From: Vibrio tritonius | Lineage (GTDB): Bacteria; Pseudomonadota; Gammaproteobacteria; Enterobacterales; Vibrionaceae | Assembly (NCBI RefSeq): GCF_001547935.1 | Contig: NZ_AP014636.1 | Location: 1,178,001-1,242,000 of the forward strand | DNA length: 64,000 nt | Direction of reading: 5' to 3' | Part shown: one piece after another, positions 1-64,000 of the stretch | How the letters are laid out: each line of letters opens with the position of its first letter | How positions within the stretch are numbered: position 1 is the first letter of the stretch | Translations under genes and position numbers: made by a program | Notes under the pieces: model-generated | The model's database searches: none | Told to the model about the DNA's origin: nothing | Seen by the model: the letters and a program-made list of their open reading frames with translations, nothing else

Positions 1-8
1 CATGAGCA

Positions 9-662
9 TTAACGCAGCCCGTGGAGGAACTCTGAGCGAGTTGCAGGGTTGCTCTTGAAAATGCCACCTAATGCTGTAGTGGTGGTTTCACTGGTGGCGT
101 CCATCACTCCGCGAGATTTCACGCAGTAGTGAGTCGCATCCATGGTCACAGCAACATCATCGGTTTCAAGCAGGGTTTGCAGTGCCACCAGAATTTGCTG
201 AGTCATACGTTCTTGAACTTGTGGACGCTGAGCGAAGAAACGCACGATACGGTTAATTTTAGACAAACCGATAATTTTGCCTCGTGGAATGTAAGCCACC
301 GCCGCTTTACCATCGATAGTCACAAGGTGGTGTTCGCAAGTGCTGGTCACAGTGATGTCTTTCACTCGCACCATTTCACTGACACGCATCTTATTTTCAA
401 TCACGGTGATTTTTGGAAAGTTTTTATATTCCAAACCAGAAAAGATCTCATCAACATACATTTTAGCAATACGTTGCGGCGTTTCTTCTAAGCTATCGTC
501 TGTCAGATCCAGTCCGAGAATATTGAGAATATCGCGCATGTGATGCTCAATTTTTTCTTTTTTCTCTTCACGCCCCATATCATTAGGCGTCATCGGAGTC
601 TCAAGACCACGACGGGCAAGCGCTTCTTTAACCAACTTCGCTGAATCGCTCAGATCAGACAT
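9..662 (-). CDS. folE: GTP cyclohydrolase I
   Basis: Converts GTP to 7,8-dihydroneopterin triphosphate, the first step of folate/pterin synthesis in the cytoplasm. The 217-residue protein has the usual family length. Zinc ligands are visible as Cys109 and His112 in the block [16 protein letters not shown] and Cys180 in [10 protein letters not shown]. The active-site stretch [20 protein letters not shown] follows. I chose the ATG at 662 because AGAGGT lies 7 bases upstream and the family starts near MSDLSDSA; a longer in-frame start at 734 would add 24 residues without family support. It is divergent from moeA. GTP and pterin metabolism links it loosely to the molybdopterin genes next door, though the two units are transcribed apart. 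Confidence 0.97.
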
Positions 663-853
663 TACAATACCTCTTAGATAACCCCTTTCGGATGGCTGAC
701 AAGGATACTCGGATTTTTTAATAATTACACCCATATTTTATAACGGGTATTGTACAAACCAATGATTTATCGATTACCCCTGCTCTTGCTTCTCTCTGCG
801 CTTTTTTATGTGTTAAAGTGCACGACACAAAAATAACACCATAGGATTCAATC

Positions 854-2086
854 ATGGGATGTTGTGACGCACCGGGCTTAATGCCAATCGAAGACGCATT
901 GAATAAGATGCTTTCCCTCGTATCACCTATTGACGATACCGTCGAGTTACCATTGTCAGATGCTCTAGGCTACGTTCTAGCCGACAATCTGCTCTCACCA
1001 ATTAATGTTCCCCCCTTTGCTAATTCTGCAATGGATGGGTACGCGGTTCGCACCGCAGAGCTCAATGGTCAACCGCTGCCGGTAGCGGGCAAATCCTTTG
1101 CTGGTACTCCATTTAGGGGGGAATGGCCAGCCAATACTTGTATTCGCATCATGACGGGCGCTCAAGCACCCGAAGGTGCTGATGCAGTCATAATGCAAGA
1201 GCTTGCTCAAGTTAGCGAACAAGGTGTGCTGTTTACGGTCAGTGACGTGAAACCGGGTGCGAATATTCGACCTATTGGCGATGATATTATGCAAGGGCAA
1301 GTTGTTCTCGCGAAAGGCACTCGCCTTACCCCGCGCGATATTCCTATGATCGCCTCTCTTGGTATTGCCACCGTCACTGTGCTACGCAAACCTAGAGTCG
1401 CCTTTTTCTCGACAGGGGACGAACTAAAACCTCTAGGCAGTGAACTGGAAGCGGGCCAAATCTACGACAGTAACCGTTACGGCATCAAACCACTGATTGA
1501 GCATTTTGGTTGTGAAGCGATTGATCTTGGCATCATTCCCGATTGCCCTGACAAGCTCAAAGCCACCTTTGAAGAAGCACAAGCAGTGGCGGATGTTGTA
1601 GTCACCTCTGGTGGTGTCAGCGTCGGTGAAGCCGACTACACCAAAGACATTTTAGAACAGCTTGGCGAAATCGGCTTTTGGAAATTGGCGATAAAACCGG
1701 GCAAACCTTTTGCATTTGGTCAGTTACCTAACGCCCTTTTTTGCGGTCTTCCGGGCAATCCAGTATCGGCATTCATCACCTGTTATATCTTGGTGCAACC
1801 TATGCTGGCGAAATTAGCCGGACACACGGAGTGGCGACCACAGCCTTCTATTCCCGCAACAACACGTTCAGCCTTTAAAAAGCAGCCCGGTCGAACCGAT
1901 TTTCAACGGGGTATCTACACCATTGAAAACGGGCAATTCGTGGTCGAAAGTACAGGCAACCAAAGCTCAGGCGCGTTTCGTTCAATGAGCCTTGCGAACT
2001 GCTTTGTGGTGTTGGAGCGTGAGCGTGGTCGTGTCGAAGTGGGCGAAACCGTCAATATCGAGCTATTCAACTCAACGCTTTACTGA
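854..2086 (+). CDS. moeA: Molybdopterin molybdenumtransferase MoeA
   Basis: Inserts molybdate into adenylylated molybdopterin, the last general step of molybdenum cofactor synthesis. At 410 residues it matches the family length. The MoeA N-terminal region contains [10 protein letters not shown] MogA-like domain begins near residue 183 with [11 protein letters not shown], has the MPT-binding loop [15 protein letters not shown] near 250, and ends with LPGNPVSAF near 298; the C-terminal beta domain follows. AGGA lies upstream of the ATG. moeB starts 17 bases downstream, so the two form an operon. Confidence 0.97.
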
Positions 2087-2103
2087 TATTAAGGATTGTT
2101 ACA

Positions 2104-2856
2104 ATGGATATTCTCAGTGATGAGGAGATGCTGCGCTATAACCGCCAGATCATCTTGAAGCAGTTTGATTTCGATGGACAAGAGGCCCTCAAACAGAGTT
2201 CAGTATTAATTATTGGTGCAGGCGGTCTCGGCTGCGCCAGCAGTCAATATTTGGCGGCGGCCGGTGTTGGTAAAATCACGTTAGTAGATTTTGATAAAGT
2301 TGAGCTGTCGAATTTGCAGCGCCAAATTTTGCATCACGACAGTGATATTGGTCGCTTTAAAGTGGAATCGGCTGCCGATGCACTTAATGAAATTAACCCG
2401 CACATTAAAATCCAAACTATTGCCCGCTGCCTAGAAGACCAAGAGCTAGAGACCCTTATTCGTCATCACACCGTGGTTTTAGATGCCAGTGACAACGTAG
2501 CAACACGCAACCAACTCAACCGCCTTTGTTATGAAAGTAAAACACCGTTAATCTCTGGCGCAGCCATTCGTATGGAGGGACAAGTGAGTGTTTTTACCTA
2601 TCAAAATGAAGACGAGCCTTGCTACCAATGCTTAAGCGGGCTGTTTGGCGAAAATGCTCTGACCTGTGTGGAAGCTGGGGTTATGTCGCCTGTGGTTGGC
2701 ATTATTGGGGCAGTACAAGCAATGGAAGCCATAAAAGTGATAACCCGCCTTGGCACACCGCTTACAGGCAAGATTTTGATGCTGGATGCGATGTCGATGT
2801 CATGGCGTGAAATGAAATTAATGAAATTGCCCACGTGTCCCGTTTGTCATCACTAA
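2104..2856 (+). CDS. moeB: Molybdopterin-synthase adenylyltransferase MoeB
   Basis: E1-like enzyme that adenylates the C-terminal glycine of MoaD so that it can receive sulfur. The 250-residue length fits MoeB. The ThiF/MoeB Rossmann motif GAGGLGCASSQYLAAAGVG begins near residue 38. The conserved RYNRQI is near the N terminus. Two CxxC zinc pairs are visible, CYQC near residue 172 and CPVC at the C-terminal end. Spacing to moeA is 17 bases with an AAGGA Shine-Dalgarno. The next gene, a rhodanese-type sulfurtransferase, starts 53 bases on and could feed sulfur into the pathway (inference). Confidence 0.96.
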   Translation: MDILSDEEMLRYNRQIILKQFDFDGQEALKQSSVLIIGAGGLGCASSQYLAAAGVGKITLVDFDKVELSNLQRQILHHDSDIGRFKVESAADALNEINPHIKIQTIARCLEDQELETLIRHHTVVLDASDNVATRNQLNRLCYESKTPLISGAAIRMEGQVSVFTYQNEDEPCYQCLSGLFGENALTCVEAGVMSPVVGIIGAVQAMEAIKVITRLGTPLTGKILMLDAMSMSWREMKLMKLPTCPVCHH

Positions 2857-2909
2857 ACTCATAAACAGTCACTGGATTTTGCGAATAACTGATAAGGATT
2901 AACTCAACA

Positions 2910-3758
2910 ATGGATCGTGTAACAATGAGCCCCCTTGTTTCTGCAGCATGGCTTAAAGAACACCATTACGATGCTAATGTGATAATTTTGGATGCCAGTA
3001 TTGAATTTCAAATCCCTGGTGAAGGCCATAAAGATACATTCAATATTATCACTCGTGCGCGTCGCTTCGACTATGATGAGGTGTTTTGCGATAAAAACAG
3101 CACACTTCCGCACATGATGCCCTCTGAGCAGCGTTTTAATATCTTGGCCCAAGATTTAGGTATCAACCAAAATTCGGTGATCGTGGTCTACGACAATAGC
3201 GGTACCTTTGCGTCACCTCGTGCATGGTGGATGTTCCGCGCAATGGGACATGAGCAAGTCTATGTTCTGGATGGTGGCCTCACTGAATGGAAAGCGATTG
3301 GCGGCGATACCACACAGCAGTATGAACCAGTAGCGACTCAAGGTAACTTTCGTGGTCAACTGCAATCCGGTTATTTCGTTGATGCCGACTATGTCCTGGC
3401 CCAAATCAGTAACGATACCAGCTTAACCATCGATGCTCGGGGAGCAGCGCGCTTTTATGGTGAAATAGAAGAGCCTCGTGCTGGTGTGCGTAGTGGTCAC
3501 ATTCCTAGTGCAGTAAACCTCCCTTTTACTGAACTAATGAATGAACATCGCTTTAAACCGATTGAAGATTTAAAACCCATCGTCACAAACGTTTTAAACG
3601 CCAGTAAACAAGAGTACCTATTTAGTTGCGGCTCCGGCGTTACCGCGTGCATTGTGTTACTTGCGGCCGCGCTGTGTGGCTATGAGCACTTAGCCGTTTA
3701 CGATGGCTCATGGACAGAATGGGGACAACGTACGGATCTGCCAATAGAAACTCGCTGA
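2910..3758 (+). CDS. sseA: 3-mercaptopyruvate sulfurtransferase (tandem rhodanese)
   Basis: Transfers sulfane sulfur from 3-mercaptopyruvate or thiosulfate to thiophilic acceptors. Two rhodanese domains are recognisable: an inactive first half (about residues 8-135, with SAPRAWW-like ASPRAWWMFRAMG) and a catalytic second half (about 150-278). The active-site loop SCGSGVTA places the catalytic cysteine at residue 240. CGSGVTA is the mercaptopyruvate-type loop seen in E. coli SseA, rather than the CRKGVT type of thiosulfate rhodaneses. AAGGAT lies 10 bases before the ATG; a second ATG five codons in is possible. It sits directly behind moeB in the same direction, and a strong terminator follows. 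Confidence 0.92.
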   Translation: MDRVTMSPLVSAAWLKEHHYDANVIILDASIEFQIPGEGHKDTFNIITRARRFDYDEVFCDKNSTLPHMMPSEQRFNILAQDLGINQNSVIVVYDNSGTFASPRAWWMFRAMGHEQVYVLDGGLTEWKAIGGDTTQQYEPVATQGNFRGQLQSGYFVDADYVLAQISNDTSLTIDARGAARFYGEIEEPRAGVRSGHIPSAVNLPFTELMNEHRFKPIEDLKPIVTNVLNASKQEYLFSCGSGVTACIVLLAAALCGYEHLAVYDGSWTEWGQRTDLPIETR

Positions 3759-3820
3759 TCTTTTGCTTTAACTGCTGCTAGTTACTTTTACGTCTATTTA
3801 CTCGATACAGCGATATGTTC

Positions 3821-3858
3821 AAGCGCTGCTTTCTCAATGGAGAGAGCAGCGCTTTTTC
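3821..3858 (+). terminator. Rho-independent terminator of moeA-moeB-sseA
   Basis: Perfect 10-bp stem AAGCGCTGCT / AGCAGCGCTT with a 14-base loop, running into five T. It lies 62 bases after the sseA stop and before the convergent SorC gene. Confidence 0.9.
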
Positions 3859-3885
3859 ATTGGTAAAATCGCGTGAAATTTGGCA

Positions 3886-4887
3886 CTAATCAACCATCAA
3901 ACGGGCACTGTGCATTTGCTCAGCCAAGTTCAAAACGGTTAATGCATTACTTACACTGGTCGCGACCACGTCCACCGCCCCAGTGCGCAGCGCACCCAAT
4001 AGTGCCAATGGTTTACTGTTTTCTGCGGCTATGGCAATCACTTCAGAAATCGGACGAAACTCTTCAATACTCATCCCAATCACTCGATCGCTCATCACCG
4101 TTTTGGCAATACCACCTTTGACATCAAAAAAGTCGTGTCCAGCGAAATCGCCCACTACGCCTTGATGCAAGCGCGCCTGTACCACCTCATCGGGCGTAAA
4201 CCACCCCAAATCCACCATGTAGCTGTTTTCGCTCATATCACCAATACCAACTAACGCCATATCCGCTTTACGTGCTAAATCCAAGGTTTGTTTTACAGTG
4301 CTGTTTTGCATAAACACCATCTTTTGCTCGAGGTTTTCTGCGTAAGCTGGCGCATAAAGCGTCTCGGAAGTACCGCCGTATTTTTTGGCTAACTGACGAC
4401 AAATATGGTCCGCGTTGAACGCACTACCACGAGGGTGAATACCACCAATCCCACTAACAAAGGTACAGTCACGGGGAGTAATAACCCCCATATGATGAGC
4501 AACGGCAGACACATTACGTCCCTGCCCCACAGTCACCACCATACCGCTTTTAAGTGTTTGGGAGAGATAGTTAGAAACCAAACCCGCCACTTGCTGGCGT
4601 TGCAACTCTTCGGTGGGCTGATCGAGAGCAATCAAAGCGCGCTTAATACCGAAGCGCTCCATCAAACGCTGCTCAATTTTGGCACTAAAAACCGGATGGT
4701 ATTTCACGGTGATCTCGACAATACCTTCATCACGCGCTTGTTTTAACAGCCGCCCAACTTTAGCGCGAGAGATACCGTATTTCTTTGAAATATCTTCCTG
4801 AGTTGCACCATCTTGATAATAAGCCACAGAAATTTCGGTGAGTAGATCGCTATCCTCTACTGAAATCTCGGGTTTGGATATATTCAT
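3886..4887 (-). CDS. SorC/DeoR-type sugar-responsive regulator
   Basis: A 333-residue SorC-family transcription factor. Residues about 15-60 form a helix-turn-helix (YYQDGATQEDISKKYGISRA). The rest is the SorC sugar-phosphate-binding domain, with blocks such as VTVGQGRNVSAVAHHMG and GIGDMSENSYMVDLGWF. It is transcribed away from talB-tkt across a 456-base gap. A divergent SorC gene next to transaldolase and transketolase suggests that it controls the non-oxidative pentose phosphate genes in response to a phosphorylated sugar; that is inference from position. Confidence 0.9.
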   Translation of the reverse strand: MNISKPEISVEDSDLLTEISVAYYQDGATQEDISKKYGISRAKVGRLLKQARDEGIVEITVKYHPVFSAKIEQRLMERFGIKRALIALDQPTEELQRQQVAGLVSNYLSQTLKSGMVVTVGQGRNVSAVAHHMGVITPRDCTFVSGIGGIHPRGSAFNADHICRQLAKKYGGTSETLYAPAYAENLEQKMVFMQNSTVKQTLDLARKADMALVGIGDMSENSYMVDLGWFTPDEVVQARLHQGVVGDFAGHDFFDVKGGIAKTVMSDRVIGMSIEEFRPISEVIAIAAENSKPLALLGALRTGAVDVVATSVSNALTVLNLAEQMHSARLMVD

Positions 4888-4924
4888 TTTTTTCTCTTAT
4901 CCTTAGTGCATCACTGCAGTAAAT

Positions 4925-5004
4925 TTGATGAGCAAATGTAATCGCTTTAAACAAAAGTCACAAGCAAATGGTGGCGTTACTTTTGCTCATTAACATTACA
5001 TTTT
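4925..5004. promoter_or_regulatory. Candidate SorC operator region between sorC and talB
   Basis: Within the 456-base intergenic gap, TTGATGAGCAAA (4925-4936) recurs inverted as TTTTGCTCATTAA (4981-4993), 10 of 11 core bases matching. AAATGTAAT (4935-4943) is mirrored by ATTACATTT (4996-5004). This is the expected place for a multi-site SorC operator. The remainder, 5005-5343, shows only the talB Shine-Dalgarno (AAAGGACG) and no convincing gene. Confidence 0.45.
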
Positions 5005-5343
5005 CTCAGAGTAAGTTTATGTAATCTGGGTCAGCCAATTGTTAACAAACAGAAACATTCAACAGACACTGATTAGCATAGCGTCAGGGAAAGAAAAAAT
5101 AGGTGACCAATGTCGTCATATCGACGAAATCTCGATTGACTTTCGCTATGGATGGGTTAAATATGGAGGCATCATTTACTCAGCAATCGATCATATGTTC
5201 ATGAGCATCTGTTATCGGTTGATACAAGAGAGCAGGTAATCACGAGATACAATGTAATTACCGCTTAATGAATAACGAACATGCTTGCAAATGCCCAGTC
5301 ACATACTGTGGCAGCCCTAGCCTAACGATAAAGGACGAAAGAA

Positions 5344-6294
5344 ATGAGCAACAAATTAGAGCAACTTCGTAAATTAACTACAGTCGTGGCAGATACTGGT
5401 GAAATTGATGCGATCAAAAAATACCAACCAGAAGACGCTACCACTAACCCTTCTCTGATTCTTAAAGCCGCTCAAATCGCTGAATATGCACCTTATATCG
5501 ACCAAGCAGTAAAAGCAGCAAAAGAACTTAGCACTGACAAAGCTCAACAGCTTGAAGATGCTTGCGACATGCTGGCTGTGAACATCGGTAAAGAGATTTT
5601 AAAAACCATCCCAGGTCGTATCTCTACTGAAGTAGACGCTCGTCTTTCATACAATACGGAAGCAAGCGTTGAAAAAGCACGTAAACTGATCAAGCTGTAC
5701 AACGACGCTGGAATCAGCAACGACCGCATCTTGATCAAACTGGCTTCAACTTGGGAAGGTATCCGCGCAGCAGAGATCCTAGAAAAAGAAGGCATCAACT
5801 GTAACCTAACTCTTCTATTCTCATTTGCTCAAGCGCGAGCTTGTGCTGAAGCTGGCGTATTCCTGATTTCTCCATTCGTTGGTCGTATCATGGACTGGTA
5901 CAAAGCGAAAGAAGGCCGTGACTTTACGCCTTCAGAAGATCCAGGCGTACTGTCTGTAACAAAAATCTACAACTACTACAAAGAACACGGTTACAACACC
6001 GTGGTTATGGGTGCAAGCTTCCGTAACATCGGTGAGATTTTAGAATTAGCAGGTTGTGACCGCCTAACTATCGCACCAGCACTACTTAAAGAACTGGAAG
6101 AGTCTGAAGGTGTTGTTGAAGAAAAACTTAAAGATTCAAACGGCAATGCAGCACGTCCTGCAGCAATGACTCACGCTGAATTCCTATGGGATCACAACCA
6201 AGACCCTATGGCTGTTGAAAAATTAGCTGAAGGTATTCGTAATTTTGCGATCGACCAGGGTAAATTGGAAACCATGATCCAAGCTAAACTGTAA
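5344..6294 (+). CDS. talB: Transaldolase
   Basis: Transfers a dihydroxyacetone unit between sugar phosphates in the non-oxidative pentose phosphate pathway. The 316-residue length is that of TalB. The signature [12 protein letters not shown] is at the N terminus. The Schiff-base lysine is Lys132 in [10 protein letters not shown], the same number as in E. coli Tal[10 protein letters not shown] and the C-terminal helices are intact. AAAGGA precedes the ATG. It is followed by a hairpin and then tkt in the same direction, so talB alone and talB-tkt transcripts are both possible. Confidence 0.97.
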
Positions 6295-6304
6295 TAGCAA
6301 ACGG

Positions 6305-6332
6305 AGCGAGGCCTAGCCTCGCTTTTCTTTTT
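6305..6332 (+). terminator. Hairpin terminator or attenuator between talB and tkt
   Basis: AGCGAGGC, a 3-base loop, GCCTCGCT, then TTTTCTTTTTT. It is ten bases after the talB stop and may reduce read-through into tkt. Confidence 0.8.
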
Positions 6333-6362
6333 GTTAGGTTTAGCCTCAAACAAAAATTCTGA

Positions 6363-6390
6363 AGAGCCGCATGTCATTAGAGACGGCTCT
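6363..6390 (+). other. Inverted repeat in the tkt leader
   Basis: AGAGCCG (6363-6369) and CGGCTCT (6384-6390) can pair around a 14-base loop, 29 bases before the tkt ATG. No U tract follows, so it is an RNA structure or binding site rather than a terminator. Confidence 0.35.
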
Positions 6391-6418
6391 ACCTAACCTA
6401 CTTAAATCGAGACATCAC

Positions 6419-8410
6419 ATGAATCGTAAACAACTTGCAAATGCTATTCGTGCCCTGAGTATGGACGGGGTACAAAAAGCCAAATCTGGTCACCCTGGAG
6501 CACCAATGGGTATGGCTGATATCGCGGAAGTACTGTGGCGTAACCATTTAAATCACAACCCACAAAATCCAAAATGGGCTGATCGCGACCGTTTCGTACT
6601 TTCAAACGGCCACGGCTCAATGCTGATTTACTCTTTACTTCACCTCACTGGTTATGACCTATCGATTGACGATCTGAAAAACTTCCGTCAACTGCACTCA
6701 AAAACGCCAGGTCACCCTGAATACGGTTATGCACCAGGCATTGAAACAACAACTGGTCCTCTAGGTCAGGGGATTACAAATGCTGTCGGTATGGCGATTG
6801 CTGAAAAAGCACTGGCAGCACAATTTAACAAAGACGATCACGACATCGTCGATCACCATACGTATGCTTTCTTGGGTGATGGCTGTATGATGGAAGGCAT
6901 TTCTCACGAAGCGTGCTCTCTAGCAGGTACACTAGGCCTTGGCAAACTTATCGCGTTTTGGGATGACAACGGCATCTCTATCGACGGTGAAGTTGAAGGT
7001 TGGTTCGCTGACGATACACCAAAACGTTTCGAAGCGTACGGCTGGCAAGTTATTCCAGCAGTCGATGGTCACGATGCAGAAGCTATCAATGCCGCCATCG
7101 AAGCTGCAAAAGCAGATACCACTCGCCCTACACTGATCTGCTGCAAAACCATCATTGGTTACGGTTCACCAAACAAATCAGGTTCACACGACTGTCACGG
7201 CGCACCTCTAGGTGACGACGAAATTAAAGCAGCACGTGAATACCTAGGCTGGAACTACGCTCCATTTGAAATCCCTGCTGACATCTATGCAGAATGGGAT
7301 GCAAAAGAAGCAGGTGCAGCGAAAGAATCACAATGGAACGACAAATTTTCGGCTTACGCGAAAGCGTACCCAGAATTGGCTGCAGAATTTAAACGTCGTA
7401 TGGAAGGTAAACTCCCAGAAGGCTTCGAAAAAGCAGCAAATGAGGTGATTGCCAACCTGCAAGCGAATCCTGCCAAAATCGCTTCCCGCAAAGCATCACA
7501 AAATGCTCTGGAAGCTTTCGGCAAACTACTCCCTGAGTTTATGGGCGGCTCTGCAGACCTTGCGCCATCTAACCTAACCATGTGGTCTGGTTCTAAATCA
7601 CTGACTCACGAAGATGCATCGGGTAACTACATTCACTACGGTGTGCGTGAATTTGGTATGACTGCCATCATCAATGGTATTGCTCTACACGGTGGTTTCA
7701 TTCCTTACGGTGCCACCTTCCTGATGTTTATGGAATATGCTCGTAACGCAATGCGCATGGCGGCACTGATGAAAGTGCAAAATATCCAAGTGTACACTCA
7801 CGACTCGATTGGTTTGGGTGAAGATGGTCCAACTCACCAACCGGTTGAACAGATCGCTTCATTGCGTCTAACACCAAACATGAGCACATGGCGCCCATGT
7901 GACCAAGTTGAGTCTGCAATGGCTTGGAAACTCGCGATTGAACGCAAAGATGCTCCATCTGCACTGATTTTCTCGCGTCAAAACCTAGCACAGCAACCAC
8001 GTACTGCTGAGCAAGTAGCCAATATCGCGAAAGGTGGCTACATCCTAAAAGACAGTGCAGGTACACCTGACCTTATCTTGATTGCCACCGGTTCTGAAGT
8101 TGAACTTGCAGTCAATGCAGCTGCTGAGCTAGAAAAAGAAGGCAAAGCGGTACGCGTCGTATCCATGCCATCAACAGATGCGTTCGACAAACAAGATGCA
8201 GCTTACCGTGAAGCCGTGCTTCCTGCTGCAGTGACAGCTCGCGTTGCTATCGAAGCTGGCATCGCTGACTTCTGGTACAAATACGTTGGCTTGAATGGCC
8301 GTATCGTCGGTATGACTACCTTCGGTGAATCTGCACCAGCAGAGCAACTGTTTGAACAGTTCGGCTTTACTGTGGCGAACGTGGTAGCGAAAGCAAAAGA
8401 AACACTGTAA
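6419..8410 (+). CDS. tkt: Transketolase
   Basis: Thiamine-diphosphate enzyme moving two-carbon units between pentose and hexose phosphates. The 663-residue length fits bacterial transketolases. The N terminus has [20 protein letters not shown]. The ThDP/Mg motif [13 protein letters not shown] is near residue 153, followed by FWDDN. The Pyr domain has GVREFGM, and [18 protein letters not shown] is intact. The ATG at 6419 was chosen because the family starts at [13 protein letters not shown]; an upstream in-frame ATG at 6371 would add 16 residues overlapping the leader hairpin. talB upstream performs the companion reaction. Confidence 0.96.
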
Positions 8411-8432
8411 TCGACTAGCACATAAAAATACT

Positions 8433-8460
8433 AAGGCCCGCATTGTTGCGGGCCTTTTTT
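8433..8460 (+). terminator. Terminator after tkt
   Basis: Nine-bp stem AAGGCCCGC / GCGGGCCTT with loop ATTGTT and a T run. The minus strand is also fairly T-rich after the stem, so it may serve the convergent gene at 8489-9415 as well. Confidence 0.9.
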
Positions 8461-8488
8461 ATCTCTGGTCACCTAGATAAAGTCAGAC

Positions 8489-9415
8489 TCAGTCGTACAG
8501 CTCGTACGCACCTTCGATTGAGTGAATCAGAGCAACAATCAAAGTGTTGTAAGGCGTTGGTACACCATACAGTTTCGCTTGCTCGACAATCGCGCCATTG
8601 ATAGCATCGATTTCCATTTTGACGCGATGCTTGCGATCTTGATACATCGAAGAGTAACCATCACCTGCTGTTTCACACACCGATTTCACCATATTGAGTG
8701 CTTCACGGCGATCAAAATAGGTTCCATCCGCTTCGGCAACTTCAATTGCTTCATAGATGAGTCGCTTAGCAAAATCCCATGCGTGCTGGTTTTTCACCAT
8801 ATAACCGATAGGCGTTTCGGTAATCGCGGTAAAGGTATTAATAGAAAGGTTGACTAAAAGCTTGCTCCAGATGATACGCTGAATGTCATCCACCACTACC
8901 ACAGCAAAACCCGCTTCTATCAGCGCTTGCTCTGCTACGAGTACTGACCCCTTCTCATTATGATTACTACCGATGGTGGTATCACCTTGTGCGGGATGTT
9001 TGATACGGCCTTCACCAAGATTCACAGCGTTGTGTTTACTGGTGCCAATAACGATATTTTCAGGTTTCACGTATTGTGCGATTTTACGATCGTTACCAGC
9101 GCCATTTTGTAAAGTCATGACTAATGTCGACTCACCAAACAAAGCACTGTTTTGCTCTAGCGCGACCTCAGTGTAAGTAGACTTAACAAAAACGATCACC
9201 AAATCCACAGCATCTTGATACTCACCAGAAACCGCAGCAGTCACATTAGGAAAGTTAACACTTTCACCATTGGCTTCATCGAGCGTAATCCCTTGCGCTT
9301 TAATCGCTTCAACTTGTGAAACCGACGTATCAATCATCACCACATCGTGTGAACGACTTAAATACGCTCCATATAGGCAGCCCATTGCCCCTGCACCAAT
9401 GACAGCAATCTTCAT
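8489..9415 (-). CDS. 2-dehydropantoate 2-reductase family protein (PanE-like)
   Basis: NADPH-dependent ketopantoate reductase family, 308 residues. The Rossmann motif is at the N terminus (IGAGAMGCLYGAYLS). TLQNGAGN lies near residue 101. The likely catalytic lysine is Lys185 in WSKLLVNLSINTFTAI. The C-terminal ketopantoate domain is complete. The reaction would be ketopantoate to pantoate in coenzyme A synthesis. Vibrio genomes often carry more than one paralog, so the true substrate could be another 2-oxoacid. GGAGAG lies just before the ATG. It is convergent with tkt. Confidence 0.85.
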   Translation of the reverse strand: MKIAVIGAGAMGCLYGAYLSRSHDVVMIDTSVSQVEAIKAQGITLDEANGESVNFPNVTAAVSGEYQDAVDLVIVFVKSTYTEVALEQNSALFGESTLVMTLQNGAGNDRKIAQYVKPENIVIGTSKHNAVNLGEGRIKHPAQGDTTIGSNHNEKGSVLVAEQALIEAGFAVVVVDDIQRIIWSKLLVNLSINTFTAITETPIGYMVKNQHAWDFAKRLIYEAIEVAEADGTYFDRREALNMVKSVCETAGDGYSSMYQDRKHRVKMEIDAINGAIVEQAKLYGVPTPYNTLIVALIHSIEGAYELYD

Positions 9416-9553
9416 CTAACTCTCCTTGCTGCTAACCGTTGTTAGCATCTAAACCAATCCTACACACTCCACGATGACTAAGTACTCATGAGTGGCGAGC
9501 TTCGCTGTTGTGAATTGATCGGGAGTATACAAATCGGTGCTCAGTTTCTCCAA

Positions 9554-9590
9554 ACGGCATAAGTTTCTTTAAACGAAACTTTTATGTCGT
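9554..9590. promoter_or_regulatory. Inverted repeat upstream of the panE-like gene
   Basis: ACGGCATAAGTTTC is mirrored by GAAACTTTTATGTCGT with one mismatch and a two-base offset around TTTAAAC. The inner arms AAGTTTC/GAAACTT are perfect. It lies in the 388-base gap between the divergent panE-like and XRE genes, about 140 bases before the former, and looks like an operator or promoter-proximal hairpin. Confidence 0.4.
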
Positions 9591-9712
9591 TAATTCTCCT
9601 ATTAATAGAATTTAACCCACTATTTTGCTAAATTTCGCTTGGTATGAAAAAAGTCGTAAATAAAACAGGGAAATAGACCGTAATACGAACCTTTAACTGG
9701 AACCGTACGGTT

Positions 9713-9771
9713 TATACCCAAATGACCTCAAGGGGCGAGCTGTATTCGCATCTTGAGGTTACTTGGGTATA
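9713..9771. repeat. Vibrio-type intergenic palindrome
   Basis: Arms TATACCCAAATGACCTCAAG and CTTGAGGTTACTTGGGTATA match at 18 of 20 positions around a 19-base centre; the two mismatches are G-U compatible in RNA. I recall closely similar palindromes scattered between Vibrio genes. It overlaps the longest possible reading frame of the next gene, which argues for that gene's later start. Confidence 0.75.
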
Positions 9772-9803
9772 GAGTAGTTATCACACAAGGATATCAATCT
9801 ACG

Positions 9804-10529
9804 ATGGATGAACACCTCAATATTAATCGCCATATCGGCGGTCGCATTCGTGCTTATCGCAAAACTCGAGGCCTCACCATAGCTCAACTAGCGGAACGTA
9901 TTCATAAGAGTCGCGCAACTGTCTCCAAATATGAAACAGGAGAAATCTCTTTGGATATGCCAATGCTATTCACATTGGCTAGCGCGCTAAACATAACTCC
10001 TAATCAATTAATTGATTATCAAGTCGAACGTTTAGCTGAAACAATCAAACCCCAAAGCAATTTGACCACTTTTCACAATGCCGACCAGCTCTATTTTTAC
10101 TTCTATGATGGCCGCTACAATCGCGTTAAAGACGGCGTGATAAAAATCCTGCCTGATAAAGAAGGCAATCAACACACCGCAACTCTCACCATCAGTGTCG
10201 TGACACCCAATGGCCGCAGCAGCGAAATCTACTACATTGGCAGTGTAACCTATAGCGACCGACTGATTCGTTTCTCGTTTATCAACCAATACAACACATT
10301 GGAAGAGTGTTTGTTGTATATTTTCAACCCACTTGAACTGCGTGACAGCACCTATGGACTTTTGTGCGGCATCTCCTCATCCGACATGCGCCCATGCGCG
10401 ATTAAATCATTTGTGACATTGTCACCACAAACTTACTCAGAAAAACTAAAAGAAGCCCTGCTTCTCACCAAAGCCGAACTCAAAGCCTCCAGCAAACTCA
10501 ATATGCTGGTCGTAGACAACCTGCTGTGA
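9804..10529 (+). CDS. XRE-family helix-turn-helix regulator
   Basis: A 241-residue protein with an N-terminal lambda-repressor-like HTH (about residues 10-65: GGRIRAYRKTRGLTIAQLAE, KSRATVSKYETGEISLD). The C-terminal 160 residues are not a cupin or peptidase that I recognise; they look like a mixed alpha/beta sensor (DQLYFYFYDGRYNRV, LTISVVTPNGRSSEIYYIG). The ATG at 9804 has AAGGA upstream and lies outside the palindromic repeat. It sits opposite a sugar porin gene, but they are convergent, so regulation of the porin is only a guess. Confidence 0.8.
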   Translation: MDEHLNINRHIGGRIRAYRKTRGLTIAQLAERIHKSRATVSKYETGEISLDMPMLFTLASALNITPNQLIDYQVERLAETIKPQSNLTTFHNADQLYFYFYDGRYNRVKDGVIKILPDKEGNQHTATLTISVVTPNGRSSEIYYIGSVTYSDRLIRFSFINQYNTLEECLLYIFNPLELRDSTYGLLCGISSSDMRPCAIKSFVTLSPQTYSEKLKEALLLTKAELKASSKLNMLVVDNLL

Positions 10530-10535
10530 TCCCCC

Positions 10536-10622
10536 TTAACCGGACACACACCGTAAGTTGTGATTCCTTTCCTTAACCGGACACACACCTTAAATAGAGC
10601 TTCCCTTAGCAGGACACACACC
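10536..10622 (+). repeat. Array of three GGACACACACC direct repeats
   Basis: TTAACCGGACACACACC at 10536-10552 and 10573-10589, and TTAGCAGGACACACACC at 10606-10622, with periods of 37 and 33 bases. The sequences between them differ. The same core recurs at 10728, inverted at 10752 and 12703, and in variant form GGGACACAC at 50070, 52348 and 54179. The array directly follows the XRE gene. Confidence 0.75.
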
Positions 10623-10727
10623 GTAAGCTCTTCGCTAAAACAGTAAGTTAAACAAGGTGCATATTTACTGGGAATACCCCGGTAATCCGTCGATGGACAT
10701 CTCTCCCCAGCACTATCGACAAACGCG

Positions 10728-10768
10728 TAAACCGGACACACACCTTAACTCGGTGTGTGTCCGGCTTA
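10728..10768. repeat. Perfect hairpin made of two inverted GGACACACACC repeats
   Basis: CCGGACACACACC (10732-10744), loop TTAACTC, GGTGTGTGTCCGG (10752-10764): a 13-bp perfect stem. It lies 27 bases beyond the porin stop codon and could end porin transcription, although no strong T run follows on that strand. I recall this kind of sequence near REP-associated transposase genes in marine gammaproteobacteria; no transposase is present here. Confidence 0.7.
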
Positions 10769-10790
10769 CATTATTGAATAGGCCTAGTGA

Positions 10791-12233
10791 CTAAAACCAG
10801 GTCTCCATCTGTACGGCAAACACGGTTTCACTGTTTTCACCCATACCGCAATCGACACCATTGATATAATATGAACCTTCAAACTTGTCACTCCAGTTAA
10901 TATAGCTGACGGCGAAACGAATCTGAGGACGGTCGAAGAATCCAGCAACATTGGAAATTTTAAATGTCGGTGCAAATGTTGCCTTATACACATTCCCTTT
11001 CATGTGCTTGGATGTGTTATCCAAATCTAAATATTGATAAGTACCTTCATACGCAATTTCAAAATTTGGATTAAACTCTTGGGCTAAACGAACGTTAAAC
11101 ACTGCCCATTTATATTCATCACCTTTTAAGTAACGATCTTTTGTCCATTCCGACAATAATGATGGAGCGATACGCCAATTATCAAATATTGGTGTAGCAC
11201 CAACAGTATAAAAACGGACCGAGTTAGCATCTTTTAATAAATGGTTATCTTGACCAATATTTTTCGTTTCCGCTCCCATTGCATGGCCATACATCATACC
11301 AGTACGTGACCAACCCTCTTTCAGACCATAAAAACTATCGGTTTTATAGCCAATCATGGTATGTAAACCATACTGGGCTACATCATTACGGTTGACCGCA
11401 CTATCGAGTGACGCTCGTTGATCATTTTTGTTTGCGGCAATGGCGTTAAACATTATTTCCCAGTGATCATCGATTAAGTTATTCCAAGTAAAGGTATAAC
11501 CCTCTAAGTCATAACTGGTGCCACTGTCTGCATCAAATTGGTTACCAATAATAGAAAAGTTTGAGCGCCAATTGTCGCCCATTTTTACATCGTAGATACC
11601 CAAACCTGTCCCAGTTAAAAAGATAACGTGTGTATCGATAAAATCGATATCAAAGTTTTCTCGGTCATAACGTTTACCAGCCCAAAGTGTCGAACCAGCA
11701 AAGGCGTCGCTGTCTTTAAATGCTGCAATATCAGACATTTCTAGATAGAGTTGGCGCACATTGAGGCTACTAGAGCTTGCACTTACCCAGTCGGTTTCTG
11801 TTTCATCACCAGCCGATAGCATGACTTGATACATGGATTTTGTACCATCTTCTGCCTGTTGATAGTGTGTTAATCGAGAGTCGACATAGTTGTCATCTTC
11901 TAAACCTAAACGACCAAAATAAGCACCTAAGCCTGAAGCAATCGACATTTGTGGGCCAATTGTGTTACTTCTGCCGCCATGCGCACCTTGAAAGTTTTGA
12001 TTGATATTCAAACCTGCACGAGCGTAGCCATGAAATTCAAAACTTGACGCTTTATCGTTTGCCTCTTTGGCCACTTGTTCATTTTGATTTACTTTTTCTT
12101 GTGTTGCTTTTAACTGAGCCTCCAATTCGCTCACTCGTTGTTCTAAGGTTTGATTATCAGCTGCTGCAGCCTGCTGTAATGGAAATAATGCACAGCTAAT
12201 AGATAAAGCAAGCAATAATTTTCTATTCTTCAT
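10791..12233 (-). CDS. Carbohydrate porin, LamB/ScrY type
   Basis: Outer-membrane beta-barrel for oligosaccharide diffusion, 480 residues. A signal peptide (KNRKLLLALSIS...QQAAAA) ends near residue 25. A short periplasmic coiled coil follows (TLEQRVSELEAQLKATQEKV), which is the ScrY hallmark missing from plain LamB. The barrel starts with SFEFHGYARAGLNIN and ends with an aromatic C-terminal residue (VQMETWF), as outer-membrane proteins do. GGAGAG lies five bases before the ATG at 12233. There is no sugar transporter, hydrolase or LacI regulator beside it, unlike typical scr loci. AT-rich flanks and GGACACAC repeats on both sides suggest that it moved as a block (inference). Confidence 0.88.
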   Translation of the reverse strand: MKNRKLLLALSISCALFPLQQAAAADNQTLEQRVSELEAQLKATQEKVNQNEQVAKEANDKASSFEFHGYARAGLNINQNFQGAHGGRSNTIGPQMSIASGLGAYFGRLGLEDDNYVDSRLTHYQQAEDGTKSMYQVMLSAGDETETDWVSASSSSLNVRQLYLEMSDIAAFKDSDAFAGSTLWAGKRYDRENFDIDFIDTHVIFLTGTGLGIYDVKMGDNWRSNFSIIGNQFDADSGTSYDLEGYTFTWNNLIDDHWEIMFNAIAANKNDQRASLDSAVNRNDVAQYGLHTMIGYKTDSFYGLKEGWSRTGMMYGHAMGAETKNIGQDNHLLKDANSVRFYTVGATPIFDNWRIAPSLLSEWTKDRYLKGDEYKWAVFNVRLAQEFNPNFEIAYEGTYQYLDLDNTSKHMKGNVYKATFAPTFKISNVAGFFDRPQIRFAVSYINWSDKFEGSYYINGVDCGMGENSETVFAVQMETWF

Positions 12234-12823
12234 CGTAACTCTCCGAATATATCCACTGATTCCATCTTTATCAGTATTCAAACAGGCAGAATTTACAAAG
12301 CAAGGAGGTAAGAACAAAAGTTCGACTCGTAAATTTAAACACTGTACATTAGCTCTGAACAATAAAAATGGTTTTATTCTGTTTATATTTAAATGTTATA
12401 CACCATAGAAATATTTATCATAATCAAAGAATTAAAACACTGGTTCGATCACGTTAGATAATGATGAGTTTTTATAAACACAACATTAAGCTCATTTTTA
12501 AAATATATTTCTTTTTCGATAGTTTTAATGGAATGAATTAAGCATTACTACCATAAAAAATATTGAATAAAATTGACTATGATCCTATTTGTATAATCAT
12601 CTAACAACCTCATTGTGGAATCTATCTTTGGGGGACACACATGTAATAAGAGTAGATAACACACAAAGTAAACTGCCTCAAAACCAAATCACCGATTTTT
12701 ACGGTGTGTGTCCGGCTAAGAAAATCAGTTGATATCGACTCTCACGTAAAAATCCGTACAATGCTCGGCAATAAAACCCGTTCAGCATTTCTTTTCCAAA
12801 ATAAACCACAGGTGAACGCCTAC
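12234..12823. other. AT-rich 590-base gap with further GGACACAC repeats
   Basis: No gene is visible. It should contain the porin promoter. A GGGGGACACACATG element is at 12630-12643, and an inverted repeat GGTGTGTGTCCGG with CTAAG is at 12703-12720. A plausible minus-ten box TACAAT (12757-12762) lies about 60 bases before the trmK start. Confidence 0.6.
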
Positions 12824-13501
12824 GTGAAATTGAGTAAACGACTGCAGCAAATTGAAGCACTTATCGCCCCTCGTTATGACCATATTTGGGATTGTTGCTG
12901 CGACCACGGTTTTCTTGGCGCTGCACTGCTGAAGAAGCATCTACACACTAACGTGCATTTTGTCGATATTGTTCCAAAGTTAATGACTAGCCTGCATAAT
13001 CGGCTGTTGCATTTTTTCGGTGATGATACTCACCGCTGGCATACCCACTGTTTAGATGTCGCAAAGCTACCTCTAGACCGATTTTCAGGACGTCACTTAG
13101 TCATAATTGCAGGTGTCGGCGGTGACTTAATGATGGAATTTATTGAGGCCTTAGAAACACGTTACAGCGATATGGCGTTTGACTATTTACTCTGTCCTGT
13201 TCATCACCAATACGCACTGCGTCAAGCGCTTATTCAAAAAAGATTCAGCCTGCATGAAGAGCGTTTAGTTGAAGAGAATCACCGCTTTTATGAAATGCTA
13301 TTGGTTTCAAACCAAAGGGAACACGGTGAAGAGATTCATCCCATTGGCAAGCACATTTGGCAAGCTCAATCCCCAGAGCAACGGGCATCGATTAAACGCT
13401 ATCTAGAGAAAACACGGCAGCATTACTCACGTATCGCGCAAGGTCAAAATCAACTGGGAATGGATACGTTAGCGGCCTACCAAGCCATTGAATTAACGTG
13501 A
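12824..13501 (+). CDS. trmK: tRNA (adenine-22-N1)-methyltransferase family protein TrmK
   Basis: Class I SAM-dependent methyltransferase, 225 residues from the GTG at 12824. That start has AGGTGA eight bases upstream and puts the conserved KLSKRLQQIEALI block at the extreme N terminus, as in the family. SAM-binding features are WDCCCDHGFLGAALL and later VIIAGVGGDLMMEFI. The Bacillus protein methylates A22 of tRNAs; the Vibrio member is assigned by family only. Longer in-frame starts exist upstream, but they would read through the repeat at 12703-12720. Confidence 0.82.
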   Translation: MKLSKRLQQIEALIAPRYDHIWDCCCDHGFLGAALLKKHLHTNVHFVDIVPKLMTSLHNRLLHFFGDDTHRWHTHCLDVAKLPLDRFSGRHLVIIAGVGGDLMMEFIEALETRYSDMAFDYLLCPVHHQYALRQALIQKRFSLHEERLVEENHRFYEMLLVSNQREHGEEIHPIGKHIWQAQSPEQRASIKRYLEKTRQHYSRIAQGQNQLGMDTLAAYQAIELT

Positions 13502-13531
13502 TCACAAGAATCTCTCAGTCAGTGAGAAAAT

Positions 13532-13568
13532 AAAAAAGCACGAGGCCTTAGGGCGATCGTGCTTTTTT
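13532..13568. terminator. Bidirectional terminator
   Basis: AAAAAAGCACGA / TCGTGCTTTTTT, a 12-bp arm pair around a 13-base loop, between the convergent trmK and DODA-like genes. There is a T run on each strand. Confidence 0.9.
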
Positions 13569-13585
13569 GAATTCACCAATTAAGC

Positions 13586-14389
13586 CTACTCTTTCCAGTA
13601 ATACATGCTCGCTTTTTTGCCTAAAATCGTCAGTTCATAAAAACGCTCAGCGGGTTTTTGCGCCATACCGTAACAAACATGCAGTGGCAGTAAATGTTCT
13701 TCACGAGGTTGGCAAAAACGAGCCGCGGGCGCTTTCGCCCATTCAACCATACGCTGCGTTCTATCCGCTTCACTAAATTGCGGGTTAGTACAAGTATCAA
13801 TCAGCCAATGTTCAAAAGCTTGGTTAGCTTCACGAATCTCTGGTGTATCAGGGGCAAAGAAAGCTCTCATGTTATGGAACGAAAAACCAGAACCGACCAC
13901 CAGCAAGTTGTCGTAATCCAATTCTCGTAACGCAGCACCTAAATCTAGATGGCTAACCGGGTCCAAATTACTTAGTTGGGACACTTGAATACAAGGGATA
14001 TCGGCATCTGGATACATCACTTTTAGCGGCACAAATAAACCATGGTCATAACCACGTTTTTCATCCAACTTCGAATCGATACCAAATTGGCTCAACTTTT
14101 CTTGAACCTGCTTGGCTAAGGCTGGATTGCCCGGAGCTGGATAAGTAATACTGTAGCTCTCTTCAGGAAATCCATAATAATCATAAATAAGAGATGGATT
14201 AGCGCCTGAGGTAATCGTCACGATCTTTTCTTCCCAGTGTGCGCTCACTACCAAAATAGCATCAGGTTTGGGGATCGATTTCGCAATCGCTTGTAGTGTA
14301 TCGACCATTTCTTGGTGCGCTTCATCTCCCAATAAGGGCATTGGGCCACCACCGTGCGATAGGTACAAATATTGACGTGTTTGAGTCAT
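13586..14389 (-). CDS. Class III extradiol ring-cleavage dioxygenase (DODA/YgiD type)
   Basis: A 267-residue LigB-superfamily enzyme. Metal-ligand histidines are visible in SHGGGPMP (His12), SAHWEE and GYDHGLFVPL; GSGFSFHNMRAFF is the conserved late motif. E. coli YgiD of similar size is a 4,5-DOPA dioxygenase, so ring opening of a catechol such as DOPA is likely, but the physiological substrate is unknown. An AGGATTT-like Shine-Dalgarno precedes the ATG. It stands alone, convergent with trmK. Confidence 0.9.
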   Translation of the reverse strand: MTQTRQYLYLSHGGGPMPLLGDEAHQEMVDTLQAIAKSIPKPDAILVVSAHWEEKIVTITSGANPSLIYDYYGFPEESYSITYPAPGNPALAKQVQEKLSQFGIDSKLDEKRGYDHGLFVPLKVMYPDADIPCIQVSQLSNLDPVSHLDLGAALRELDYDNLLVVGSGFSFHNMRAFFAPDTPEIREANQAFEHWLIDTCTNPQFSEADRTQRMVEWAKAPAARFCQPREEHLLPLHVCYGMAQKPAERFYELTILGKKASMYYWKE

Positions 14390-14692
14390 AGTGAAATCCT
14401 TAAATGAGAGGTGAATAGCCCTCTGAAGTATGGACTTATGCTACCGCCATTTATCCTAATAACACAACCAATATAAGCATCGAAATATTAGACGTTATTG
14501 TTCTAAAAACAAGACTTTACTTACTTTATAACCAAAGCCTTAATTAACATTTTCGTTCACAAAAATACCGCAAATAAATTGATAAAATCATTTATTACTT
14601 ATAAAATAGGATTTTAATCACACTCAAGTATTATGTGATTGATAACCACACATTGTTCTATAAATAAAAATCAAAAGGCCATAGACAAGTTT
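14390..14692. other. AT-rich non-coding gap
   Basis: About 300 bases of very AT-rich sequence with no gene, repeat or clear hairpin that I can support. It separates the DODA gene from a small membrane protein and may hold the DODA promoter. Confidence 0.5.
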
Positions 14693-14890
14693 TTACCTAT
14701 TCATTGAAAATAGATTATTAAATAATTTTACTAGTTGCCAATATATCATTTGCGACATACCTGCTAGAGCAGTAACCACAACACCATCAAGAGTTTCATC
14801 TAATAAAAACAACAAGTAAGCTACTGACCCCATCCAAACAACTGCGCCATAACAATCAAAAGAAAACCATTTTTTATCCACTTTTTTCAT
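14693..14890 (-). CDS. Small membrane protein of unknown function
   Basis: A 65-residue protein, not recognised. AGAGG lies six bases before the ATG, which supports real translation. After a basic start (MKKVDKKW) there are two hydrophobic segments, roughly residues 14-30 and 36-52, making a small two-helix inner-membrane protein with a positively charged N terminus. It is encoded 84 bases downstream of the SIR2-like gene in the same direction and in the same AT-rich patch, so the two may be co-transcribed. Confidence 0.6.
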   Translation of the reverse strand: MKKVDKKWFSFDCYGAVVWMGSVAYLLFLLDETLDGVVVTALAGMSQMIYWQLVKLFNNLFSMNR

Positions 14891-14973
14891 TATGCCCTCT
14901 TCTCTTTGCTAGTTGAAACAAAGAAATACGAACAACAATACTTACATATATATACGTAAGTATTGGTTCAACG

Positions 14974-16086
14974 CTAAGAACAATTATGGATCATATTTTC
15001 GATATAATTTGTGGCACCGTCAAAATAATACGTAATTTCTCTTTCACCAAAGAACTGATTCCATCGGGTCTGGATCACATTTCTCTTTTGTTCATCTGTA
15101 GCAAAGTCAACAACTCGTATTTTGGCATTTTTACGAGTCATTCGAGATAGCAACTGCCTCATTTCAAAATCTGCACTTGGTAAAGAGTAGCCAATAAAGA
15201 CCAATTCGCTAGCTTCTGCTATCTCTATGCCCGCATTTTGCCAAATCACCTTATATTGTGGATTATTCAAATCCTTAATGAAGGTTGGCATAATCAAATT
15301 GGCAAACAGCTTATGGTTACCCCGTTCTTCCGGGAAATTATCATCACAATGACGGCACGACTCTATGTTTTGCCAATAACTGCTGAGATCATCATGGGTA
15401 AATTTGGCATATAGACGCATACAACGTGGACATTGCTTCCAATTCAAAGAACCATGGGGTTTGAGTATTTTAATATTGAAGCCACCGCGTCCCAGCACCT
15501 CTAACCCCGGTTTGAGCGATGAATCGTCATCGTCATGAGCACTGATGTAGCAGCAGTAATCAACGACACCATCGCACTGCTTTTGTTGTATCGCCTGATA
15601 AAGCGCATTATCCAACAAAGCGTCCCAATTGGTGCTGATCACGCTGACTGGGTCTGCAAATCGATACTGATTATGAGCACGAATTTCACATGCGTTCACC
15701 AAATATTCGGCAAAATCATCAATGTACTGCCGAGCAATGGGAGGCGCTTCACTTATAACCGATTGAATGGTTTGACCAATAACATAAAAGGCCGCTTTAC
15801 GAACATCGGACAGCTGCTTAATACTAATACCGCGAAACTGGGAATTTTCCGACAAACATCGATCAAGCGGTGTAAACACATCTTCCAGATCAACGTATTT
15901 GTGATTGTTGTCATGAATGTTCAGTTGGCTAGTTAAAAACTCTTTAAAGAGCATAAACATACGTTGATCGCGGAAATGATCATGGCTTTGAGCCTGTAAA
16001 CGAAAGGCTTCCGAAATGATTTTCTTTTGAGTGGGAGCGCCAGCTTCTGCAGAAAAACCCGCTCCTAACACATATACCGTTTTCAT
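14974..16086 (-). CDS. SIR2-like NAD-binding protein
   Basis: A 370-residue protein of the SIR2-like superfamily. The nucleotide-binding motif GAGFSAEAGAP is at residues 8-18. STNWDALLDNAL carries the conserved Asn/Asp. KPHGSLNW carries the catalytic histidine, immediately followed by a zinc-ribbon-like pair CPRC...CRHC. The C-terminal EASELVFIGYSLPSADFEMR closes the fold. In characterised anti-phage proteins this family hydrolyses NAD. Here there is no partner such as TIR, HerA or Ago, so defence is inference; a housekeeping deacylase is less likely given the length and motif style. The start at 16086 has AGAAGG eight bases upstream. Confidence 0.85.
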   Translation of the reverse strand: MKTVYVLGAGFSAEAGAPTQKKIISEAFRLQAQSHDHFRDQRMFMLFKEFLTSQLNIHDNNHKYVDLEDVFTPLDRCLSENSQFRGISIKQLSDVRKAAFYVIGQTIQSVISEAPPIARQYIDDFAEYLVNACEIRAHNQYRFADPVSVISTNWDALLDNALYQAIQQKQCDGVVDYCCYISAHDDDDSSLKPGLEVLGRGGFNIKILKPHGSLNWKQCPRCMRLYAKFTHDDLSSYWQNIESCRHCDDNFPEERGNHKLFANLIMPTFIKDLNNPQYKVIWQNAGIEIAEASELVFIGYSLPSADFEMRQLLSRMTRKNAKIRVVDFATDEQKRNVIQTRWNQFFGEREITYYFDGATNYIENMIHNCS

Positions 16087-16174
16087 TTTGCTACCTTCTG
16101 CTACCCATGAGGTGACCTTAAAGATAGTGCAATTGCTAAGGTATTTATGCAAAGGATTTTATTGGCAGGCTCCA

Positions 16175-16200
16175 ACAAAAAGCCCGCGTAAAAGCGGGCT
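16175..16200 (-). terminator. Terminator after the PTS-IIC-like gene
   Basis: AGCCCGC / GCGGGCT stem with a six-base loop, followed on the minus strand by TTTTTG. It lies between the IIC-like gene (16217) and the SIR2 start. Confidence 0.85.
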
Positions 16201-16216
16201 ATACCATTCATGAAGC

Positions 16217-17296
16217 CTAATCTAACTTCATATCACCAGGCTTAACCCAGCCTATTTTCTTCAAGCCGTGATTCACTAACAAGGCAATAATAGCGGGTAA
16301 CACAAAGCACACTAGCCCTAAAGAGATCCAATCCATTTGAGTAATGGCCTCTTTTTGTCCAGAAGCAATATCGGCAAGCCAACCGGAATAAACCCCAATT
16401 GGCCCGACAAAACCGCACGTTCCCATCCCTGAGGCAACCGCAGGTCCATTCATCTTGAGCTGGAATAATGTGGTAGCTAACGGGCCTGTGACAGCGGAAG
16501 CGACAATCGGAGCAATCCATATTCTCGGGTTTTTCACGATATTAGACATTTGCAGCATCGAGGTACCAACACCTTGAGAAACAACACCGCCCCAACCATT
16601 CTCACGGTAGCTGATAACAGCGAAACCGACCATCTGCGCACAGCATCCAGCCAACGCCGCACCACCAGCCAAACCAGTAATGCCTAACGCAGCACAAATC
16701 GCTGCACTACTGATAGGTAACGTAAGAGCAATCCCGATGATGACGGACACTATAATGCCCATCAATATAGGCTGCAGCTCTGTCGCCCACATAATGAGGC
16801 CACCAACCGAACTCGCAGCTTGGCCAATCGAAGGAGCCAATAACAATGCTAATATCGCGCCGACAAAAATGGTCACAAAAGGCGTGGCGATGATATCGAC
16901 TTTGGTTTCGCGTGAAATCAGTTTTCCTGCTTCTGCCGCCCCAATCGTTATAAGCAATACCGCCAATGGGCCGCCCGCCCCCCCAAGAGCATTTGCAGCG
17001 CCACCAACTGCCACTAGAGAAAAGAGCACCAATGGTGGCGCTTTCAATGCATACCCAATAGCAACCGCCATCGCTGGCCCTGTAGCCGCAGCCGCATAGC
17101 CACCTACGGTCACTAAAATTTCAATCCCTAACTTAGCCCCTATCGTTTTCATGATGGTGCCAATCAATAGTGAGGCAAATAGACCATGAGCCATCGCGCC
17201 TAAAGCATCGATAGCGTATCTTTTTATTGAAAATTCGATCTCTTTCTTAATGAGAAATTGATTAAAGCGAGACACAGTTTCCTTGTTCTCCTGCAT
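16217..17296 (-). CDS. PTS-IIC-like multispanning membrane protein
   Basis: A 359-residue inner-membrane protein with about nine or ten hydrophobic segments rich in Gly/Ala (VTVGGYAAAATGPAMAVAIG, VAVGGAANALGGAGGPLAVL). It resembles the small IIC-only family (PTS_EIIC_2) rather than full PTS permeases; no EIIA or EIIB is nearby. QMVGFAVISYRENGWGGVVS and TCGFVGPIGVYSGW look like the conserved loops. Transport substrate unknown. GGGAG lies six bases before the ATG at 17296. Confidence 0.8.
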   Translation of the reverse strand: MQENKETVSRFNQFLIKKEIEFSIKRYAIDALGAMAHGLFASLLIGTIMKTIGAKLGIEILVTVGGYAAAATGPAMAVAIGYALKAPPLVLFSLVAVGGAANALGGAGGPLAVLLITIGAAEAGKLISRETKVDIIATPFVTIFVGAILALLLAPSIGQAASSVGGLIMWATELQPILMGIIVSVIIGIALTLPISSAAICAALGITGLAGGAALAGCCAQMVGFAVISYRENGWGGVVSQGVGTSMLQMSNIVKNPRIWIAPIVASAVTGPLATTLFQLKMNGPAVASGMGTCGFVGPIGVYSGWLADIASGQKEAITQMDWISLGLVCFVLPAIIALLVNHGLKKIGWVKPGDMKLD

Positions 17297-17350
17297 TGAT
17301 AACTCCCAATACAAATAAAATAATCCTAGCTAGAATAGGCAATCAAGTTA

Positions 17351-17397
17351 GTAACATTATGTTATTAACAATGCGTTTGTAACATAATGTTATAAAC
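17351..17397. promoter_or_regulatory. Two tandem palindromic operators
   Basis: TAACATTATGTTA (17352-17364) and TAACATAATGTTA (17380-17392) are each perfect six-base-arm palindromes, and each is the exact reverse complement of the other. Their centres are 28 bases apart. They lie in the promoter gap between the IIC-like gene (minus) and the recQ-like gene (plus), 55-100 bases before the former. Confidence 0.65.
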
Positions 17398-17500
17398 AAG
17401 AACAGAAAAAATGTGTGAAGAAAGGCATTTTTTCTCAAATTGGCATCACAACGCATTTTCGAGTATGGTCTAGCGGTGATATTTTTCGTTAGGGATTGCT

Positions 17501-19423
17501 ATGATTCTGCACACACTGAAAACACATTTTGGATTTGATTCTCTTCGCCTAGGCCAAGAAGAGGTCATTAATCATGTCCTTAATGGTCAATCTGCCGCTG
17601 CTATTTTTCCAACCGGTTCAGGTAAGTCGCTTTGTTATCAACTGCCCGCATTACACTTACCTCATCTCACATTGGTCATATCGCCTCTGTTGGCGCTCAT
17701 GAAAGATCAATTGGAGTTTTTACATAGCAAAGGCATCGCTGCTGCCAGTATCGATTCCACGCAAGATCGCCAAACCACACAGCAGGTCATGCAGCAAGCG
17801 CGCAATGGCCAACTAAAAATATTGATGATTTCGGTGGAGCGGCTCAAAAATGAACGCTTTCGCCAGTTCATTTCTCAAGTGCCTATTTCTATGCTCGTGG
17901 TCGATGAAGCCCACTGTATTTCGGAGTGGGGACATAATTTTCGCCCTGACTACCTCAAGTTACCCCACTATCGCGAACAGCTTAATATTCCCCAAGTCTT
18001 GTTACTAACCGCAACGGCAACGCCACAAGTCATCGCCGACATGGGCAGCAAATTTGGTATCGAGCAAAGCAACATTACGGTCACTGGCTTTTATCGTCCC
18101 AACCTGCATTTGAATGTCCTACCTTGTCGTGAAGATGAGAAATTTGCGCGTTTACAACAGCAAATAGAAACCGCACCCCAAGCACCAACCATTGTGTATG
18201 TCACACTACAAAAAACCGCAGAAGAGATCGCCGAACGCCTAACTCAACAAGGGATCGTAGCTACCGCATATCATGCAGGGTTAGGTCATGAGCGTCGTGA
18301 AGCCATTCAGCAGCAATTTATGCTCGGTCAATCAACCTGCATCGTGGCAACCATTGCCTTTGGCATGGGTATTGATAAATCGGATATTCGGCAGGTCATT
18401 CACTATGACATGCCAAAATCCATTGAAAACTACTCACAAGAGATCGGCCGTGCTGGTCGGGATGGACAGCCATCAAACTGCACCATACTCGCCAATACCG
18501 ACAATCTGAATGTGTTAGAAAACTTTGTCTACGGCGATACACCTGATAAATCGGCTATTGCTCATGTCATCGACGATATCACCGCCGCCAATGGTCAGTG
18601 GGAGGTCATGGTTTCCCGTCTGTCAAACGACACCAATATTCGTCAACTGCCATTAAAAACCCTACTGGTTTATCTTGAACTCAATCAAATCATTGAAGCG
18701 CAGTACACCTATTTTGCGAGTTACCGATTCAAACTACTCAAACCAATCAATGAGATAGTGGCTCATTTTCAAGGTGAACGACAAACCTTTGTTAACGCCA
18801 TTTTTGCTTGTTCGATTGCTGCAAAAACGTGGTACAGCATCGATTTTGATGCGCTCTGGATGACCTATCAAGCCGACCGCCAACGTGTTATTGCGGCTGT
18901 CGATTATTTCCATGAACAAGGTTGGATTGATCTCGAAAGCAAATTAGTAACGGATGTCTATAAAGTGCTGCAAAAGCCTCAGGACAAAACGCCTTTAGTG
19001 GAGCATCTCTACCAGTTATTCGCCCAGAAAGAGCAAGGTGAAATCCATCGCATCAAAGAGATGATTGCTTTCTTTGAGAGTTCACAATGTTTGAGTCATC
19101 GGCTTGCTGCTTACTTCGCCGATCATAATGCGCCGGAGCATTGCCAGCACTGCTCTGTTTGTGCGGGCCACGTTGCTCACCTATCGGGACGCACGCTTAC
19201 CCCACTCAACCCAGATCAGCTGCAACATTGGATTTCTCCATTCCAACAAGCAAGCTCCGAACCACTGACTAGCGCTGCTCTAAGTCGTTTTTTATGCGGT
19301 ATCGCTACGCCACTCACAACGAAACTTAAAGCAAGCAAAATGGAAGGTTTCGGGCAGCTCGAGCACTACCCTTTTGCCACGGTTCGCCAACAGCTTAAAG
19401 CGCTGCTAAACGAACCACAGTAG
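17501..19423 (+). CDS. RecQ-family ATP-dependent DNA helicase
   Basis: A 640-residue superfamily 2 helicase acting 3'-5' on DNA during repair. Walker A is FPTGSGKS (residues 36-43). Walker B is VVDEAHCISEWGHNFRPDY (near 134). Motifs IV-VI include YHAGLGHERREAIQQQF, ATIAFGMGIDKSDIR and QEIGRAGRDGQPS. The RecQ-C zinc cysteines include CQHCSVC near residue 548. The last 80 residues do not look like a standard HRDC domain, so this may be a second RecQ-like paralog rather than the main recQ. AGGGA lies seven bases before the ATG. Confidence 0.92.
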   Translation: MILHTLKTHFGFDSLRLGQEEVINHVLNGQSAAAIFPTGSGKSLCYQLPALHLPHLTLVISPLLALMKDQLEFLHSKGIAAASIDSTQDRQTTQQVMQQARNGQLKILMISVERLKNERFRQFISQVPISMLVVDEAHCISEWGHNFRPDYLKLPHYREQLNIPQVLLLTATATPQVIADMGSKFGIEQSNITVTGFYRPNLHLNVLPCREDEKFARLQQQIETAPQAPTIVYVTLQKTAEEIAERLTQQGIVATAYHAGLGHERREAIQQQFMLGQSTCIVATIAFGMGIDKSDIRQVIHYDMPKSIENYSQEIGRAGRDGQPSNCTILANTDNLNVLENFVYGDTPDKSAIAHVIDDITAANGQWEVMVSRLSNDTNIRQLPLKTLLVYLELNQIIEAQYTYFASYRFKLLKPINEIVAHFQGERQTFVNAIFACSIAAKTWYSIDFDALWMTYQADRQRVIAAVDYFHEQGWIDLESKLVTDVYKVLQKPQDKTPLVEHLYQLFAQKEQGEIHRIKEMIAFFESSQCLSHRLAAYFADHNAPEHCQHCSVCAGHVAHLSGRTLTPLNPDQLQHWISPFQQASSEPLTSAALSRFLCGIATPLTTKLKASKMEGFGQLEHYPFATVRQQLKALLNEPQ

Positions 19424-19435
19424 CCTCAATATGTG

Positions 19436-19465
19436 AAGGGAGGCGACCTCCTCCCTTTTATTTTT
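19436..19465 (+). terminator. Terminator after the recQ-like gene
   Basis: AAGGGAGG / CCTCCCTT stem with a six-base loop, then TTATTTTT. It overlaps the 3' end of the convergent small gene. Confidence 0.8.
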
Positions 19466-19661
19466 CGTTGTTATTTTGGTCGAGCTGAGATTCAAACACC
19501 ACGTCGTAAGCATCAAAATAGTAATCGCCACTGTTATAGATAATTTCTCCATCGGAGTCGACTGGTAAACAGCGATATCCTTCGGTGCACTCTTCCATAA
19601 CAACAAAGCGGCGGGATTGATCTGCTAACTTCACTACGATATCTCGTTCTAATGCTTTCAT
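19458..19661 (-). CDS. Small acidic protein of unknown function
   Basis: A 67-residue soluble protein, not recognised by family. AGGAG eight bases before the ATG supports expression. The sequence reads as a compact beta-rich domain (DIVVKLADQSRRFVVMEE, YRCLPVDSDGEIIYNSGDYY) with an acidic, Asn-rich end. It is convergent with the recQ-like gene and otherwise isolated. Confidence 0.7.
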   Translation of the reverse strand: MKALERDIVVKLADQSRRFVVMEECTEGYRCLPVDSDGEIIYNSGDYYFDAYDVVFESQLDQNNNEK

Positions 19662-20207
19662 GGTGGCATCTCCTCGGCTTTTACATCTAAATCACTTTCC
19701 TATTCCTTGTACGAACATCAAAGTCATTCAGCTCTCTTCTTAGGATAGTCAAACTGTGAAATTTTGGCTCCATCAGATAGCCTCTATTGAGTAAAATATG
19801 GATAATACCGGACGCAGTACGCTTAATTGACTTATAAACAACCACATACATCCCTAATTAAGTTTAAGTGAGTAAACCTGACTTTGTTTTATAAATAGCG
19901 CTCTTTTTGTAATTTTGAATGGCGTTTTCAACATAAGCAGATTTTAGTCCTGTAAAAGACGCCCAAAGCAGGCTAACCCTCCGCATCACCTTCAACACAA
20001 TAACTATTAATAATCATATAGTTATGATGGTCATTTTATGCCACAGTTCTTTTCATTTGCATAAGAACAAGGTAGTGTGAGATATGCCTAGCAACACATA
20101 AAAGACAGGGATACTCCAACGCATCATCTTATCAGCCAATAGCATGTCGTTTGCTACGAGTGATGGTTGCAAGGAGATAAAAATAAAAACGGGAAAAGGA
20201 TCATTTC
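19662..20207. other. 546-base gap upstream of the alcohol dehydrogenase gene
   Basis: No convincing gene. A 40-codon minus-strand frame at 19864-19986 lacks a usable ribosome binding site. The last 50 bases hold the AAAAGGATC ribosome binding site for the next gene. No clear operator or repeat was found. Confidence 0.5.
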
Positions 20208-21320
20208 ATGTCAAATCAAACCATCTATCTGCCCAATTACACCGTTGGTGAAGATGCCTATCAAAAAGTTGGCGCCATGACGGCGCCTTACGGCTGCAAA
20301 GCCGTGGTAATTGGTGGCAAAACAGCAATGGAGAAAGCCAAACCAGCACTACTTAATGCCATTGAAAACTCAGACACCCTGTTACTCGATTTTCTTTGGT
20401 ATGGCGGCGACGCCACCATGGATAACGTCCACCAGCTACAAGCCAACCCTAAAGTTCAAGAAGCACACATGCTGTTTGCGGTCGGTGGCGGTCGCGCTTG
20501 TGACACGGTCAAAACATTAGGCGCATTAACCGGTAAACCGGTCTTCACCTTCCCAACCTTGGCTTCTAACTGCGCAGCATGCACGTCACTTAGCGTGATG
20601 TACCACCAAGATGGTTCGTTTGCAGAATACTTCTACCAAAGCCACCCACCATTGCACACCTTTATTAACACAAAAGTGATTGCCGAATCTCCCGTAGAGA
20701 TGTTCTGGGCAGGTATCGGCGACGCTCTTAGTAAAGAGTATGAAGTGGAATATTGCTGTCGTGATAAAACCCTAACTCACCTACCAGCATTGGGCTTAGG
20801 CATAGCTAAAACCTGTACCGACCCGCTACTCAAACATGGACAAAAAGCACTGGAAGATTGCCGACACAAACGAGCCTCTACCGAGCTTGAAGAAGTGGTC
20901 TTAACCATAGTGATGCTAACGGGCATCGTCTCTAACTGTGCAGTTCATATCAGCGAAGATATTGCGCCTAAAGATCAGTATTACTACAACAGCTCACTGG
21001 CGCACTGCGTTTACTACGGAAGCTCATTGCTCCCAGCGTGTGAATCCCATTTGCATGGTGAAATCGTTGCCTTTGGAGTGCTTTGCCTACTCAAATACGA
21101 CAACAATGACACAGAATTTGATCGCATCCTCGCTTTCAATAAAGCGCTAGGATTACCGATCACCATGGCCGAAATCGGCATGACCGCAGCCGACTTACCT
21201 ATCGTTGCAGACAAAGCCGCTTCAGTGATTGAATGGCAATCTTGCCCAGGCACTCCAAGTAAAGAGCGCTTTATTGAAGCTATTTTGGCGGCCGATAAAA
21301 TCGGTCAACAAAGGCTATAA
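20208..21320 (+). CDS. Iron-containing alcohol dehydrogenase family (GldA/HcxA-like)
   Basis: A 370-residue metal-dependent dehydrogenase of the glycerol dehydrogenase-like group. The N-terminal nucleotide fold has VVIGGKTAMEKAKP and the glycine motif FAVGGGRACDTVK (near residue 90). Metal ligands are probably Asp in WAGIGDALSKEYE and the histidines in SLAHCVYYGS and ESHLHGEIVAFG. The closest E. coli relative I can recall by pattern is HcxA (YbdH), which reduces 2-oxoacids with NADPH; glycerol dehydrogenase is an alternative. AAGGA lies eight bases before the ATG. It is a single-gene unit. Confidence 0.87.
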   Translation: MSNQTIYLPNYTVGEDAYQKVGAMTAPYGCKAVVIGGKTAMEKAKPALLNAIENSDTLLLDFLWYGGDATMDNVHQLQANPKVQEAHMLFAVGGGRACDTVKTLGALTGKPVFTFPTLASNCAACTSLSVMYHQDGSFAEYFYQSHPPLHTFINTKVIAESPVEMFWAGIGDALSKEYEVEYCCRDKTLTHLPALGLGIAKTCTDPLLKHGQKALEDCRHKRASTELEEVVLTIVMLTGIVSNCAVHISEDIAPKDQYYYNSSLAHCVYYGSSLLPACESHLHGEIVAFGVLCLLKYDNNDTEFDRILAFNKALGLPITMAEIGMTAADLPIVADKAASVIEWQSCPGTPSKERFIEAILAADKIGQQRL

Positions 21321-21457
21321 TCTCCGTTAATTCGAGCTATCTCTTACCTGTTACTTGGAACAGTATTGGTCGGGCTGGATTGGGGATTTCAAATAATCAC
21401 TAAATCACGTCAATCAAATCAGAGCACTACGGAGAACTGATTGATGTAAATAGCAAC

Positions 21458-21489
21458 CAAAGGGAGCATCTTTGTCGAAGCTCCCTTTG
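21458..21489. terminator. Hairpin between convergent dehydrogenase and MFS genes
   Basis: Ten-bp stem CAAAGGGAGC / GCTCCCTTTG with a 12-base loop. There is no T run after it, so termination is probable from position rather than from sequence. Confidence 0.5.
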
Positions 21490-21557
21490 TCACTTACAAA
21501 GTTAAGTCCTCGAATTATACCAATCTTGGTATTGCATCACAGTGGTTGAAGAGGCAC

Positions 21558-22781
21558 TCATTCTAACAGCCTGTTAACCTTTTTATGTGTCACTACTTGC
21601 TGGGTAATAAAGAGCACCAAACCGAATACCATCATGCTTGTCATCACCAAAATGCCAAACTTGGCGCCACGCTGATCAATGAAGTGGCTGACCGATAACG
21701 AGAAACCGCATTGACAAATTAATGAGATCCCCAGCCACACGGACATGGCACGTCCCATGTACTGCTTTGACACTAAGTTCATGAGTAATGAATTCATTAA
21801 GATTCGCAGTGAAGAGTTAGATAAGCCTAAGATTAGGCTGCATAAATAAAGGTTAACTACCTGGTGATTATGCGCCAAAAGAAACAGGTCTATTGCTGCT
21901 AACAAAAACAGCAGTCCAATCATGCGCTCGCTACGCACTTTACTTGCCATCGCAGTCAACGCGATACCAGAAACCAACCCACCAATACCATAGCTCATAT
22001 CGGCAAAACCAAATGCTACGCTATCTCGCGCCAAGGTTGTATTAACATAATCTGGCAAGACGACGTTATAAACCATAGTGACAATCAGCGGTACAATCGA
22101 AATGACGCCCAGTGTAAAAATCTCTTTATGGTGATAAAGAAATGCCAAACCGCCCTGCAGTGAGGCCCAATAGTTTTCCTTATTCGTGGTCGTGATATCG
22201 CCTTTATGACTAATCAAGGCAATCACCAAGGCACTGAGCACAAACATTAAAACATTGACCAATAAGATGCTGTTAAAGCTAAACACTCTATATAAAAAAC
22301 CCGAAACGCCAGCGGCCAAAAACATTCCAACTTGCAGGCTAATTTCCAGTAACGAATTACCGGATACGTAGCGCTTCTCGTCCAATAACTCCTGAAGAAA
22401 GCTGCGAGATGCAGCCATATAAACAGTCCAGCCGATACCATTTACGACCGCAAACACATACAGGTAACCCATGCGAAACTCATCTAGCCACAATGCCGCC
22501 AAAACCAATCCCATACCGATGGCTCGTAACGCGTGAGTGAGGAAAATAAGACGCTGCCGAGAAACGCGATCAGTAAGCACACCAGAGACAAGAGACGCAA
22601 CAAAACCAGCAATGACATTGACTGCCAGCATGAAGCCCACGTTGGCACTGGCGCCGGTTTTCATCAATACAAACCAGTTGGCACCAATGGTTGCCATCCC
22701 CACCCCAAACCCAGACAGAACATCTGAGGCGAAAAACAATCCAAAATTGCGGTTTTTGAATAATGACCAGTGACTACTCAT
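21558..22781 (-). CDS. MFS transporter, EntS/MFS_3-like
   Basis: A 407-residue inner-membrane transporter with 12 predicted helices. It starts SLFKNRNFGLFFASDVLSGF, the usual start of the MFS_3/EntS-like exporters, and has GVLTDRVSRQRLIFLTH as motif A. Export of a small molecule is likely; no siderophore genes adjoin it. AAGGA precedes the ATG. It is divergent from a LysR regulator, which is its probable controller. Confidence 0.85.
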   Translation of the reverse strand: MSSHWSLFKNRNFGLFFASDVLSGFGVGMATIGANWFVLMKTGASANVGFMLAVNVIAGFVASLVSGVLTDRVSRQRLIFLTHALRAIGMGLVLAALWLDEFRMGYLYVFAVVNGIGWTVYMAASRSFLQELLDEKRYVSGNSLLEISLQVGMFLAAGVSGFLYRVFSFNSILLVNVLMFVLSALVIALISHKGDITTTNKENYWASLQGGLAFLYHHKEIFTLGVISIVPLIVTMVYNVVLPDYVNTTLARDSVAFGFADMSYGIGGLVSGIALTAMASKVRSERMIGLLFLLAAIDLFLLAHNHQVVNLYLCSLILGLSNSSLRILMNSLLMNLVSKQYMGRAMSVWLGISLICQCGFSLSVSHFIDQRGAKFGILVMTSMMVFGLVLFITQQVVTHKKVNRLLE

Positions 22782-23090
22782 ATAACGTTCCTTAAAGCCT
22801 AATCATGCATATACAAACTATGGTGTAGCGGTTTACTCACTAGTAAGCCTATGGCCAATACGGTTTGGACTGAGTTTAATAACGTAACCTATTGACCCAT
22901 AACGAAGTAAATCAGTGTAAGAGAAGTCTGATAGACGATAAATAACCGATAAATCCTGAAACTTAGTACAATATGTTCACAGTTTTTTTCGTTGCTAGAA
23001 CGGAGAATTTGAGAAAGAATGGTGCTGTTACCTTTTTGTTTAGTAACGCTTTTCCTGCAAAGCAACTTAAACATCAAGGAGGAGGTCGCA

Positions 23091-23111
23091 ATGAACTGGA
23101 TAGCACCATGA
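23091..23111 (+). CDS. Candidate six-codon leader peptide overlapping the lysR start
   Basis: ATG AAC TGG ATA GCA CCA TGA (MNWIAP). It is preceded by AAGGAGGAGG (23077-23086), the strongest Shine-Dalgarno in the neighbourhood. Its stop overlaps the LysR start as ATGA at 23108-23111. The LysR ATG itself has only a weak GGAT nearby. The layout fits translational coupling or a regulatory minigene. Confidence 0.4.
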   Translation: MNWIAP

Positions 23112-24007
23112 ATTTTATAAAATCGGTAGAAGCGTTCACATTAGCTGTTGAGAAAGGCAACTTCACCAACGCGGCGAATACCCTTGATATTACCCCCAGT
23201 ATGTTGGCCCGCGAGATTCGAGAGTTGGAGCATTACCTCGGCTGTAAACTGCTACATCGCACTACACGTAAACAGGGGTTGACCATCGCTGGTGAACGGT
23301 ATTACCGCTACTGTGTTGAGATGTTGGCGATTAAAAAGCAGGCGCAAGATGAGATACACCAGCTCAACGGAGACGTGGTCGGTAATATTCGTATGAGTTC
23401 GCCAGTTGCATTTGGTAATAAGATTCTAAGCCCAGTACTTGCACAGTTTCTGCTGCAATACCCTAATGTAAATATTGATTTAATGCTCTGTGATAGGCGA
23501 GTTGATCTCATTGAAGAAAATATTCAAATTGCGGTACGTGTCGGGCAAATTGTCGACGATGGTTTAGTTGCTTATAAACTCCCCCCATACCAACAAACCA
23601 TAGTCGCATCACCCCAGTATTTAGAGGATTGTGGTCAGCCACAAACCCCTGAAGAGCTCGGTGAGCACAACTGCATCTCTTTTTCACAATGGCATGCTCA
23701 CCAATACTGGCTATTTGAGAAAAATAAGCAAATACATAAAGTTCGAATCACGCCACGCCTTTTGAGTAATACAGGAGAGTCGATTCGCCAATCTGCATTA
23801 AATGGCTTGGGAATTGCGGTCCACTCGACAGTAATATTGGCAGAGGATATCGAGCAAGGCCGGCTAATTCGTATTTTGCCAGACTACGAAATAGCTCCAC
23901 AGCCAATTAACATCTTGCGCCCGCCAATGAATCCCGTTACGCCAGCCATCGATACCTTAATTCATTTTATGCTCGACAAAATAACACCGTCTCCAGTGGT
24001 TATCTAA
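23108..24007 (+). CDS. LysR-family transcriptional regulator
   Basis: A 299-residue LysR protein. The N-terminal winged HTH (MNFIKSVEAFTLAVEKGNFT, DITPSMLAREIRELEHYLGC, LHRTTR) is at family position from the ATG at 23108. The effector-binding domain follows (IRMSSPVAFGNKILSPVLAQ, DRRVDLIEENIQIAVRVG). Longer in-frame starts would add 45 residues of non-family sequence. It is divergent from the MFS exporter, so activation or repression of that gene by a small ligand is the natural guess. Confidence 0.9.
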   Translation: MNFIKSVEAFTLAVEKGNFTNAANTLDITPSMLAREIRELEHYLGCKLLHRTTRKQGLTIAGERYYRYCVEMLAIKKQAQDEIHQLNGDVVGNIRMSSPVAFGNKILSPVLAQFLLQYPNVNIDLMLCDRRVDLIEENIQIAVRVGQIVDDGLVAYKLPPYQQTIVASPQYLEDCGQPQTPEELGEHNCISFSQWHAHQYWLFEKNKQIHKVRITPRLLSNTGESIRQSALNGLGIAVHSTVILAEDIEQGRLIRILPDYEIAPQPINILRPPMNPVTPAIDTLIHFMLDKITPSPVVI

Positions 24008-24011
24008 CTAA

Positions 24012-24599
24012 TTACTCCAAAATCCCTTCATCAAACCCTTGCAGTAGCTGAGCTTCTAACGCTTGCCAAATGGATTGACTGGCAGTGCCGATGCGGGCGC
24101 CATTAAAAGCGAGGATTTTTTCTTTCGTGACATTGTGCTTTTTCCAGCTGTGTCCATCGCCATGGAGGTTATGCAATAACGGCGGTATTCTATCAACGGC
24201 TTTAGCAAATTTTGCATCGGGCGTCTCTCCTGCTTCAAACTCTTGCCACAATTCAAGAAAACCTTCCGCCACATTGTTTGGTAATAGAGCCAAAACCCGT
24301 TTTATTCCAAGGTACTCTTGGCTTTTTTGTTCATCGGTTTCACTGGCATAAATGATGGTATCCCCTGCATCAATTTCACCCAAATCGTGAATCAACAGCA
24401 TTTTGATAACGCGATCAATCGCGACAGGTTCGTCGGCATAGTGATGAAGCATCAAAGCACTCAGGCAAACATGCCAACTGTGTTCTGCTGAATTTTCGTA
24501 GCGATCCAATCCTACCGGTTTAGTTTTGCGGATAACTCCTTTCAGCTTTTCAATTTCAACCATGAAATCCAATACTTGGGCTACTTCGTTCAACTTCAT
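24012..24599 (-). CDS. HD-domain phosphohydrolase (HD_3, YfbR/HDDC2-like)
   Basis: A 195-residue HD metal-dependent hydrolase. Ligands are seen in SAEHSWHVCL (first His), LLIHDLGEIDAGD (the HD pair and following acidic residues) and AKAVDRIPPLLHNL (last Asp). Family members act as 5'-deoxynucleotidases. AAAGGA lies close before the ATG. It starts 30 bases after the histidine phosphatase gene in the same direction, so the two probably form an operon acting on phosphorylated small molecules. It converges on lysR with only four bases between stops. Confidence 0.85.
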   Translation of the reverse strand: MKLNEVAQVLDFMVEIEKLKGVIRKTKPVGLDRYENSAEHSWHVCLSALMLHHYADEPVAIDRVIKMLLIHDLGEIDAGDTIIYASETDEQKSQEYLGIKRVLALLPNNVAEGFLELWQEFEAGETPDAKFAKAVDRIPPLLHNLHGDGHSWKKHNVTKEKILAFNGARIGTASQSIWQALEAQLLQGFDEGILE

Positions 24600-24629
24600 A
24601 TTCCTTTAGAGTAATAGTGAAAAGTTCAC

Positions 24630-25232
24630 TTAATTAAGCGCATCATCGCTAAAGCAATCGACACGAGTGAGTGTACCGTTTTGCACCATAAAGAAAGCAT
24701 CTTGCGGTATCTCTTGGCGCCACATCTCGTCATAACTTAAATTGGCCAGCATCGCACGCAGCGTTAATCCGGTTAAACCATGACTCACCACCACGATATC
24801 TTTATCAGTTGGTAACTCCTCGAGCCAAGAGGTCAGACGCTGCTGCACATCCGCTAACGTTTCACCGTTAGGCGTTTTTACCAACCAATCACGTTGTTGT
24901 AAGAATTCAGGATAACGCTCAGTTAAGCTGTGAATGGATTGCTGCTCCCAATCCCCCAAGAAATACTCTTTGATTCGCGGTTCTTGGATAATGGCTGAAT
25001 AGGGAATTTCTAATGCATCACAAACGATTTGCGCGGTTTGAATGGTTCGTCCGAGTGGACTGGCATAAACATAGAATTGATCGGGGGAAAGAAAGTTTTT
25101 TAGGGTGGCGCTCACGTCTTCAACTTGAGTAATGCCATGAGGTGTTAATGGCGAATCGCAATGACCTTGCAGTTTACGTTGTGAGTTAAATACCGTTTGC
25201 CCGTGCCTAAGTATAAATATACGTTTATTCAT
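24630..25232 (-). CDS. Histidine phosphatase family protein (phosphoglycerate-mutase-like)
   Basis: A 200-residue branch-1 histidine phosphatase. The catalytic RHGQTVFN is at the N terminus with the nucleophilic His near residue 10. SPLGRTIQTAQI and the second histidine in VVSHGLTG are intact. The fold is shared by phosphatases and mutases; the lack of a long insert favours a phosphatase such as CobC- or GpmB-like, with substrate unknown. AGGTAAG lies before the ATG. Confidence 0.88.
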   Translation of the reverse strand: MNKRIFILRHGQTVFNSQRKLQGHCDSPLTPHGITQVEDVSATLKNFLSPDQFYVYASPLGRTIQTAQIVCDALEIPYSAIIQEPRIKEYFLGDWEQQSIHSLTERYPEFLQQRDWLVKTPNGETLADVQQRLTSWLEELPTDKDIVVVSHGLTGLTLRAMLANLSYDEMWRQEIPQDAFFMVQNGTLTRVDCFSDDALN

Positions 25233-25316
25233 CTGCTTACCTGCTAGGTGTGAGGATCTTTATGTTACCTGACACCTTGTGTAACAGCAATCGCAAGCCA
25301 AACTCATCTCCGTTTT

Positions 25317-25351
25317 AGACAACAAACCCGCATGAAGCGGGCTTGTTGTCT
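25317..25351 (-). terminator. Long hairpin after the APC permease gene
   Basis: AGACAACAAACCCGC and GCGGGCTTGTTGTCT pair over 14 of 15 positions around a five-base loop. It lies 39 bases beyond the permease stop. On the minus strand the inner CCCGC/GCGGG stem is followed by TTTGTTGT. Confidence 0.7.
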
Positions 25352-25389
25352 ATCGCTTATTCTCTATCAATGCTTTATCACAACAACAC

Positions 25390-26787
25390 TTAATCCATAT
25401 CAGGCGTGAACAGCCCGCGCTTCATGTAAAACTTCACCCACACGACAGTGATCGCGCTAATTAACGCTAAGATACCGCCTGTAATCGCAAACACCAGATG
25501 AGTCATTTCAGAAGATGGCGAATTGTTCAGGGCGACATACGCCATAGCAATAATGCCAACGATTTGTGGTATTGGATAAAATGGCGTGCGATAAGGACGA
25601 TGTTGTTCAGGTAAGCGACTGCGCAATACCATCACATCAATGTGAGCGATGATGTAAGCCAATAGCCAACTGGTTGTCGCCGCGATAACCAAGACAATCA
25701 GTGAGTCCATATCGACCAAAAGGAACGGGATTGATGTGCATACGGCGATGGTAACAATACCTACCCAAGGTGCGTTAAATCGGTTGACGGCTTTAAAGAT
25801 GGGGAATGCCTGCTTCTCTTCTGCCATACCATGCATCATTTTCGGAATAGACGCTAAGATGGTATTCACCGTACTGCACGTTGCGGCTAAGCCCATCAGG
25901 GTGGCTATCGCAAGTCCCGCTTTACCGAACACGGCATGAACATAATCAAGATAAGGAATAGAACCATCGACCAGTTCATGAACATTGAGATATTGGCTTG
26001 CACCATAAGAGAAAGCCAAAAAGATCAGAAAGATAAGCAACAATGACCAGTGCATCGCCCGTGGAATGTTCTTCATTGGGGATTTAACTTCATTGACCAT
26101 CGGACAGATAAATTCCACCCCTACCATTAGCCACATGGCTAACGCGATGAGACCAATAAAGCTACCATCGGCGATCCCATCAAAACTCCAAGTCACCGTC
26201 TCCCCGGTAAGATGAGGATGAGGTTCGCTCACCCCAGTCACTGCGCAAATGCCAACCAACACCAATGCGGCGACTAAGATAAAAGCCAATGAGTTTTGCA
26301 CTTTAGCAAACACATTCGCGCCAATAAGATTGGTCACACACAGCACACCCAATATCACCAAAGGCACCACTTTGGCGGGAAAAACCCCAGGCATCAATTT
26401 ATCCAGCATGGCATCGACCAGAATCATTTCCACAGGCAGAGCCAACACCGCCACCATAACGTAACCTGCGAACACAGAAACAATCGCAGGGAAATGACCA
26501 ATCGCCTTTTTGGTGTAGGTGGCTAAGGTTCCCTCTTGAGGAAACATCAAAGAGAGTTCAGCAAAACTCATCGCATTAAACTGCGCTAAGACAAATGCGC
26601 AGATCAATGCCGCGATAAACCCCAAACCACCAAGACCAATGCCTTGAATAGCGGAAATCATCGCACCTTGCACAATCACCAGACCAATGCAGATCCCCAT
26701 CATGGTGAATATCCCCATTTTGCTTGGAGTTTTGCTGGGGCTTACTTCAAACATAGTCAGCTTGGCTGACGAGAAAGCTTTATTCAT
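25390..26787 (-). CDS. APC-superfamily amino acid permease
   Basis: A 465-residue inner-membrane transporter with about 12 helices. Helix 1 has the APC glycine pattern (MGICIGLVIVQGAMISAIQG), and helix 3 follows AELSLMFPQEGTLATYTKKA. Substrate is probably an amino acid or amine. The ATG at 26787 has AAAGGA eight bases upstream; another ATG nine bases earlier is too close to that site. It lies 165 bases downstream of the ornithine-cyclodeaminase-like gene in the same direction, so uptake and catabolism of one compound is a fair inference. Confidence 0.88.
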   Translation of the reverse strand: MNKAFSSAKLTMFEVSPSKTPSKMGIFTMMGICIGLVIVQGAMISAIQGIGLGGLGFIAALICAFVLAQFNAMSFAELSLMFPQEGTLATYTKKAIGHFPAIVSVFAGYVMVAVLALPVEMILVDAMLDKLMPGVFPAKVVPLVILGVLCVTNLIGANVFAKVQNSLAFILVAALVLVGICAVTGVSEPHPHLTGETVTWSFDGIADGSFIGLIALAMWLMVGVEFICPMVNEVKSPMKNIPRAMHWSLLLIFLIFLAFSYGASQYLNVHELVDGSIPYLDYVHAVFGKAGLAIATLMGLAATCSTVNTILASIPKMMHGMAEEKQAFPIFKAVNRFNAPWVGIVTIAVCTSIPFLLVDMDSLIVLVIAATTSWLLAYIIAHIDVMVLRSRLPEQHRPYRTPFYPIPQIVGIIAMAYVALNNSPSSEMTHLVFAITGGILALISAITVVWVKFYMKRGLFTPDMD

Positions 26788-26952
26788 GTTACGCATCCTT
26801 TTGTAACAAACCGCCCTGCTTTAGGCCTATGTTTTGCCACTACATCCTATAGGTCAGCAAAACATCACAACACGTTGGCCCAATACAGGTAACGGTCTAT
26901 TGAATAGATAAATTGAAAACGACTCAAGATATGCGTGAGACAACACACGCGA

Positions 26953-28092
26953 TCAGTTAAGGGCGGGAGTATCCCAAAGGTTAAGCGATACACCGATGCC
27001 TTTTTCTATGGCGTTACGATAGATTTTGGTGCCCCATGCAACGTCCTCAACTGGCATGCCACCGACTGACATGATGATGACCTCCTCATCACTAGTGCGT
27101 CCTGGTGCGTCACCTGCGACGATCTTGCCAATGTCTTCTAGGTCATCGAGGGTAATGGTGCCTTCAGCGATCATGTCCATAAAACGCACGCCTATAATGG
27201 GAATATGATGATGAGCAGGTTTTGGCGCTTCTTCATACCACGCTTGGTAAAGCCCTGTATTGTCGAGAACTTTACGGATATCGTTTTGTTCCATTCCCGC
27301 ATCTAAACGGCAGTATGCAGGCATCGCGAGAAAGGCTCCCGTTTTAACCCATTCGCGTTTCACTTCAGGATAAGTACTTGGGTCACCCGTTTCGCCAGAA
27401 TTGCAATACGTGACAATGTCACTACCACGCACCAACTCTTCGATGGTATCAACGACTTGCACTGTGGTGACTTGTGGGTAGGTTGCCGCCAACCACGTCA
27501 TGAAACTGTCTAAGCTTTTTTGCCCACGACCTTTGATCTTAATCGTATCCACGAGCGGACATTCAGAGATAAACGCTGCAACGGCGGTTTTGCCCATCAC
27601 ACCCGGGCCAAGTAGACCAATGACCTTACTATCTTTACGTGCTAGGTGACGCGCACCCACACCTGGGACAGCGCCAGTTCGGTAAGCAGAAAGTAAGTTT
27701 GCGGACATATACGCGAGCGGCGCACCAGTCACAACGTCATTTAAAATGAACATCAGAATCGATCTTGGCAGACCTTTTTCACGGTTAGCGATGTTAGAGC
27801 CGTACCATTTCACGCCACAAGTTTGAAACTCGCCGCCAAGGTAAGCAGGCATCGCCATTAAACGACGATCAGCGGTTGGTTTTGGCATCAAAGGAAAAGG
27901 GGATTCTTCTGGGAACGTAATCATCGCACCGTGGGAGTCGTTATTTGCGCCCGCCATGCGATAGTCGCCTTTATAGAGCAATTCAAACATCTCTTCCATT
28001 GCATCAATACATTGCGGCATGTTGGTCACGCCCGCTTTGATCATGTCTGGTTCAGAAAGATAAATAAAATCGATATGAGTATTTGCTGACAT
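26953..28092 (-). CDS. Ornithine cyclodeaminase / mu-crystallin family protein
   Basis: A 379-residue NAD(P)-binding enzyme of the OCD family, somewhat longer than classical ornithine cyclodeaminases. The N-terminal half carries YLSEPDMIKAG and CGVKWYGSNIANREKGLPRS. The Rossmann motif GLLGPGVMGKTA and SDIVTYCNSGETGDP follow. I recall relatives labelled tyramine oxidase subunit B in databases; that label is unverified, and reductive or deaminating activity on an amino acid is equally possible. The ATG at 28092 with AGGTGG upstream was chosen. It is divergent from an AraC regulator and upstream of the permease. Confidence 0.85.
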   Translation of the reverse strand: MSANTHIDFIYLSEPDMIKAGVTNMPQCIDAMEEMFELLYKGDYRMAGANNDSHGAMITFPEESPFPLMPKPTADRRLMAMPAYLGGEFQTCGVKWYGSNIANREKGLPRSILMFILNDVVTGAPLAYMSANLLSAYRTGAVPGVGARHLARKDSKVIGLLGPGVMGKTAVAAFISECPLVDTIKIKGRGQKSLDSFMTWLAATYPQVTTVQVVDTIEELVRGSDIVTYCNSGETGDPSTYPEVKREWVKTGAFLAMPAYCRLDAGMEQNDIRKVLDNTGLYQAWYEEAPKPAHHHIPIIGVRFMDMIAEGTITLDDLEDIGKIVAGDAPGRTSDEEVIIMSVGGMPVEDVAWGTKIYRNAIEKGIGVSLNLWDTPALN

Positions 28093-28357
28093 ACATCCAC
28101 CTTGTTCGTCATTAATCAATACCAAGATGCCTCATCCTCAGTGTGCTGTGTTCACTTGATAACAGGGGTAATGTGCAGCACAGGCATCTTTTGAAATTTG
28201 AGTGTGACAAGGGAAATTCGCGCTGTATTGAATTTTTGCGACATAGCGAATTTGTTTTGAACAGGTCGCGATCTGGCGTGTTGTTTGCTTAGTACGGAGT
28301 GAAATGGAAAGAAAGAGCGCCGAAATTTGGCTCAAATAAACGCAAAGGAATTGCATT

Positions 28358-29191
28358 ATGGCGGAATTTATCACACGTGAACACGTGGCAGGAATTCATT
28401 CAAAACAACCTTGGTTTGTCTTAAGTGCGGAGCAGTTTTTCGCCCATAAACCACCCAATCACCCCTATATTTCCCATTTTTACAGTTTCACAATGAGTAA
28501 CGAATTGGGCAAAACTATCGCCATTCCCGATGGCTGTATTGACCTATTGTTCGACTGTGATGGAGACTCCCCTATCGGCCTCGTTTGTGGCACAACGCTA
28601 CAAGCTCGTGAAGTCACCTTTACACCACATCATCACTACTTTGGCGTGCGCTTTATTCCCGGCATGGTGCCTGATTTTCTTAATGTTTCCGCCCCTGAAT
28701 TGATTGAGCATCAGTCACGCTTTGTGGATGTGGTCAGCGACAGCCAATTCATTTGCGAACAAGTGATTCGCGCCCACAGTTTCTTAGAGCGGGTGGAGTT
28801 AATCAATGGCTTTCTAGCGCTAAAGCAGCTGCACTCGCCTTCACGACTCACTTCACAGATTGTCGCCAAAATCTGCCAAGAGAAAGGCAATATTCAAGTG
28901 CAAGATCTCGAGCGTTATTCTGGGTATACCCGACGAACGTTAGAGCGCCAATTCCAACAAGATATTGGCCTAACGCCGAAGACATTTATTCGCGCCATTC
29001 GCTGTCAATCTGCGGTCTATAGCATCAATCATCTTGATACCCTCACCTTTTCCGATTTGGCTTCAGGTTTAGGCTTTAGCGACCAAGCGCATTTTCTTAG
29101 AGAGTTTAAAAAACTGGTTCACGTTACACCGCTGGTTTACCAGCAGCAGGTACGACAAAATACCTATCTTGAGCATTTGCAGGTTTGCTAA
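28358..29191 (+). CDS. AraC-family regulator
   Basis: A 277-residue regulator. The N-terminal half is a ligand domain of the DUF6597 type (IPDGCIDLLFDCDG, FTPHHHYFGVRFIPGMVPDF). Residues about 170-265 are the double HTH (SGYTRRTLERQFQQDIGLTP, LASGLGFSDQAHFLREFKKL). AGGA lies eight bases before the ATG. It is transcribed away from the OCD-permease unit and is its likely regulator. Confidence 0.88.
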   Translation: MAEFITREHVAGIHSKQPWFVLSAEQFFAHKPPNHPYISHFYSFTMSNELGKTIAIPDGCIDLLFDCDGDSPIGLVCGTTLQAREVTFTPHHHYFGVRFIPGMVPDFLNVSAPELIEHQSRFVDVVSDSQFICEQVIRAHSFLERVELINGFLALKQLHSPSRLTSQIVAKICQEKGNIQVQDLERYSGYTRRTLERQFQQDIGLTPKTFIRAIRCQSAVYSINHLDTLTFSDLASGLGFSDQAHFLREFKKLVHVTPLVYQQQVRQNTYLEHLQVC

Positions 29192-29247
29192 ATGGTGGTG
29201 CAGGCGCACCAGCTTTGGTCAGCAGAAAGAACAAAAAAACCAATAAA

Positions 29248-29292
29248 AAAGCCCAACCTTTGAAGTGAACTGACTCCATAAAGTTGGGCTTT
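29248..29292. terminator. Bidirectional terminator between araC-type and emrB-type genes
   Basis: Perfect ten-bp stem AAAGCCCAAC / GTTGGGCTTT with a 25-base loop. A runs on the left give T on the minus strand, and TTTGCTTGTTT follows on the plus strand. Confidence 0.8.
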
Positions 29293-29308
29293 GCTTGTTT
29301 AAGCAGAT

Positions 29309-30805
29309 TTAGTGACCGGCAGCGGCCTTCTTGGTGAAGAAGATAAATGGAACCAGCACAATAAACAGCCCCATTAGCAGCGTAAAGAGGTCGATGGTCG
29401 ACATCATGTAAGACTGCGTGGTAATGGTGCCATTCATTCGTTCAAGGTACGACAAACCGCCCTGCTGAAGGTCGCCCGACACCAATGGATTGTATGCCGA
29501 GATGTGTTCCGACATCACTGAGTGGTGCAAGCTGGCGTTATGTGACCAATACCAGGTAGTTAGTGACGAAGCGAAACTCGCACCTATGGTACGGATAAAG
29601 GTCGATAACGACGCCGCATCGGCGATATCAGGGCCATTCAAATCCGACAGCAAAATCGTGGTCATTGGCATAAAGAACAGCGAAATCCCAATCCCCATAA
29701 AGAGCTGAATGATCGCAATCGAGCCAAAGTCGACTTCCGTATTAAACCGAGCACGGGCATAACAGCTGATCGCAATCACCACAAACGAACCTGCCGCCAG
29801 CATCCGCATGTCCATCTTATGACCAAAGCGTCCCAGCACCGGGGTCAAGAAGAGTGGAATCACCCCCATCGGCGCACAAGCTAACCCCGCCCAAAGTGCG
29901 GTGTAACCCATTTGACTTTGTAACCACTGTGGCAAAATCAAGTTGATACTAAAGAAGCCCGCATAACCTAAGGTCAGCAGAATCGTACCAATACAGAAGT
30001 TACGGTTCTTAAACAGTTTTAGGTTGATGATAGGGTTATCGTCGGTCAGCTCCCAAATCACCATAAAGATCAACATGATGACGGCAAAAATAGAGCCACC
30101 GATGATCCATGAGTTGGAGAACCAATCCAAGTCGTTACCTTTATCCAGCACTACTTGTAATACGCCAACACCCAGCGCCATCGTCGCCAAACCAATCACA
30201 TCCAGTTTTACTTTCTCTGGTTTGTGTGGGCGGTCTTTGAGCTGCTTCATCACTACCATCACGGTGAACACACCAATCGGTAAGTTGATAAAGAAGATCC
30301 ACGGCCAGCTATAGTCGTAAGTTAACCAACCTCCGAGGATAGGACCTAGAATCGGCCCGACCACCGCCACCATACCAATCAGGGCAAGCGCCATATGTCG
30401 TTTATCTTTGGGGAAAATCGACATCAACAGCACTTGGCTCATCGGAAACAGCGGCGCTGCCACCAAACCTTGCAGGGTACGAAATACCACCAACTCGCCC
30501 ATGGACTGGGAGATACCGCAAAGGAAAGACATCAAACTAAAGAGCACCAAAGCGCCCACATACAGATGCACTTCCCCAACACGGCGACTTAACCATGCAG
30601 TGATTGGCAAGCCAATCGCATTACTCACGGTAAATGAGGTAATAACCCAAGTACCTTGGCTTAAACTCACCCCCATATTACCGGCTATGGTCGGCAACGA
30701 CACGTTCGCGATAGTCGAGTCGAGTACCTGCATAAACACGCCCAGTGAAATGGCGAAGACACACAACGCCATGTTCGCTGGTCGAAATTGTTGCTGCTCA
30801 CTCAT
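29309..30805 (-). CDS. emrB: DHA2-family MFS drug exporter, EmrB/VceB-like
   Basis: A 498-residue, 14-helix proton-driven inner-membrane exporter. The DHA2 signature VLDSTIANVSLPTIAGNMG is in helix 1. WVITSFTVSNAIGLPITAWL and ILGPILGGWLTYDYSWPWIF are the usual conserved stretches. AAGGATC lies seven bases before the ATG. It is the last gene of a marR-OMF-emrA-emrB operon, 12 bases after emrA, forming a tripartite pump for hydrophobic toxic compounds. Confidence 0.93.
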   Translation of the reverse strand: MSEQQQFRPANMALCVFAISLGVFMQVLDSTIANVSLPTIAGNMGVSLSQGTWVITSFTVSNAIGLPITAWLSRRVGEVHLYVGALVLFSLMSFLCGISQSMGELVVFRTLQGLVAAPLFPMSQVLLMSIFPKDKRHMALALIGMVAVVGPILGPILGGWLTYDYSWPWIFFINLPIGVFTVMVVMKQLKDRPHKPEKVKLDVIGLATMALGVGVLQVVLDKGNDLDWFSNSWIIGGSIFAVIMLIFMVIWELTDDNPIINLKLFKNRNFCIGTILLTLGYAGFFSINLILPQWLQSQMGYTALWAGLACAPMGVIPLFLTPVLGRFGHKMDMRMLAAGSFVVIAISCYARARFNTEVDFGSIAIIQLFMGIGISLFFMPMTTILLSDLNGPDIADAASLSTFIRTIGASFASSLTTWYWSHNASLHHSVMSEHISAYNPLVSGDLQQGGLSYLERMNGTITTQSYMMSTIDLFTLLMGLFIVLVPFIFFTKKAAAGH

Positions 30806-30817
30806 CGCAGATCCTTA

Positions 30818-32023
30818 TTACTCTTTAGCCAAGTAGTTTTTATCGCTAGCATCATTTTCAGCAATGATGCGGTCGATAAGTGGGTCTACACCAGCAAGGG
30901 ATTGGCTGTAAACATTGGTGCTGTACAGCGCTTTGTCTGGCGTATTTTGTGATAGCAATGGACCAGAGGTATCAGAGGTATTTACTTCAGCAATCATCGA
31001 CAGACCAATACGCAGTGGATGTGCAGTCAGTTCTTCATCATCCAATTTGATCCGTACTGGCAAACGTTGAACCACTTTTATCCAGTTACCGGTTGCGTTT
31101 TGTGCTGGTAATACTGAGAACGCGCTACCCGTACCGATACCTAAGCTTTCAACTTCACCGTGGAACACCACATCGTCGCCATACAGGTCAGAAATCAGAT
31201 CCACTTTTTGGCCAATGCGCATATCTTGCAATTGCGTTTCTTTAAAGTTCGCATCCACCCACACATCATTCAGTGGCACTACCGCCATCAAATTAGAGTT
31301 TTGGGAAATGCGTTGCCCCACTTGCACGTTACGTTTTGCTACGTAACCCGATACTGGCGCAACAAGTACGGTACGTTGTTGTTCCAAATAGGTTTTCTTA
31401 ACTTGAGCAATCGCCGCTTTCACCATAGGGTGTGATTCCACCGTGGTGTTATGCACCGCTGCTTCACGAGCTTGCAATTGTTGTTTTGCGGCCGCCAAAT
31501 CTTGGTTAGCAGAGCTCATTACATCACGAGCATGGCTTAATTCTTCACGAGACAAACCGCCCGCTTTCACCATATTTTTACGACGATCGTAGTCGCTTTG
31601 CGCTTGTTCTAGCGCGATGGTCTTGGTCTTAACAACCGCTTTTGCTTGTTCAAGATCGTTAAACAGCGCGCGTACTTGGCGTACTGTTTGCGCAAGGTTT
31701 GCTTCAGCACTTTCAAAAGCAATTTTGGCATCTGCATCATCGAGATAAACCAGTGGCTGACCTTGTTTTACGTAGTCGCCATCTTCCACGTCGATACGTG
31801 TCACTGTACCGGTGATTTCCGGGGTGATCTGCACTAAGTTACCGTTTACATAGGCATCTTCAGTGCTTTGCTCTCCCACGACATAGTTAAAGTAGTAAAA
31901 GCCTGAACAAGCAGCCGCCACAAGTAATGCGCTCCCAAAAATGGCGAATCCTTTTTTGCGGTTTGCTTTGTTCTCAAGAGACGCGTTGTCTACCGACGCG
32001 TTTTCATTGTTATTCTGTTGCAT
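30818..32023 (-). CDS. emrA: EmrA/VceA-like periplasmic adaptor
   Basis: A 401-residue membrane-fusion protein. A single N-terminal anchor (FAIFGSALLVAAACSGFYYF) follows a polar, Asn-rich start. STEDAYVNGNLVQITPEITG is the lipoyl half-motif. A coiled-coil hairpin spans about residues 110-200, and the second lipoyl half is VLVAPVSGYVAKRNVQVGQ. It links the EmrB-like pump to the outer-membrane channel encoded just upstream. Confidence 0.93.
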   Translation of the reverse strand: MQQNNNENASVDNASLENKANRKKGFAIFGSALLVAAACSGFYYFNYVVGEQSTEDAYVNGNLVQITPEITGTVTRIDVEDGDYVKQGQPLVYLDDADAKIAFESAEANLAQTVRQVRALFNDLEQAKAVVKTKTIALEQAQSDYDRRKNMVKAGGLSREELSHARDVMSSANQDLAAAKQQLQAREAAVHNTTVESHPMVKAAIAQVKKTYLEQQRTVLVAPVSGYVAKRNVQVGQRISQNSNLMAVVPLNDVWVDANFKETQLQDMRIGQKVDLISDLYGDDVVFHGEVESLGIGTGSAFSVLPAQNATGNWIKVVQRLPVRIKLDDEELTAHPLRIGLSMIAEVNTSDTSGPLLSQNTPDKALYSTNVYSQSLAGVDPLIDRIIAENDASDKNYLAKE

Positions 32024-32044
32024 ATCTAATTAAACCTCAGAAAG

Positions 32045-33508
32045 CTATTTGGTTGTGGTCACTTGGTTGTTTTGTTGAGATGGAGTGGTTTGCGTGTCAT
32101 AAAATCCACCACCTAATACATTCACCAAGGTCACTTGTTTTTCTTGTTGCTGGTTTTGCAACGTTGTCAGAGCTGATTCAGCCTGAAGTAATTGGTTCTC
32201 TGCCATTAGCACTTCGAGTTGGCTCCCCATCCCCGACTGATACCGTTTTTCAGTGATGTGGTAACTTTTCTTGGCTAAGCGCACACTCTCTTTCGCGTCA
32301 TTTAACTGCTGCTCAGCAGACTGAAGCGCCAACACGGTATCGGCAACATCACCTAGAGCATTGACCAAGGTTTGATTGTACTGAGCAACTGCAGCATCAT
32401 AATCTGCTGTATTTTCAATCAAATTGGCTTTCAAATCGCGCGTAAAAATCGGCAGTGAAATCGCTGGTGCAACGCGCCACTGACGGCTGACATCTTCAAA
32501 CATCGCATCGCCTAGCACTGCTCTAAACCCTGCCATTGCGCTTAAATTCAAGTTCGGATAGAACTTGGTTTTCGCTGATGCAATGTTTTTGCTCGCCGCT
32601 TCAACACGCCACTTCGCCGCCACAATATCAGGACGATGAGCTAATAAATTGGCTGGCAACTCAGTTGGCAGCGCCAATTTGGTATTCATCAACGCCGCTG
32701 GACGCTTGATGGTATTCGCCAAATCAGGACCTTCACCAACCATGGTCGCTAACGCATTGTTAAGCTGTTTGATAGCCAGCAAACGCTGTTTAACCGTTTG
32801 TTGTGAGGTCGCCGCATTACTTTGCGCGGTATACAGGCGGTCATCGGAGGTTAAGCCGTTGTCCAGCAAACGTTGCGTAATGGTCACAATACCTTGAGTA
32901 CGCTCTTGGTCTTGCTGAGCGATATCCAATAAGCGGTAGGCATTAGCAAGCTGAATGTAGGTACTGGCAATGCCACTAGAGAGTGAAATACGCGCGGCTT
33001 GATGATCCACTTGCGCAGCACGTTGTGCATCGACACTGGCTTCCCATGCGTCACGCTCACCACCCCACAAATCGACGTTGTAACTGCCACTCAATCCCAA
33101 GCTATACAATGTGCTGTACTGATTACCTTGGTGAAAAACGGTGTCTTCAGAGCGAGATAAGCGTGAACGAGCGGCACCAGCATTTGCAGCCAACTGAGGA
33201 TCAAACTGCGCATCCGCCGCCATTACCGCTGCCGACGCTTTATTGAGATTAGCGTTAGCAAGTTGCAACGTTGGGCTATTTTTCAGTGCACGTTGGATAA
33301 GATTGTTGAGCTGAGTATCATTGAGCACTGTCCACCAATCACTTTGTGGCCAAGTTGCAGCAGATAGATCAGTAGACGCTAGGCTTTTACTGTGTTCCAA
33401 CACACTCTGATCATTGATCTGATTAGTCGGTTTAATGTCGCTTGGCGCGGCACAACCGTAGAGCATGGCAACAGAAATCACAGCAGCCAGAGGCGTTAAT
33501 TTGTTCAT
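32045..33508 (-). CDS. Outer-membrane factor lipoprotein, NodT/TolC family
   Basis: A 487-residue outer-membrane channel. The lipoprotein signal is MNKLTPLAAVISVAMLYGC, with Cys19 as the acylation site. Two OEP repeats follow, the first around QLANANLNKASAAVMAADAQ and the second around VRLAKKSYHITEKRYQSG. The ATG at 33508 overlaps the marR stop as ATGA, and AAAAGGA lies six bases upstream. It is the VceC-type partner of the two transport genes behind it. Confidence 0.93.
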   Translation of the reverse strand: MNKLTPLAAVISVAMLYGCAAPSDIKPTNQINDQSVLEHSKSLASTDLSAATWPQSDWWTVLNDTQLNNLIQRALKNSPTLQLANANLNKASAAVMAADAQFDPQLAANAGAARSRLSRSEDTVFHQGNQYSTLYSLGLSGSYNVDLWGGERDAWEASVDAQRAAQVDHQAARISLSSGIASTYIQLANAYRLLDIAQQDQERTQGIVTITQRLLDNGLTSDDRLYTAQSNAATSQQTVKQRLLAIKQLNNALATMVGEGPDLANTIKRPAALMNTKLALPTELPANLLAHRPDIVAAKWRVEAASKNIASAKTKFYPNLNLSAMAGFRAVLGDAMFEDVSRQWRVAPAISLPIFTRDLKANLIENTADYDAAVAQYNQTLVNALGDVADTVLALQSAEQQLNDAKESVRLAKKSYHITEKRYQSGMGSQLEVLMAENQLLQAESALTTLQNQQQEKQVTLVNVLGGGFYDTQTTPSQQNNQVTTTK

Positions 33509-34008
33509 TTTGTTCCTTTTAATAATTGCGCCAAACACTCTTCACCCATATAAGAGGTGACGATTTTCTTTAAACAGTGACGAAGTTGAGCTTTTTCTTC
33601 TTCGTTTAATGCTTGCTCAAGTTCATCTAATGCATTCATCGCTAGTGGCATGGCTTCGGCTACGAGTGCTCGCCCCTTGTCGGTGAGATACAACAAAAAC
33701 GAACGGCGGTCTTCAGGATCAGGCTGACGTTTAATCAGGTCTTTCTTCTCCAAGCGATCCACCATACGGGTGATGCTGCTTTTATCGACATTCAACATCT
33801 TGCCGATGTCTGAAGGGCGGTAACTTTGAAACTTATAAATTTGAAACAGTACTTTCGCTTGAGTTGACGTTAACTCTTCCGACAAAGCGGGATACGCCAA
33901 GTGTTGGTCAAGCAAGCGATCTTTAACATGACAAGATTTCGCGAGCAAAAAACCAATATTATCAAGGATTAATGGAAAGCACTCTGGTTGTTCAGACGTT
34001 GTTGACAT
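33505..34008 (-). CDS. MarR-family regulator of the efflux operon
   Basis: A 167-residue MarR/EmrR-type repressor. The winged helix covers about residues 60-120 (RPSDIGKMLNVDKSSITRMV, DRLEKKDLIKRQPDPEDRRS). It is the first gene of the efflux operon and overlaps the outer-membrane factor gene by four bases. Autoregulation with release by a hydrophobic ligand is the family rule; note that V. cholerae vceCAB is controlled by a TetR-type protein instead. Confidence 0.92.
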   Translation of the reverse strand: MSTTSEQPECFPLILDNIGFLLAKSCHVKDRLLDQHLAYPALSEELTSTQAKVLFQIYKFQSYRPSDIGKMLNVDKSSITRMVDRLEKKDLIKRQPDPEDRRSFLLYLTDKGRALVAEAMPLAMNALDELEQALNEEEKAQLRHCLKKIVTSYMGEECLAQLLKGTK

Positions 34009-34039
34009 TGCTTATCACCATTTAGTTGTCATCCCAATA

Positions 34040-34114
34040 GTTGCTACTGCAACCAAATATAGTGATTTGGCTCATATAAGTCAATTAGCATTTCGTAATA
34101 TTTACACAAGTAAA
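34040..34114. promoter_or_regulatory. Candidate MarR operators upstream of the efflux operon
   Basis: GTTGCTACTGCAAC (34040-34053) and TTTACACAAGTAAA (34101-34114) are perfect palindromes with five-base arms and four-base centres. They lie 32 and 93 bases before the marR ATG. The rest of this 345-base gap, to the DUF1294 gene at 34354, shows no gene. Confidence 0.5.
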
Positions 34115-34353
34115 TGTGATATTAACCAAGTCTCATAAGAAGAACGTCATCGCAATGTGTGAAGCGAATAAAATCGTTGAGGAAGCACACCAATTAAGGG
34201 CAACTGATTTAGGGAAATACGAGGAACAAACAGTGTGAAATGAAATCGTGGCAGAAGACATAACAAGATAATTCGTAAGCAGCTTGGCGTATATTGAATC
34301 AGAAACTGGCTAAGCTAAATGCTGCTTACTTAATGAAAACAATAGACAAATGA

Positions 34354-34722
34354 CTACCAGTAACTTGCCAGCCACTCTCTGCCCATCGGCGTCACCAATA
34401 CGACATAGCACCCGATATTAACAATGACAGTGAACCAAAGAATACTTTTAAACGGCTGCTTTTGCGTCTTGTGGCGAAACACTTTTTGCCCTAATAACGC
34501 GCCCGGCCAACCACCTAGCAGCGCCAACAAGTGCAGCGTTTTTTCTTGGACGCGCCAATCGTCGCGTTTAGCTGCCCTCTTGTCTTTGAAGTAACAGAAA
34601 AACGTGATCACACTGAGCACAGCATAGCCTAGCAAAACCCAATAAGGCTGCTGAAACCAATAGGTCACCACACCAACCAAAACGAAAAACAAGAGACTCA
34701 CTAAGCCATTAAGAGAAAACAT
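34354..34722 (-). CDS. DUF1294 membrane protein
   Basis: A protein of about 122 residues with a DUF1294 pattern: YFKDKRAAKRDDWRVQEKTL, LHLLALLGGWPGALLGQK and FRHKTQKQPF. There are four hydrophobic helices. Function unknown. The ATG at 34722 lacks a good ribosome site, whereas an in-frame TTG at 34731 has AAGG six bases upstream, so the protein may be three residues longer. Confidence 0.8.
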   Translation of the reverse strand: MFSLNGLVSLLFFVLVGVVTYWFQQPYWVLLGYAVLSVITFFCYFKDKRAAKRDDWRVQEKTLHLLALLGGWPGALLGQKVFRHKTQKQPFKSILWFTVIVNIGCYVVLVTPMGREWLASYW

Positions 34723-34896
34723 GAACACCAAACCAAACCTTATTTATTCTGGCAGGCAATGTAGCTTGTTTTACAAGGTGAGGCAATGATGGTTGAAGTT
34801 GGCTTTGGGATGCGAACTTTTACATGATAAATCGCTTTTGAATAAGACCAGAAATAGCAACAGCATTATCCTATAAGATACCAATAAGGCTTTTAT

Positions 34897-35265
34897 TTAT
34901 ACTCTTTTGAGAAAGTTAACTTGGTTCACTACTCTAACCAATTCATCTCTATCATTAGATTTGCATAATCCCGATTCGACAGCACCTATTTCAGGGTTAT
35001 CACACAAGGTCACTCTCAGCTCATACTTTTTAATTAACAAATAACTTATTAAAAAGAATAGCGGAACAGCAACTAGAGCACTGAGTGGATAAATCATAAA
35101 GAATGAAAAGCCAAATACTACAGCAATCGATAATGCTCGTTTCATCTTTGTTGAGTTGTTGTACTCAACAACTCGGATGTCCATAATCTTTTCAATCTCA
35201 AGCGGTATTGATGAATGCTTACAACAAATAGCTTCTGAATCAATCCACACCAATTGCTCAGACAT
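34897..35265 (-). CDS. Two-helix membrane protein of unknown function
   Basis: A 122-residue protein. A beta-rich N-terminal part (VWIDSEAICCKHSSIPLEIE, KIMDIRVVEY) precedes two adjacent membrane helices (ALSIAVVFGFSFFMIYPLSA, VAVPLFFLISYLLI) and a cytoplasmic tail. The layout resembles the DUF6232 type, but I am not certain. GGGAGAG lies five bases before the ATG at 35265. AT-rich and unlike the Tad genes next to it. Confidence 0.7.
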   Translation of the reverse strand: MSEQLVWIDSEAICCKHSSIPLEIEKIMDIRVVEYNNSTKMKRALSIAVVFGFSFFMIYPLSALVAVPLFFLISYLLIKKYELRVTLCDNPEIGAVESGLCKSNDRDELVRVVNQVNFLKRV

Positions 35266-35449
35266 AATCTCTCCCAGCACGACTTAGCAATATCCCATTC
35301 ACAATAAGTTCAGCCACATGAGTCTGCTCACGTATTGCTTATATCTCTGTAGAAATTCATCTTAGGCGTGAATGGTTTATTTATGGAATAGCGTAAATTG
35401 CAAAGTTACTTTGCTTTTTTATCGCCATTACGCTTAGTCATATTGTTCA

Positions 35450-35857
35450 TCACTGGTTATCCTGAGTCTCTGGGCGACGCCAAATAAAAAATGCGCCAAT
35501 TCCCATCCCTATCGCCGCAACCGCAAGCCACAGATAAGCAACTTTCATGACCACCAGCAGTGTAAAACACGCCAACATAGAAAGAGCGGAATGCACTTTA
35601 TTGCGTCTTGAGATCACCCCGCCATGTTGCCAATTATCGATGATGCGGCGAAAGTACGGCACTGACATAATCCACTGATGAATGGTCGGCGACCCTTTGG
35701 CTGCCGCCCAAGCGGCCAGAATAACAAACTCCGTTGCAGGTAATCCCGGCAGCAAAATTCCCAACACCGCCATGGCAAGACTGGCAAGCGCTAAAAGCTT
35801 ATACAGCCACATGGAGAGCGCCGAACGCTTATTAACTTCAACTGTCATCGTCTTCAT
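35450..35857 (-). CDS. DUF454/YbaN-type inner-membrane protein
   Basis: A 135-residue protein with the DUF454 pattern ALASLAMAVLGILLPGLPAT, EFVILAAWAAAKGSP and HQWIMSVPYFRRIIDNW. Three or four helices. Function unknown. Its start overlaps the TadF-like gene by 20 bases, and AGGA is present five bases before the ATG. It is therefore probably transcribed as the tail of the Tad operon, although YbaN proteins are not known Tad components. Confidence 0.85.
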   Translation of the reverse strand: MKTMTVEVNKRSALSMWLYKLLALASLAMAVLGILLPGLPATEFVILAAWAAAKGSPTIHQWIMSVPYFRRIIDNWQHGGVISRRNKVHSALSMLACFTLLVVMKVAYLWLAVAAIGMGIGAFFIWRRPETQDNQ

Positions 35858-36404
35858 CGATTCCTAACTCCCCTGCCAGAACCTTATCCACATGAATGGT
35901 TTTTTCTCGCGCTCGGTTTGATGCCACCACTTGAATGGTTTTAGGCGACAATAGTGACGCAAAAGGTGTTAACCCCTCGGACTGACGACAAAGCTGCACC
36001 ACGATCACTGCGTTTTGATCATCTTCGCTATCCTCTTCAGGCATATCAGCACTGAAATTTTTACCCGTACTAAGTTCAGGACAGATACCATCTAATGCTC
36101 CGCGCCTTAGTGGACGCCACGCCATACTGCGATCCAATTTCACATTGTAGATATAGAGTTCATACTCCCCGATATCCGCTTCTGGCATGTTTCGGGCAAT
36201 CAATAGATTCAAGTCCTTAGCACTGATATAGCGCTGAATAGAGATAATAGAAGCTAGGTTGTGCGACATTCGGTCGTAGTGACTACGCAGTTGGCTTACC
36301 GTGTAGAGATCGGCAATGATGGCCACCGCCCCCACGAACATTCCCATCATCAGCGTCAATTCAATCAGAGCCAGTCCTTTGGCTTTACGTAAACTGCCTC
36401 TCAT
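35838..36404 (-). CDS. tadF: TadF-like pseudopilin
   Basis: A 188-residue minor pseudopilin of the Tad system. The N terminus has a type IV prepilin-like segment (KAKGLALIELTLMMGMFVGA) with Glu in place after the likely TadV-processed Gly, then a helix and a periplasmic domain. It ends in an acidic tail GIDEDDDS. The start overlaps the TadE stop as ATGA. It is shorter than TadG proteins and has no von Willebrand domain. Confidence 0.8.
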   Translation of the reverse strand: MRGSLRKAKGLALIELTLMMGMFVGAVAIIADLYTVSQLRSHYDRMSHNLASIISIQRYISAKDLNLLIARNMPEADIGEYELYIYNVKLDRSMAWRPLRRGALDGICPELSTGKNFSADMPEEDSEDDQNAVIVVQLCRQSEGLTPFASLLSPKTIQVVASNRAREKTIHVDKVLAGELGIDEDDDS

Positions 36405-36943
36405 GATTCATCCTCATCGTCATCAATAACCAAATCACCTAATACTTGTTGGAATTCATGCTGATACGATGTTCCCAAATTGAAAAGCGAAGGTAATGGG
36501 GTGATGAACGTTTGCTGTAACGTCAAGGTCAGGTTTAACACTGGCGAATTGGTATAGTCCGGCGTTTCCTCACTATCACTGCTGCTGTCACGGCTGTCGT
36601 CGCCGCTTTTGGTTGATGAACCAGAAAACTCGCCCAAATTAGAAAACGTGTGCACCTCTAACGAGACATTCTCTTCATTCACCAAGCCATAAGACTGATT
36701 CACGATCTTATCGGTAATCAACTGGTTAAGCTGATTTTGCTTTAGGGCGTAAAAATTGTCTTCAAAGCGCAGTTGTTGCACCGAACGTTCCAGTGACGTG
36801 TTGACTGCGATGATCACCAGCGCAATTCTGGCTAACTCAAAAAACATCACCAAAATAAACAGCAATACCGGAAAAATCAGCGCAGCTTCAACCGACACGA
36901 TTCCCCTTTGTTTGCGCTCAAACACACGCAGCGACCTTGCCAT
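36401..36943 (-). CDS. tadE: TadE-like pseudopilin
   Basis: A 180-residue minor pseudopilin: QRGIVSVEAALIFPVLLFIL is the TadE-like processing site and membrane helix. A Ser/Asp-rich low-complexity stretch lies near residues 107-130 (SGDDSRDSSSDSEE), and the C terminus is acidic (DDDEDES). The true start is the ATG at 36943, which shares one base with the TadD stop (TGATG) and has GGAGGA upstream. It primes pilus assembly with TadF. Confidence 0.85.
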   Translation of the reverse strand: MARSLRVFERKQRGIVSVEAALIFPVLLFILVMFFELARIALVIIAVNTSLERSVQQLRFEDNFYALKQNQLNQLITDKIVNQSYGLVNEENVSLEVHTFSNLGEFSGSSTKSGDDSRDSSSDSEETPDYTNSPVLNLTLTLQQTFITPLPSLFNLGTSYQHEFQQVLGDLVIDDDEDES

Positions 36944-37785
36944 CAATGTTCCTCCGCCAAATTCACTGGCGTTTGACTGAGTGCGGCAATTTCTATGCTG
37001 AGCGGTGTTCCTTGCTCAACACGCTGGCGCAGCTGTTCAAATTGGGCGATCGCACGTTCGGTTTGCGTCGTCGGCAATTCACTGCTTAACACTTGGCGTG
37101 CTTTATCGGTTCGCTCACCCAAAATGTAAGCCAATGCTAAATTCAACTTACCCGACAATGGCAAGGTATTTTGCCTTGCTCGCAGCAATTCTATCGTGCG
37201 ATGAGTATCGCCACTGACCAAATAAGTCATGGCTAGGTTATTGAGAACCATAGGATTATTAGCATCCACCTTCATCGCACGTTGCAAATAAGCCAACGCA
37301 TCGGCTGTACGTCCTTGATAATTGGCAATCACACTTAACCCATTTAACGCCGTCGCGTTATTGGGATTATGACTTAGCACCAGTTCAAAGTGACGCTGCG
37401 CTTCTTCTCGTTGTGCCAATTGCAAATAAGCTCGACCCAAGCCAAGTTCAATCGCCTCGCTTTGCTGCGGTTGAATGTTCTTTCCTAGTGCTTCTTGCGC
37501 TCGTTGATAAAGATGAATCGCCGTTTCCGCTGGAACCACTAACGCCGCAACTGACGCGTATTCCAATAGATACGCATCGCTCAGTTCATGCTTATCATCC
37601 ATCTTTTGGTACACCTCATAAGAAGCTTTATAACGACCGTTATCACGCAATAAATGCGCCAGAGTCAACGCTTCTTGCGCTTCTCCTTGCAGCGGTTTAG
37701 ACGCAGCATTGAGGTTGACCGGTTGAGTTGCACAACCGCTCAGTAGTGCCAATACAAGGCCAGTTAATATCAGTTTAGTGTTCAT
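36943..37785 (-). CDS. tadD: TadD-like TPR lipoprotein
   Basis: A 280-residue lipoprotein with lipobox LALLSGC (Cys18) and about five TPR helices pairs (for example HFELVLSHNPNNATALNGLS, LQRAMKVDANNPMVLNNLAM). TadD is the pilotin-like factor that assists the secretin. It sits between tadC and tadE in the operon, 11 bases after tadC. Confidence 0.88.
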   Translation of the reverse strand: MNTKLILTGLVLALLSGCATQPVNLNAASKPLQGEAQEALTLAHLLRDNGRYKASYEVYQKMDDKHELSDAYLLEYASVAALVVPAETAIHLYQRAQEALGKNIQPQQSEAIELGLGRAYLQLAQREEAQRHFELVLSHNPNNATALNGLSVIANYQGRTADALAYLQRAMKVDANNPMVLNNLAMTYLVSGDTHRTIELLRARQNTLPLSGKLNLALAYILGERTDKARQVLSSELPTTQTERAIAQFEQLRQRVEQGTPLSIEIAALSQTPVNLAEEH

Positions 37786-37796
37786 TATTATGCTCC

Positions 37797-38741
37797 TTAA
37801 TTGGCCAAAATCCGTACGATACGCACCATAGCGGGTGCGCCCATCATCGCGATCACTGGTGGCAAAATCAGGGTCATTAGCGGCACACTTAACTGAGCCG
37901 GTAACTTACCAGTTTTCTCTTCCAGCTCTAGTACCAAGGCTTTACGACTCTCTTCAGAAATGGTTTTCAATGCTTGAGATAATGGTGTGCCGTAACGTTC
38001 CGCTTGTACTAATGTCGCCACCATGGCGGAAATGTTGTCAACGCCACAACGCTCAGCCAGATTTGTCAGTGCTTTACGGCGATCGGTCAGAATTTGCATT
38101 TCCATGTAGGTGTAACCCAATTCTTGCGCCACTTCAGGGGCAGAGAACATCAACTCTTTGGAAATCACTTTTAAAATGCGAGCGAGCGGCAAGCCGGCCT
38201 CAGCACAAATCACCATCAAATCAAGGGCATCAGGCAAGTCATTTGATAGGCGTTCACCACGGCGCGCGGCGCGCACTTTTAGCCACAACTCAATAAAAAA
38301 GCCACTAAGGAACATCAGCATCAAGCTCCCCGCAAGACCAGTCAGCGTGAGGCGATGCCCTGCATCCAAGCCAAAGAGCAAAAACGACATCACCAACACC
38401 ACACCAGTAGCGTATTTACTGGACGTGAGCAGACCAATAAAGCGGCGGTCTTGAAAGCCTGCCATCGCCAATAGTCGGTAGGTTTTCATCCGGTCGGATT
38501 GAGTGCCCGCTAAGCTCTCACCGGCTTTAGCAAAACCGAGCAGGAAAGGGAAACGTTCAAAAAGTGGTTGATTCACTGCGCGCTGCAGATCTTCATCTTT
38601 GCTTTGTTCTTGTGACTCAGTGGTATTTAAACGTTCTGACAAAGTGACCTGCTTCGAAAAACAGTAGATGCCCATCAGCACTAGCCCTACAGCTAAACAG
38701 ATCAATCCCAAGCCAAGAAACAACACGTTAGATTCCATCAT
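37797..38741 (-). CDS. tadC: TadC, type II secretion F-domain membrane protein
   Basis: A 314-residue GspF-type platform protein. The N-terminal helix is LFLGLGLICLAVGLVLMGIY. The F domain has LPDALDLMVICAEAGLPLAR, VQAERYGTPLSQALKTISEE and a final helix pair. The ATG overlaps the tadB stop as ATGA. It forms the inner-membrane platform with TadB. Confidence 0.93.
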   Translation of the reverse strand: MMESNVLFLGLGLICLAVGLVLMGIYCFSKQVTLSERLNTTESQEQSKDEDLQRAVNQPLFERFPFLLGFAKAGESLAGTQSDRMKTYRLLAMAGFQDRRFIGLLTSSKYATGVVLVMSFLLFGLDAGHRLTLTGLAGSLMLMFLSGFFIELWLKVRAARRGERLSNDLPDALDLMVICAEAGLPLARILKVISKELMFSAPEVAQELGYTYMEMQILTDRRKALTNLAERCGVDNISAMVATLVQAERYGTPLSQALKTISEESRKALVLELEEKTGKLPAQLSVPLMTLILPPVIAMMGAPAMVRIVRILAN

Positions 38742-39718
38742 CGCAGCACTCGCTTAATCATAAAGTGAGTAATACCCAACCCAAGAGCCACGCTGCAGAC
38801 CGCGTAGATCAAGACACTATTGCCGGTGGGATCATTAATTAAAAATTCAAAATCTTTAGGGGAGTTAAACGCCATGTACGCCAAAGAGAGCGGTGCAAGT
38901 AACGCCACAATGGTGGCAGAAGCACGAACTTCCGATGTTTTGGCTTTGATTTTTAACGCTAACTCTTGGCGATCGCGCAAGGTTTCACTTAGCTTTTCCA
39001 AAGTGTCACTGAGCTTGCCGCCCGTCTCTTGGTTAATCACCAAAATCACCACGAAAAAGCGATATTCGTTTAAAGGCACGCGCGCAGCAGAGTCACGCAT
39101 CGCTTCACGCAGCGGAACCCCGACTTTAAGCCAGTTATCAATCAACATAAATTCAGTGGCTAACGGGCCTGGTAAGTTACTCGCCACCATGGCAAAGGTA
39201 TTGGTGACAGGTACGCCCGCACGTGCAGCGCGAATAATCGCATCAATTGCTTGGGGCAAATTTTGCTTAAATTCATGAAGATGGCGTTTCATCGCACGAA
39301 AATAGGCAAACCACACCAAGGTGACAAAGAAAATCACCGTTAATCCCAACGCCAGCAGTAAAGGGGACGTAGAAGATTTCGCAACAAAGATGGCGACCAT
39401 AAACGATGGCGCCAGCAACATCAGTGCCCGTTTTTTCCAGGCGTCTTGCCAGCCCAAAAGCGACAAATCCATCCAAAACCGCTGCGCTGCTTTGCCAATT
39501 AGAGGCAAAGAAGAAAAACGCTCCGCTTCGATAAAGCGTCGAATTTCATCTTCTTGTTCACTCTTTTCTTCTGTTTGCGGGCCAATGACTTTTTCCCTTA
39601 ATTGGGAGAAAAAGGCAGTGCGCGATTTCTTCTCGTTGTGCGCTACCACAGCGTAACGCACACTTAAAATTGAACTGAAGATCAGCACAAACAGGGCTAA
39701 TGTGATGAGATCCCACAT
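38738..39718 (-). CDS. tadB: TadB, type II secretion F-domain membrane protein
   Basis: A 326-residue GspF-type platform protein with LPQAIDAIIRAARAGVPVTN and VILVINQETGGKLSDTLEKL in its F domain, and four helices. The tadA stop and tadB start share one base at 39718. It pairs with TadC above the TadA ATPase. Confidence 0.93.
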   Translation of the reverse strand: MWDLITLALFVLIFSSILSVRYAVVAHNEKKSRTAFFSQLREKVIGPQTEEKSEQEDEIRRFIEAERFSSLPLIGKAAQRFWMDLSLLGWQDAWKKRALMLLAPSFMVAIFVAKSSTSPLLLALGLTVIFFVTLVWFAYFRAMKRHLHEFKQNLPQAIDAIIRAARAGVPVTNTFAMVASNLPGPLATEFMLIDNWLKVGVPLREAMRDSAARVPLNEYRFFVVILVINQETGGKLSDTLEKLSETLRDRQELALKIKAKTSEVRASATIVALLAPLSLAYMAFNSPKDFEFLINDPTGNSVLIYAVCSVALGLGITHFMIKRVLR

Positions 39719-41082
39719 TATTCATACTCCCTAAAATAGTGAGCATGTGAGCTGTAGAAATTGGGCTGCAAACCCGATGAGACATAGTTACCAATCACTT
39801 TGCCGTGACGATCGATTTCCTGAGTGGCAAAACCAAACAGCTCTTGCGTTTGAATCACATCGTCTTCCATACCGCACACTTCGGTAATCGACACCACGCG
39901 ACGACCACCATCACTCATGCGCTCAACTTGGACGATCAAATCCACCGCGCTGGCGATTTGGCGACGAATCGCCTCAAGCGGCAACTGCATGTTGGCCATC
40001 ATCACCATGTTTTCCAAACGCATGATCGCATCTCTGGGTGTATTGGCGTGCACAGTACAGAGCGAACCATCGTGACCGGTGTTCATGGCTTGCAACATAT
40101 CGAAGCTCTCTCCGCCACGCACCTCACCCAAAATAATCCGGTCAGGACGCATACGCAGTGCATTTCGCACCAGATCGCGCTGATCGACTTTGCCTGCCCC
40201 TTCGGCGCTCACTGGGCGCGTTTCTAAACGCACCACGTGAATTTGTTGCAGTTGCAGTTCGGCGGCATCTTCAATGGTGATGATACGGTCTTCATTACTG
40301 ATGTTTTGTGATAACGCATTGAGCAGCGTGGTTTTACCCGCACCAGTACCACCAGAAATAATCACGTTTAAACGCGCTTTCATCGCTCGTTTTAAGATGG
40401 TGATCATCTCGTCGTTCATCGCCCCTTTGTCGGCCAGAATTTCGAGTGACATATTGCGTCGCATGAATTTACGAATCGAAATAGTAGTACCATCAAGCGC
40501 CAAAGGATGGGTAATGATGTTCACACGGCTGCCATCTTCCAAACGCGCATCCACCATCGGATGGGTTTCGTCGATACGACGCCCTACGCGCGCAGCAATA
40601 CGCTGGGCAATATTGAACACGTGCTCTTCATCAATAAAATGAATCGGTGTCAGCACCAATTTGCCAAAGCGCTCAACAAAGACCTGTCCCGCACCGTTGA
40701 CCAAAATATCGTTGACTGAATCGTCGGCCAACAGAGGTTGAATCGGCCCAATACCGATCATCTCGTTGAACATCGTCTGGCTAATGTGGCGCTCTTCTTC
40801 TGCAGAAAACTGCAAACGATGGGTATCGCAAATCGAGCGGATCAAATCGTTGATCTGCTGCTGCAATTTTTCTGGCTTCATCGACGCCACTTTCATCGGG
40901 TCGATCTGCTCGTAAAGATAATCGCGCACCACACGTAAGTGGGCATTGGCTGCGGCAGACTCGTTACTCGCTTGCTGTGAAGTACGCTCTACCTTCGTCA
41001 GCCCACTCTCTTGCGCAGGCTGGCTTGGCTCACTTTCTCGTACAGGTTCGCGCACTCTATTACGCGGCATTTTTAACATCAT
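39718..41082 (-). CDS. tadA: TadA/CpaF secretion ATPase
   Basis: A 454-residue hexameric ATPase powering pilus assembly. A variable N terminus precedes the CpaF domain. Walker A GGTGAGKT is at residues 244-251. [13 protein letters not shown] and the Asp/His box motifs ([33 protein letters not shown]) are intact. It overlaps tadZ as ATGA. Confidence 0.95.
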
Positions 41083-42290
41083 GATGCTTTCCTCTCAAAC
41101 ACAGTTGAGAAGAGCGCTAAGAGATTACGCTTCTCTTTTTTTACAGTGGGACGACCACATGCTAGATCCACCAAATGCGCTAATGCCGAGCTAAATTCGC
41201 CTAACTCAGAGACCTTTAACGGGCCTTTAAGCAGCTGCTGTTCCAATACCTTACCCGCGGTTGGCAATTGAAGATCGATACGACGACCGATGAATTTTTC
41301 AAACTCTTGACGGCTGATCGATTGAGACGTCTCTTGACGCAGATTCGCCACGATAACAATGCGCTGACCGTCCGTTTCATCGCCGATATTCTCCAACAGG
41401 CGCAAGGTATTACGCGCTGCAGTGACAGTGTAATCGACTACGATAATGCGGCTCTGCGCACAGTTAAGTACCTCAAGCGCACCTTGTGGTTGGCTTGCAG
41501 GCAAATCCCACACCACTTGATTAAACATTTGGCACAAGGTTGCACCAAGAGTTAGCACGTGGTCGTCAGCTAATCGTTCCTCCGCCACTTGATAGTTTGG
41601 CACTTGGTTAAGCAACGACAATTTATCCGACACTTGGGTCATCGAACGGTGCAAATAACGCACATCCAGATTGTCTGACTTGAGAACGCCATCCAAACCG
41701 CCATCTTGATTGATGCCCGCCAGTAGACCTAAACAGCCATTGGTACGGTCGTAATCGACCAGCGCCGTTGAAATACGTGACTGATTAGCCAACATTTGCG
41801 CAATACCAAATGCGATCGTTGACGTTCCTAATCCCCCTTTCACGCCAGTGACAGCAATTGTTCGTCCGATTAATTGCTCTTCAAGCACGCCTTTTTTCAT
41901 GCAGCTTAACGTCGCGGCGAGGCGATCTAAGGTGATCGGTTTTAGCAGGTAGTCAAAAATGCCTTGCGCCAACATATTGCGATACAAATCGAGGTTAACC
42001 TGCGAGCCTAAGGCAACGATTTTGCACGTTGGGCCAGTCACTTCAATCAAGCTGGCTAAGCTCTCTAATGGGTAGTGCTCCTGATCGATATCAACAAACA
42101 TCGCCATAGGGATTGCGTTGTCTTTTACCCATTGCGTTGCCTTTTCCACATTGCCGAGAAACACATTTTCCGGCGCACAGTTAAGGCGTTGAAAATCCTC
42201 GGCGTACAAGGCCACCTGATCTTTTTGAGTCGTAAACAGGACAATCGAACCGAGCTCATCTGCTGTGTATTGGAGTTGTTGTTCACTCAT
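41079..42290 (-). CDS. tadZ: TadZ/CpaE-like polar localisation ATPase
   Basis: A 403-residue protein with a receiver-like N-terminal domain (IVLFTTQKDQVALYAEDFQR, AQGIFDYLLKPITLDRLAA) and a MinD/ParA-like C-terminal domain. The deviant Walker motif is VKGGLGTSTIAFGIA near residue 152. TadZ places the Tad machine at the cell pole. The ATG at 42290 has GAGG eight bases upstream; a GTG nine bases earlier is possible. Confidence 0.9.
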   Translation of the reverse strand: MSEQQLQYTADELGSIVLFTTQKDQVALYAEDFQRLNCAPENVFLGNVEKATQWVKDNAIPMAMFVDIDQEHYPLESLASLIEVTGPTCKIVALGSQVNLDLYRNMLAQGIFDYLLKPITLDRLAATLSCMKKGVLEEQLIGRTIAVTGVKGGLGTSTIAFGIAQMLANQSRISTALVDYDRTNGCLGLLAGINQDGGLDGVLKSDNLDVRYLHRSMTQVSDKLSLLNQVPNYQVAEERLADDHVLTLGATLCQMFNQVVWDLPASQPQGALEVLNCAQSRIIVVDYTVTAARNTLRLLENIGDETDGQRIVIVANLRQETSQSISRQEFEKFIGRRIDLQLPTAGKVLEQQLLKGPLKVSELGEFSSALAHLVDLACGRPTVKKEKRNLLALFSTVFERKAS

Positions 42291-42306
42291 GATGCTCACC
42301 TCGTGG

Positions 42307-42948
42307 TTAGTCTTCGTTGAAATCGATATCGAGCAATTCTTTTAGCTCATCTTCTTGGTAACGCTTAACCGCTTGTAAAGCGGCTTCGCCATCGCCTGGC
42401 CCAAGCTCCTTGGCACGTAATAAATCGGCAGGGTCGCTCACCATGCGCGCAAGGTTAGCGCGCGTTGCACAGCCTAAAGGACCAATCGCTTCATAGGGTT
42501 TTATCGTCCATGTGCTCGCATCGTGAATCCGACAATCTGGCACGGTAACCACCAATGCCTGCGACTGTACGCGCAAGTCCCACTGCGCCTTATCGGCTTG
42601 ATAAGTCATCGGCAAAATACGCACATCAATTACGCCAGCCTGTTGCAGTGCGGCATGCAATTTGTTGGCAAACTGCTGGCCATCATTGGAATAAGGCTGA
42701 ATCGTGAGCTGCTGCTTGGACAATCTGCCCTGATTGGTCAGCAACGAGTTGAGATTTTGCATCGATTCAGGGCTTAATCCCTTGTGTTCAGTGAGTTGCA
42801 AAGAGACGGCGGATACCGTCGGTGCCACTTTAATCGGGTAGTTTTTTCCGCTTGCAACGGTTTCATCACCTTCACGCCAATGGTTGATGGTTTGCTCACA
42901 TCCGGTCAGCAGAACACATGCAATCGCTAAAGAAATGGTTAAACGCAT
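42307..42948 (-). CDS. CpaD/RcpB-like pilus assembly lipoprotein
   Basis: A 213-residue lipoprotein with lipobox CVLLTGC (Cys16). The CpaD signature region is VTVPDCRIHDASTW, then IGPLGCATRANLARMVSDPA. It is thought to help the secretin in the outer membrane. It lies between the secretin and tadZ genes. The C terminus is acidic (LDIDFNED). Confidence 0.85.
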   Translation of the reverse strand: MRLTISLAIACVLLTGCEQTINHWREGDETVASGKNYPIKVAPTVSAVSLQLTEHKGLSPESMQNLNSLLTNQGRLSKQQLTIQPYSNDGQQFANKLHAALQQAGVIDVRILPMTYQADKAQWDLRVQSQALVVTVPDCRIHDASTWTIKPYEAIGPLGCATRANLARMVSDPADLLRAKELGPGDGEAALQAVKRYQEDELKELLDIDFNED

Positions 42949-42966
42949 AATGTCACTCCCAGATGA

Positions 42967-44394
42967 TTAAAATAGGTAGCCAGCAGAGGCTTTTTCAGGA
43001 ATCGAGTTATCCAGCGGTTTAATGCCTTTACCCGGGGTTTGCAGTTCACCCGCTTGAGTAGGGCTGACCACATATGCGGTGGCGATGATCACCAGCTCAG
43101 TCTCTTCTTTCTCGTTAGATTCCGATTCAAAAAGACGGCCTAGCATCGGGATATTGCGCAGCCCAGGTACGCCATTGACGGTTTGGTTAACGTTAGAGCG
43201 CAGCATGCCTCCCAGAGCAAAGCTCTGTCCGCTCGCCAGCTCGACAGTGGTATCAGCGCGGCGCACTTTAAACGCTGGGATAACATTACCCGCTAACTCA
43301 ACCGATCCCTCATCAGAGAGATCGCTCACTTCTGGCGCAATGTGCAAACTAATGCGATTTGGCGACAGCAGGGTTGGTGTCATGCGCATGATCACCCCGT
43401 ACTGTTTGTAATCGATAGTGATGTTGTTGTTGGTCATGATGATGATTGGCACTTCACCACCTGCAGCAAAGCCAGCGGTTTCACCGGACATGGCGGTTAG
43501 GTTCGGCTCAGCCAAAATGCTCGCCATACCATTCGAAGAGAGCGCCGTTAATACGCCTGCCAATTTGCCGCTATGAGAAACACCACCTGCCATTGCATTG
43601 GTGACGGTGCTACCGGAAAAGACGCCCGTTGTGGCATCAAACAGAGAGGTGCCAGTATTGCGGATAAAGCTGTTGCCGTTATCAAGCAAGGCTTCCCAGC
43701 TAAAGCCCAGTTGCGAACTCAAGCTACGCGCCACTTCGACAATACGGACACTGATATTGATTTGCGCCGACAGTTCCACTTTCAATTGGTTAACCACGCG
43801 CACCGCCGGACCTTGACCGCCAGGCGCCCCTTGGCCACCTTGACCACCACCGCCCTTGTCGTCAGAAGATCCACCAGTAAAGGCAGTAATCGCGTCAATC
43901 ACTTGTTTAGACTGTTGGGGAGTTTGCACAGAGCCGCGAACAATGATGCCGTTTTCCGTTGAACGCATCAGCTTAACGTTGGCACCTTCAATTTCGGTAT
44001 TGATCTGTTTAGTTAACAAAGGCAAATCAAAATCCGCTTGAATAGTGGCAGCGAGAACTACTTTGTCCTCACTGTTAAGCGCATATAAGGTGGTGCTGCC
44101 TGCGCTTTCTGCATACACAAAAATGGTATTGGTAGATGGCGTATGAAAACTGGCCACTTTTGGATCAGCAATAAGAACGCGTGTCACCCTTTCAGGCAAG
44201 GTCAGCAAAGTACCATGTTTTACGGTCAAGGTAATCTTGTCCGTTACTTTGGCTTGCGAAAAAGCCTGAGCTGAGGACATGGTCTGCGGCGTGGTTTGAC
44301 CCGCAGAGGCAGCTTGTGCCACAGTCATTCCGTAGCATGCGTTGAGCAGCATAAAAGCCGTAAAGAGTTTTCTTGAAGAGTGAAAAGTCTTCAT
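42967..44394 (-). CDS. rcpA: RcpA/CpaC secretin
   Basis: A 475-residue outer-membrane secretin. A signal peptide ends near AQAASA (residue 31). A BON-like N domain is followed by the secretin core with VEVARSLSSQLGFSWEALLD, AAGGEVPIIIMTNNNITIDY and ALGGMLRSNVNQTVNGVPGL. Between them, residues 175-197 form a Gly/Gln-rich low-complexity insert, an unusual feature. It gives the pore for Flp pili. Confidence 0.93.
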   Translation of the reverse strand: MKTFHSSRKLFTAFMLLNACYGMTVAQAASAGQTTPQTMSSAQAFSQAKVTDKITLTVKHGTLLTLPERVTRVLIADPKVASFHTPSTNTIFVYAESAGSTTLYALNSEDKVVLAATIQADFDLPLLTKQINTEIEGANVKLMRSTENGIIVRGSVQTPQQSKQVIDAITAFTGGSSDDKGGGGQGGQGAPGGQGPAVRVVNQLKVELSAQINISVRIVEVARSLSSQLGFSWEALLDNGNSFIRNTGTSLFDATTGVFSGSTVTNAMAGGVSHSGKLAGVLTALSSNGMASILAEPNLTAMSGETAGFAAGGEVPIIIMTNNNITIDYKQYGVIMRMTPTLLSPNRISLHIAPEVSDLSDEGSVELAGNVIPAFKVRRADTTVELASGQSFALGGMLRSNVNQTVNGVPGLRNIPMLGRLFESESNEKEETELVIIATAYVVSPTQAGELQTPGKGIKPLDNSIPEKASAGYLF

Positions 44395-44450
44395 TAACGT
44401 TATTTCCTTTTATTCACAAGGCTGTGAGAGATATGGGTAGGCTAAGCAAT

Positions 44451-45362
44451 CTAGTTAGAGACTTGAGCTGCTTTCATGACTGAACCTTGATATTGAATGA
44501 CGGTCGCCGCTGGACTCTGTAATTGTTTATAAACATCGGTCGTGTCACTTAAGGTCGTCACATCGCGGGCCGCGAGTTCAGCGGAGGAAGTCTCTTCCGT
44601 CGTTGAATCATTCACGGCGCGAATCACCAATTGTAAGTTGCCAAGTTCGCGCGCAACCGTCAGACGTTCTGCTTGTTTGGGCGTTACTTCTAAAGTCACT
44701 GTTTCTGGGTAAACCGCTTTTTCTTTGGACTTCTCTTTGTCTTCTTTTATGCGCAGGGCACTGCGCTCTTTGTTGTTGAGCGCAAGCACTCGCACGTTAG
44801 TCACTAACGTTTGTGAAGCCACAAAAGGAAAGCTCATTAACGCATCGTCTTTGTCTGATTTTTTGCCGCTTTGTTTATCTTCAAGTCCCAAAATGACATC
44901 GACATGATCCCCTGCTTGCACAAGACCTGAACTACTCGAAACCGCATCAGTTGGTATTGCAACCGCGCGTTTTCCCGGTGTTAATACCGATGCAATAAAG
45001 CCCGGCTGCCCCGGTTTTACCACCACGTCGTACGTAAGAAGTTCACCTTTTGGCACCAGTTGATTGACGGTCGAACCATAAATTTCAGTTAAACCACCCG
45101 GCTCTTTTTTGAAATAAAATTCACTCGGATAATCACGGTCAACTTGCTTCCAGTACACATCGTTTGCACCGATAAAATCGCCAGGATGAAGCTCTCGGCC
45201 AGCGGTTAACACAGGGGCATAAATCGGAGCTGGCTCAGGGGTGATATCCACTTTAGGATGAACAGGCTTGGCCGGAGTAACGGTCATTCCTCGGACGATA
45301 AACGCGCCACCTAGGGCGAATACCAGTGCACCAGAAACAAACAACACTGATGAAATTTTCAT
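44451..45362 (-). CDS. cpaB: CpaB/RcpC pilus assembly protein
   Basis: A 303-residue protein with one N-terminal helix (ISSVLFVSGALVFALGGAFI), an SAF domain (LTAGRELHPGDFIGANDVYW) and the RcpC/CpaB domain (LTPGKRAVAIPTDAVSSSSG, AGDHVDVILGLED). A charged insert (KSDKDDA) lies in the second domain. The ATG at 45362 follows family length; a longer frame upstream would overlap the prepilin peptidase gene. Confidence 0.88.
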   Translation of the reverse strand: MKISSVLFVSGALVFALGGAFIVRGMTVTPAKPVHPKVDITPEPAPIYAPVLTAGRELHPGDFIGANDVYWKQVDRDYPSEFYFKKEPGGLTEIYGSTVNQLVPKGELLTYDVVVKPGQPGFIASVLTPGKRAVAIPTDAVSSSSGLVQAGDHVDVILGLEDKQSGKKSDKDDALMSFPFVASQTLVTNVRVLALNNKERSALRIKEDKEKSKEKAVYPETVTLEVTPKQAERLTVARELGNLQLVIRAVNDSTTEETSSAELAARDVTTLSDTTDVYKQLQSPAATVIQYQGSVMKAAQVSN

Positions 45363-45376
45363 AGAAAAAACAATCT

Positions 45377-45940
45377 CTAATGAGTTAAAGGAGTAGTTAG
45401 GGAGACAATAGCTCCAGCGGCTATCGCTAAGCCGTAAGGCAAACCGGCGGTATTGGGTCGTGTATACGCGGCTTGTGGCACTGGAATTCGTAGCCAAGGC
45501 ATCATGGTCGAGAGTTGCAAAATCCACTTTGCTCCCGCCATTTCAACGATGCGGATAAAAGGCATGAGCAATGCCAGCACGCCACCGGCGAGCGCTGTGA
45601 TGAGCAAAAATGCGACCTGATTATTGCCACCGACCAAAAGGCACAGTACCGCCATCAACTTGACGTCCCCTGCGCCCATTTGCCCAATCGCAAACAAGCC
45701 AAAACCGATGGACAGCACAGCCACTGCACCAACGAGCGACCAACCAAACTGCGCTGCAGCATGCGCCAGTGAAAGCGAGGCATAACTGCCCAGTCCAACG
45801 AAAAACAACACGCCATTACCAAGCGCCAACAGCAAAAGAAACAAAATTAGGTGGTTATGGATTTTGCGATAAAACAGGTCACTAAAAACGACCACGCCTA
45901 ATGGAATTAATAAGCTTTGCAGCACCAATAAATTATTCAT
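45377..45940 (-). CDS. tadV: TadV/CpaA prepilin peptidase
   Basis: A 187-residue A24-type aspartic membrane peptidase that cleaves Flp and pseudopilin leaders. Catalytic aspartates are in VVFSDLFYRKIHN and in MGAGDVKLMAVL (the GxGD motif). About six helices. It starts 20 bases after flp. Confidence 0.9.
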   Translation of the reverse strand: MNNLLVLQSLLIPLGVVVFSDLFYRKIHNHLILFLLLLALGNGVLFFVGLGSYASLSLAHAAAQFGWSLVGAVAVLSIGFGLFAIGQMGAGDVKLMAVLCLLVGGNNQVAFLLITALAGGVLALLMPFIRIVEMAGAKWILQLSTMMPWLRIPVPQAAYTRPNTAGLPYGLAIAAGAIVSLTTPLTH

Positions 45941-45959
45941 AACCACGTTTGCCTAGAAC

Positions 45960-46157
45960 TTATTTGCCATCGGTGGTTGCGGTATCGGTAATTTGGTCTG
46001 CAATTGAGGCGAAACGCTCTTTCAATGCCGTCACAAATACACCATCAGAACCAAAAATAACGCCGATGGCTGCCGCCATTGCTGCTGCCAAAATTCCATA
46101 TTCAATCGCCGTTACACCACTTTCATCAGCGATAAATTTTTTCAGTTGAGCTTTCAT
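45960..46157 (-). CDS. flp: Flp-type major pilin
   Basis: A 65-residue Flp prepilin. Leader ends at Gly14, then VTAIEYGILAAAMAAAIGVI, with the invariant Glu/Tyr pair of Flp pilins. AGGAAG lies eight bases before the ATG. It is the first gene of the Tad operon and usually the most expressed. Confidence 0.95.
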   Translation of the reverse strand: MKAQLKKFIADESGVTAIEYGILAAAMAAAIGVIFGSDGVFVTALKERFASIADQITDTATTDGK

Positions 46158-46225
46158 GTTTTCACTTCCTATTTACAAATGACAAGGAGAAGACCGATTG
46201 TGTGGGTGTCTCTCTTTGCTCGTAT

Positions 46226-46240
46226 TAAGAGTTATTCTCA
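46226..46240 (-). promoter_or_regulatory. Fur-box-like site upstream of flp
   Basis: Read on the minus strand, TGAGAATAACTCTTA fits the 7-1-7 Fur pattern TGATAAT-n-ATTATCA well on its left half and weakly on the right. It lies 69 bases before the flp ATG. Confidence 0.35.
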
Positions 46241-46416
46241 TTTGCATTTCAACACAGCAAACATTAAGAATGCTTAATAAAAGTATCAACCACCTTTCAT
46301 AACATCATGTTTTTAATTAAGTTATTACTCTAAAAACCGCTTAACGAGCCCAATATCAAGCCTCTTTATCTCAATCAAAAAAATAATTACTATTGTTATA
46401 CATTAACAGTTGATAT

Positions 46417-46431
46417 TGAGAATGGTTATCA
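46417..46431 (+). promoter_or_regulatory. Fur-box-like site upstream of the two-component system
   Basis: TGAGAATGGTTATCA matches the 7-1-7 Fur pattern at 12 of 14 positions. It lies 57 bases before the response regulator ATG, in a 330-base divergent gap that otherwise shows only promoters. Confidence 0.55.
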
Positions 46432-46487
46432 TTAATATTGTTCGCGTTTTGTAAATCTGTGTCAGTTTTGTCAACTAAGGAAAAACC

Positions 46488-47156
46488 ATGCGTGTTCTCA
46501 TCGTTGAGGATGAAATCCCTGTCAGTCATTGGATCAGCAGTAAACTGCAATCTAACGGGCACACATGTAAGCTCTCTGATAACGGAGCGCAAGCACTAGC
46601 ATTAATTCAAAACGAAGTGTTTGATGTGGTGGTACTGGATAATATGCTGCCTGAAATGACCGGGATTGAAGTATTAAATAATTTGCAAAATACTCCTCAC
46701 CCACCGGTATTAATTCTCTCAGCGAATGATCAAACATCTGACCGAATATTAGGTCTTAAATCGGGTGCAGATGATTATTTAGGTAAACCTTTCGACTTTA
46801 CTGAATTATTACTCAGACTCGAACGCCTTTATCATCGTTCGCAAAAAATCACGTCGCAGCACACCACGCAAATTGGCAGTGTGAATATCGACTTAGAACA
46901 ACAGAAGGTGACACGTAACGGCAAAAATGTGCTGCTAACCAGTAAAGAATTCAAGCTATTACAAGTGCTGGTGGAACATCGGGGTAAAACGGTGACGCGC
47001 AACATGCTGCTTGAGCGGGTATGGGGCTATAACTTTGATCCACAAACCAATATTTTGGATGTGCATCTCTCCAAATTGCGTAATAAATTAAACAGCAATG
47101 AGGATGCAGAGCCGCTTATTCGCACTATTCGTTCGAAAGGTTATTCACTAGGATAA
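46488..47156 (+). CDS. OmpR/PhoB-family response regulator
   Basis: A 222-residue response regulator. The receiver has acidic residues in VEDEIPVSHW, phospho-acceptor Asp51 in VVVLDNMLPEM and Lys in YLGKPFDF. The winged helix follows (residues about 125-220, LLTSKEFKLLQVLVEHRGKT, NILDVHLSKLRNKL). TAAGGAA precedes the ATG. Divergent from the Tad operon and followed nine bases later by its kinase, so control of Tad pili is the simple inference. Confidence 0.93.
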   Translation: MRVLIVEDEIPVSHWISSKLQSNGHTCKLSDNGAQALALIQNEVFDVVVLDNMLPEMTGIEVLNNLQNTPHPPVLILSANDQTSDRILGLKSGADDYLGKPFDFTELLLRLERLYHRSQKITSQHTTQIGSVNIDLEQQKVTRNGKNVLLTSKEFKLLQVLVEHRGKTVTRNMLLERVWGYNFDPQTNILDVHLSKLRNKLNSNEDAEPLIRTIRSKGYSLG

Positions 47157-47165
47157 ACGTTCTCT

Positions 47166-48542
47166 ATGCCTGTTCGTTTAATTATTCATAGTAGCAGTTT
47201 TCGTCAAGCTGCTTATGTTGCTTTCTTTTGTCTGATTATTTCATCAGCCTCCATTTTATTAAGTGACAAATTATTAAAAAATGTGATGCATGATCATGTA
47301 CAAAATATGATCTTAGATGACATTAAAAATAAACAAAATATGAATCTCTTCAGTAGCAGCCAGAAATTGGCTGACTACTTAAATCAACGTGAATTGACCA
47401 ATCAATACGATGAACTCATCACCTACGCTTTTAATCCCATTGGTGACCTACTCTATGGTGACGCGCAAATTCTTACCGTCGATGAACTAAAGAGCATTCT
47501 CACTCGCCAACAAGCGCATATCTCAACGCTCAGTTTTCATAAACCACAGAAAGAGCTGTATGGCATGGTGATTCCCATTGCCGATGGTGGCTCATACTAT
47601 GCCTCCTACAATATGTCGCCGATGCTCAATAGCACGCGCATTATTCCTCTGATGACGGGAGCGGTGTTATTTACGGTATTACTCTCTATTTTATTGATTA
47701 GTTTACCTTTTAGTATCAAAAACTTGCTGCGCGTGAACCGTATTTTGAAAGTGATGGGCGAATACGCCAAAGGCGATCACCATGTGCGTATTACCGATGC
47801 GGGTTATAACGACGAATTTGGACGGCTCAGCAGCGAAACCAACTTGCTACTAAGTCGCACGCAACTGCTGATGGAGCAAGTCAAAACCGCTAACAGCCAC
47901 ATTGCCCATGAGCTAAAAACGCCATTAACGCGCCTTAAGCATCGCCTCATTAATACCTCTGAAATGGTCGATGGCTCTGCCCTTGATGAGCTGGATGCGG
48001 CAGGTTTGGAAATCGACCGAATCCTCTATCTGTTTCGCGCCATCATGCAGTTGTCTGAAATTGAAAATGGCCAACTGTCACTTCAACGAGAGTCGATTGA
48101 CGCGCACCATTTGCTCTCTGAAGTGCGCGATTACTATGAGCCGTTATTGGAAGATAAAGGCATCGAACTCAAAATCAAAGTCGCGCATAAAGCCGTGTTT
48201 TACGCCGACTACGCCTTGATTTTTCAAGCAGTGGCGAACCTTTTGGATAACGCCATCAAGTACGCACCACAAAGCTCGATGATCAAACTGCAAGTTGAGC
48301 AGCAGCTCGAAACCACTTATATCCATGTGATTGACCAAGGACCTGGAATCCCAGACGACCAACTGAGCTTGGTGCTCAAACGCTTTCATCGCCTTGAACG
48401 AGTAAAAAGTATCGAAGGTTTTGGTCTCGGCCTACCGTTTGTTCAAGCGGTCGCCGAACGTCATAAAGGTCGCTTTACCCTAGTGAATGGTCAAACTGGA
48501 CTGATTGCCACCATCAGTTGCCGTGCGATGCCGATGGCCTAG
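47166..48542 (+). CDS. Sensor histidine kinase
   Basis: A 458-residue membrane kinase. Two helices (near residues 15-35 and 160-185) frame a periplasmic sensor of about 120 residues. A HAMP segment follows (VMGEYAKGDHHVRITDAGYN). The H box is AHELKTPLTRLKH with His248. The N box is NLLDNAIKYAP, and the G boxes are DQGPGIPDD and GFGLGLPFV. Partner of the response regulator just upstream. Confidence 0.92.
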   Translation: MPVRLIIHSSSFRQAAYVAFFCLIISSASILLSDKLLKNVMHDHVQNMILDDIKNKQNMNLFSSSQKLADYLNQRELTNQYDELITYAFNPIGDLLYGDAQILTVDELKSILTRQQAHISTLSFHKPQKELYGMVIPIADGGSYYASYNMSPMLNSTRIIPLMTGAVLFTVLLSILLISLPFSIKNLLRVNRILKVMGEYAKGDHHVRITDAGYNDEFGRLSSETNLLLSRTQLLMEQVKTANSHIAHELKTPLTRLKHRLINTSEMVDGSALDELDAAGLEIDRILYLFRAIMQLSEIENGQLSLQRESIDAHHLLSEVRDYYEPLLEDKGIELKIKVAHKAVFYADYALIFQAVANLLDNAIKYAPQSSMIKLQVEQQLETTYIHVIDQGPGIPDDQLSLVLKRFHRLERVKSIEGFGLGLPFVQAVAERHKGRFTLVNGQTGLIATISCRAMPMA

Positions 48543-48692
48543 TAGGTGGCACCGAGAATCGATTTGTCCCATCAATGAACTAATTTCACTGGTGATGGTC
48601 AATGTCACTGGGCCATATAGAATATACAACAAAATTAATATATTAGAGCCCAAGAAATAACGCTAACCCTCACTGACAATAAGGTGCTATTC

Positions 48693-49931
48693 ATGGGGCT
48701 CAACATCCGGTTTTTTATTACAGTTATTATTTCAGGGGCGATTGGTTATGGTATTTCCGCCAGTCTGCACACAGCCCCAGACATGCCTGCGCCGCCACAT
48801 AATAGACCTTCTGATATTGCGCAAAACAGCGTGACCGATAGCAGCGGCTTAACACTTGCCGATATAGCTCAATTTCATTGCCGCGTTCCCCTACAACAAG
48901 AGAAAATAGAGCAGCAAGATTCTCTCGCAAAAGAGGCAGTAGTAACGTCAGAGAAAAACGCATCAGCAGAGCATCATTTGCGCGGAATGGACATTATCGC
49001 ATCAGCCCTGAGCCAATATGGCTATCGCGCCGAATCACTGACACCACAGCAATGGCGCAATTTCGTTGCTGAGCAGTCAACGGATTATTGGACTGCCGAA
49101 CTTGATGCGGGATCAGAGTTACTCAATCTCGCGGTTATCAAGCAGAACACCCCCATGATCAAACGGTTACTTGCCAACCATGTCGACGTCGAGTCAACAA
49201 CGTTGCTCGGCGCATCCCCATTTCAAACAGCCGCAAAATACGCCAACCTCGACGATTTCAAATTGATGGTAGGCAAAGTTAAGAATTTAAATGACGGGCG
49301 CTACGACCGGCTCATTAAATGGATTAAAAAAGAGAATCAACCCAGCTTAGCTCAAGCAAAAATAGAGTATTTATTTAACCAAGGCTATGTGTTCGACAAT
49401 ATGAATTTGCAAGTGCTGCCACTACTCAGCTACAGAGAGAATTTAACAACGCCCGAGTTAGTTAACGCATTATCCAACATCAATCCTAATGCCCCGATAT
49501 TCGATGGCAGAAACGTGATGCTCACAAAAATGATTGTCGAAGGTGCCAATGATGATACCATCACCTCAATTCTGCCCTACTTTGATGCGGAAAATTTATC
49601 GCGAGAGGTTTCCGCGAGCCTATTAATTTCTTCCGTATTATCAAACCGAATTCAACATAGCTCCACTATTCGTGCTCTGATTGCTAAAGGCGTTGATGTA
49701 AATGCCTACAATTATGGGTCACCAAGTATTCTTATGAGCAGCATATTGGCCGTTCAAAGAGCAAAAAGTGACGCCGAATTTGAGATGCAAAAACAGAAAA
49801 TCGCCGCCCTCATTCAAGCCGGTGCTGACCGAAAGTACATCGATAATCAAGGCAACAGCGCCCTCTCAATTTTGGGGAAAATCACTGCCAAACCGGAGTA
49901 TAAGCAGCAAATAAGGGTATTGTTGGATTAG
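48693..49931 (+). CDS. Membrane-anchored ankyrin-like repeat protein
   Basis: A 412-residue protein with an N-terminal signal anchor (FFITVIISGAIGYGISASL) and a periplasmic body. Ankyrin-like segments are visible (SELLNLAVIKQNTPMIKRLL, TLLGASPFQTAAKYANLDDF, TIRALIAKGVDVNAYNYGSP, AALIQAGADRKYIDNQGNSA). No enzyme motif; a protein-binding role is likely. The ATG at 48693 has AAGG eight bases upstream. It follows the kinase gene by 150 bases and may be a separate unit. Confidence 0.75.
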   Translation: MGLNIRFFITVIISGAIGYGISASLHTAPDMPAPPHNRPSDIAQNSVTDSSGLTLADIAQFHCRVPLQQEKIEQQDSLAKEAVVTSEKNASAEHHLRGMDIIASALSQYGYRAESLTPQQWRNFVAEQSTDYWTAELDAGSELLNLAVIKQNTPMIKRLLANHVDVESTTLLGASPFQTAAKYANLDDFKLMVGKVKNLNDGRYDRLIKWIKKENQPSLAQAKIEYLFNQGYVFDNMNLQVLPLLSYRENLTTPELVNALSNINPNAPIFDGRNVMLTKMIVEGANDDTITSILPYFDAENLSREVSASLLISSVLSNRIQHSSTIRALIAKGVDVNAYNYGSPSILMSSILAVQRAKSDAEFEMQKQKIAALIQAGADRKYIDNQGNSALSILGKITAKPEYKQQIRVLLD

Positions 49932-49976
49932 GTGTGGTGGTATTCATAACGAGGCAAACTTTGATAAAACAGCCTA

Positions 49977-50033
49977 TTCAAATCACTTTATGATGTGAAT
50001 AATCCACTTAATCAAATCATATTATGATGCGAA
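49977..50033. promoter_or_regulatory. Duplicate copy of the fic promoter operators
   Basis: Two pseudo-palindromes of the form TTCAAATCAnnTTATGATG (49977-49999 and 50011-50033), centres 34 bases apart. They reproduce the pair found directly upstream of the intact fic gene at 54073-54129, but here there is no fic gene beside them. Confidence 0.7.
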
Positions 50034-50062
50034 TAGAGTCTGTATTCGTATCATTGGGGAAA

Positions 50063-50783
50063 ATTAAACGGGACACACACTTTTATATTGTTGTTAAAAC
50101 GACTTTTAACGCTTAACAACTGGTCAAACATCGATTCGAGATACACGATACTTCGGCGCACATTCTTTGGCTTCCCCCCTCTAACTCCCCCCTGGTCTAG
50201 CCGCATCGTTTAACGGTGCTTTTATGCAGGGGGGAGAACTGTATGGTGCTCGTCGATATATCGACCACATCAACAGGAAAATCATGATTTAAAATAATAA
50301 AACCCATAAAATCAGTAAATTAAATAACTTTCGTGCGCGCTAGCTCCCTCCCCAGCCCTCCCTCTAAAGAAGGAGGGGGCCAGACCGAGATCGCTGCCGT
50401 AAATATGCTCAAATCGAGGCTTAATCATGATGTTGAACTCATAAATCACAGCGTGCTCGAACCGGTTCTCCCCCCTTGGTTTTTGGGGAAAAACTGTAGG
50501 GTGCTCATAGACATATCACGCATACCAATAGATAAATCATGATGTTGAACTCGAAAATCGCAGCGCACTCGATCCGGTCCTCCCCCCTTGGTTTTTAAGG
50601 GGGGAGTTAGAGGGGGGATTATGCGCAGAAGCCTATTTTTACATCGTAAGACACTGAATTAAAATACATTTATTAAACCACCATTTAAAAACCAGCAGTC
50701 ATTATTCAGTTTCTCCACGCACTAAACCGAGCACATACTTTACACACTGCTCCGAGCACATCATTTACACAAAGCCTATCATT
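50063..50783 (+). repeat. Long intergenic repeat, copy 1
   Basis: Begins with AATTAAACGGGACACACAC and ends at GCCTATCATT. It contains G/C-rich hairpins, for example CTCCCCCCTT / AAGGGGGGAG (50580-50606), and TAACTCCCCCC tracts. Copies 2 (52339) and 3 (54171) align along nearly all its length. Copy 1 has an extra internal duplication of about 113 bases (roughly 50466-50578). The open frame that runs through all three copies looks like translated repeat (SLPSPPSKEGG), not a gene. Confidence 0.85.
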
Positions 50784-50855
50784 CGATGGTGACTTGGCCG
50801 CACATTTGAAATGCATGGGCGTTCGTGTCATGGACTTGCAGCGTCACGAGGTAAA
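50784..50855 (-). pseudogene. Fragment of the M50-HlyD fusion gene
   Basis: These 72 bases match 54879-54950, inside the 3' end of the intact M50-HlyD gene, at 64 positions by my count and in the same orientation. In copy 1 the 98 bases that separate the repeat from this region in the intact locus are missing. Confidence 0.8.
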
Positions 50856-50873
50856 ATGCTTAACCGACTGCAA

Positions 50874-50957
50874 CACGTCCCCTTCGGCATTATTCGAGCG
50901 GGGCTGCTTAGTTCAAACTGGTGGTGGTCGCACTACGCACTATCACTGCCTACATGA
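50874..50957 (+). pseudogene. Fragment of a fic-like gene 3' end
   Basis: Encodes RGCLVQTGGGRTTHYH, clearly related to EQGCLVQTGGGRSTRYQ at the C terminus of the intact Fic protein (stop at 52945). It is on the opposite strand, with two one-base deletions. It ends 23 bases before the AraC stop. Confidence 0.8.
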
Positions 50958-50980
50958 TATTTTCTAAAATAAAACCGCAA

Positions 50981-51733
50981 TTAATGGCGTATTACCTGAT
51001 TTTTACCGAGAGAATTTCTTTTGAATTGTCCAGGCGTTTCATTAAAATTCCGCTTAAACGCACTGATATACGCACTCACATTACCGTAACCACTTTTTAC
51101 GGCCACATCGTATATTGGTTCATCATCAAGTAGCCATTGCATAGAATTTATTAGTCTTGCTTGTTGGCGCCACTGGGTAAAAGTAAGGCCAGTCTCCTTT
51201 GTGAAAACCCTACTTAGTGTTCGAGTACTCAATCCAAAACAATTTGCCAATTGGGCTTGAGTGCTTATATTACTTGGTTGACCGATTAAAAATTCCGCCA
51301 TTTTGCGAGCTCTTCTATCGTAAGGCAGTGGTAGCTCAAACTTTATATTTCTGGATACATCCAGTTCGTAGCCGATAATCTCTAAGAGGTATTCAAGCAA
51401 ATGTTTGGGATAGGGTACTCTTGGATGATAGACAATTTTTTTCAGTAGAGCGTGACAAAATGAGTCCACACCGAATACCCGAGGATTGTTGGGGTAATGA
51501 CTTCCTATGTCCTGAGCAACACGGACTATCCACCCATCTACATCGGCGAGCGTATGTGCTTTATGCCGACTATTAGCAGGAATCCAACCTAACGTGCCGG
51601 GAGTCATAGGCCATTGAGAGTCGGACGTCTCAACAAGGATGATGCCTTTGCTAAGCCAATAAAGTTGTCCATCTTGATGCGAGTGCCACACTGTCTCATG
51701 TTGAACTTGGTGATCTATTTTCTGAATCATCAT
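50981..51733 (-). CDS. AraC-family regulator with cupin sensor
   Basis: About 250 residues. The N-terminal cupin-type AraC ligand domain (HSHQDGQLYWLSKGIILVET, GTLGWIPANSRHKAHTLAD) is followed by the double HTH (QLANCFGLSTRTLSRVFTKE, AVKSGYGNVSAYISAFKRNF). The start is unclear: ATG at 51733 or 51730, or GTG at 51751. It is divergent from the SnoaL-like gene with about 100 bases between and is its likely regulator. Confidence 0.87.
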   Translation of the reverse strand: MMIQKIDHQVQHETVWHSHQDGQLYWLSKGIILVETSDSQWPMTPGTLGWIPANSRHKAHTLADVDGWIVRVAQDIGSHYPNNPRVFGVDSFCHALLKKIVYHPRVPYPKHLLEYLLEIIGYELDVSRNIKFELPLPYDRRARKMAEFLIGQPSNISTQAQLANCFGLSTRTLSRVFTKETGLTFTQWRQQARLINSMQWLLDDEPIYDVAVKSGYGNVSAYISAFKRNFNETPGQFKRNSLGKNQVIRH

Positions 51734-51834
51734 CGAATCTGGCGTATACACAGTATTAGTGGTCTTAATCTCGAAAATATACCCTGTAGTGTTCGTTGTA
51801 CACTTGTTTATTAGATGATTTAGAGGGTAATCAA

Positions 51835-52260
51835 ATGGACAAGCAGACCTTAGTTATCGACGCATTGAATAAAATCATTGGTAATGATTCGTACAATAAA
51901 TTAGAGATTGCGGAATATTTTTCTCCTGATTATTCGCAAACCGTAAATGGAGATAGCCTCAACTACGAGATGTTTGTCGAGCATATCAAACTACTTAAAC
52001 AGACAGCGGATCATATGCATGTGCAGGTCGTTTCAACAGCAGTGACTGATGATACAGTCTTTACTCATCATTTCGTTGATGTGCTCAAGGCAGATAGAAG
52101 AAAATCTCAATTCGAAGTGTTTGCTCGCTTCACACTGAAGCAACAAAAGATAGTTAGCTGTCATGAGTTAACACGAATGATAAAAGGCGAGAGTATGGAT
52201 GAAACCTTGGGTAGCCAATGTCGCGCACACCAACAGGTGAATCATGATCTAAAATCATGA
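51835..52260 (+). CDS. NTF2/SnoaL-like small protein
   Basis: A 141-residue protein resembling the SnoaL/NTF2 fold (VIDALNKIIGNDSYNKLEIA, DTVFTHHFVDVLKADRRKSQ, FEVFARFTLKQQKIVSCHEL). Often a ligand-binding or isomerase-like fold; no specific function can be assigned. AGAGGG lies eight bases before the ATG. Its last twelve or so codons (from 52223) lie inside repeat-like sequence, so the natural C terminus appears to have been replaced by repeat-derived residues (HQQVNHDLKS). Confidence 0.75.
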   Translation: MDKQTLVIDALNKIIGNDSYNKLEIAEYFSPDYSQTVNGDSLNYEMFVEHIKLLKQTADHMHVQVVSTAVTDDTVFTHHFVDVLKADRRKSQFEVFARFTLKQQKIVSCHELTRMIKGESMDETLGSQCRAHQQVNHDLKS

Positions 52261-52337
52261 AAAAAACATAAAAACAGTAGATTAAACAACTTCTTCGCGC
52301 GTTAGCTCATTCACCTTCTATCGCTCTAAAGAAGGAA
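52223..52337 (+). repeat. Degenerate partial repeat unit
   Basis: This stretch aligns with 50263-50375 of copy 1 (shared words include CAACAGG, AATCATGAT, TAAAGAAGG) but is strongly diverged. It joins directly to copy 2. Confidence 0.6.
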
Positions 52338-52338
52338 G

Positions 52339-52908
52339 AATTAAACGGGACACACATTTTTATATTGTTGTTAACCTGACTTTAAACGCTCAACAACTGA
52401 TCAAGCATTCATTCGAGATACACGATACTTCGGCGCACATTCTTTGGCTTCCCCCCTCTAACTCCCCCCTGGTCTAGCCGCATCGTTTAACGGTGCTTTT
52501 ATGCAGGGGGGAGAACTGTATGGTGCTCGTCGATATATCGACCTCATCAACAGGAAAATCATGATTTAAAATAATAAAACCCATAAAATCAGTAAATTAA
52601 ATAACTTTCGTGCGCGCTAGCTCCCTCCCCAGCCCTCCCTCTAAAGAAGGAGGGGGCCAGACCGAGATCGCTGCCGTAAATATGCTCAAATCGAGGCTTA
52701 ATCATGATGTTGAACTCATAAATCATAGCGTGCTCGAACCGGTCCTCCCCCCTTGGTTTTTAAGGGGGGAGTTAGAGGGGGGATTATACGCAGAAGCCTA
52801 TTTTTCCCTCGTAAGGCAATGAATTTAAATACATTTGTTAAACCACCATTTAAAAACCAGCCGTCATACTTCAGTTTCTCCACGCACCAAACCGAGCACA
52901 TACTTTAC
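52339..52908 (+). repeat. Long intergenic repeat, copy 2
   Basis: Starts AATTAAACGGGACACACA and keeps the same internal G/C-rich hairpins. It stops matching the other copies at CATACTTTAC, 37 bases before the fic stop codon. It occupies almost the whole 684-base gap after the SnoaL-like gene. Confidence 0.85.
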
Positions 52909-52944
52909 CAAAGTAGCCGCCGAGTTCTTTTATTATCAACGTCG

Positions 52945-54042
52945 TTATGTCGGCAGCTGATAGCGCGTACTGCGACCGCCACCAGTTTGAACTAAGCAGC
53001 CCTGCTCGACTAATGCCGAAAGATGACGTGTCGCCGTCGGTTTGCTCACTTTAGCCACGCTCGCGTATTGAGACGTATTAATCCCATCAACAAAATCACC
53101 ATCAAGCAGTCTATTAAGTACTTTGACTTGTTCTTGAGTCAACTGAGTTTGATCAATACGTCGCCAGTAATTGGTTTTAAATACCGTTTGATCAATCTCT
53201 TTTAGCACATCATCAAAGGTTTGATTAAGCGTGTCGAAGAACCATATCAGCCAAGCGGTGATATCCACACCGCCTTTTTGCGTTTGTTCCAGGATGTCGT
53301 AATAGCTTTTGCGATTGGCTAAGATACCCACCGACATAGCGTAAAAACGCACTGACTGATGCTCCGCTTGGGCTAACGCCAAATCGGTTAATAGCCTAGT
53401 AATACGACCATTACCATCATCTAATGGGTGCAAAGTGACAAACCACAGGTGCGTGATTGCCGCGCGAAGCAAAGGATCCAATGCGGCATCGACTTTCGAA
53501 GCGTTGAACCATTGAATAAATCGGCTTAGCTCACCGTCTAGGATGTCGCGACTCGGTGCTTCAAAATGAACAACTGGCCTATCGATACGCCCTGATACCA
53601 CTTGCATTGGCACATCACCTCGCAGCTGTCCACCAATCACTGGATTAAACAGCGTGTACCCTTCTGGAAACAATTTCTCATGCCAATGCAGAATCCGTTC
53701 TAACGTTAGCGGTTCATCAAGGTTATTAACCGCATCTAGCATGATCTCTGCCAACCCGTCAGTTTGCTGCGTGGTTGGAAATGGACGCTCTTCGGTCAGT
53801 CCAAGTTTGTTAGCAAGGGATGAGCGCACGGAAAAAGCGTTGAGTTTTTCCCCTTCAATCGCGCTCGAGTGAACGATATTCGCTAATAAGGTATCGAGCA
53901 TACTTTCTTGTTGATCTTGCGCCTGACTCAGCATTTTCCCCAGCAGAATCCCTTGGTTAAGACGAGTTCGTCTCACCATCGGGTCTACTTGGGCTGTATC
54001 CCATTGAAAGTTGGGCCAGTTAGCCTGTTGCCAGATCCACAT
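52945..54042 (-). CDS. Class II Fic-domain protein with DUF4172 and winged helix
   Basis: A 365-residue AMPylating Fic protein. The N terminus is a DUF4172-like segment (WIWQQANWPNFQWDTAQVD). The autoinhibitory motif SSAIEGE is at residues 59-65. The Fic motif HPLDDGNGRITR is at 205-216, with all catalytic positions present. A C-terminal winged helix (residues about 305-365, SVAKVSKPTATRHLSALVEQ) suggests DNA binding and autoregulation. AAGG lies seven bases before the ATG. Repeats flank it on both sides, and a decayed relative of its 3' end is at 50874. No antitoxin gene adjoins it; class II proteins carry their own inhibitory helix. Confidence 0.93.
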   Translation of the reverse strand: MWIWQQANWPNFQWDTAQVDPMVRRTRLNQGILLGKMLSQAQDQQESMLDTLLANIVHSSAIEGEKLNAFSVRSSLANKLGLTEERPFPTTQQTDGLAEIMLDAVNNLDEPLTLERILHWHEKLFPEGYTLFNPVIGGQLRGDVPMQVVSGRIDRPVVHFEAPSRDILDGELSRFIQWFNASKVDAALDPLLRAAITHLWFVTLHPLDDGNGRITRLLTDLALAQAEHQSVRFYAMSVGILANRKSYYDILEQTQKGGVDITAWLIWFFDTLNQTFDDVLKEIDQTVFKTNYWRRIDQTQLTQEQVKVLNRLLDGDFVDGINTSQYASVAKVSKPTATRHLSALVEQGCLVQTGGGRSTRYQLPT

Positions 54043-54072
54043 AAGAGCACCTTGATTTGAAAAAATAGATTA

Positions 54073-54129
54073 TTCAAATCATATTATGATGCGAATAACC
54101 CACTTAATCAAATCATATTATGATTCGAA
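54073..54129. promoter_or_regulatory. Tandem pseudo-palindromes in the fic promoter
   Basis: Sites 54073-54095 and 54107-54129 share the core AAATCATATTATGATKCGAA. In each, nine of eleven arm positions are symmetric, and the centres are 34 bases apart. The first ends 31 bases before the fic ATG on the minus strand. The Fic winged helix is a plausible ligand (inference). Confidence 0.6.
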
Positions 54130-54170
54130 AAGAGTCTGTATTCGTATCATTGGGGCAAATTAAACGCACG

Positions 54171-54780
54171 AATTAAACGGGACACACGCTTTTATATTGT
54201 TGTTAAGCTGACTTTAAACGCTTAACAACTGGTCAAACATCGATTCGAGATACACGATACTTCGGCACACATTCTTTGGCTTCCCCCCTCTAACTCCCCC
54301 CTGGTCTGACTGCATCGTATAACGGTACTTTTATGCAGGGGGGAGAACTGTATGGTGCTCATGGATATATCGCATACACCAGCAGATAAATCATGATTTA
54401 GAATAATAAAACCTATAAAATCAGTAAATTAAATAACTTTCGTGCGCACTAGCTCCCTCTCCAGCCCTCCCTCTAAAGAAGGAGGGGACCAGACCGAGAT
54501 CGCTGCCTTAAATATGCTCAAATCGAGGCTTAATCATGATGTTGAACTCGAAAATCGCAGCGTGCTCGAACCGGTCCTCCCCCCTTGGTTTTTAAGGGGG
54601 GAGTTAGAGGGGGGATTATGCGCAGAAGTCTATTTTTACATCGTAAGACACTGAATTAAAATACATTTATTAAACCACCATTTAAAAACCAGCCGTCATT
54701 CTTCAGTTTCTCCACGCACTAAACCGAGCACATACTTTACACACAGCTCCGAACACTTCATTTACACAAAGCCTATCATT
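54171..54780 (+). repeat. Long intergenic repeat, copy 3
   Basis: Starts AATTAAACGGGACACACGC and ends GCCTATCATT, the same end as copy 1, 21 bases before the M50-HlyD stop. Upstream, TTAAACGCACGA is partly duplicated against the next TTAAACGG. Together with the fic operators it forms a block homologous to 49977-50783. Confidence 0.85.
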
Positions 54781-54801
54781 ACAAACGGTATCACTGGCAC
54801 C

Positions 54802-56916
54802 TTACATAACCGACTCGCGGATCAGGACTTTCATGATGGCTTGCCACACACGGCTGAGAATACTTTGTCCTTCACCTTCGATGGTAACTTGGCCGCGCAT
54901 TTGAAATGCGGGGGCGTCCGTGTCTTGGACTTGCAGCGTCGCTAGGTAAAGGGCTTGCTCGGGTATCGGTTGATGGGTTTTCCGATCAATAGTTGCGGCA
55001 ATCGGGCCAAGGTAAGGAGAACTGAGTTCAGGGTGAGCGCTAAGGTTATCAATCGTGCCAAGTGATAGTTTGGATAGCTGCAGTGCAACTGGCGGTTGAT
55101 TGAGATTTTCAGCCACAAACACCGCGGTTGCACCAGCGTTTAGACGCGCGTATTGATGTTCATCGATATAGGCATCAACGCGGCTCTCTTGATTGCTGAT
55201 GAGTGTCGCTAATACTTGTCCTGTCGCGAGCCAATCCCCAGCCTGCAGGTAGGGATTCACATCGACGACTTGTCCTGAAAATGGCGCACGCACGGTTAAT
55301 TCATCGAGTAATGTTTGCTGCTGAGCCAGTCGCTGAGTAATAACCACCAGCTCATCGCGGATGATGGCTAAATCCGCCGAAGCCTTTTTATCAAAAGGAT
55401 AGGATTGCAGTTGCTTGAGTAAACTCTGCTGGCGATAGGTCAGCTCGGTTATACTCTGCAAAAGTAAAGGAGAGCTTAGCCGAAACAGCACCTCACCCTC
55501 CTGCACTTGCTGGCCCGATTGAACCTCGATGGTCTGCAACTGGGCATCTTGCGCCACAAACAGTGTTTGCTGTTTGGCTAGCCACATGGCAGGAGCGCTG
55601 ATGGTTTGATGCCACGGCACAATTAAGCTAATCAGTAACAGTAGACTCGTGATAAGTGTCAGTTTGGTATTGAGATTAAAGGTCATTTTTTGTTTTTGGC
55701 TCAGCCAATAGCGAATTTCATAAACACAAGGACGAACCAGCAGATACGCGATTTCGACCATAAATAGCACCACACCTAAGGCTTTGAACACTAGGTGATA
55801 AATCCCAAAGGCAATGCCAAAATAGAGAGTTAAGCGATAGAGCCACATGGCAAAGGCATAGCTGATGACCAACCGTTGACGCGCCTTGCGCATTGGCTCT
55901 GGTGCTGCATCCTGCCACCCCCACAACCATGACCGAATTTTCCATTGCGCCATTTTGGTTGCGCGCTGTTGCAAATTCGGCATCTCGAGCCAATCAGAAA
56001 AAATAAAGTAGCCATCAAAACGCATTAAAGGACTAAGGTTGACCGACAGCGATAACAGTAGCGATGTGGTAGCAAGGGTGAGTAACACGCTGCGCGCGAT
56101 CCCCGGGTCAAAGAAGTTCCACAGTAGTAGCGCCCATGCAGCAATCACTGCTTCAGTGAGCATGCCAGCAGCGCTTATCATCATACGCGGGCGCTGCTGT
56201 TTTAGCCGCCATGCAGTAGTGACATCGGTATAAAGCACCGGCCAAAACAAAATGAAGTTCACCCCCATGGTTGCCACTCGCCCATGGTACTTTTTGCAGA
56301 CAAACGCATGCCCCAATTCGTGAAGCACCTTCACGACAATCACCGTAGTGACGGAAAGCACGATGCCCGAAAAAGAAAACAGATAGGAAAACCCAGCGCT
56401 AAACTCCTGCCACTGATGAGACGCTAACCACAGCCCCATCAGTCCAACTAAGGCACTGAGTTGAATAAACTGACGGGACAATAATGGTCGCACCCAAGGT
56501 AATGCTTTGGTTAGCCACGCATCCGGTGAGCAGAGCGGTACGCGAAACGACAGATGACGTTGAAACAACCATTGCCACCATTTTTGAGCACTTCGCCGCT
56601 GTTTATCTTGTTCGATTAGCTGCTCACTATCAGCCTGCACCAATTGGTTGTGTTGCAGAAAACGAATAAACGCCCCAAGCTGCGTGGCATTGGGGCTTAA
56701 GGTCGTAGTTTGGCAAATGCGTTTAAGCAGCTCCTCTGCCGATGACTGCCAATGGGCCAAAAACTCGGTTTCTAACCAACCCAGTTGAAAGAACTGCCCG
56801 CGAACGGGATCTTCTAAAGTCCAACGCGGCGCGCCATTGTCTGCGGCTGGCGCTTCATGCAAACGCAACTCTTGACGCAGTGGAGGTAAGCATTCAGGCA
56901 AGCTTGCGCTCATCAT
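54802..56916 (-). CDS. PqqD-like / M50 zinc protease / HlyD fusion protein
   Basis: A 704-residue inner-membrane protein. The first 110 residues resemble a PqqD/winged-helix peptide-binding domain (APRWTLEDPVRGQFFQLGWL). An M50 site-2-protease core follows: HELGHA at 199-204 and NLSPLMRFDGY, with the third ligand Asp near 300, among about eight helices. After the last helix (near residues 420-445) comes a periplasmic HlyD-type lipoyl and coiled-coil domain (LQTIEVQSGQQVQEGEVLFR, VRAPFSGQVVDVNPYLQAGD). No ABC ATPase is encoded nearby. The ATG overlaps the previous stop as ATGA. A role in processing or moving the large surface protein upstream is inferred from the operon. Confidence 0.85.
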   Translation of the reverse strand: MMSASLPECLPPLRQELRLHEAPAADNGAPRWTLEDPVRGQFFQLGWLETEFLAHWQSSAEELLKRICQTTTLSPNATQLGAFIRFLQHNQLVQADSEQLIEQDKQRRSAQKWWQWLFQRHLSFRVPLCSPDAWLTKALPWVRPLLSRQFIQLSALVGLMGLWLASHQWQEFSAGFSYLFSFSGIVLSVTTVIVVKVLHELGHAFVCKKYHGRVATMGVNFILFWPVLYTDVTTAWRLKQQRPRMMISAAGMLTEAVIAAWALLLWNFFDPGIARSVLLTLATTSLLLSLSVNLSPLMRFDGYFIFSDWLEMPNLQQRATKMAQWKIRSWLWGWQDAAPEPMRKARQRLVISYAFAMWLYRLTLYFGIAFGIYHLVFKALGVVLFMVEIAYLLVRPCVYEIRYWLSQKQKMTFNLNTKLTLITSLLLLISLIVPWHQTISAPAMWLAKQQTLFVAQDAQLQTIEVQSGQQVQEGEVLFRLSSPLLLQSITELTYRQQSLLKQLQSYPFDKKASADLAIIRDELVVITQRLAQQQTLLDELTVRAPFSGQVVDVNPYLQAGDWLATGQVLATLISNQESRVDAYIDEHQYARLNAGATAVFVAENLNQPPVALQLSKLSLGTIDNLSAHPELSSPYLGPIAATIDRKTHQPIPEQALYLATLQVQDTDAPAFQMRGQVTIEGEGQSILSRVWQAIMKVLIRESVM

Positions 56917-58373
56917 AAGCCGCCCCACCACATGCGTAAGTGCGACAAAGGACGACGCATTAGGTAATAAATCAACGAGGTGCGCTCACCATAGATTTTC
57001 GCCATCCCTTTTAGTCCCATGGTGGGCGAGTCTTGCTCTGCGTCCATCTGCGCTTTGAGTTCAAACGCATACTGGCCATCATTTTGTAGAGTCGAGCGAT
57101 AAGCAACGGTGCTTAACTTGGCAGGAATAGCATCCGTTGGTCGGCTATTAAGAAAAAAGCGCACTTCATCGCCTTGGCTAAGCGCCATTCGATCTTCCAC
57201 CGCGAGCTGAATTTTAATCACGGTATGAGTAGGATCGGCGATGTCCATTAAGGGTTCACCTAAGCGAATAGGACGTCCAACCCAATCGCCTTGATCGTCA
57301 AACAGAGTGATACCATCTTGCTGTGCCACTAACCGGGTTTGTGCAACTTTCTCTTGCAGATAAGCCACTTGAGAATGAGCAAGAGCCTGTTTGCCTTCCA
57401 AAATGGCAAGACTGGCTTTTCGACTGGCATCGTAAAAAGATTGCTGCTGCGCCACCCGCAGTTCCGCACTGGCAATGGAGAGCTGTTGCTGAGCTTGAGC
57501 AAGTTGATCGTCGAGGGTTTGTGAATCAAGCTCTAACAGCACATCGCCCTTTTTCACTGCGCTATTGGGTTTAACCCACAGCTTTTTGACTACGCCATCT
57601 AATGGCATGCGCACCGTCATTGGTGTAGCAGACACCACTTCTGCCGGAGCCAATACGGATTGACGCACTGGCAAAAATAGCGCCCCAACAGCCAACGCTC
57701 CAACCAACCACCACAGTTTTTTGTGACCGAGCATGGTGCGATGCATAGAACGCTCTTGAGACGAACTTCTTTCAAACCACGCCCGCTTTCGACTTTGCTG
57801 AGCTAAGGCTTGCCAAACAAAACCGACTTGTTCGCTCCAAAATGTGAGCAACCTTTTTTCTCTCAACGAGAGCGCTGTTGAACGAAACAGCCATAACCCA
57901 GCCACCAGCTCATGGTGTGAATTAAGTAATGGCACCCACACCGCCACTTGTGTGAAAGCCTCGCTGTTTGAGGAATCTGGATTTAAGCCATCAGCCTCAG
58001 CACTGAGTTTATCAAGCTCGACTTTGTGGATCTGTTTGCCCTGATCTTGGCGAGCAACCTGCTGACTTAATTTGGCCATCCACTGACTAAACGGCGCTTT
58101 CGGGTCGATGGTTGTAACTGCCGAAGCGCCGCACACGACTTGCCGTTTGGCGTCCCACAGCAAGGCTTGTTCATAATCGAGCAAGCTTTTGGTTTGATTG
58201 AGCACCACAAAATGAAGTTGATTCAGTGTCTCGGCCTCGCGCGCTTTTTGCTGCAGTTGTAGCAGTGTCAGCAGAGCTTGCTCAATCTCGTTACTCTGGG
58301 GTGAGGTGCTCGATGGTTGTGCGGTGATAGAGTGTTGCGAAGTGATAGTGTGTTGCGAGTGGGTCGTGCTCAT
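56913..58373 (-). CDS. GAF-like / HlyD adaptor fusion
   Basis: A 486-residue protein. A Ser/Thr/His/Gln-rich start and a GAF-like cytoplasmic domain (about residues 35-190, LNQTKSLLDYEQALLWDAKR, VAVWVPLLNSHHELVAGLWL) precede one helix (LWWLVGALAVGALFLPV). A periplasmic HlyD-type domain follows (VRMPLDGVVKKLWVKPNSAV, QDGITLFDDQGDWVGRPIRL). A GAF-type domain on an adaptor suggests cytoplasmic sensing. It starts one base inside the previous stop (TGATG), with AGGA upstream. Confidence 0.8.
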   Translation of the reverse strand: MSTTHSQHTITSQHSITAQPSSTSPQSNEIEQALLTLLQLQQKAREAETLNQLHFVVLNQTKSLLDYEQALLWDAKRQVVCGASAVTTIDPKAPFSQWMAKLSQQVARQDQGKQIHKVELDKLSAEADGLNPDSSNSEAFTQVAVWVPLLNSHHELVAGLWLFRSTALSLREKRLLTFWSEQVGFVWQALAQQSRKRAWFERSSSQERSMHRTMLGHKKLWWLVGALAVGALFLPVRQSVLAPAEVVSATPMTVRMPLDGVVKKLWVKPNSAVKKGDVLLELDSQTLDDQLAQAQQQLSIASAELRVAQQQSFYDASRKASLAILEGKQALAHSQVAYLQEKVAQTRLVAQQDGITLFDDQGDWVGRPIRLGEPLMDIADPTHTVIKIQLAVEDRMALSQGDEVRFFLNSRPTDAIPAKLSTVAYRSTLQNDGQYAFELKAQMDAEQDSPTMGLKGMAKIYGERTSLIYYLMRRPLSHLRMWWGGL

Positions 58374-59188
58374 CACTTGTTCCTATTACGACTGGTGAGC
58401 GTCATCTGCGCGCTCCCGCTCATACCCGGCATCAGAACCAGCCCTTCATGGGCCTGAATCTCGCCAAACACTTTAAACGATTGGCTTAGCGCATCGATTA
58501 CACTGCCTAACCGAGTCACTTTGGCAGGATAGGTTTGACCAGTTTCATCCAGCTGGACGGTAAAGGATTGACCAATTTGCAGAGCAGTTACCCAACGCGA
58601 TGGCACAATCATTTCCACATCGTACGCGTCGGTACTGTAGATATTGAGTAGCTTAGTGCCTTCACTTACAAATTCGCCCGGTTCGACCATGCGTTCAGAC
58701 ACCCGACCGGCAAAGGGCGCACGAATCGCACAGCGTTTCACCATGATATCGGCAGCGCGCTGCTCTGCCTTGGCTTTCGCAAAATCGGCACTCGCCTGCC
58801 CCACTTCCAAAACGCTATTGGATTCGAGGGTATTTAGCCGTTTTGCCACTTGGTATTTTTGCTGAGCCAGCTCGCTTTGCGCCAAGGTTTGTTGGTATTT
58901 GGCTTGATACAAATCGCACTCAATACTGGCGATCACGTCTCCTTTAGCAAAGTGTTGCCCCTCTTTAAACGGCACACGTTGCAAGCGCCCAGCAAGTTCA
59001 CTTGACACCACTAGCTGCGCTGCCGGTTCGAGTTGAATGCGAATGCTGTCAGATGGCTGCTGGCTTGGTACAACACTTGGTACAGCGCTTGGCATATTAC
59101 TGGCAGCGGCATGAAAGCTAATTCCAAGGCAAACGCCGCTAAGCAAAGCGGCGCTGCGTCCTTTGGTCAGTAAACCCTTACTTGGCAT
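58373..59188 (-). CDS. RND-type periplasmic adaptor
   Basis: A 271-residue membrane-fusion protein, shorter than typical RND adaptors. A signal peptide ends near FHAAASN. Lipoyl halves are LAGRLQRVPFKEGQHFAKGD and IRAPFAGRVSERMVEPGEFV, separated by a short coiled coil. No RND pump accompanies it. GGAGGAAACGA precedes the ATG, and the gene overlaps the TolC-type gene by 11 bases. Confidence 0.85.
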   Translation of the reverse strand: MPSKGLLTKGRSAALLSGVCLGISFHAAASNMPSAVPSVVPSQQPSDSIRIQLEPAAQLVVSSELAGRLQRVPFKEGQHFAKGDVIASIECDLYQAKYQQTLAQSELAQQKYQVAKRLNTLESNSVLEVGQASADFAKAKAEQRAADIMVKRCAIRAPFAGRVSERMVEPGEFVSEGTKLLNIYSTDAYDVEMIVPSRWVTALQIGQSFTVQLDETGQTYPAKVTRLGSVIDALSQSFKVFGEIQAHEGLVLMPGMSGSAQMTLTSRNRNK

Positions 59189-60890
59189 TCGTTTCCTCCA
59201 CTGGGCGGGTGTAGTCGTGGATAATCGCCGCTTTCAGAGAACCTAACGAATCATAAACCGAGACATACTCAGCAGGCTTGGTGCTGTTGCTCTCCGTAGC
59301 CACAGATTGAACAGGTGAAGTTGACTCGTGTGTGGTCACTTCCCCCTGTTTGACCAACGCAATCACCTGCTGTTGCTGAGCGGTTAACGTGCCCTTGGTC
59401 AGCAGCTGGTTTTGCTCTGCAATCGCTTGAGAGAGCGTTGCAACACTGGTGTCACGGATGGTTTTTGGCAGAGGATCTAACCCTGCTGCTTGGTAAATCG
59501 CGCCATAGGCAGTGTAAGCCTGCGCCAACTGTTGGTCACGATGGCGAGTGATCAGCGCCGTTTCGGTGAGCATTTTGATCTGCTCTAGACGCGATTTCAG
59601 GTCACTTTGGAAAGCACTTTGAGTTTGCTGAGCGATGCCTTGTTGCAAGCGCAGTAGCTCGGCAGCTTGCGCATATTGCGTTTGCGCTTGGCTATATTGT
59701 TGCCACGCCAAGTGAACTTGAGTAAGCACGGCCATGCGCAGCGCCTGACGTCTGAGCTCTGCCACTTCTTCTTTGGCTTTGCCCGCCTGTTTAATTGATG
59801 AATAGGAGAAGACATTCATCAAGTTCCAACTCACACGCACTCCAGCATCGGCCCAATGTTGATTAACCAGATAGCTGTTGCTGTCGTAGTGACCGCCGAC
59901 AAACAGCGATGCGCCCGGTAAGAGGTGCGTTAGCTGTGAGCGTGTTTCTAACACTGCATTACGTGCTTTGTAGATCTCTTCATTGATTTCTGGACGATTA
60001 ACCATTGCTAAGGTTTCTAAATGATCCAGTTGATAACCCACCGCTGGCAGCTGCGTTTTTGCCGTAGCAATAGGTGCCAATGTAAACGGTGTACCAGGAG
60101 CTAGGTTCATTAAGCTTGCCAGTTCGGTTTTCGCCATCACCAATTCTGCCGATAGGTTTTGTAACTGGGCTATCATCTGCAGCAGGCTTTTTTGATACTG
60201 CATCGCTTCAATTGGCGCGACCAAACGCTCTTGTTCCGTTAACTTGGCTTTGGCTAACGCTTGTTTGGCCTGCGACAATGCTTGATTTACGGTCGGCTCT
60301 AGCTGCTGCGCGGTCGCTGCTGCCCAGTAGGCTTTACGCACTTTTTGCATGATGTCGGCGACCACGGCGCGTTTTTGCTCCTCAGCTGCCAACACATTGT
60401 TGCCTTGGGCTTTGGCACCAAAATAGCCGATACCAAAGTCGAGTACGTTCCAGCTCAATGATAAATCGCCATTGGACACATTGCGGTCTTGGCTTGTGGA
60501 CGCCTCAAGTGATTGAGTGCCAGTAGAGACCGATTCGCTGGATGACGCAGCTTGGTTATCACGGGTACGCCAACCGGCACTTGCAGCAATCGAAGGCAAT
60601 AGATCATAGCGCTTACTGTCGAGTAATTGATTCTCGTAAGCGTGTTTCATCAGTGCTAAACGCTCTTGTAAGTTGTATTTCACTGCACGCGCCATCGCCT
60701 CTTCTAGAGTAATGGCATGCACAATCGGCTCCTGATGCGCAAACATGGCGAGTTGGTCTTGTGCTAACAGTGCACTTTTTTCCTGATCAGTCACCGCTTC
60801 AGGCGTTAATGAACAGCCAGATAAAACCACTAGGCTGGCAACAGAAAGACTTAATGCGCTCTTTTTAAAATAACGAGTTGTGTTTTTCAC
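59178..60890 (-). CDS. TolC-type outer-membrane lipoprotein
   Basis: A 570-residue outer-membrane factor with lipobox LVVLSGC (Cys26), two OEP domains with long helices (HAITLEEAMARAVKYNLQER; MFVN-less second repeat around MNVFSYSSIKQAGKAKEEVA), and a C-terminal extension of roughly 80 residues rich in Gln/Thr/Ser. First gene of the four-gene export set behind the large surface protein. Confidence 0.87.
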   Translation of the reverse strand: MKNTTRYFKKSALSLSVASLVVLSGCSLTPEAVTDQEKSALLAQDQLAMFAHQEPIVHAITLEEAMARAVKYNLQERLALMKHAYENQLLDSKRYDLLPSIAASAGWRTRDNQAASSSESVSTGTQSLEASTSQDRNVSNGDLSLSWNVLDFGIGYFGAKAQGNNVLAAEEQKRAVVADIMQKVRKAYWAAATAQQLEPTVNQALSQAKQALAKAKLTEQERLVAPIEAMQYQKSLLQMIAQLQNLSAELVMAKTELASLMNLAPGTPFTLAPIATAKTQLPAVGYQLDHLETLAMVNRPEINEEIYKARNAVLETRSQLTHLLPGASLFVGGHYDSNSYLVNQHWADAGVRVSWNLMNVFSYSSIKQAGKAKEEVAELRRQALRMAVLTQVHLAWQQYSQAQTQYAQAAELLRLQQGIAQQTQSAFQSDLKSRLEQIKMLTETALITRHRDQQLAQAYTAYGAIYQAAGLDPLPKTIRDTSVATLSQAIAEQNQLLTKGTLTAQQQQVIALVKQGEVTTHESTSPVQSVATESNSTKPAEYVSVYDSLGSLKAAIIHDYTRPVEETNAK

Positions 60891-60967
60891 TACGGGTTAC
60901 CACTGCTGGTGAAGCCACTTTCCTTTTTGCTTGTTGAATGTGGGAAAGCTGGCCTCGATTAAAGGTG

Positions 60968-60996
60968 AATAAGAGTGCGCTGCGCGCGCTCTTATT
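60968..60996 (-). terminator. Hairpin after the large surface-protein gene
   Basis: AATAAGAGTGCGC and GCGCGCTCTTATT pair at 12 of 13 positions around TGC. No T run follows on the minus strand. It lies between the surface-protein stop (61019) and the TolC-type gene (start 60890) and may lower read-through. Confidence 0.5.
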
Positions 60997-61018
60997 GCGG
61001 ATTCAATTTGGCAAAGTG

Positions 61019-64000
61019 TTAGCTCAGTTCTGCCAATAGACGTTGATTCTCCACGGCCATTGCTTGCTGACTTACCTGTTGGGTTTGCTGCCCTAACGTC
61101 ATCTGTTCAGAAACGGTGTGTTGCGACATGATGTGCTGCACACTCGCCTGCACCGATTGGCTATCAACCGGCACGCTTTGAATCGGTAAGGTCAGCTCTC
61201 TAACCTGACCGTTGGCATCTTGCGTAGTCACGGTGATGGTTGGATTCGACAGTCGGTTGGCTGCCTCACTATCGACCGTAAGCACACCCGTTTGCGGGTT
61301 GTAGCTGATACCATCAGGGAGCGGCTGGCCGTGTTCGCCGGTGACGTTCACCACTTTTAGCCCTGACAGAGCAGGCAATTCGAACAGATCGCGTTGCTCG
61401 CTGGAAGCTTGCTCTTCACTTGAGGATAACTCACTGTTTGCAGAGCCATCATTCTGCTGCAGCTCTTGCCACCAAAGCTCCGTTGTTGAAACAGTACTGG
61501 CTAAAACTGTACTTAACGCCGTATTAAACAGTTCAGAACCACTGACAGAGCTTACTTGTGGCGCATCACCACTTGCGATCAACGATTGCGCTTGTGGCGC
61601 GCTATTCACACCATCAAACCCCGCGCCCATCATGGGCTGTGAGATAAACGGCTCTTGCGCTGAAAAATCATGAATATGAGTGAATCGCTCGTCACTGGCA
61701 GAATTACTATTGTCGGGCTGTTCAGGTGAATTAGGATCCGTCGGCGTGCTCGGGTCCGTTGGTGTTGACGGTTCACTTGCTGCGCTCACCGCCAAGACAA
61801 AACTAAAGGTCGTGCTCATGCCGCCACTGTTGGTCACGGTGACCGCTATTGAATAATTACCCACTTGCGTTGGCGTGCCGCTTAACGTGTGGGTAGTAGC
61901 ATCAAAGCTTACGCCATCTGGCAAACCTGCTATCTGCCAAGTGAGCGTCAAATCTTGAGGATCCGTGACGCTATCTTGAGCGAATTGATAGTGGAACGCT
62001 TGGCCTTGCTCTGAACTTACCAAAGCTTGCTCAAAATTCACCAGCGGCGGTTCGATAGCCTCCACGACCGTCATCGTCCAGCTGTTGCTGTTTTCTGCCC
62101 CTTCATTATCAGCCGTGGTTAACGTAAAGGTGAGCTGCTCGCCACTGGTGCTATCTGCGCTAACCGTATACTGCACCGCGTGTAACAGGGTATTAAGCTG
62201 GCTTTGACTCACATTGCCAGTCACGTTTAGCACCCACTGCCCATTGGTAAAGGCATAAGTAGCGACGGTTTCCCCATTGAAGGTGATGGTGCCATCACTG
62301 GCAGAAAAACCTGAGCTGCTGCCGAGAGAGAGGTTATCTGCTGACAAGTTGGCATCGCTGCTGGTGAGGGTAAACGTAAATCCCGCGTATGAATCGCTCA
62401 ACGCACTATCAGGATCGGTCACCTCAATCGTCGGCATGAGAACCCCACTACTGCCTATCGCTATGCTAGGTTCATAAACCGTAGAGTTAAAATAGGTAAA
62501 CTCATTGCCACCCAGCAACACATGTCCATCACTGGTGACTTGCAAATCGGCATCGGTTGACGAGATAGCCACGCTATCAATCAATGTTAGGTTTGAGCCC
62601 GAAATCAGGTAACGCTGTAAACTGCCCTCGCTGGTAGTGACATAGAGCACAGAGCCATCTGGCGAGAGTGCGCTATCGACAACGTTACTTAGCTCTACTG
62701 AGCCACGAGTGGTAAAGGTATTACTCTCATTATCAAAGTGATACAGGCTGATGCCACTATTGGTTATTGCATAGATGCTTTGCCCATCTTCTGCCACCAC
62801 CAAATCTTTGATGTCCGTGCTTATCGACATAGTGGCACCGTTAGCGTCGGTATTACCATTACGAATGTAACCCACCCAGTTCAAACCTGAGTCTTCGATC
62901 TTATAAGCAATTAAGGTCGCGGATGAGAAATTAGTGGTGACGAACAGATAGTCACCGGAGACGGCAATGGCCGTCGCTTGATACATGTAAGGCTCAGAGT
63001 AGGCACCACTGTAGGTCTGGACATTCGTTAATTCTCCCGTGTTGCTGTCAACCTGATAAGAGTAGAGACTGTAATCAGACGTAAAGAACAGATAACGACC
63101 ATCGTCTGATAACGTAAAGTTGCTCATCGCATCGTAAACAGAGAAATCCATCGAGGTCATCGATACCACTTGCTGCTGCGTTAGCTCGCCTGCACTATCG
63201 ACGGTATAGACGGTCACTTCGCTGTAGGTAGTGCTGTATTGATCCAATTTAGAGGTAATGGCAAACAGTTGACTCCCGTCAGCATTCGTCACCAAGGTTT
63301 GTGCTGTACTCTCGCCAGCCAAAGTGTACAGATGACTAAGCGCACCAGTGGTGCTGTCCAGCGCGTAAACCGCGATGTGTCCCTCATTATCAGAAACAAA
63401 CAAGCGATTACCTGATTTAGAGACCACGGTGTCTGCGATATCCGTAAGATCCGTCAGTTGGTCAGAAGAGGTAATCGAATCAAGCAAACCTTGGTCGAAC
63501 AAAGCCCCCAGCGAGGTCAGCGGCGCATCATTGACTTGCGTAAACGCAATCGACTTGGTGTACACCTGCGATGCTTCCCCAAATGAATCGGTCACAGTTA
63601 GTGATACCTGTGTACTCTCAGCCAGCGCATCGGCATTGTTGGTGTAATGAATCAGCGATAATACTTGATTGACATCCGCAGTGGTCGGAATGGTTTTATA
63701 CGCTTCGGTGAAAGTTATCTTAATCCCTGTATCGGTGTTTTCGACCGTGGCGATCACCACACCATCTTTAAGAATCTGCTGCGATGTGTAGGTGTAAGTA
63801 TCATCGCCTTCGATTGTGATCTCACCATCGGAATCGCCACTCTCTTTGCTAATAGTGATAACAGCGCCGGCGTAGTTACCCTGTCCATCATTACGCGCAT
63901 CCATTTCCGCATCGGAGACGGAAACTCCATCGAACAGAGAGTGTGAGCCGCTGTTTTCCGTGTAGGCAAGCGTGCCACTATCACCGTTGATCTCCGGAAG
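61019..64000 (-). CDS. Large cadherin-like / beta-propeller surface protein (3' part)
   Basis: The C-terminal 993 residues of a secreted protein. The frame stays open to the window edge, so the start lies outside; the apparent Met at 63904 is internal, inside a repeat domain. Visible order: cadherin-like repeat with LAYTENSGSHSLFDGVSVSD; a lactonase-like beta propeller (about 150-510, repeats such as LFVSDNEGHIAVYALDSTTG); another repeat; a putative Ig domain (LPDGVSFDATTHTLSGTPTQ); a Pro/Thr linker (STPTDPSTPTDPNSPEQPD); and a Gln-rich end (QMTLGQQTQQVSQQAMAVE). I see no RTX nonapeptides and no C-terminal type I signal. It heads the export cluster behind it. Confidence 0.88.
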   Translation of the reverse strand, partial: LPEINGDSGTLAYTENSGSHSLFDGVSVSDAEMDARNDGQGNYAGAVITISKESGDSDGEITIEGDDTYTYTSQQILKDGVVIATVENTDTGIKITFTEAYKTIPTTADVNQVLSLIHYTNNADALAESTQVSLTVTDSFGEASQVYTKSIAFTQVNDAPLTSLGALFDQGLLDSITSSDQLTDLTDIADTVVSKSGNRLFVSDNEGHIAVYALDSTTGALSHLYTLAGESTAQTLVTNADGSQLFAITSKLDQYSTTYSEVTVYTVDSAGELTQQQVVSMTSMDFSVYDAMSNFTLSDDGRYLFFTSDYSLYSYQVDSNTGELTNVQTYSGAYSEPYMYQATAIAVSGDYLFVTTNFSSATLIAYKIEDSGLNWVGYIRNGNTDANGATMSISTDIKDLVVAEDGQSIYAITNSGISLYHFDNESNTFTTRGSVELSNVVDSALSPDGSVLYVTTSEGSLQRYLISGSNLTLIDSVAISSTDADLQVTSDGHVLLGGNEFTYFNSTVYEPSIAIGSSGVLMPTIEVTDPDSALSDSYAGFTFTLTSSDANLSADNLSLGSSSGFSASDGTITFNGETVATYAFTNGQWVLNVTGNVSQSQLNTLLHAVQYTVSADSTSGEQLTFTLTTADNEGAENSNSWTMTVVEAIEPPLVNFEQALVSSEQGQAFHYQFAQDSVTDPQDLTLTWQIAGLPDGVSFDATTHTLSGTPTQVGNYSIAVTVTNSGGMSTTFSFVLAVSAASEPSTPTDPSTPTDPNSPEQPDNSNSASDERFTHIHDFSAQEPFISQPMMGAGFDGVNSAPQAQSLIASGDAPQVSSVSGSELFNTALSTVLASTVSTTELWWQELQQNDGSANSELSSSEEQASSEQRDLFELPALSGLKVVNVTGEHGQPLPDGISYNPQTGVLTVDSEAANRLSNPTITVTTQDANGQVRELTLPIQSVPVDSQSVQASVQHIMSQHTVSEQMTLGQQTQQVSQQAMAVENQRLLAELS

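Follow-up and report, generated by a model that had tools for sequence, protein, structure and literature searches.

Five genes on the minus strand of a 64,000-nt stretch of the Vibrio tritonius genome (hereafter the window) probably constitute a dedicated route for processing and exporting a very large surface protein. The set looks like an undescribed way to recognise, trim and export giant proteins. I will first describe the genes and their recurrence, then the motifs of the large proteins, and finally the ways in which such a protein might leave the cell.

Organization of the locus

The genes lie as the first-pass annotation had placed them. The large protein, the substrate candidate, occupies positions 61019 to 64000 of the window with its stop at 61019, and its full ORF reaches position 66190 on the same scale. 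After a gap of 128 nt comes a TolC-family outer membrane factor (OMF) of 570 aa (59178 to 60890; PF02321, 95.8 bits), with a lipobox-like LSGC in its sequence. Then follow a short RND-type periplasmic adaptor of 271 aa (58373 to 59188; TIGR01730, 127.5 bits against a cut-off of 94.9), a GAF-like/transmembrane/HlyD adaptor of 487 aa (56913 to 58376; HlyD_3), and a 709-aa fusion of an RRE domain, an M50 site-2 protease and a HlyD adaptor (54802 to 56931), characterized by Pfam and NCBIfam matches, alignment and an AlphaFold2 model. The Pfam and NCBIfam families found along the set are OEP, HlyD_3/RND_mfp, and Peptidase_M50 plus HlyD_3. The last four genes are indeed tightly packed: with start codons assigned mechanically, the RND-type adaptor overlaps its upstream neighbour by 11 nt, the GAF/HlyD gene by 4 nt and the M50/HlyD gene by 19 nt.

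Two earlier descriptions hold in part. The GAF domain ascribed to the second adaptor is recognized by PF01590 in 6 of 34 aligned members (best E-value 2.4e-6), but the window's own protein has no Pfam GAF match. The protein called giant does run past the window, but at 1,723 aa it is only modest; a plasmid-borne annotated relative amounts to 21.6 kb.

The gap that separates the OMF gene from the large ORF contains, at 60960 to 61000, an inverted repeat with a GC-rich centre (AATAAGAG...CTCTTATT), possibly a processing or attenuation site. A terminator scan of this gap gave 1 site against 0.8 expected, not above chance.

The first-pass annotation had seen no ABC ATPase in the set, and one encoded just past position 64000 would have altered the picture. 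This candidate was rejected. Beyond the edge of the window there is instead a 551-aa gene, 18 nt upstream of the large ORF, whose TadG-like match is weak (17.7 bits against a cut-off of 22.3), followed by the haem genes HutZ and HutX. A scan for Walker A plus LSGGQ over the 19.5 kb round the set (G000:C2:1228000-1247500) likewise found no ABC gene.

The protease fusion

The M50 protein was aligned with 29 of its 120 listed relatives. The HExxH zinc motif (residues 204–208; positions 56308 to 56322, minus strand) and the second protease motif, NxxPxxxxDG (residues 298–307; 56011 to 56040, minus strand), are present in all 30 proteins, with H204, E205 and H208 of the first and N298, P301, D306 and G307 of the second invariant. 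Together with a PF02163 score of 27.8 bits (cut-off 27.2), this identifies an M50 site-2 protease. The core matches the structure of MJ0392 weakly in sequence (E = 0.0012), and the score against NF041824, the daptide M50 protease, is 166.9 bits, below the curated cut-off of 300.

An AlphaFold2 model of the 709-aa fusion has a pLDDT of 85. In the model, the C-terminal region (residues 433–692; 54856 to 55635, minus strand) folds as a HlyD/MFP adaptor, with Foldseek and VIA matches to MacA, MexA, AcrA and EmrA. Since the fold search with the whole protein mainly covered this region, the N-terminal domain (residues 12–100; 56632 to 56898, minus strand) was modelled alone, and it models as a PqqD-like winged helix, that is, an RRE, the fold that binds the leaders of RiPPs. 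The guess of a PqqD-like domain is thus upheld through the modelled fold, while Pfam PqqD itself matches none of the 30 members. A search of PDB sequences with the N-terminal profile gave four matches with E-values of 0.31 and worse, taken as chance; the alignment behind it omits L038 and L076 because of frame errors and L052 and L085 through shortening of the list.

Recurrence of the gene set

A scan of genomes listed 80 loci among 579 stretches that encode relatives of the protease. They come from many Pseudomonadota, some Nitrospirota and sulphate reducers. The main count was made on the 58 loci with at least 5.5 kb of upstream sequence, omitting the 22 with less, and used gene profiles built from the proteins of these same loci. 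A GAF/HlyD gene was found in 56 of the 58, the short adaptor in 48, the OMF in 45 and all three partners in 44. The predicted pairing with a giant protein was also largely borne out: 47 loci have a same-strand ORF of more than 900 aa anywhere within them and one more has a LEPR-bearing ORF (see below), or 48 of 58. Among 40 regions fetched later, several of them ended by the contig, the corresponding numbers are 36 (GAF), 33 (RND), 21 (OMF) and 20 (all three). In 13 of the 58 loci and 19 of the 40 regions, the neighbourhood of the protease yielded no OMF, some of these stretches ending at a contig boundary. When the neighbours were clustered, no group beyond the core genes occurred in more than 14 loci, and the minor groups were antisense artefacts, two-component regulators and mixed ABC-type proteins (8 loci). 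In three loci of the Rhizobiaceae group (L033, L056, L081), the M50 gene is followed, as the first ORF of any notable size, by one of 362 aa on the same strand.

Across the phylum, 397 genomes were sampled, and 69 of them encode a close relative of the protease (E ≤ 1e-180). Relatives are also found in 51 of 72,556 plasmid records, including those of Escherichia (17 records), Citrobacter and Azospirillum. Three annotated plasmids carry the full gene order beside DUF4347 or Ig-like proteins, with the genes annotated merely as TolC, RND adaptor and HlyD (twice). On the IncF-type E. coli plasmid NZ_CP022155.1 (L267, L270), the same five-gene order is found with a large Ig-like protein that starts MTTIKNRRLRPRAHRFALESRQLFDGAA, LESR replacing LEPR. 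Plasmid pMSR-1 of Magnetospirillum gryphiswaldense has a compact version (L269:6505-14091), where the partner is a 492-aa ELWxxDGT-repeat protein without LEPR at its annotated start; its tail, GKPTFQEEL, is similar to those described below.

Elsewhere in the window (33505 to 48542) are genes of a Tad pilus, together with a response regulator/histidine kinase pair. In two Marinomonas loci (L008, L010), the M50 set adjoins a Tad cluster and a two-component system related to those at 38738 to 48542, and the large protein has a TadG-like gene ahead of it there as it does in V. tritonius. Because of this adjacency, a role of the set in adhesion or surface structure is plausible.

The large proteins carry an N-terminal LEPR motif

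The complete large ORF encodes 1,723 aa (G000:C2:1239019-1244190). The protein begins MKGFPTESSLHAFMLEPRIVFDGD, and near its N terminus, outside the window, is the sequence LEPRIVFDGD, which resembles the family LEPR-XLL (NF012209; LEPR-8K). The match scores 14.6 bits with the whole protein and 20.2 bits in a six-frame search, against a cut-off of 17. The part within the window matches He_PIG and Lactonase and, weakly and below the cut-off, tandem-95. The family definition covers the motif alone; what is added here is the link to the RRE/M50/HlyD set. As excerpted, two papers name LEPR-XLL, one of them for a Vibrio protein of about 8,000 aa. A literature search on DUF4347 and LEPR gave no useful result.

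The motif and the protease go together. LEPR was found over the cut-off in 29 of the 40 genomes behind half of the listed loci, as compared to 1 of 14 controls. These 40 genomes have 51 strong M50 sites, 37 of them with LEPR within 60 kb (in a count based on 64 LEPR matches, where all those over the cut-off were retained and many weaker ones omitted). Of these 37 LEPR matches, 24 are over the cut-off and 13 below; 36 lie on the same strand as the protease, and 34 are in open frames of 1,500 to 4,115 aa. Of 276 genomes sampled from the class, 38 have M50 (E ≤ 1e-60), 41 have LEPR (E ≤ 0.06) and 27 have both, as against 5.6 expected, and 21 of the 24 genomes with LEPR of at least 20 bits have M50. 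In the 397 genomes of the phylum, LEPR (E ≤ 0.02) is found in 58 and occurs with strong M50 in 38, against 10.1 expected. Fisher values for these co-occurrences overstate independence, given the relatedness of the genomes and the partial overlap of the two samples.

The exceptions run in both directions. Twenty genomes of the phylum sample have LEPR and no strong M50. The flanks of the LEPR protein in four of them (G578, G467, G654, G451) contain a more distant relative of M50 in every case, and another two of the twenty, G089 and G131, encode such a relative somewhere in the genome. Among 18 distant relatives, some of them fragments, 17 have HExxH and 13 have NxxPxxxxDG. G229 (100% complete) stays an exception: LEPR scores 28.9 bits in a 7,373-aa frame (G229:C57:21725-21784) and no M50 relative was found at an E-value of 1e-10 among the 39 candidates scored; the flanks of that site contain an adaptor-like match, albeit a weak one (32 bits). 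Conversely, 11 of the 38 M50 genomes of the class have no LEPR at E ≤ 0.06. A looser search of these 11 brought none to the cut-off and gave a weak match near the protease in four. LEPR in G106 lies on a contig of 3,130 bases and in G143 in a frame of 99 aa, so neither genome decides the matter.

Of the LEPR N termini that were listed, most begin with a basic stretch and have in common a core near A-LEPR-[ILM]-[ML]-[FL]-D-[GA]-A. The LEPR motif is a candidate leader of the large proteins.

A second motif at the C-terminal end

Large proteins linked to the protease also end alike, with a recurrent [FL]xxQ[LIFVM] located 17 to 49 residues from the C terminus. After three proteins that are not substrate-like (L022, L027, L030) were dropped and near-duplicates removed, 43 of 49 proteins remained. 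A loose pattern of the tail occurs in the last 60 residues of 37 of the 43 and in 118 of 1,119 windows taken from the bodies of the proteins, a strict pattern in 29 of the 43 and 9 of the 1,119, both patterns having been derived from much of this same set. In the regions fetched later, the loose pattern was found in 15 of 19 ORFs (against 55 of 599 background windows, or 9%) and the strict one in 8 of 19 (against 8 of 599). Those 19 retain two ORFs that look wrong-frame (L223, L233) and one near-copy (L215) of the training locus L010. The last 60 residues of the V. tritonius protein (61022 to 61201, minus strand) contain VSEQM ... LLAEL, which fits the loose pattern only. The motif is not universal, because LEPR proteins with a different tail exist: those of L150, L153, L157, L165 and L170 have PAWxxxDP after a hydrophobic stretch, which suggests a second sorting class.

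How the large protein might leave the cell

Type I secretion systems consist of an ABC ATPase, a membrane fusion protein (MFP) and an OMF, as in HlyBD-TolC and LapBCE. The set resembles them in its HlyD-type adaptors, its TolC-type channel and very large, repeat-type substrates without a clear Sec signal. The differences are that the set has a site-2 protease in place of the ABC ATPase and that substrates linked to the protease bear LEPR near the N terminus and a short motif in the tail. Type I substrates carry a C-terminal secretion signal, and the shared tail might serve as one. Among 41 protease-linked ORFs, of which many are partial, none has more than one copy of the RTX pattern GGxGxD; several matches to it occur in some LEPR proteins from sister loci. 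With MFP and OMF present and no dedicated ABC ATPase, the set is not a type I system by membership, though it may still work like one.

The first-pass annotation predicted that the set would never occur with an ABC gene. That is nearly so: an ABC signature lies within 5 kb in just 2 of the 58 loci, but in 6 of all 80, four of the six being among the 22 loci outside the main count. The sole type I ABC within 5 kb in the 80 listed loci is in L013 (Serratia marcescens), a HlyB-type protein over the cut-off, encoded 2.1 kb from the M50 gene on the opposite strand (L013:14262-16361:-). The other five are DrrA-like (L015), OppD-like (L023), importer-like (L035), UrtE (L036) and a PtuA-like ATPase (L025). 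None of the 40 later regions has an ABC gene on the same strand. Type I secretion through an ABC protein of the set's own was therefore rejected as the main reading, nearby ABC genes being rare.

An ABC protein could instead be encoded elsewhere in the genome, the M50 fusion serving merely as an accessory processing factor. V. tritonius itself has one LssB-type type I ABC over the cut-off, on another contig (G000:C1:1064668-1066755), and G035 and G036 have one about 14 kb from the M50 gene. Among 37 genomes chosen from those at hand, TIGR03375 is over its cut-off in 19 and TIGR01842 in 15. Against this, 10 of 16 genomes, partly picked after that search, have no type I ABC over the cut-offs of TIGR03375, TIGR01842 or TIGR01846 when the best 22 to 38 candidates per genome are scored. 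Seven of the ten have a strong M50 (G012, G017, G031, G142, G185, G238, G287) and three a sister M50 (G089, G130, G252); G238, G089 and G130 are single-contig assemblies. ABC half-transporters matching TIGR01846 were found in all 16 genomes, in 15 of them below the cut-off only, and a shared ABC protein may therefore act in trans. On balance, I consider an ABC protein encoded elsewhere unlikely.

Slightly less likely still is passage of the large protein through the inner membrane by Sec or some other general route, with the cluster needed only to process it and to take it through the outer membrane or fix it there. This would fit the lack of an energised pump in the set. By a simple hydropathy measure, which is cruder than a signal-peptide predictor, the N terminus of the V. 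tritonius protein peaks at 1.43, as compared to 2.07 and 2.42 for Sec-type controls, and 26 of 27 LEPR N termini fall below the weaker control; one peaks at 2.27, however, and another at 2.01.

The set could also make and export a small RiPP-like peptide, with the large protein an unrelated neighbour. Excerpts of two papers bear on this: the daptide protease MpaP is an M50 protein with an N-terminal RRE (PMC10036551), and the epipeptide protease EpeP (YydH) is thought to perform both cleavage and export (PMC10885120). The protease of the set is likewise an M50 site-2 protease and, as described for MpaP in that excerpt, has an N-terminal RRE, but it is fused to a HlyD adaptor, falls below both NCBIfam cut-offs and has partners of about 500 to many thousand residues rather than short peptides. 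The recurrence of LEPR- and tail-bearing large ORFs next to the protease, and the lack of a recurrent small partner among the clustered neighbours (ORFs below 100 aa left out), make a peptide product very improbable.

Site-2 proteases often act in signalling, and relatives of the second adaptor have a GAF domain, but a regulatory protease whose HlyD parts merely sense the envelope is the least probable reading of all, given no sigma/anti-sigma pair among the recurrent neighbours (families judged by eye) and RRE and HlyD folds that indicate substrate handling.

A proposed mechanism

A dedicated route of processing and export would operate as follows. Binding of the LEPR motif near the N terminus of the substrate would fall to the RRE domain, placed at the cytoplasmic end of the M50 protein, much as RREs recognize the leaders of RiPPs. 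The site-2 protease may then cut off the leader. Together with the periplasmic adaptor, the HlyD portions of the M50 and GAF proteins would form the connection from the inner membrane to the TolC-like channel. At the other end of the substrate, the tail motif would provide a second signal, for engagement or for retention at the surface, and the GAF domain may gate activity through some ligand. I infer leader binding, cleavage, transport and this topology from the protein families involved.

The set encodes no energised transporter. It resembles tripartite efflux pumps in having an OMF and an adaptor over the RND_mfp cut-off. Such pumps use energised inner-membrane families, given in an excerpt of PMC8277102 as ABC, RND and MFS, and the set encodes none of the three named there. 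I offer more tentatively, as a possibility that falls short of an even chance, that the RRE/M50/HlyD fusion is itself the inner-membrane translocon, reading both the N-terminal leader and the C-terminal tail without ATP hydrolysis by a dedicated ABC protein, and so represents a distinct class of secretion.

Significance

As a whole, the interpretation from the first-pass annotation is supported, its predictions of pairing with giant proteins and of scarce ABC genes having largely come true. New here are the RRE fold modelled for the N terminus of the protease, the co-occurrence, often in adjacent genes, of LEPR and the protease, the shared C-terminal tail, and the 10 of 16 genomes without a type I ABC over the cut-offs. 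Searches of the open-licence literature in PMC gave no description of the set.

The reading accounts for a widespread gene set that the annotated records examined label just as TolC and generic adaptors, and it offers a machine for the curated LEPR-XLL motif, for which no stated role was found. RiPP-style leader recognition would extend from short peptides to giant proteins, and the exit of giant proteins from cells in which no type I ABC is seen could be tested directly.
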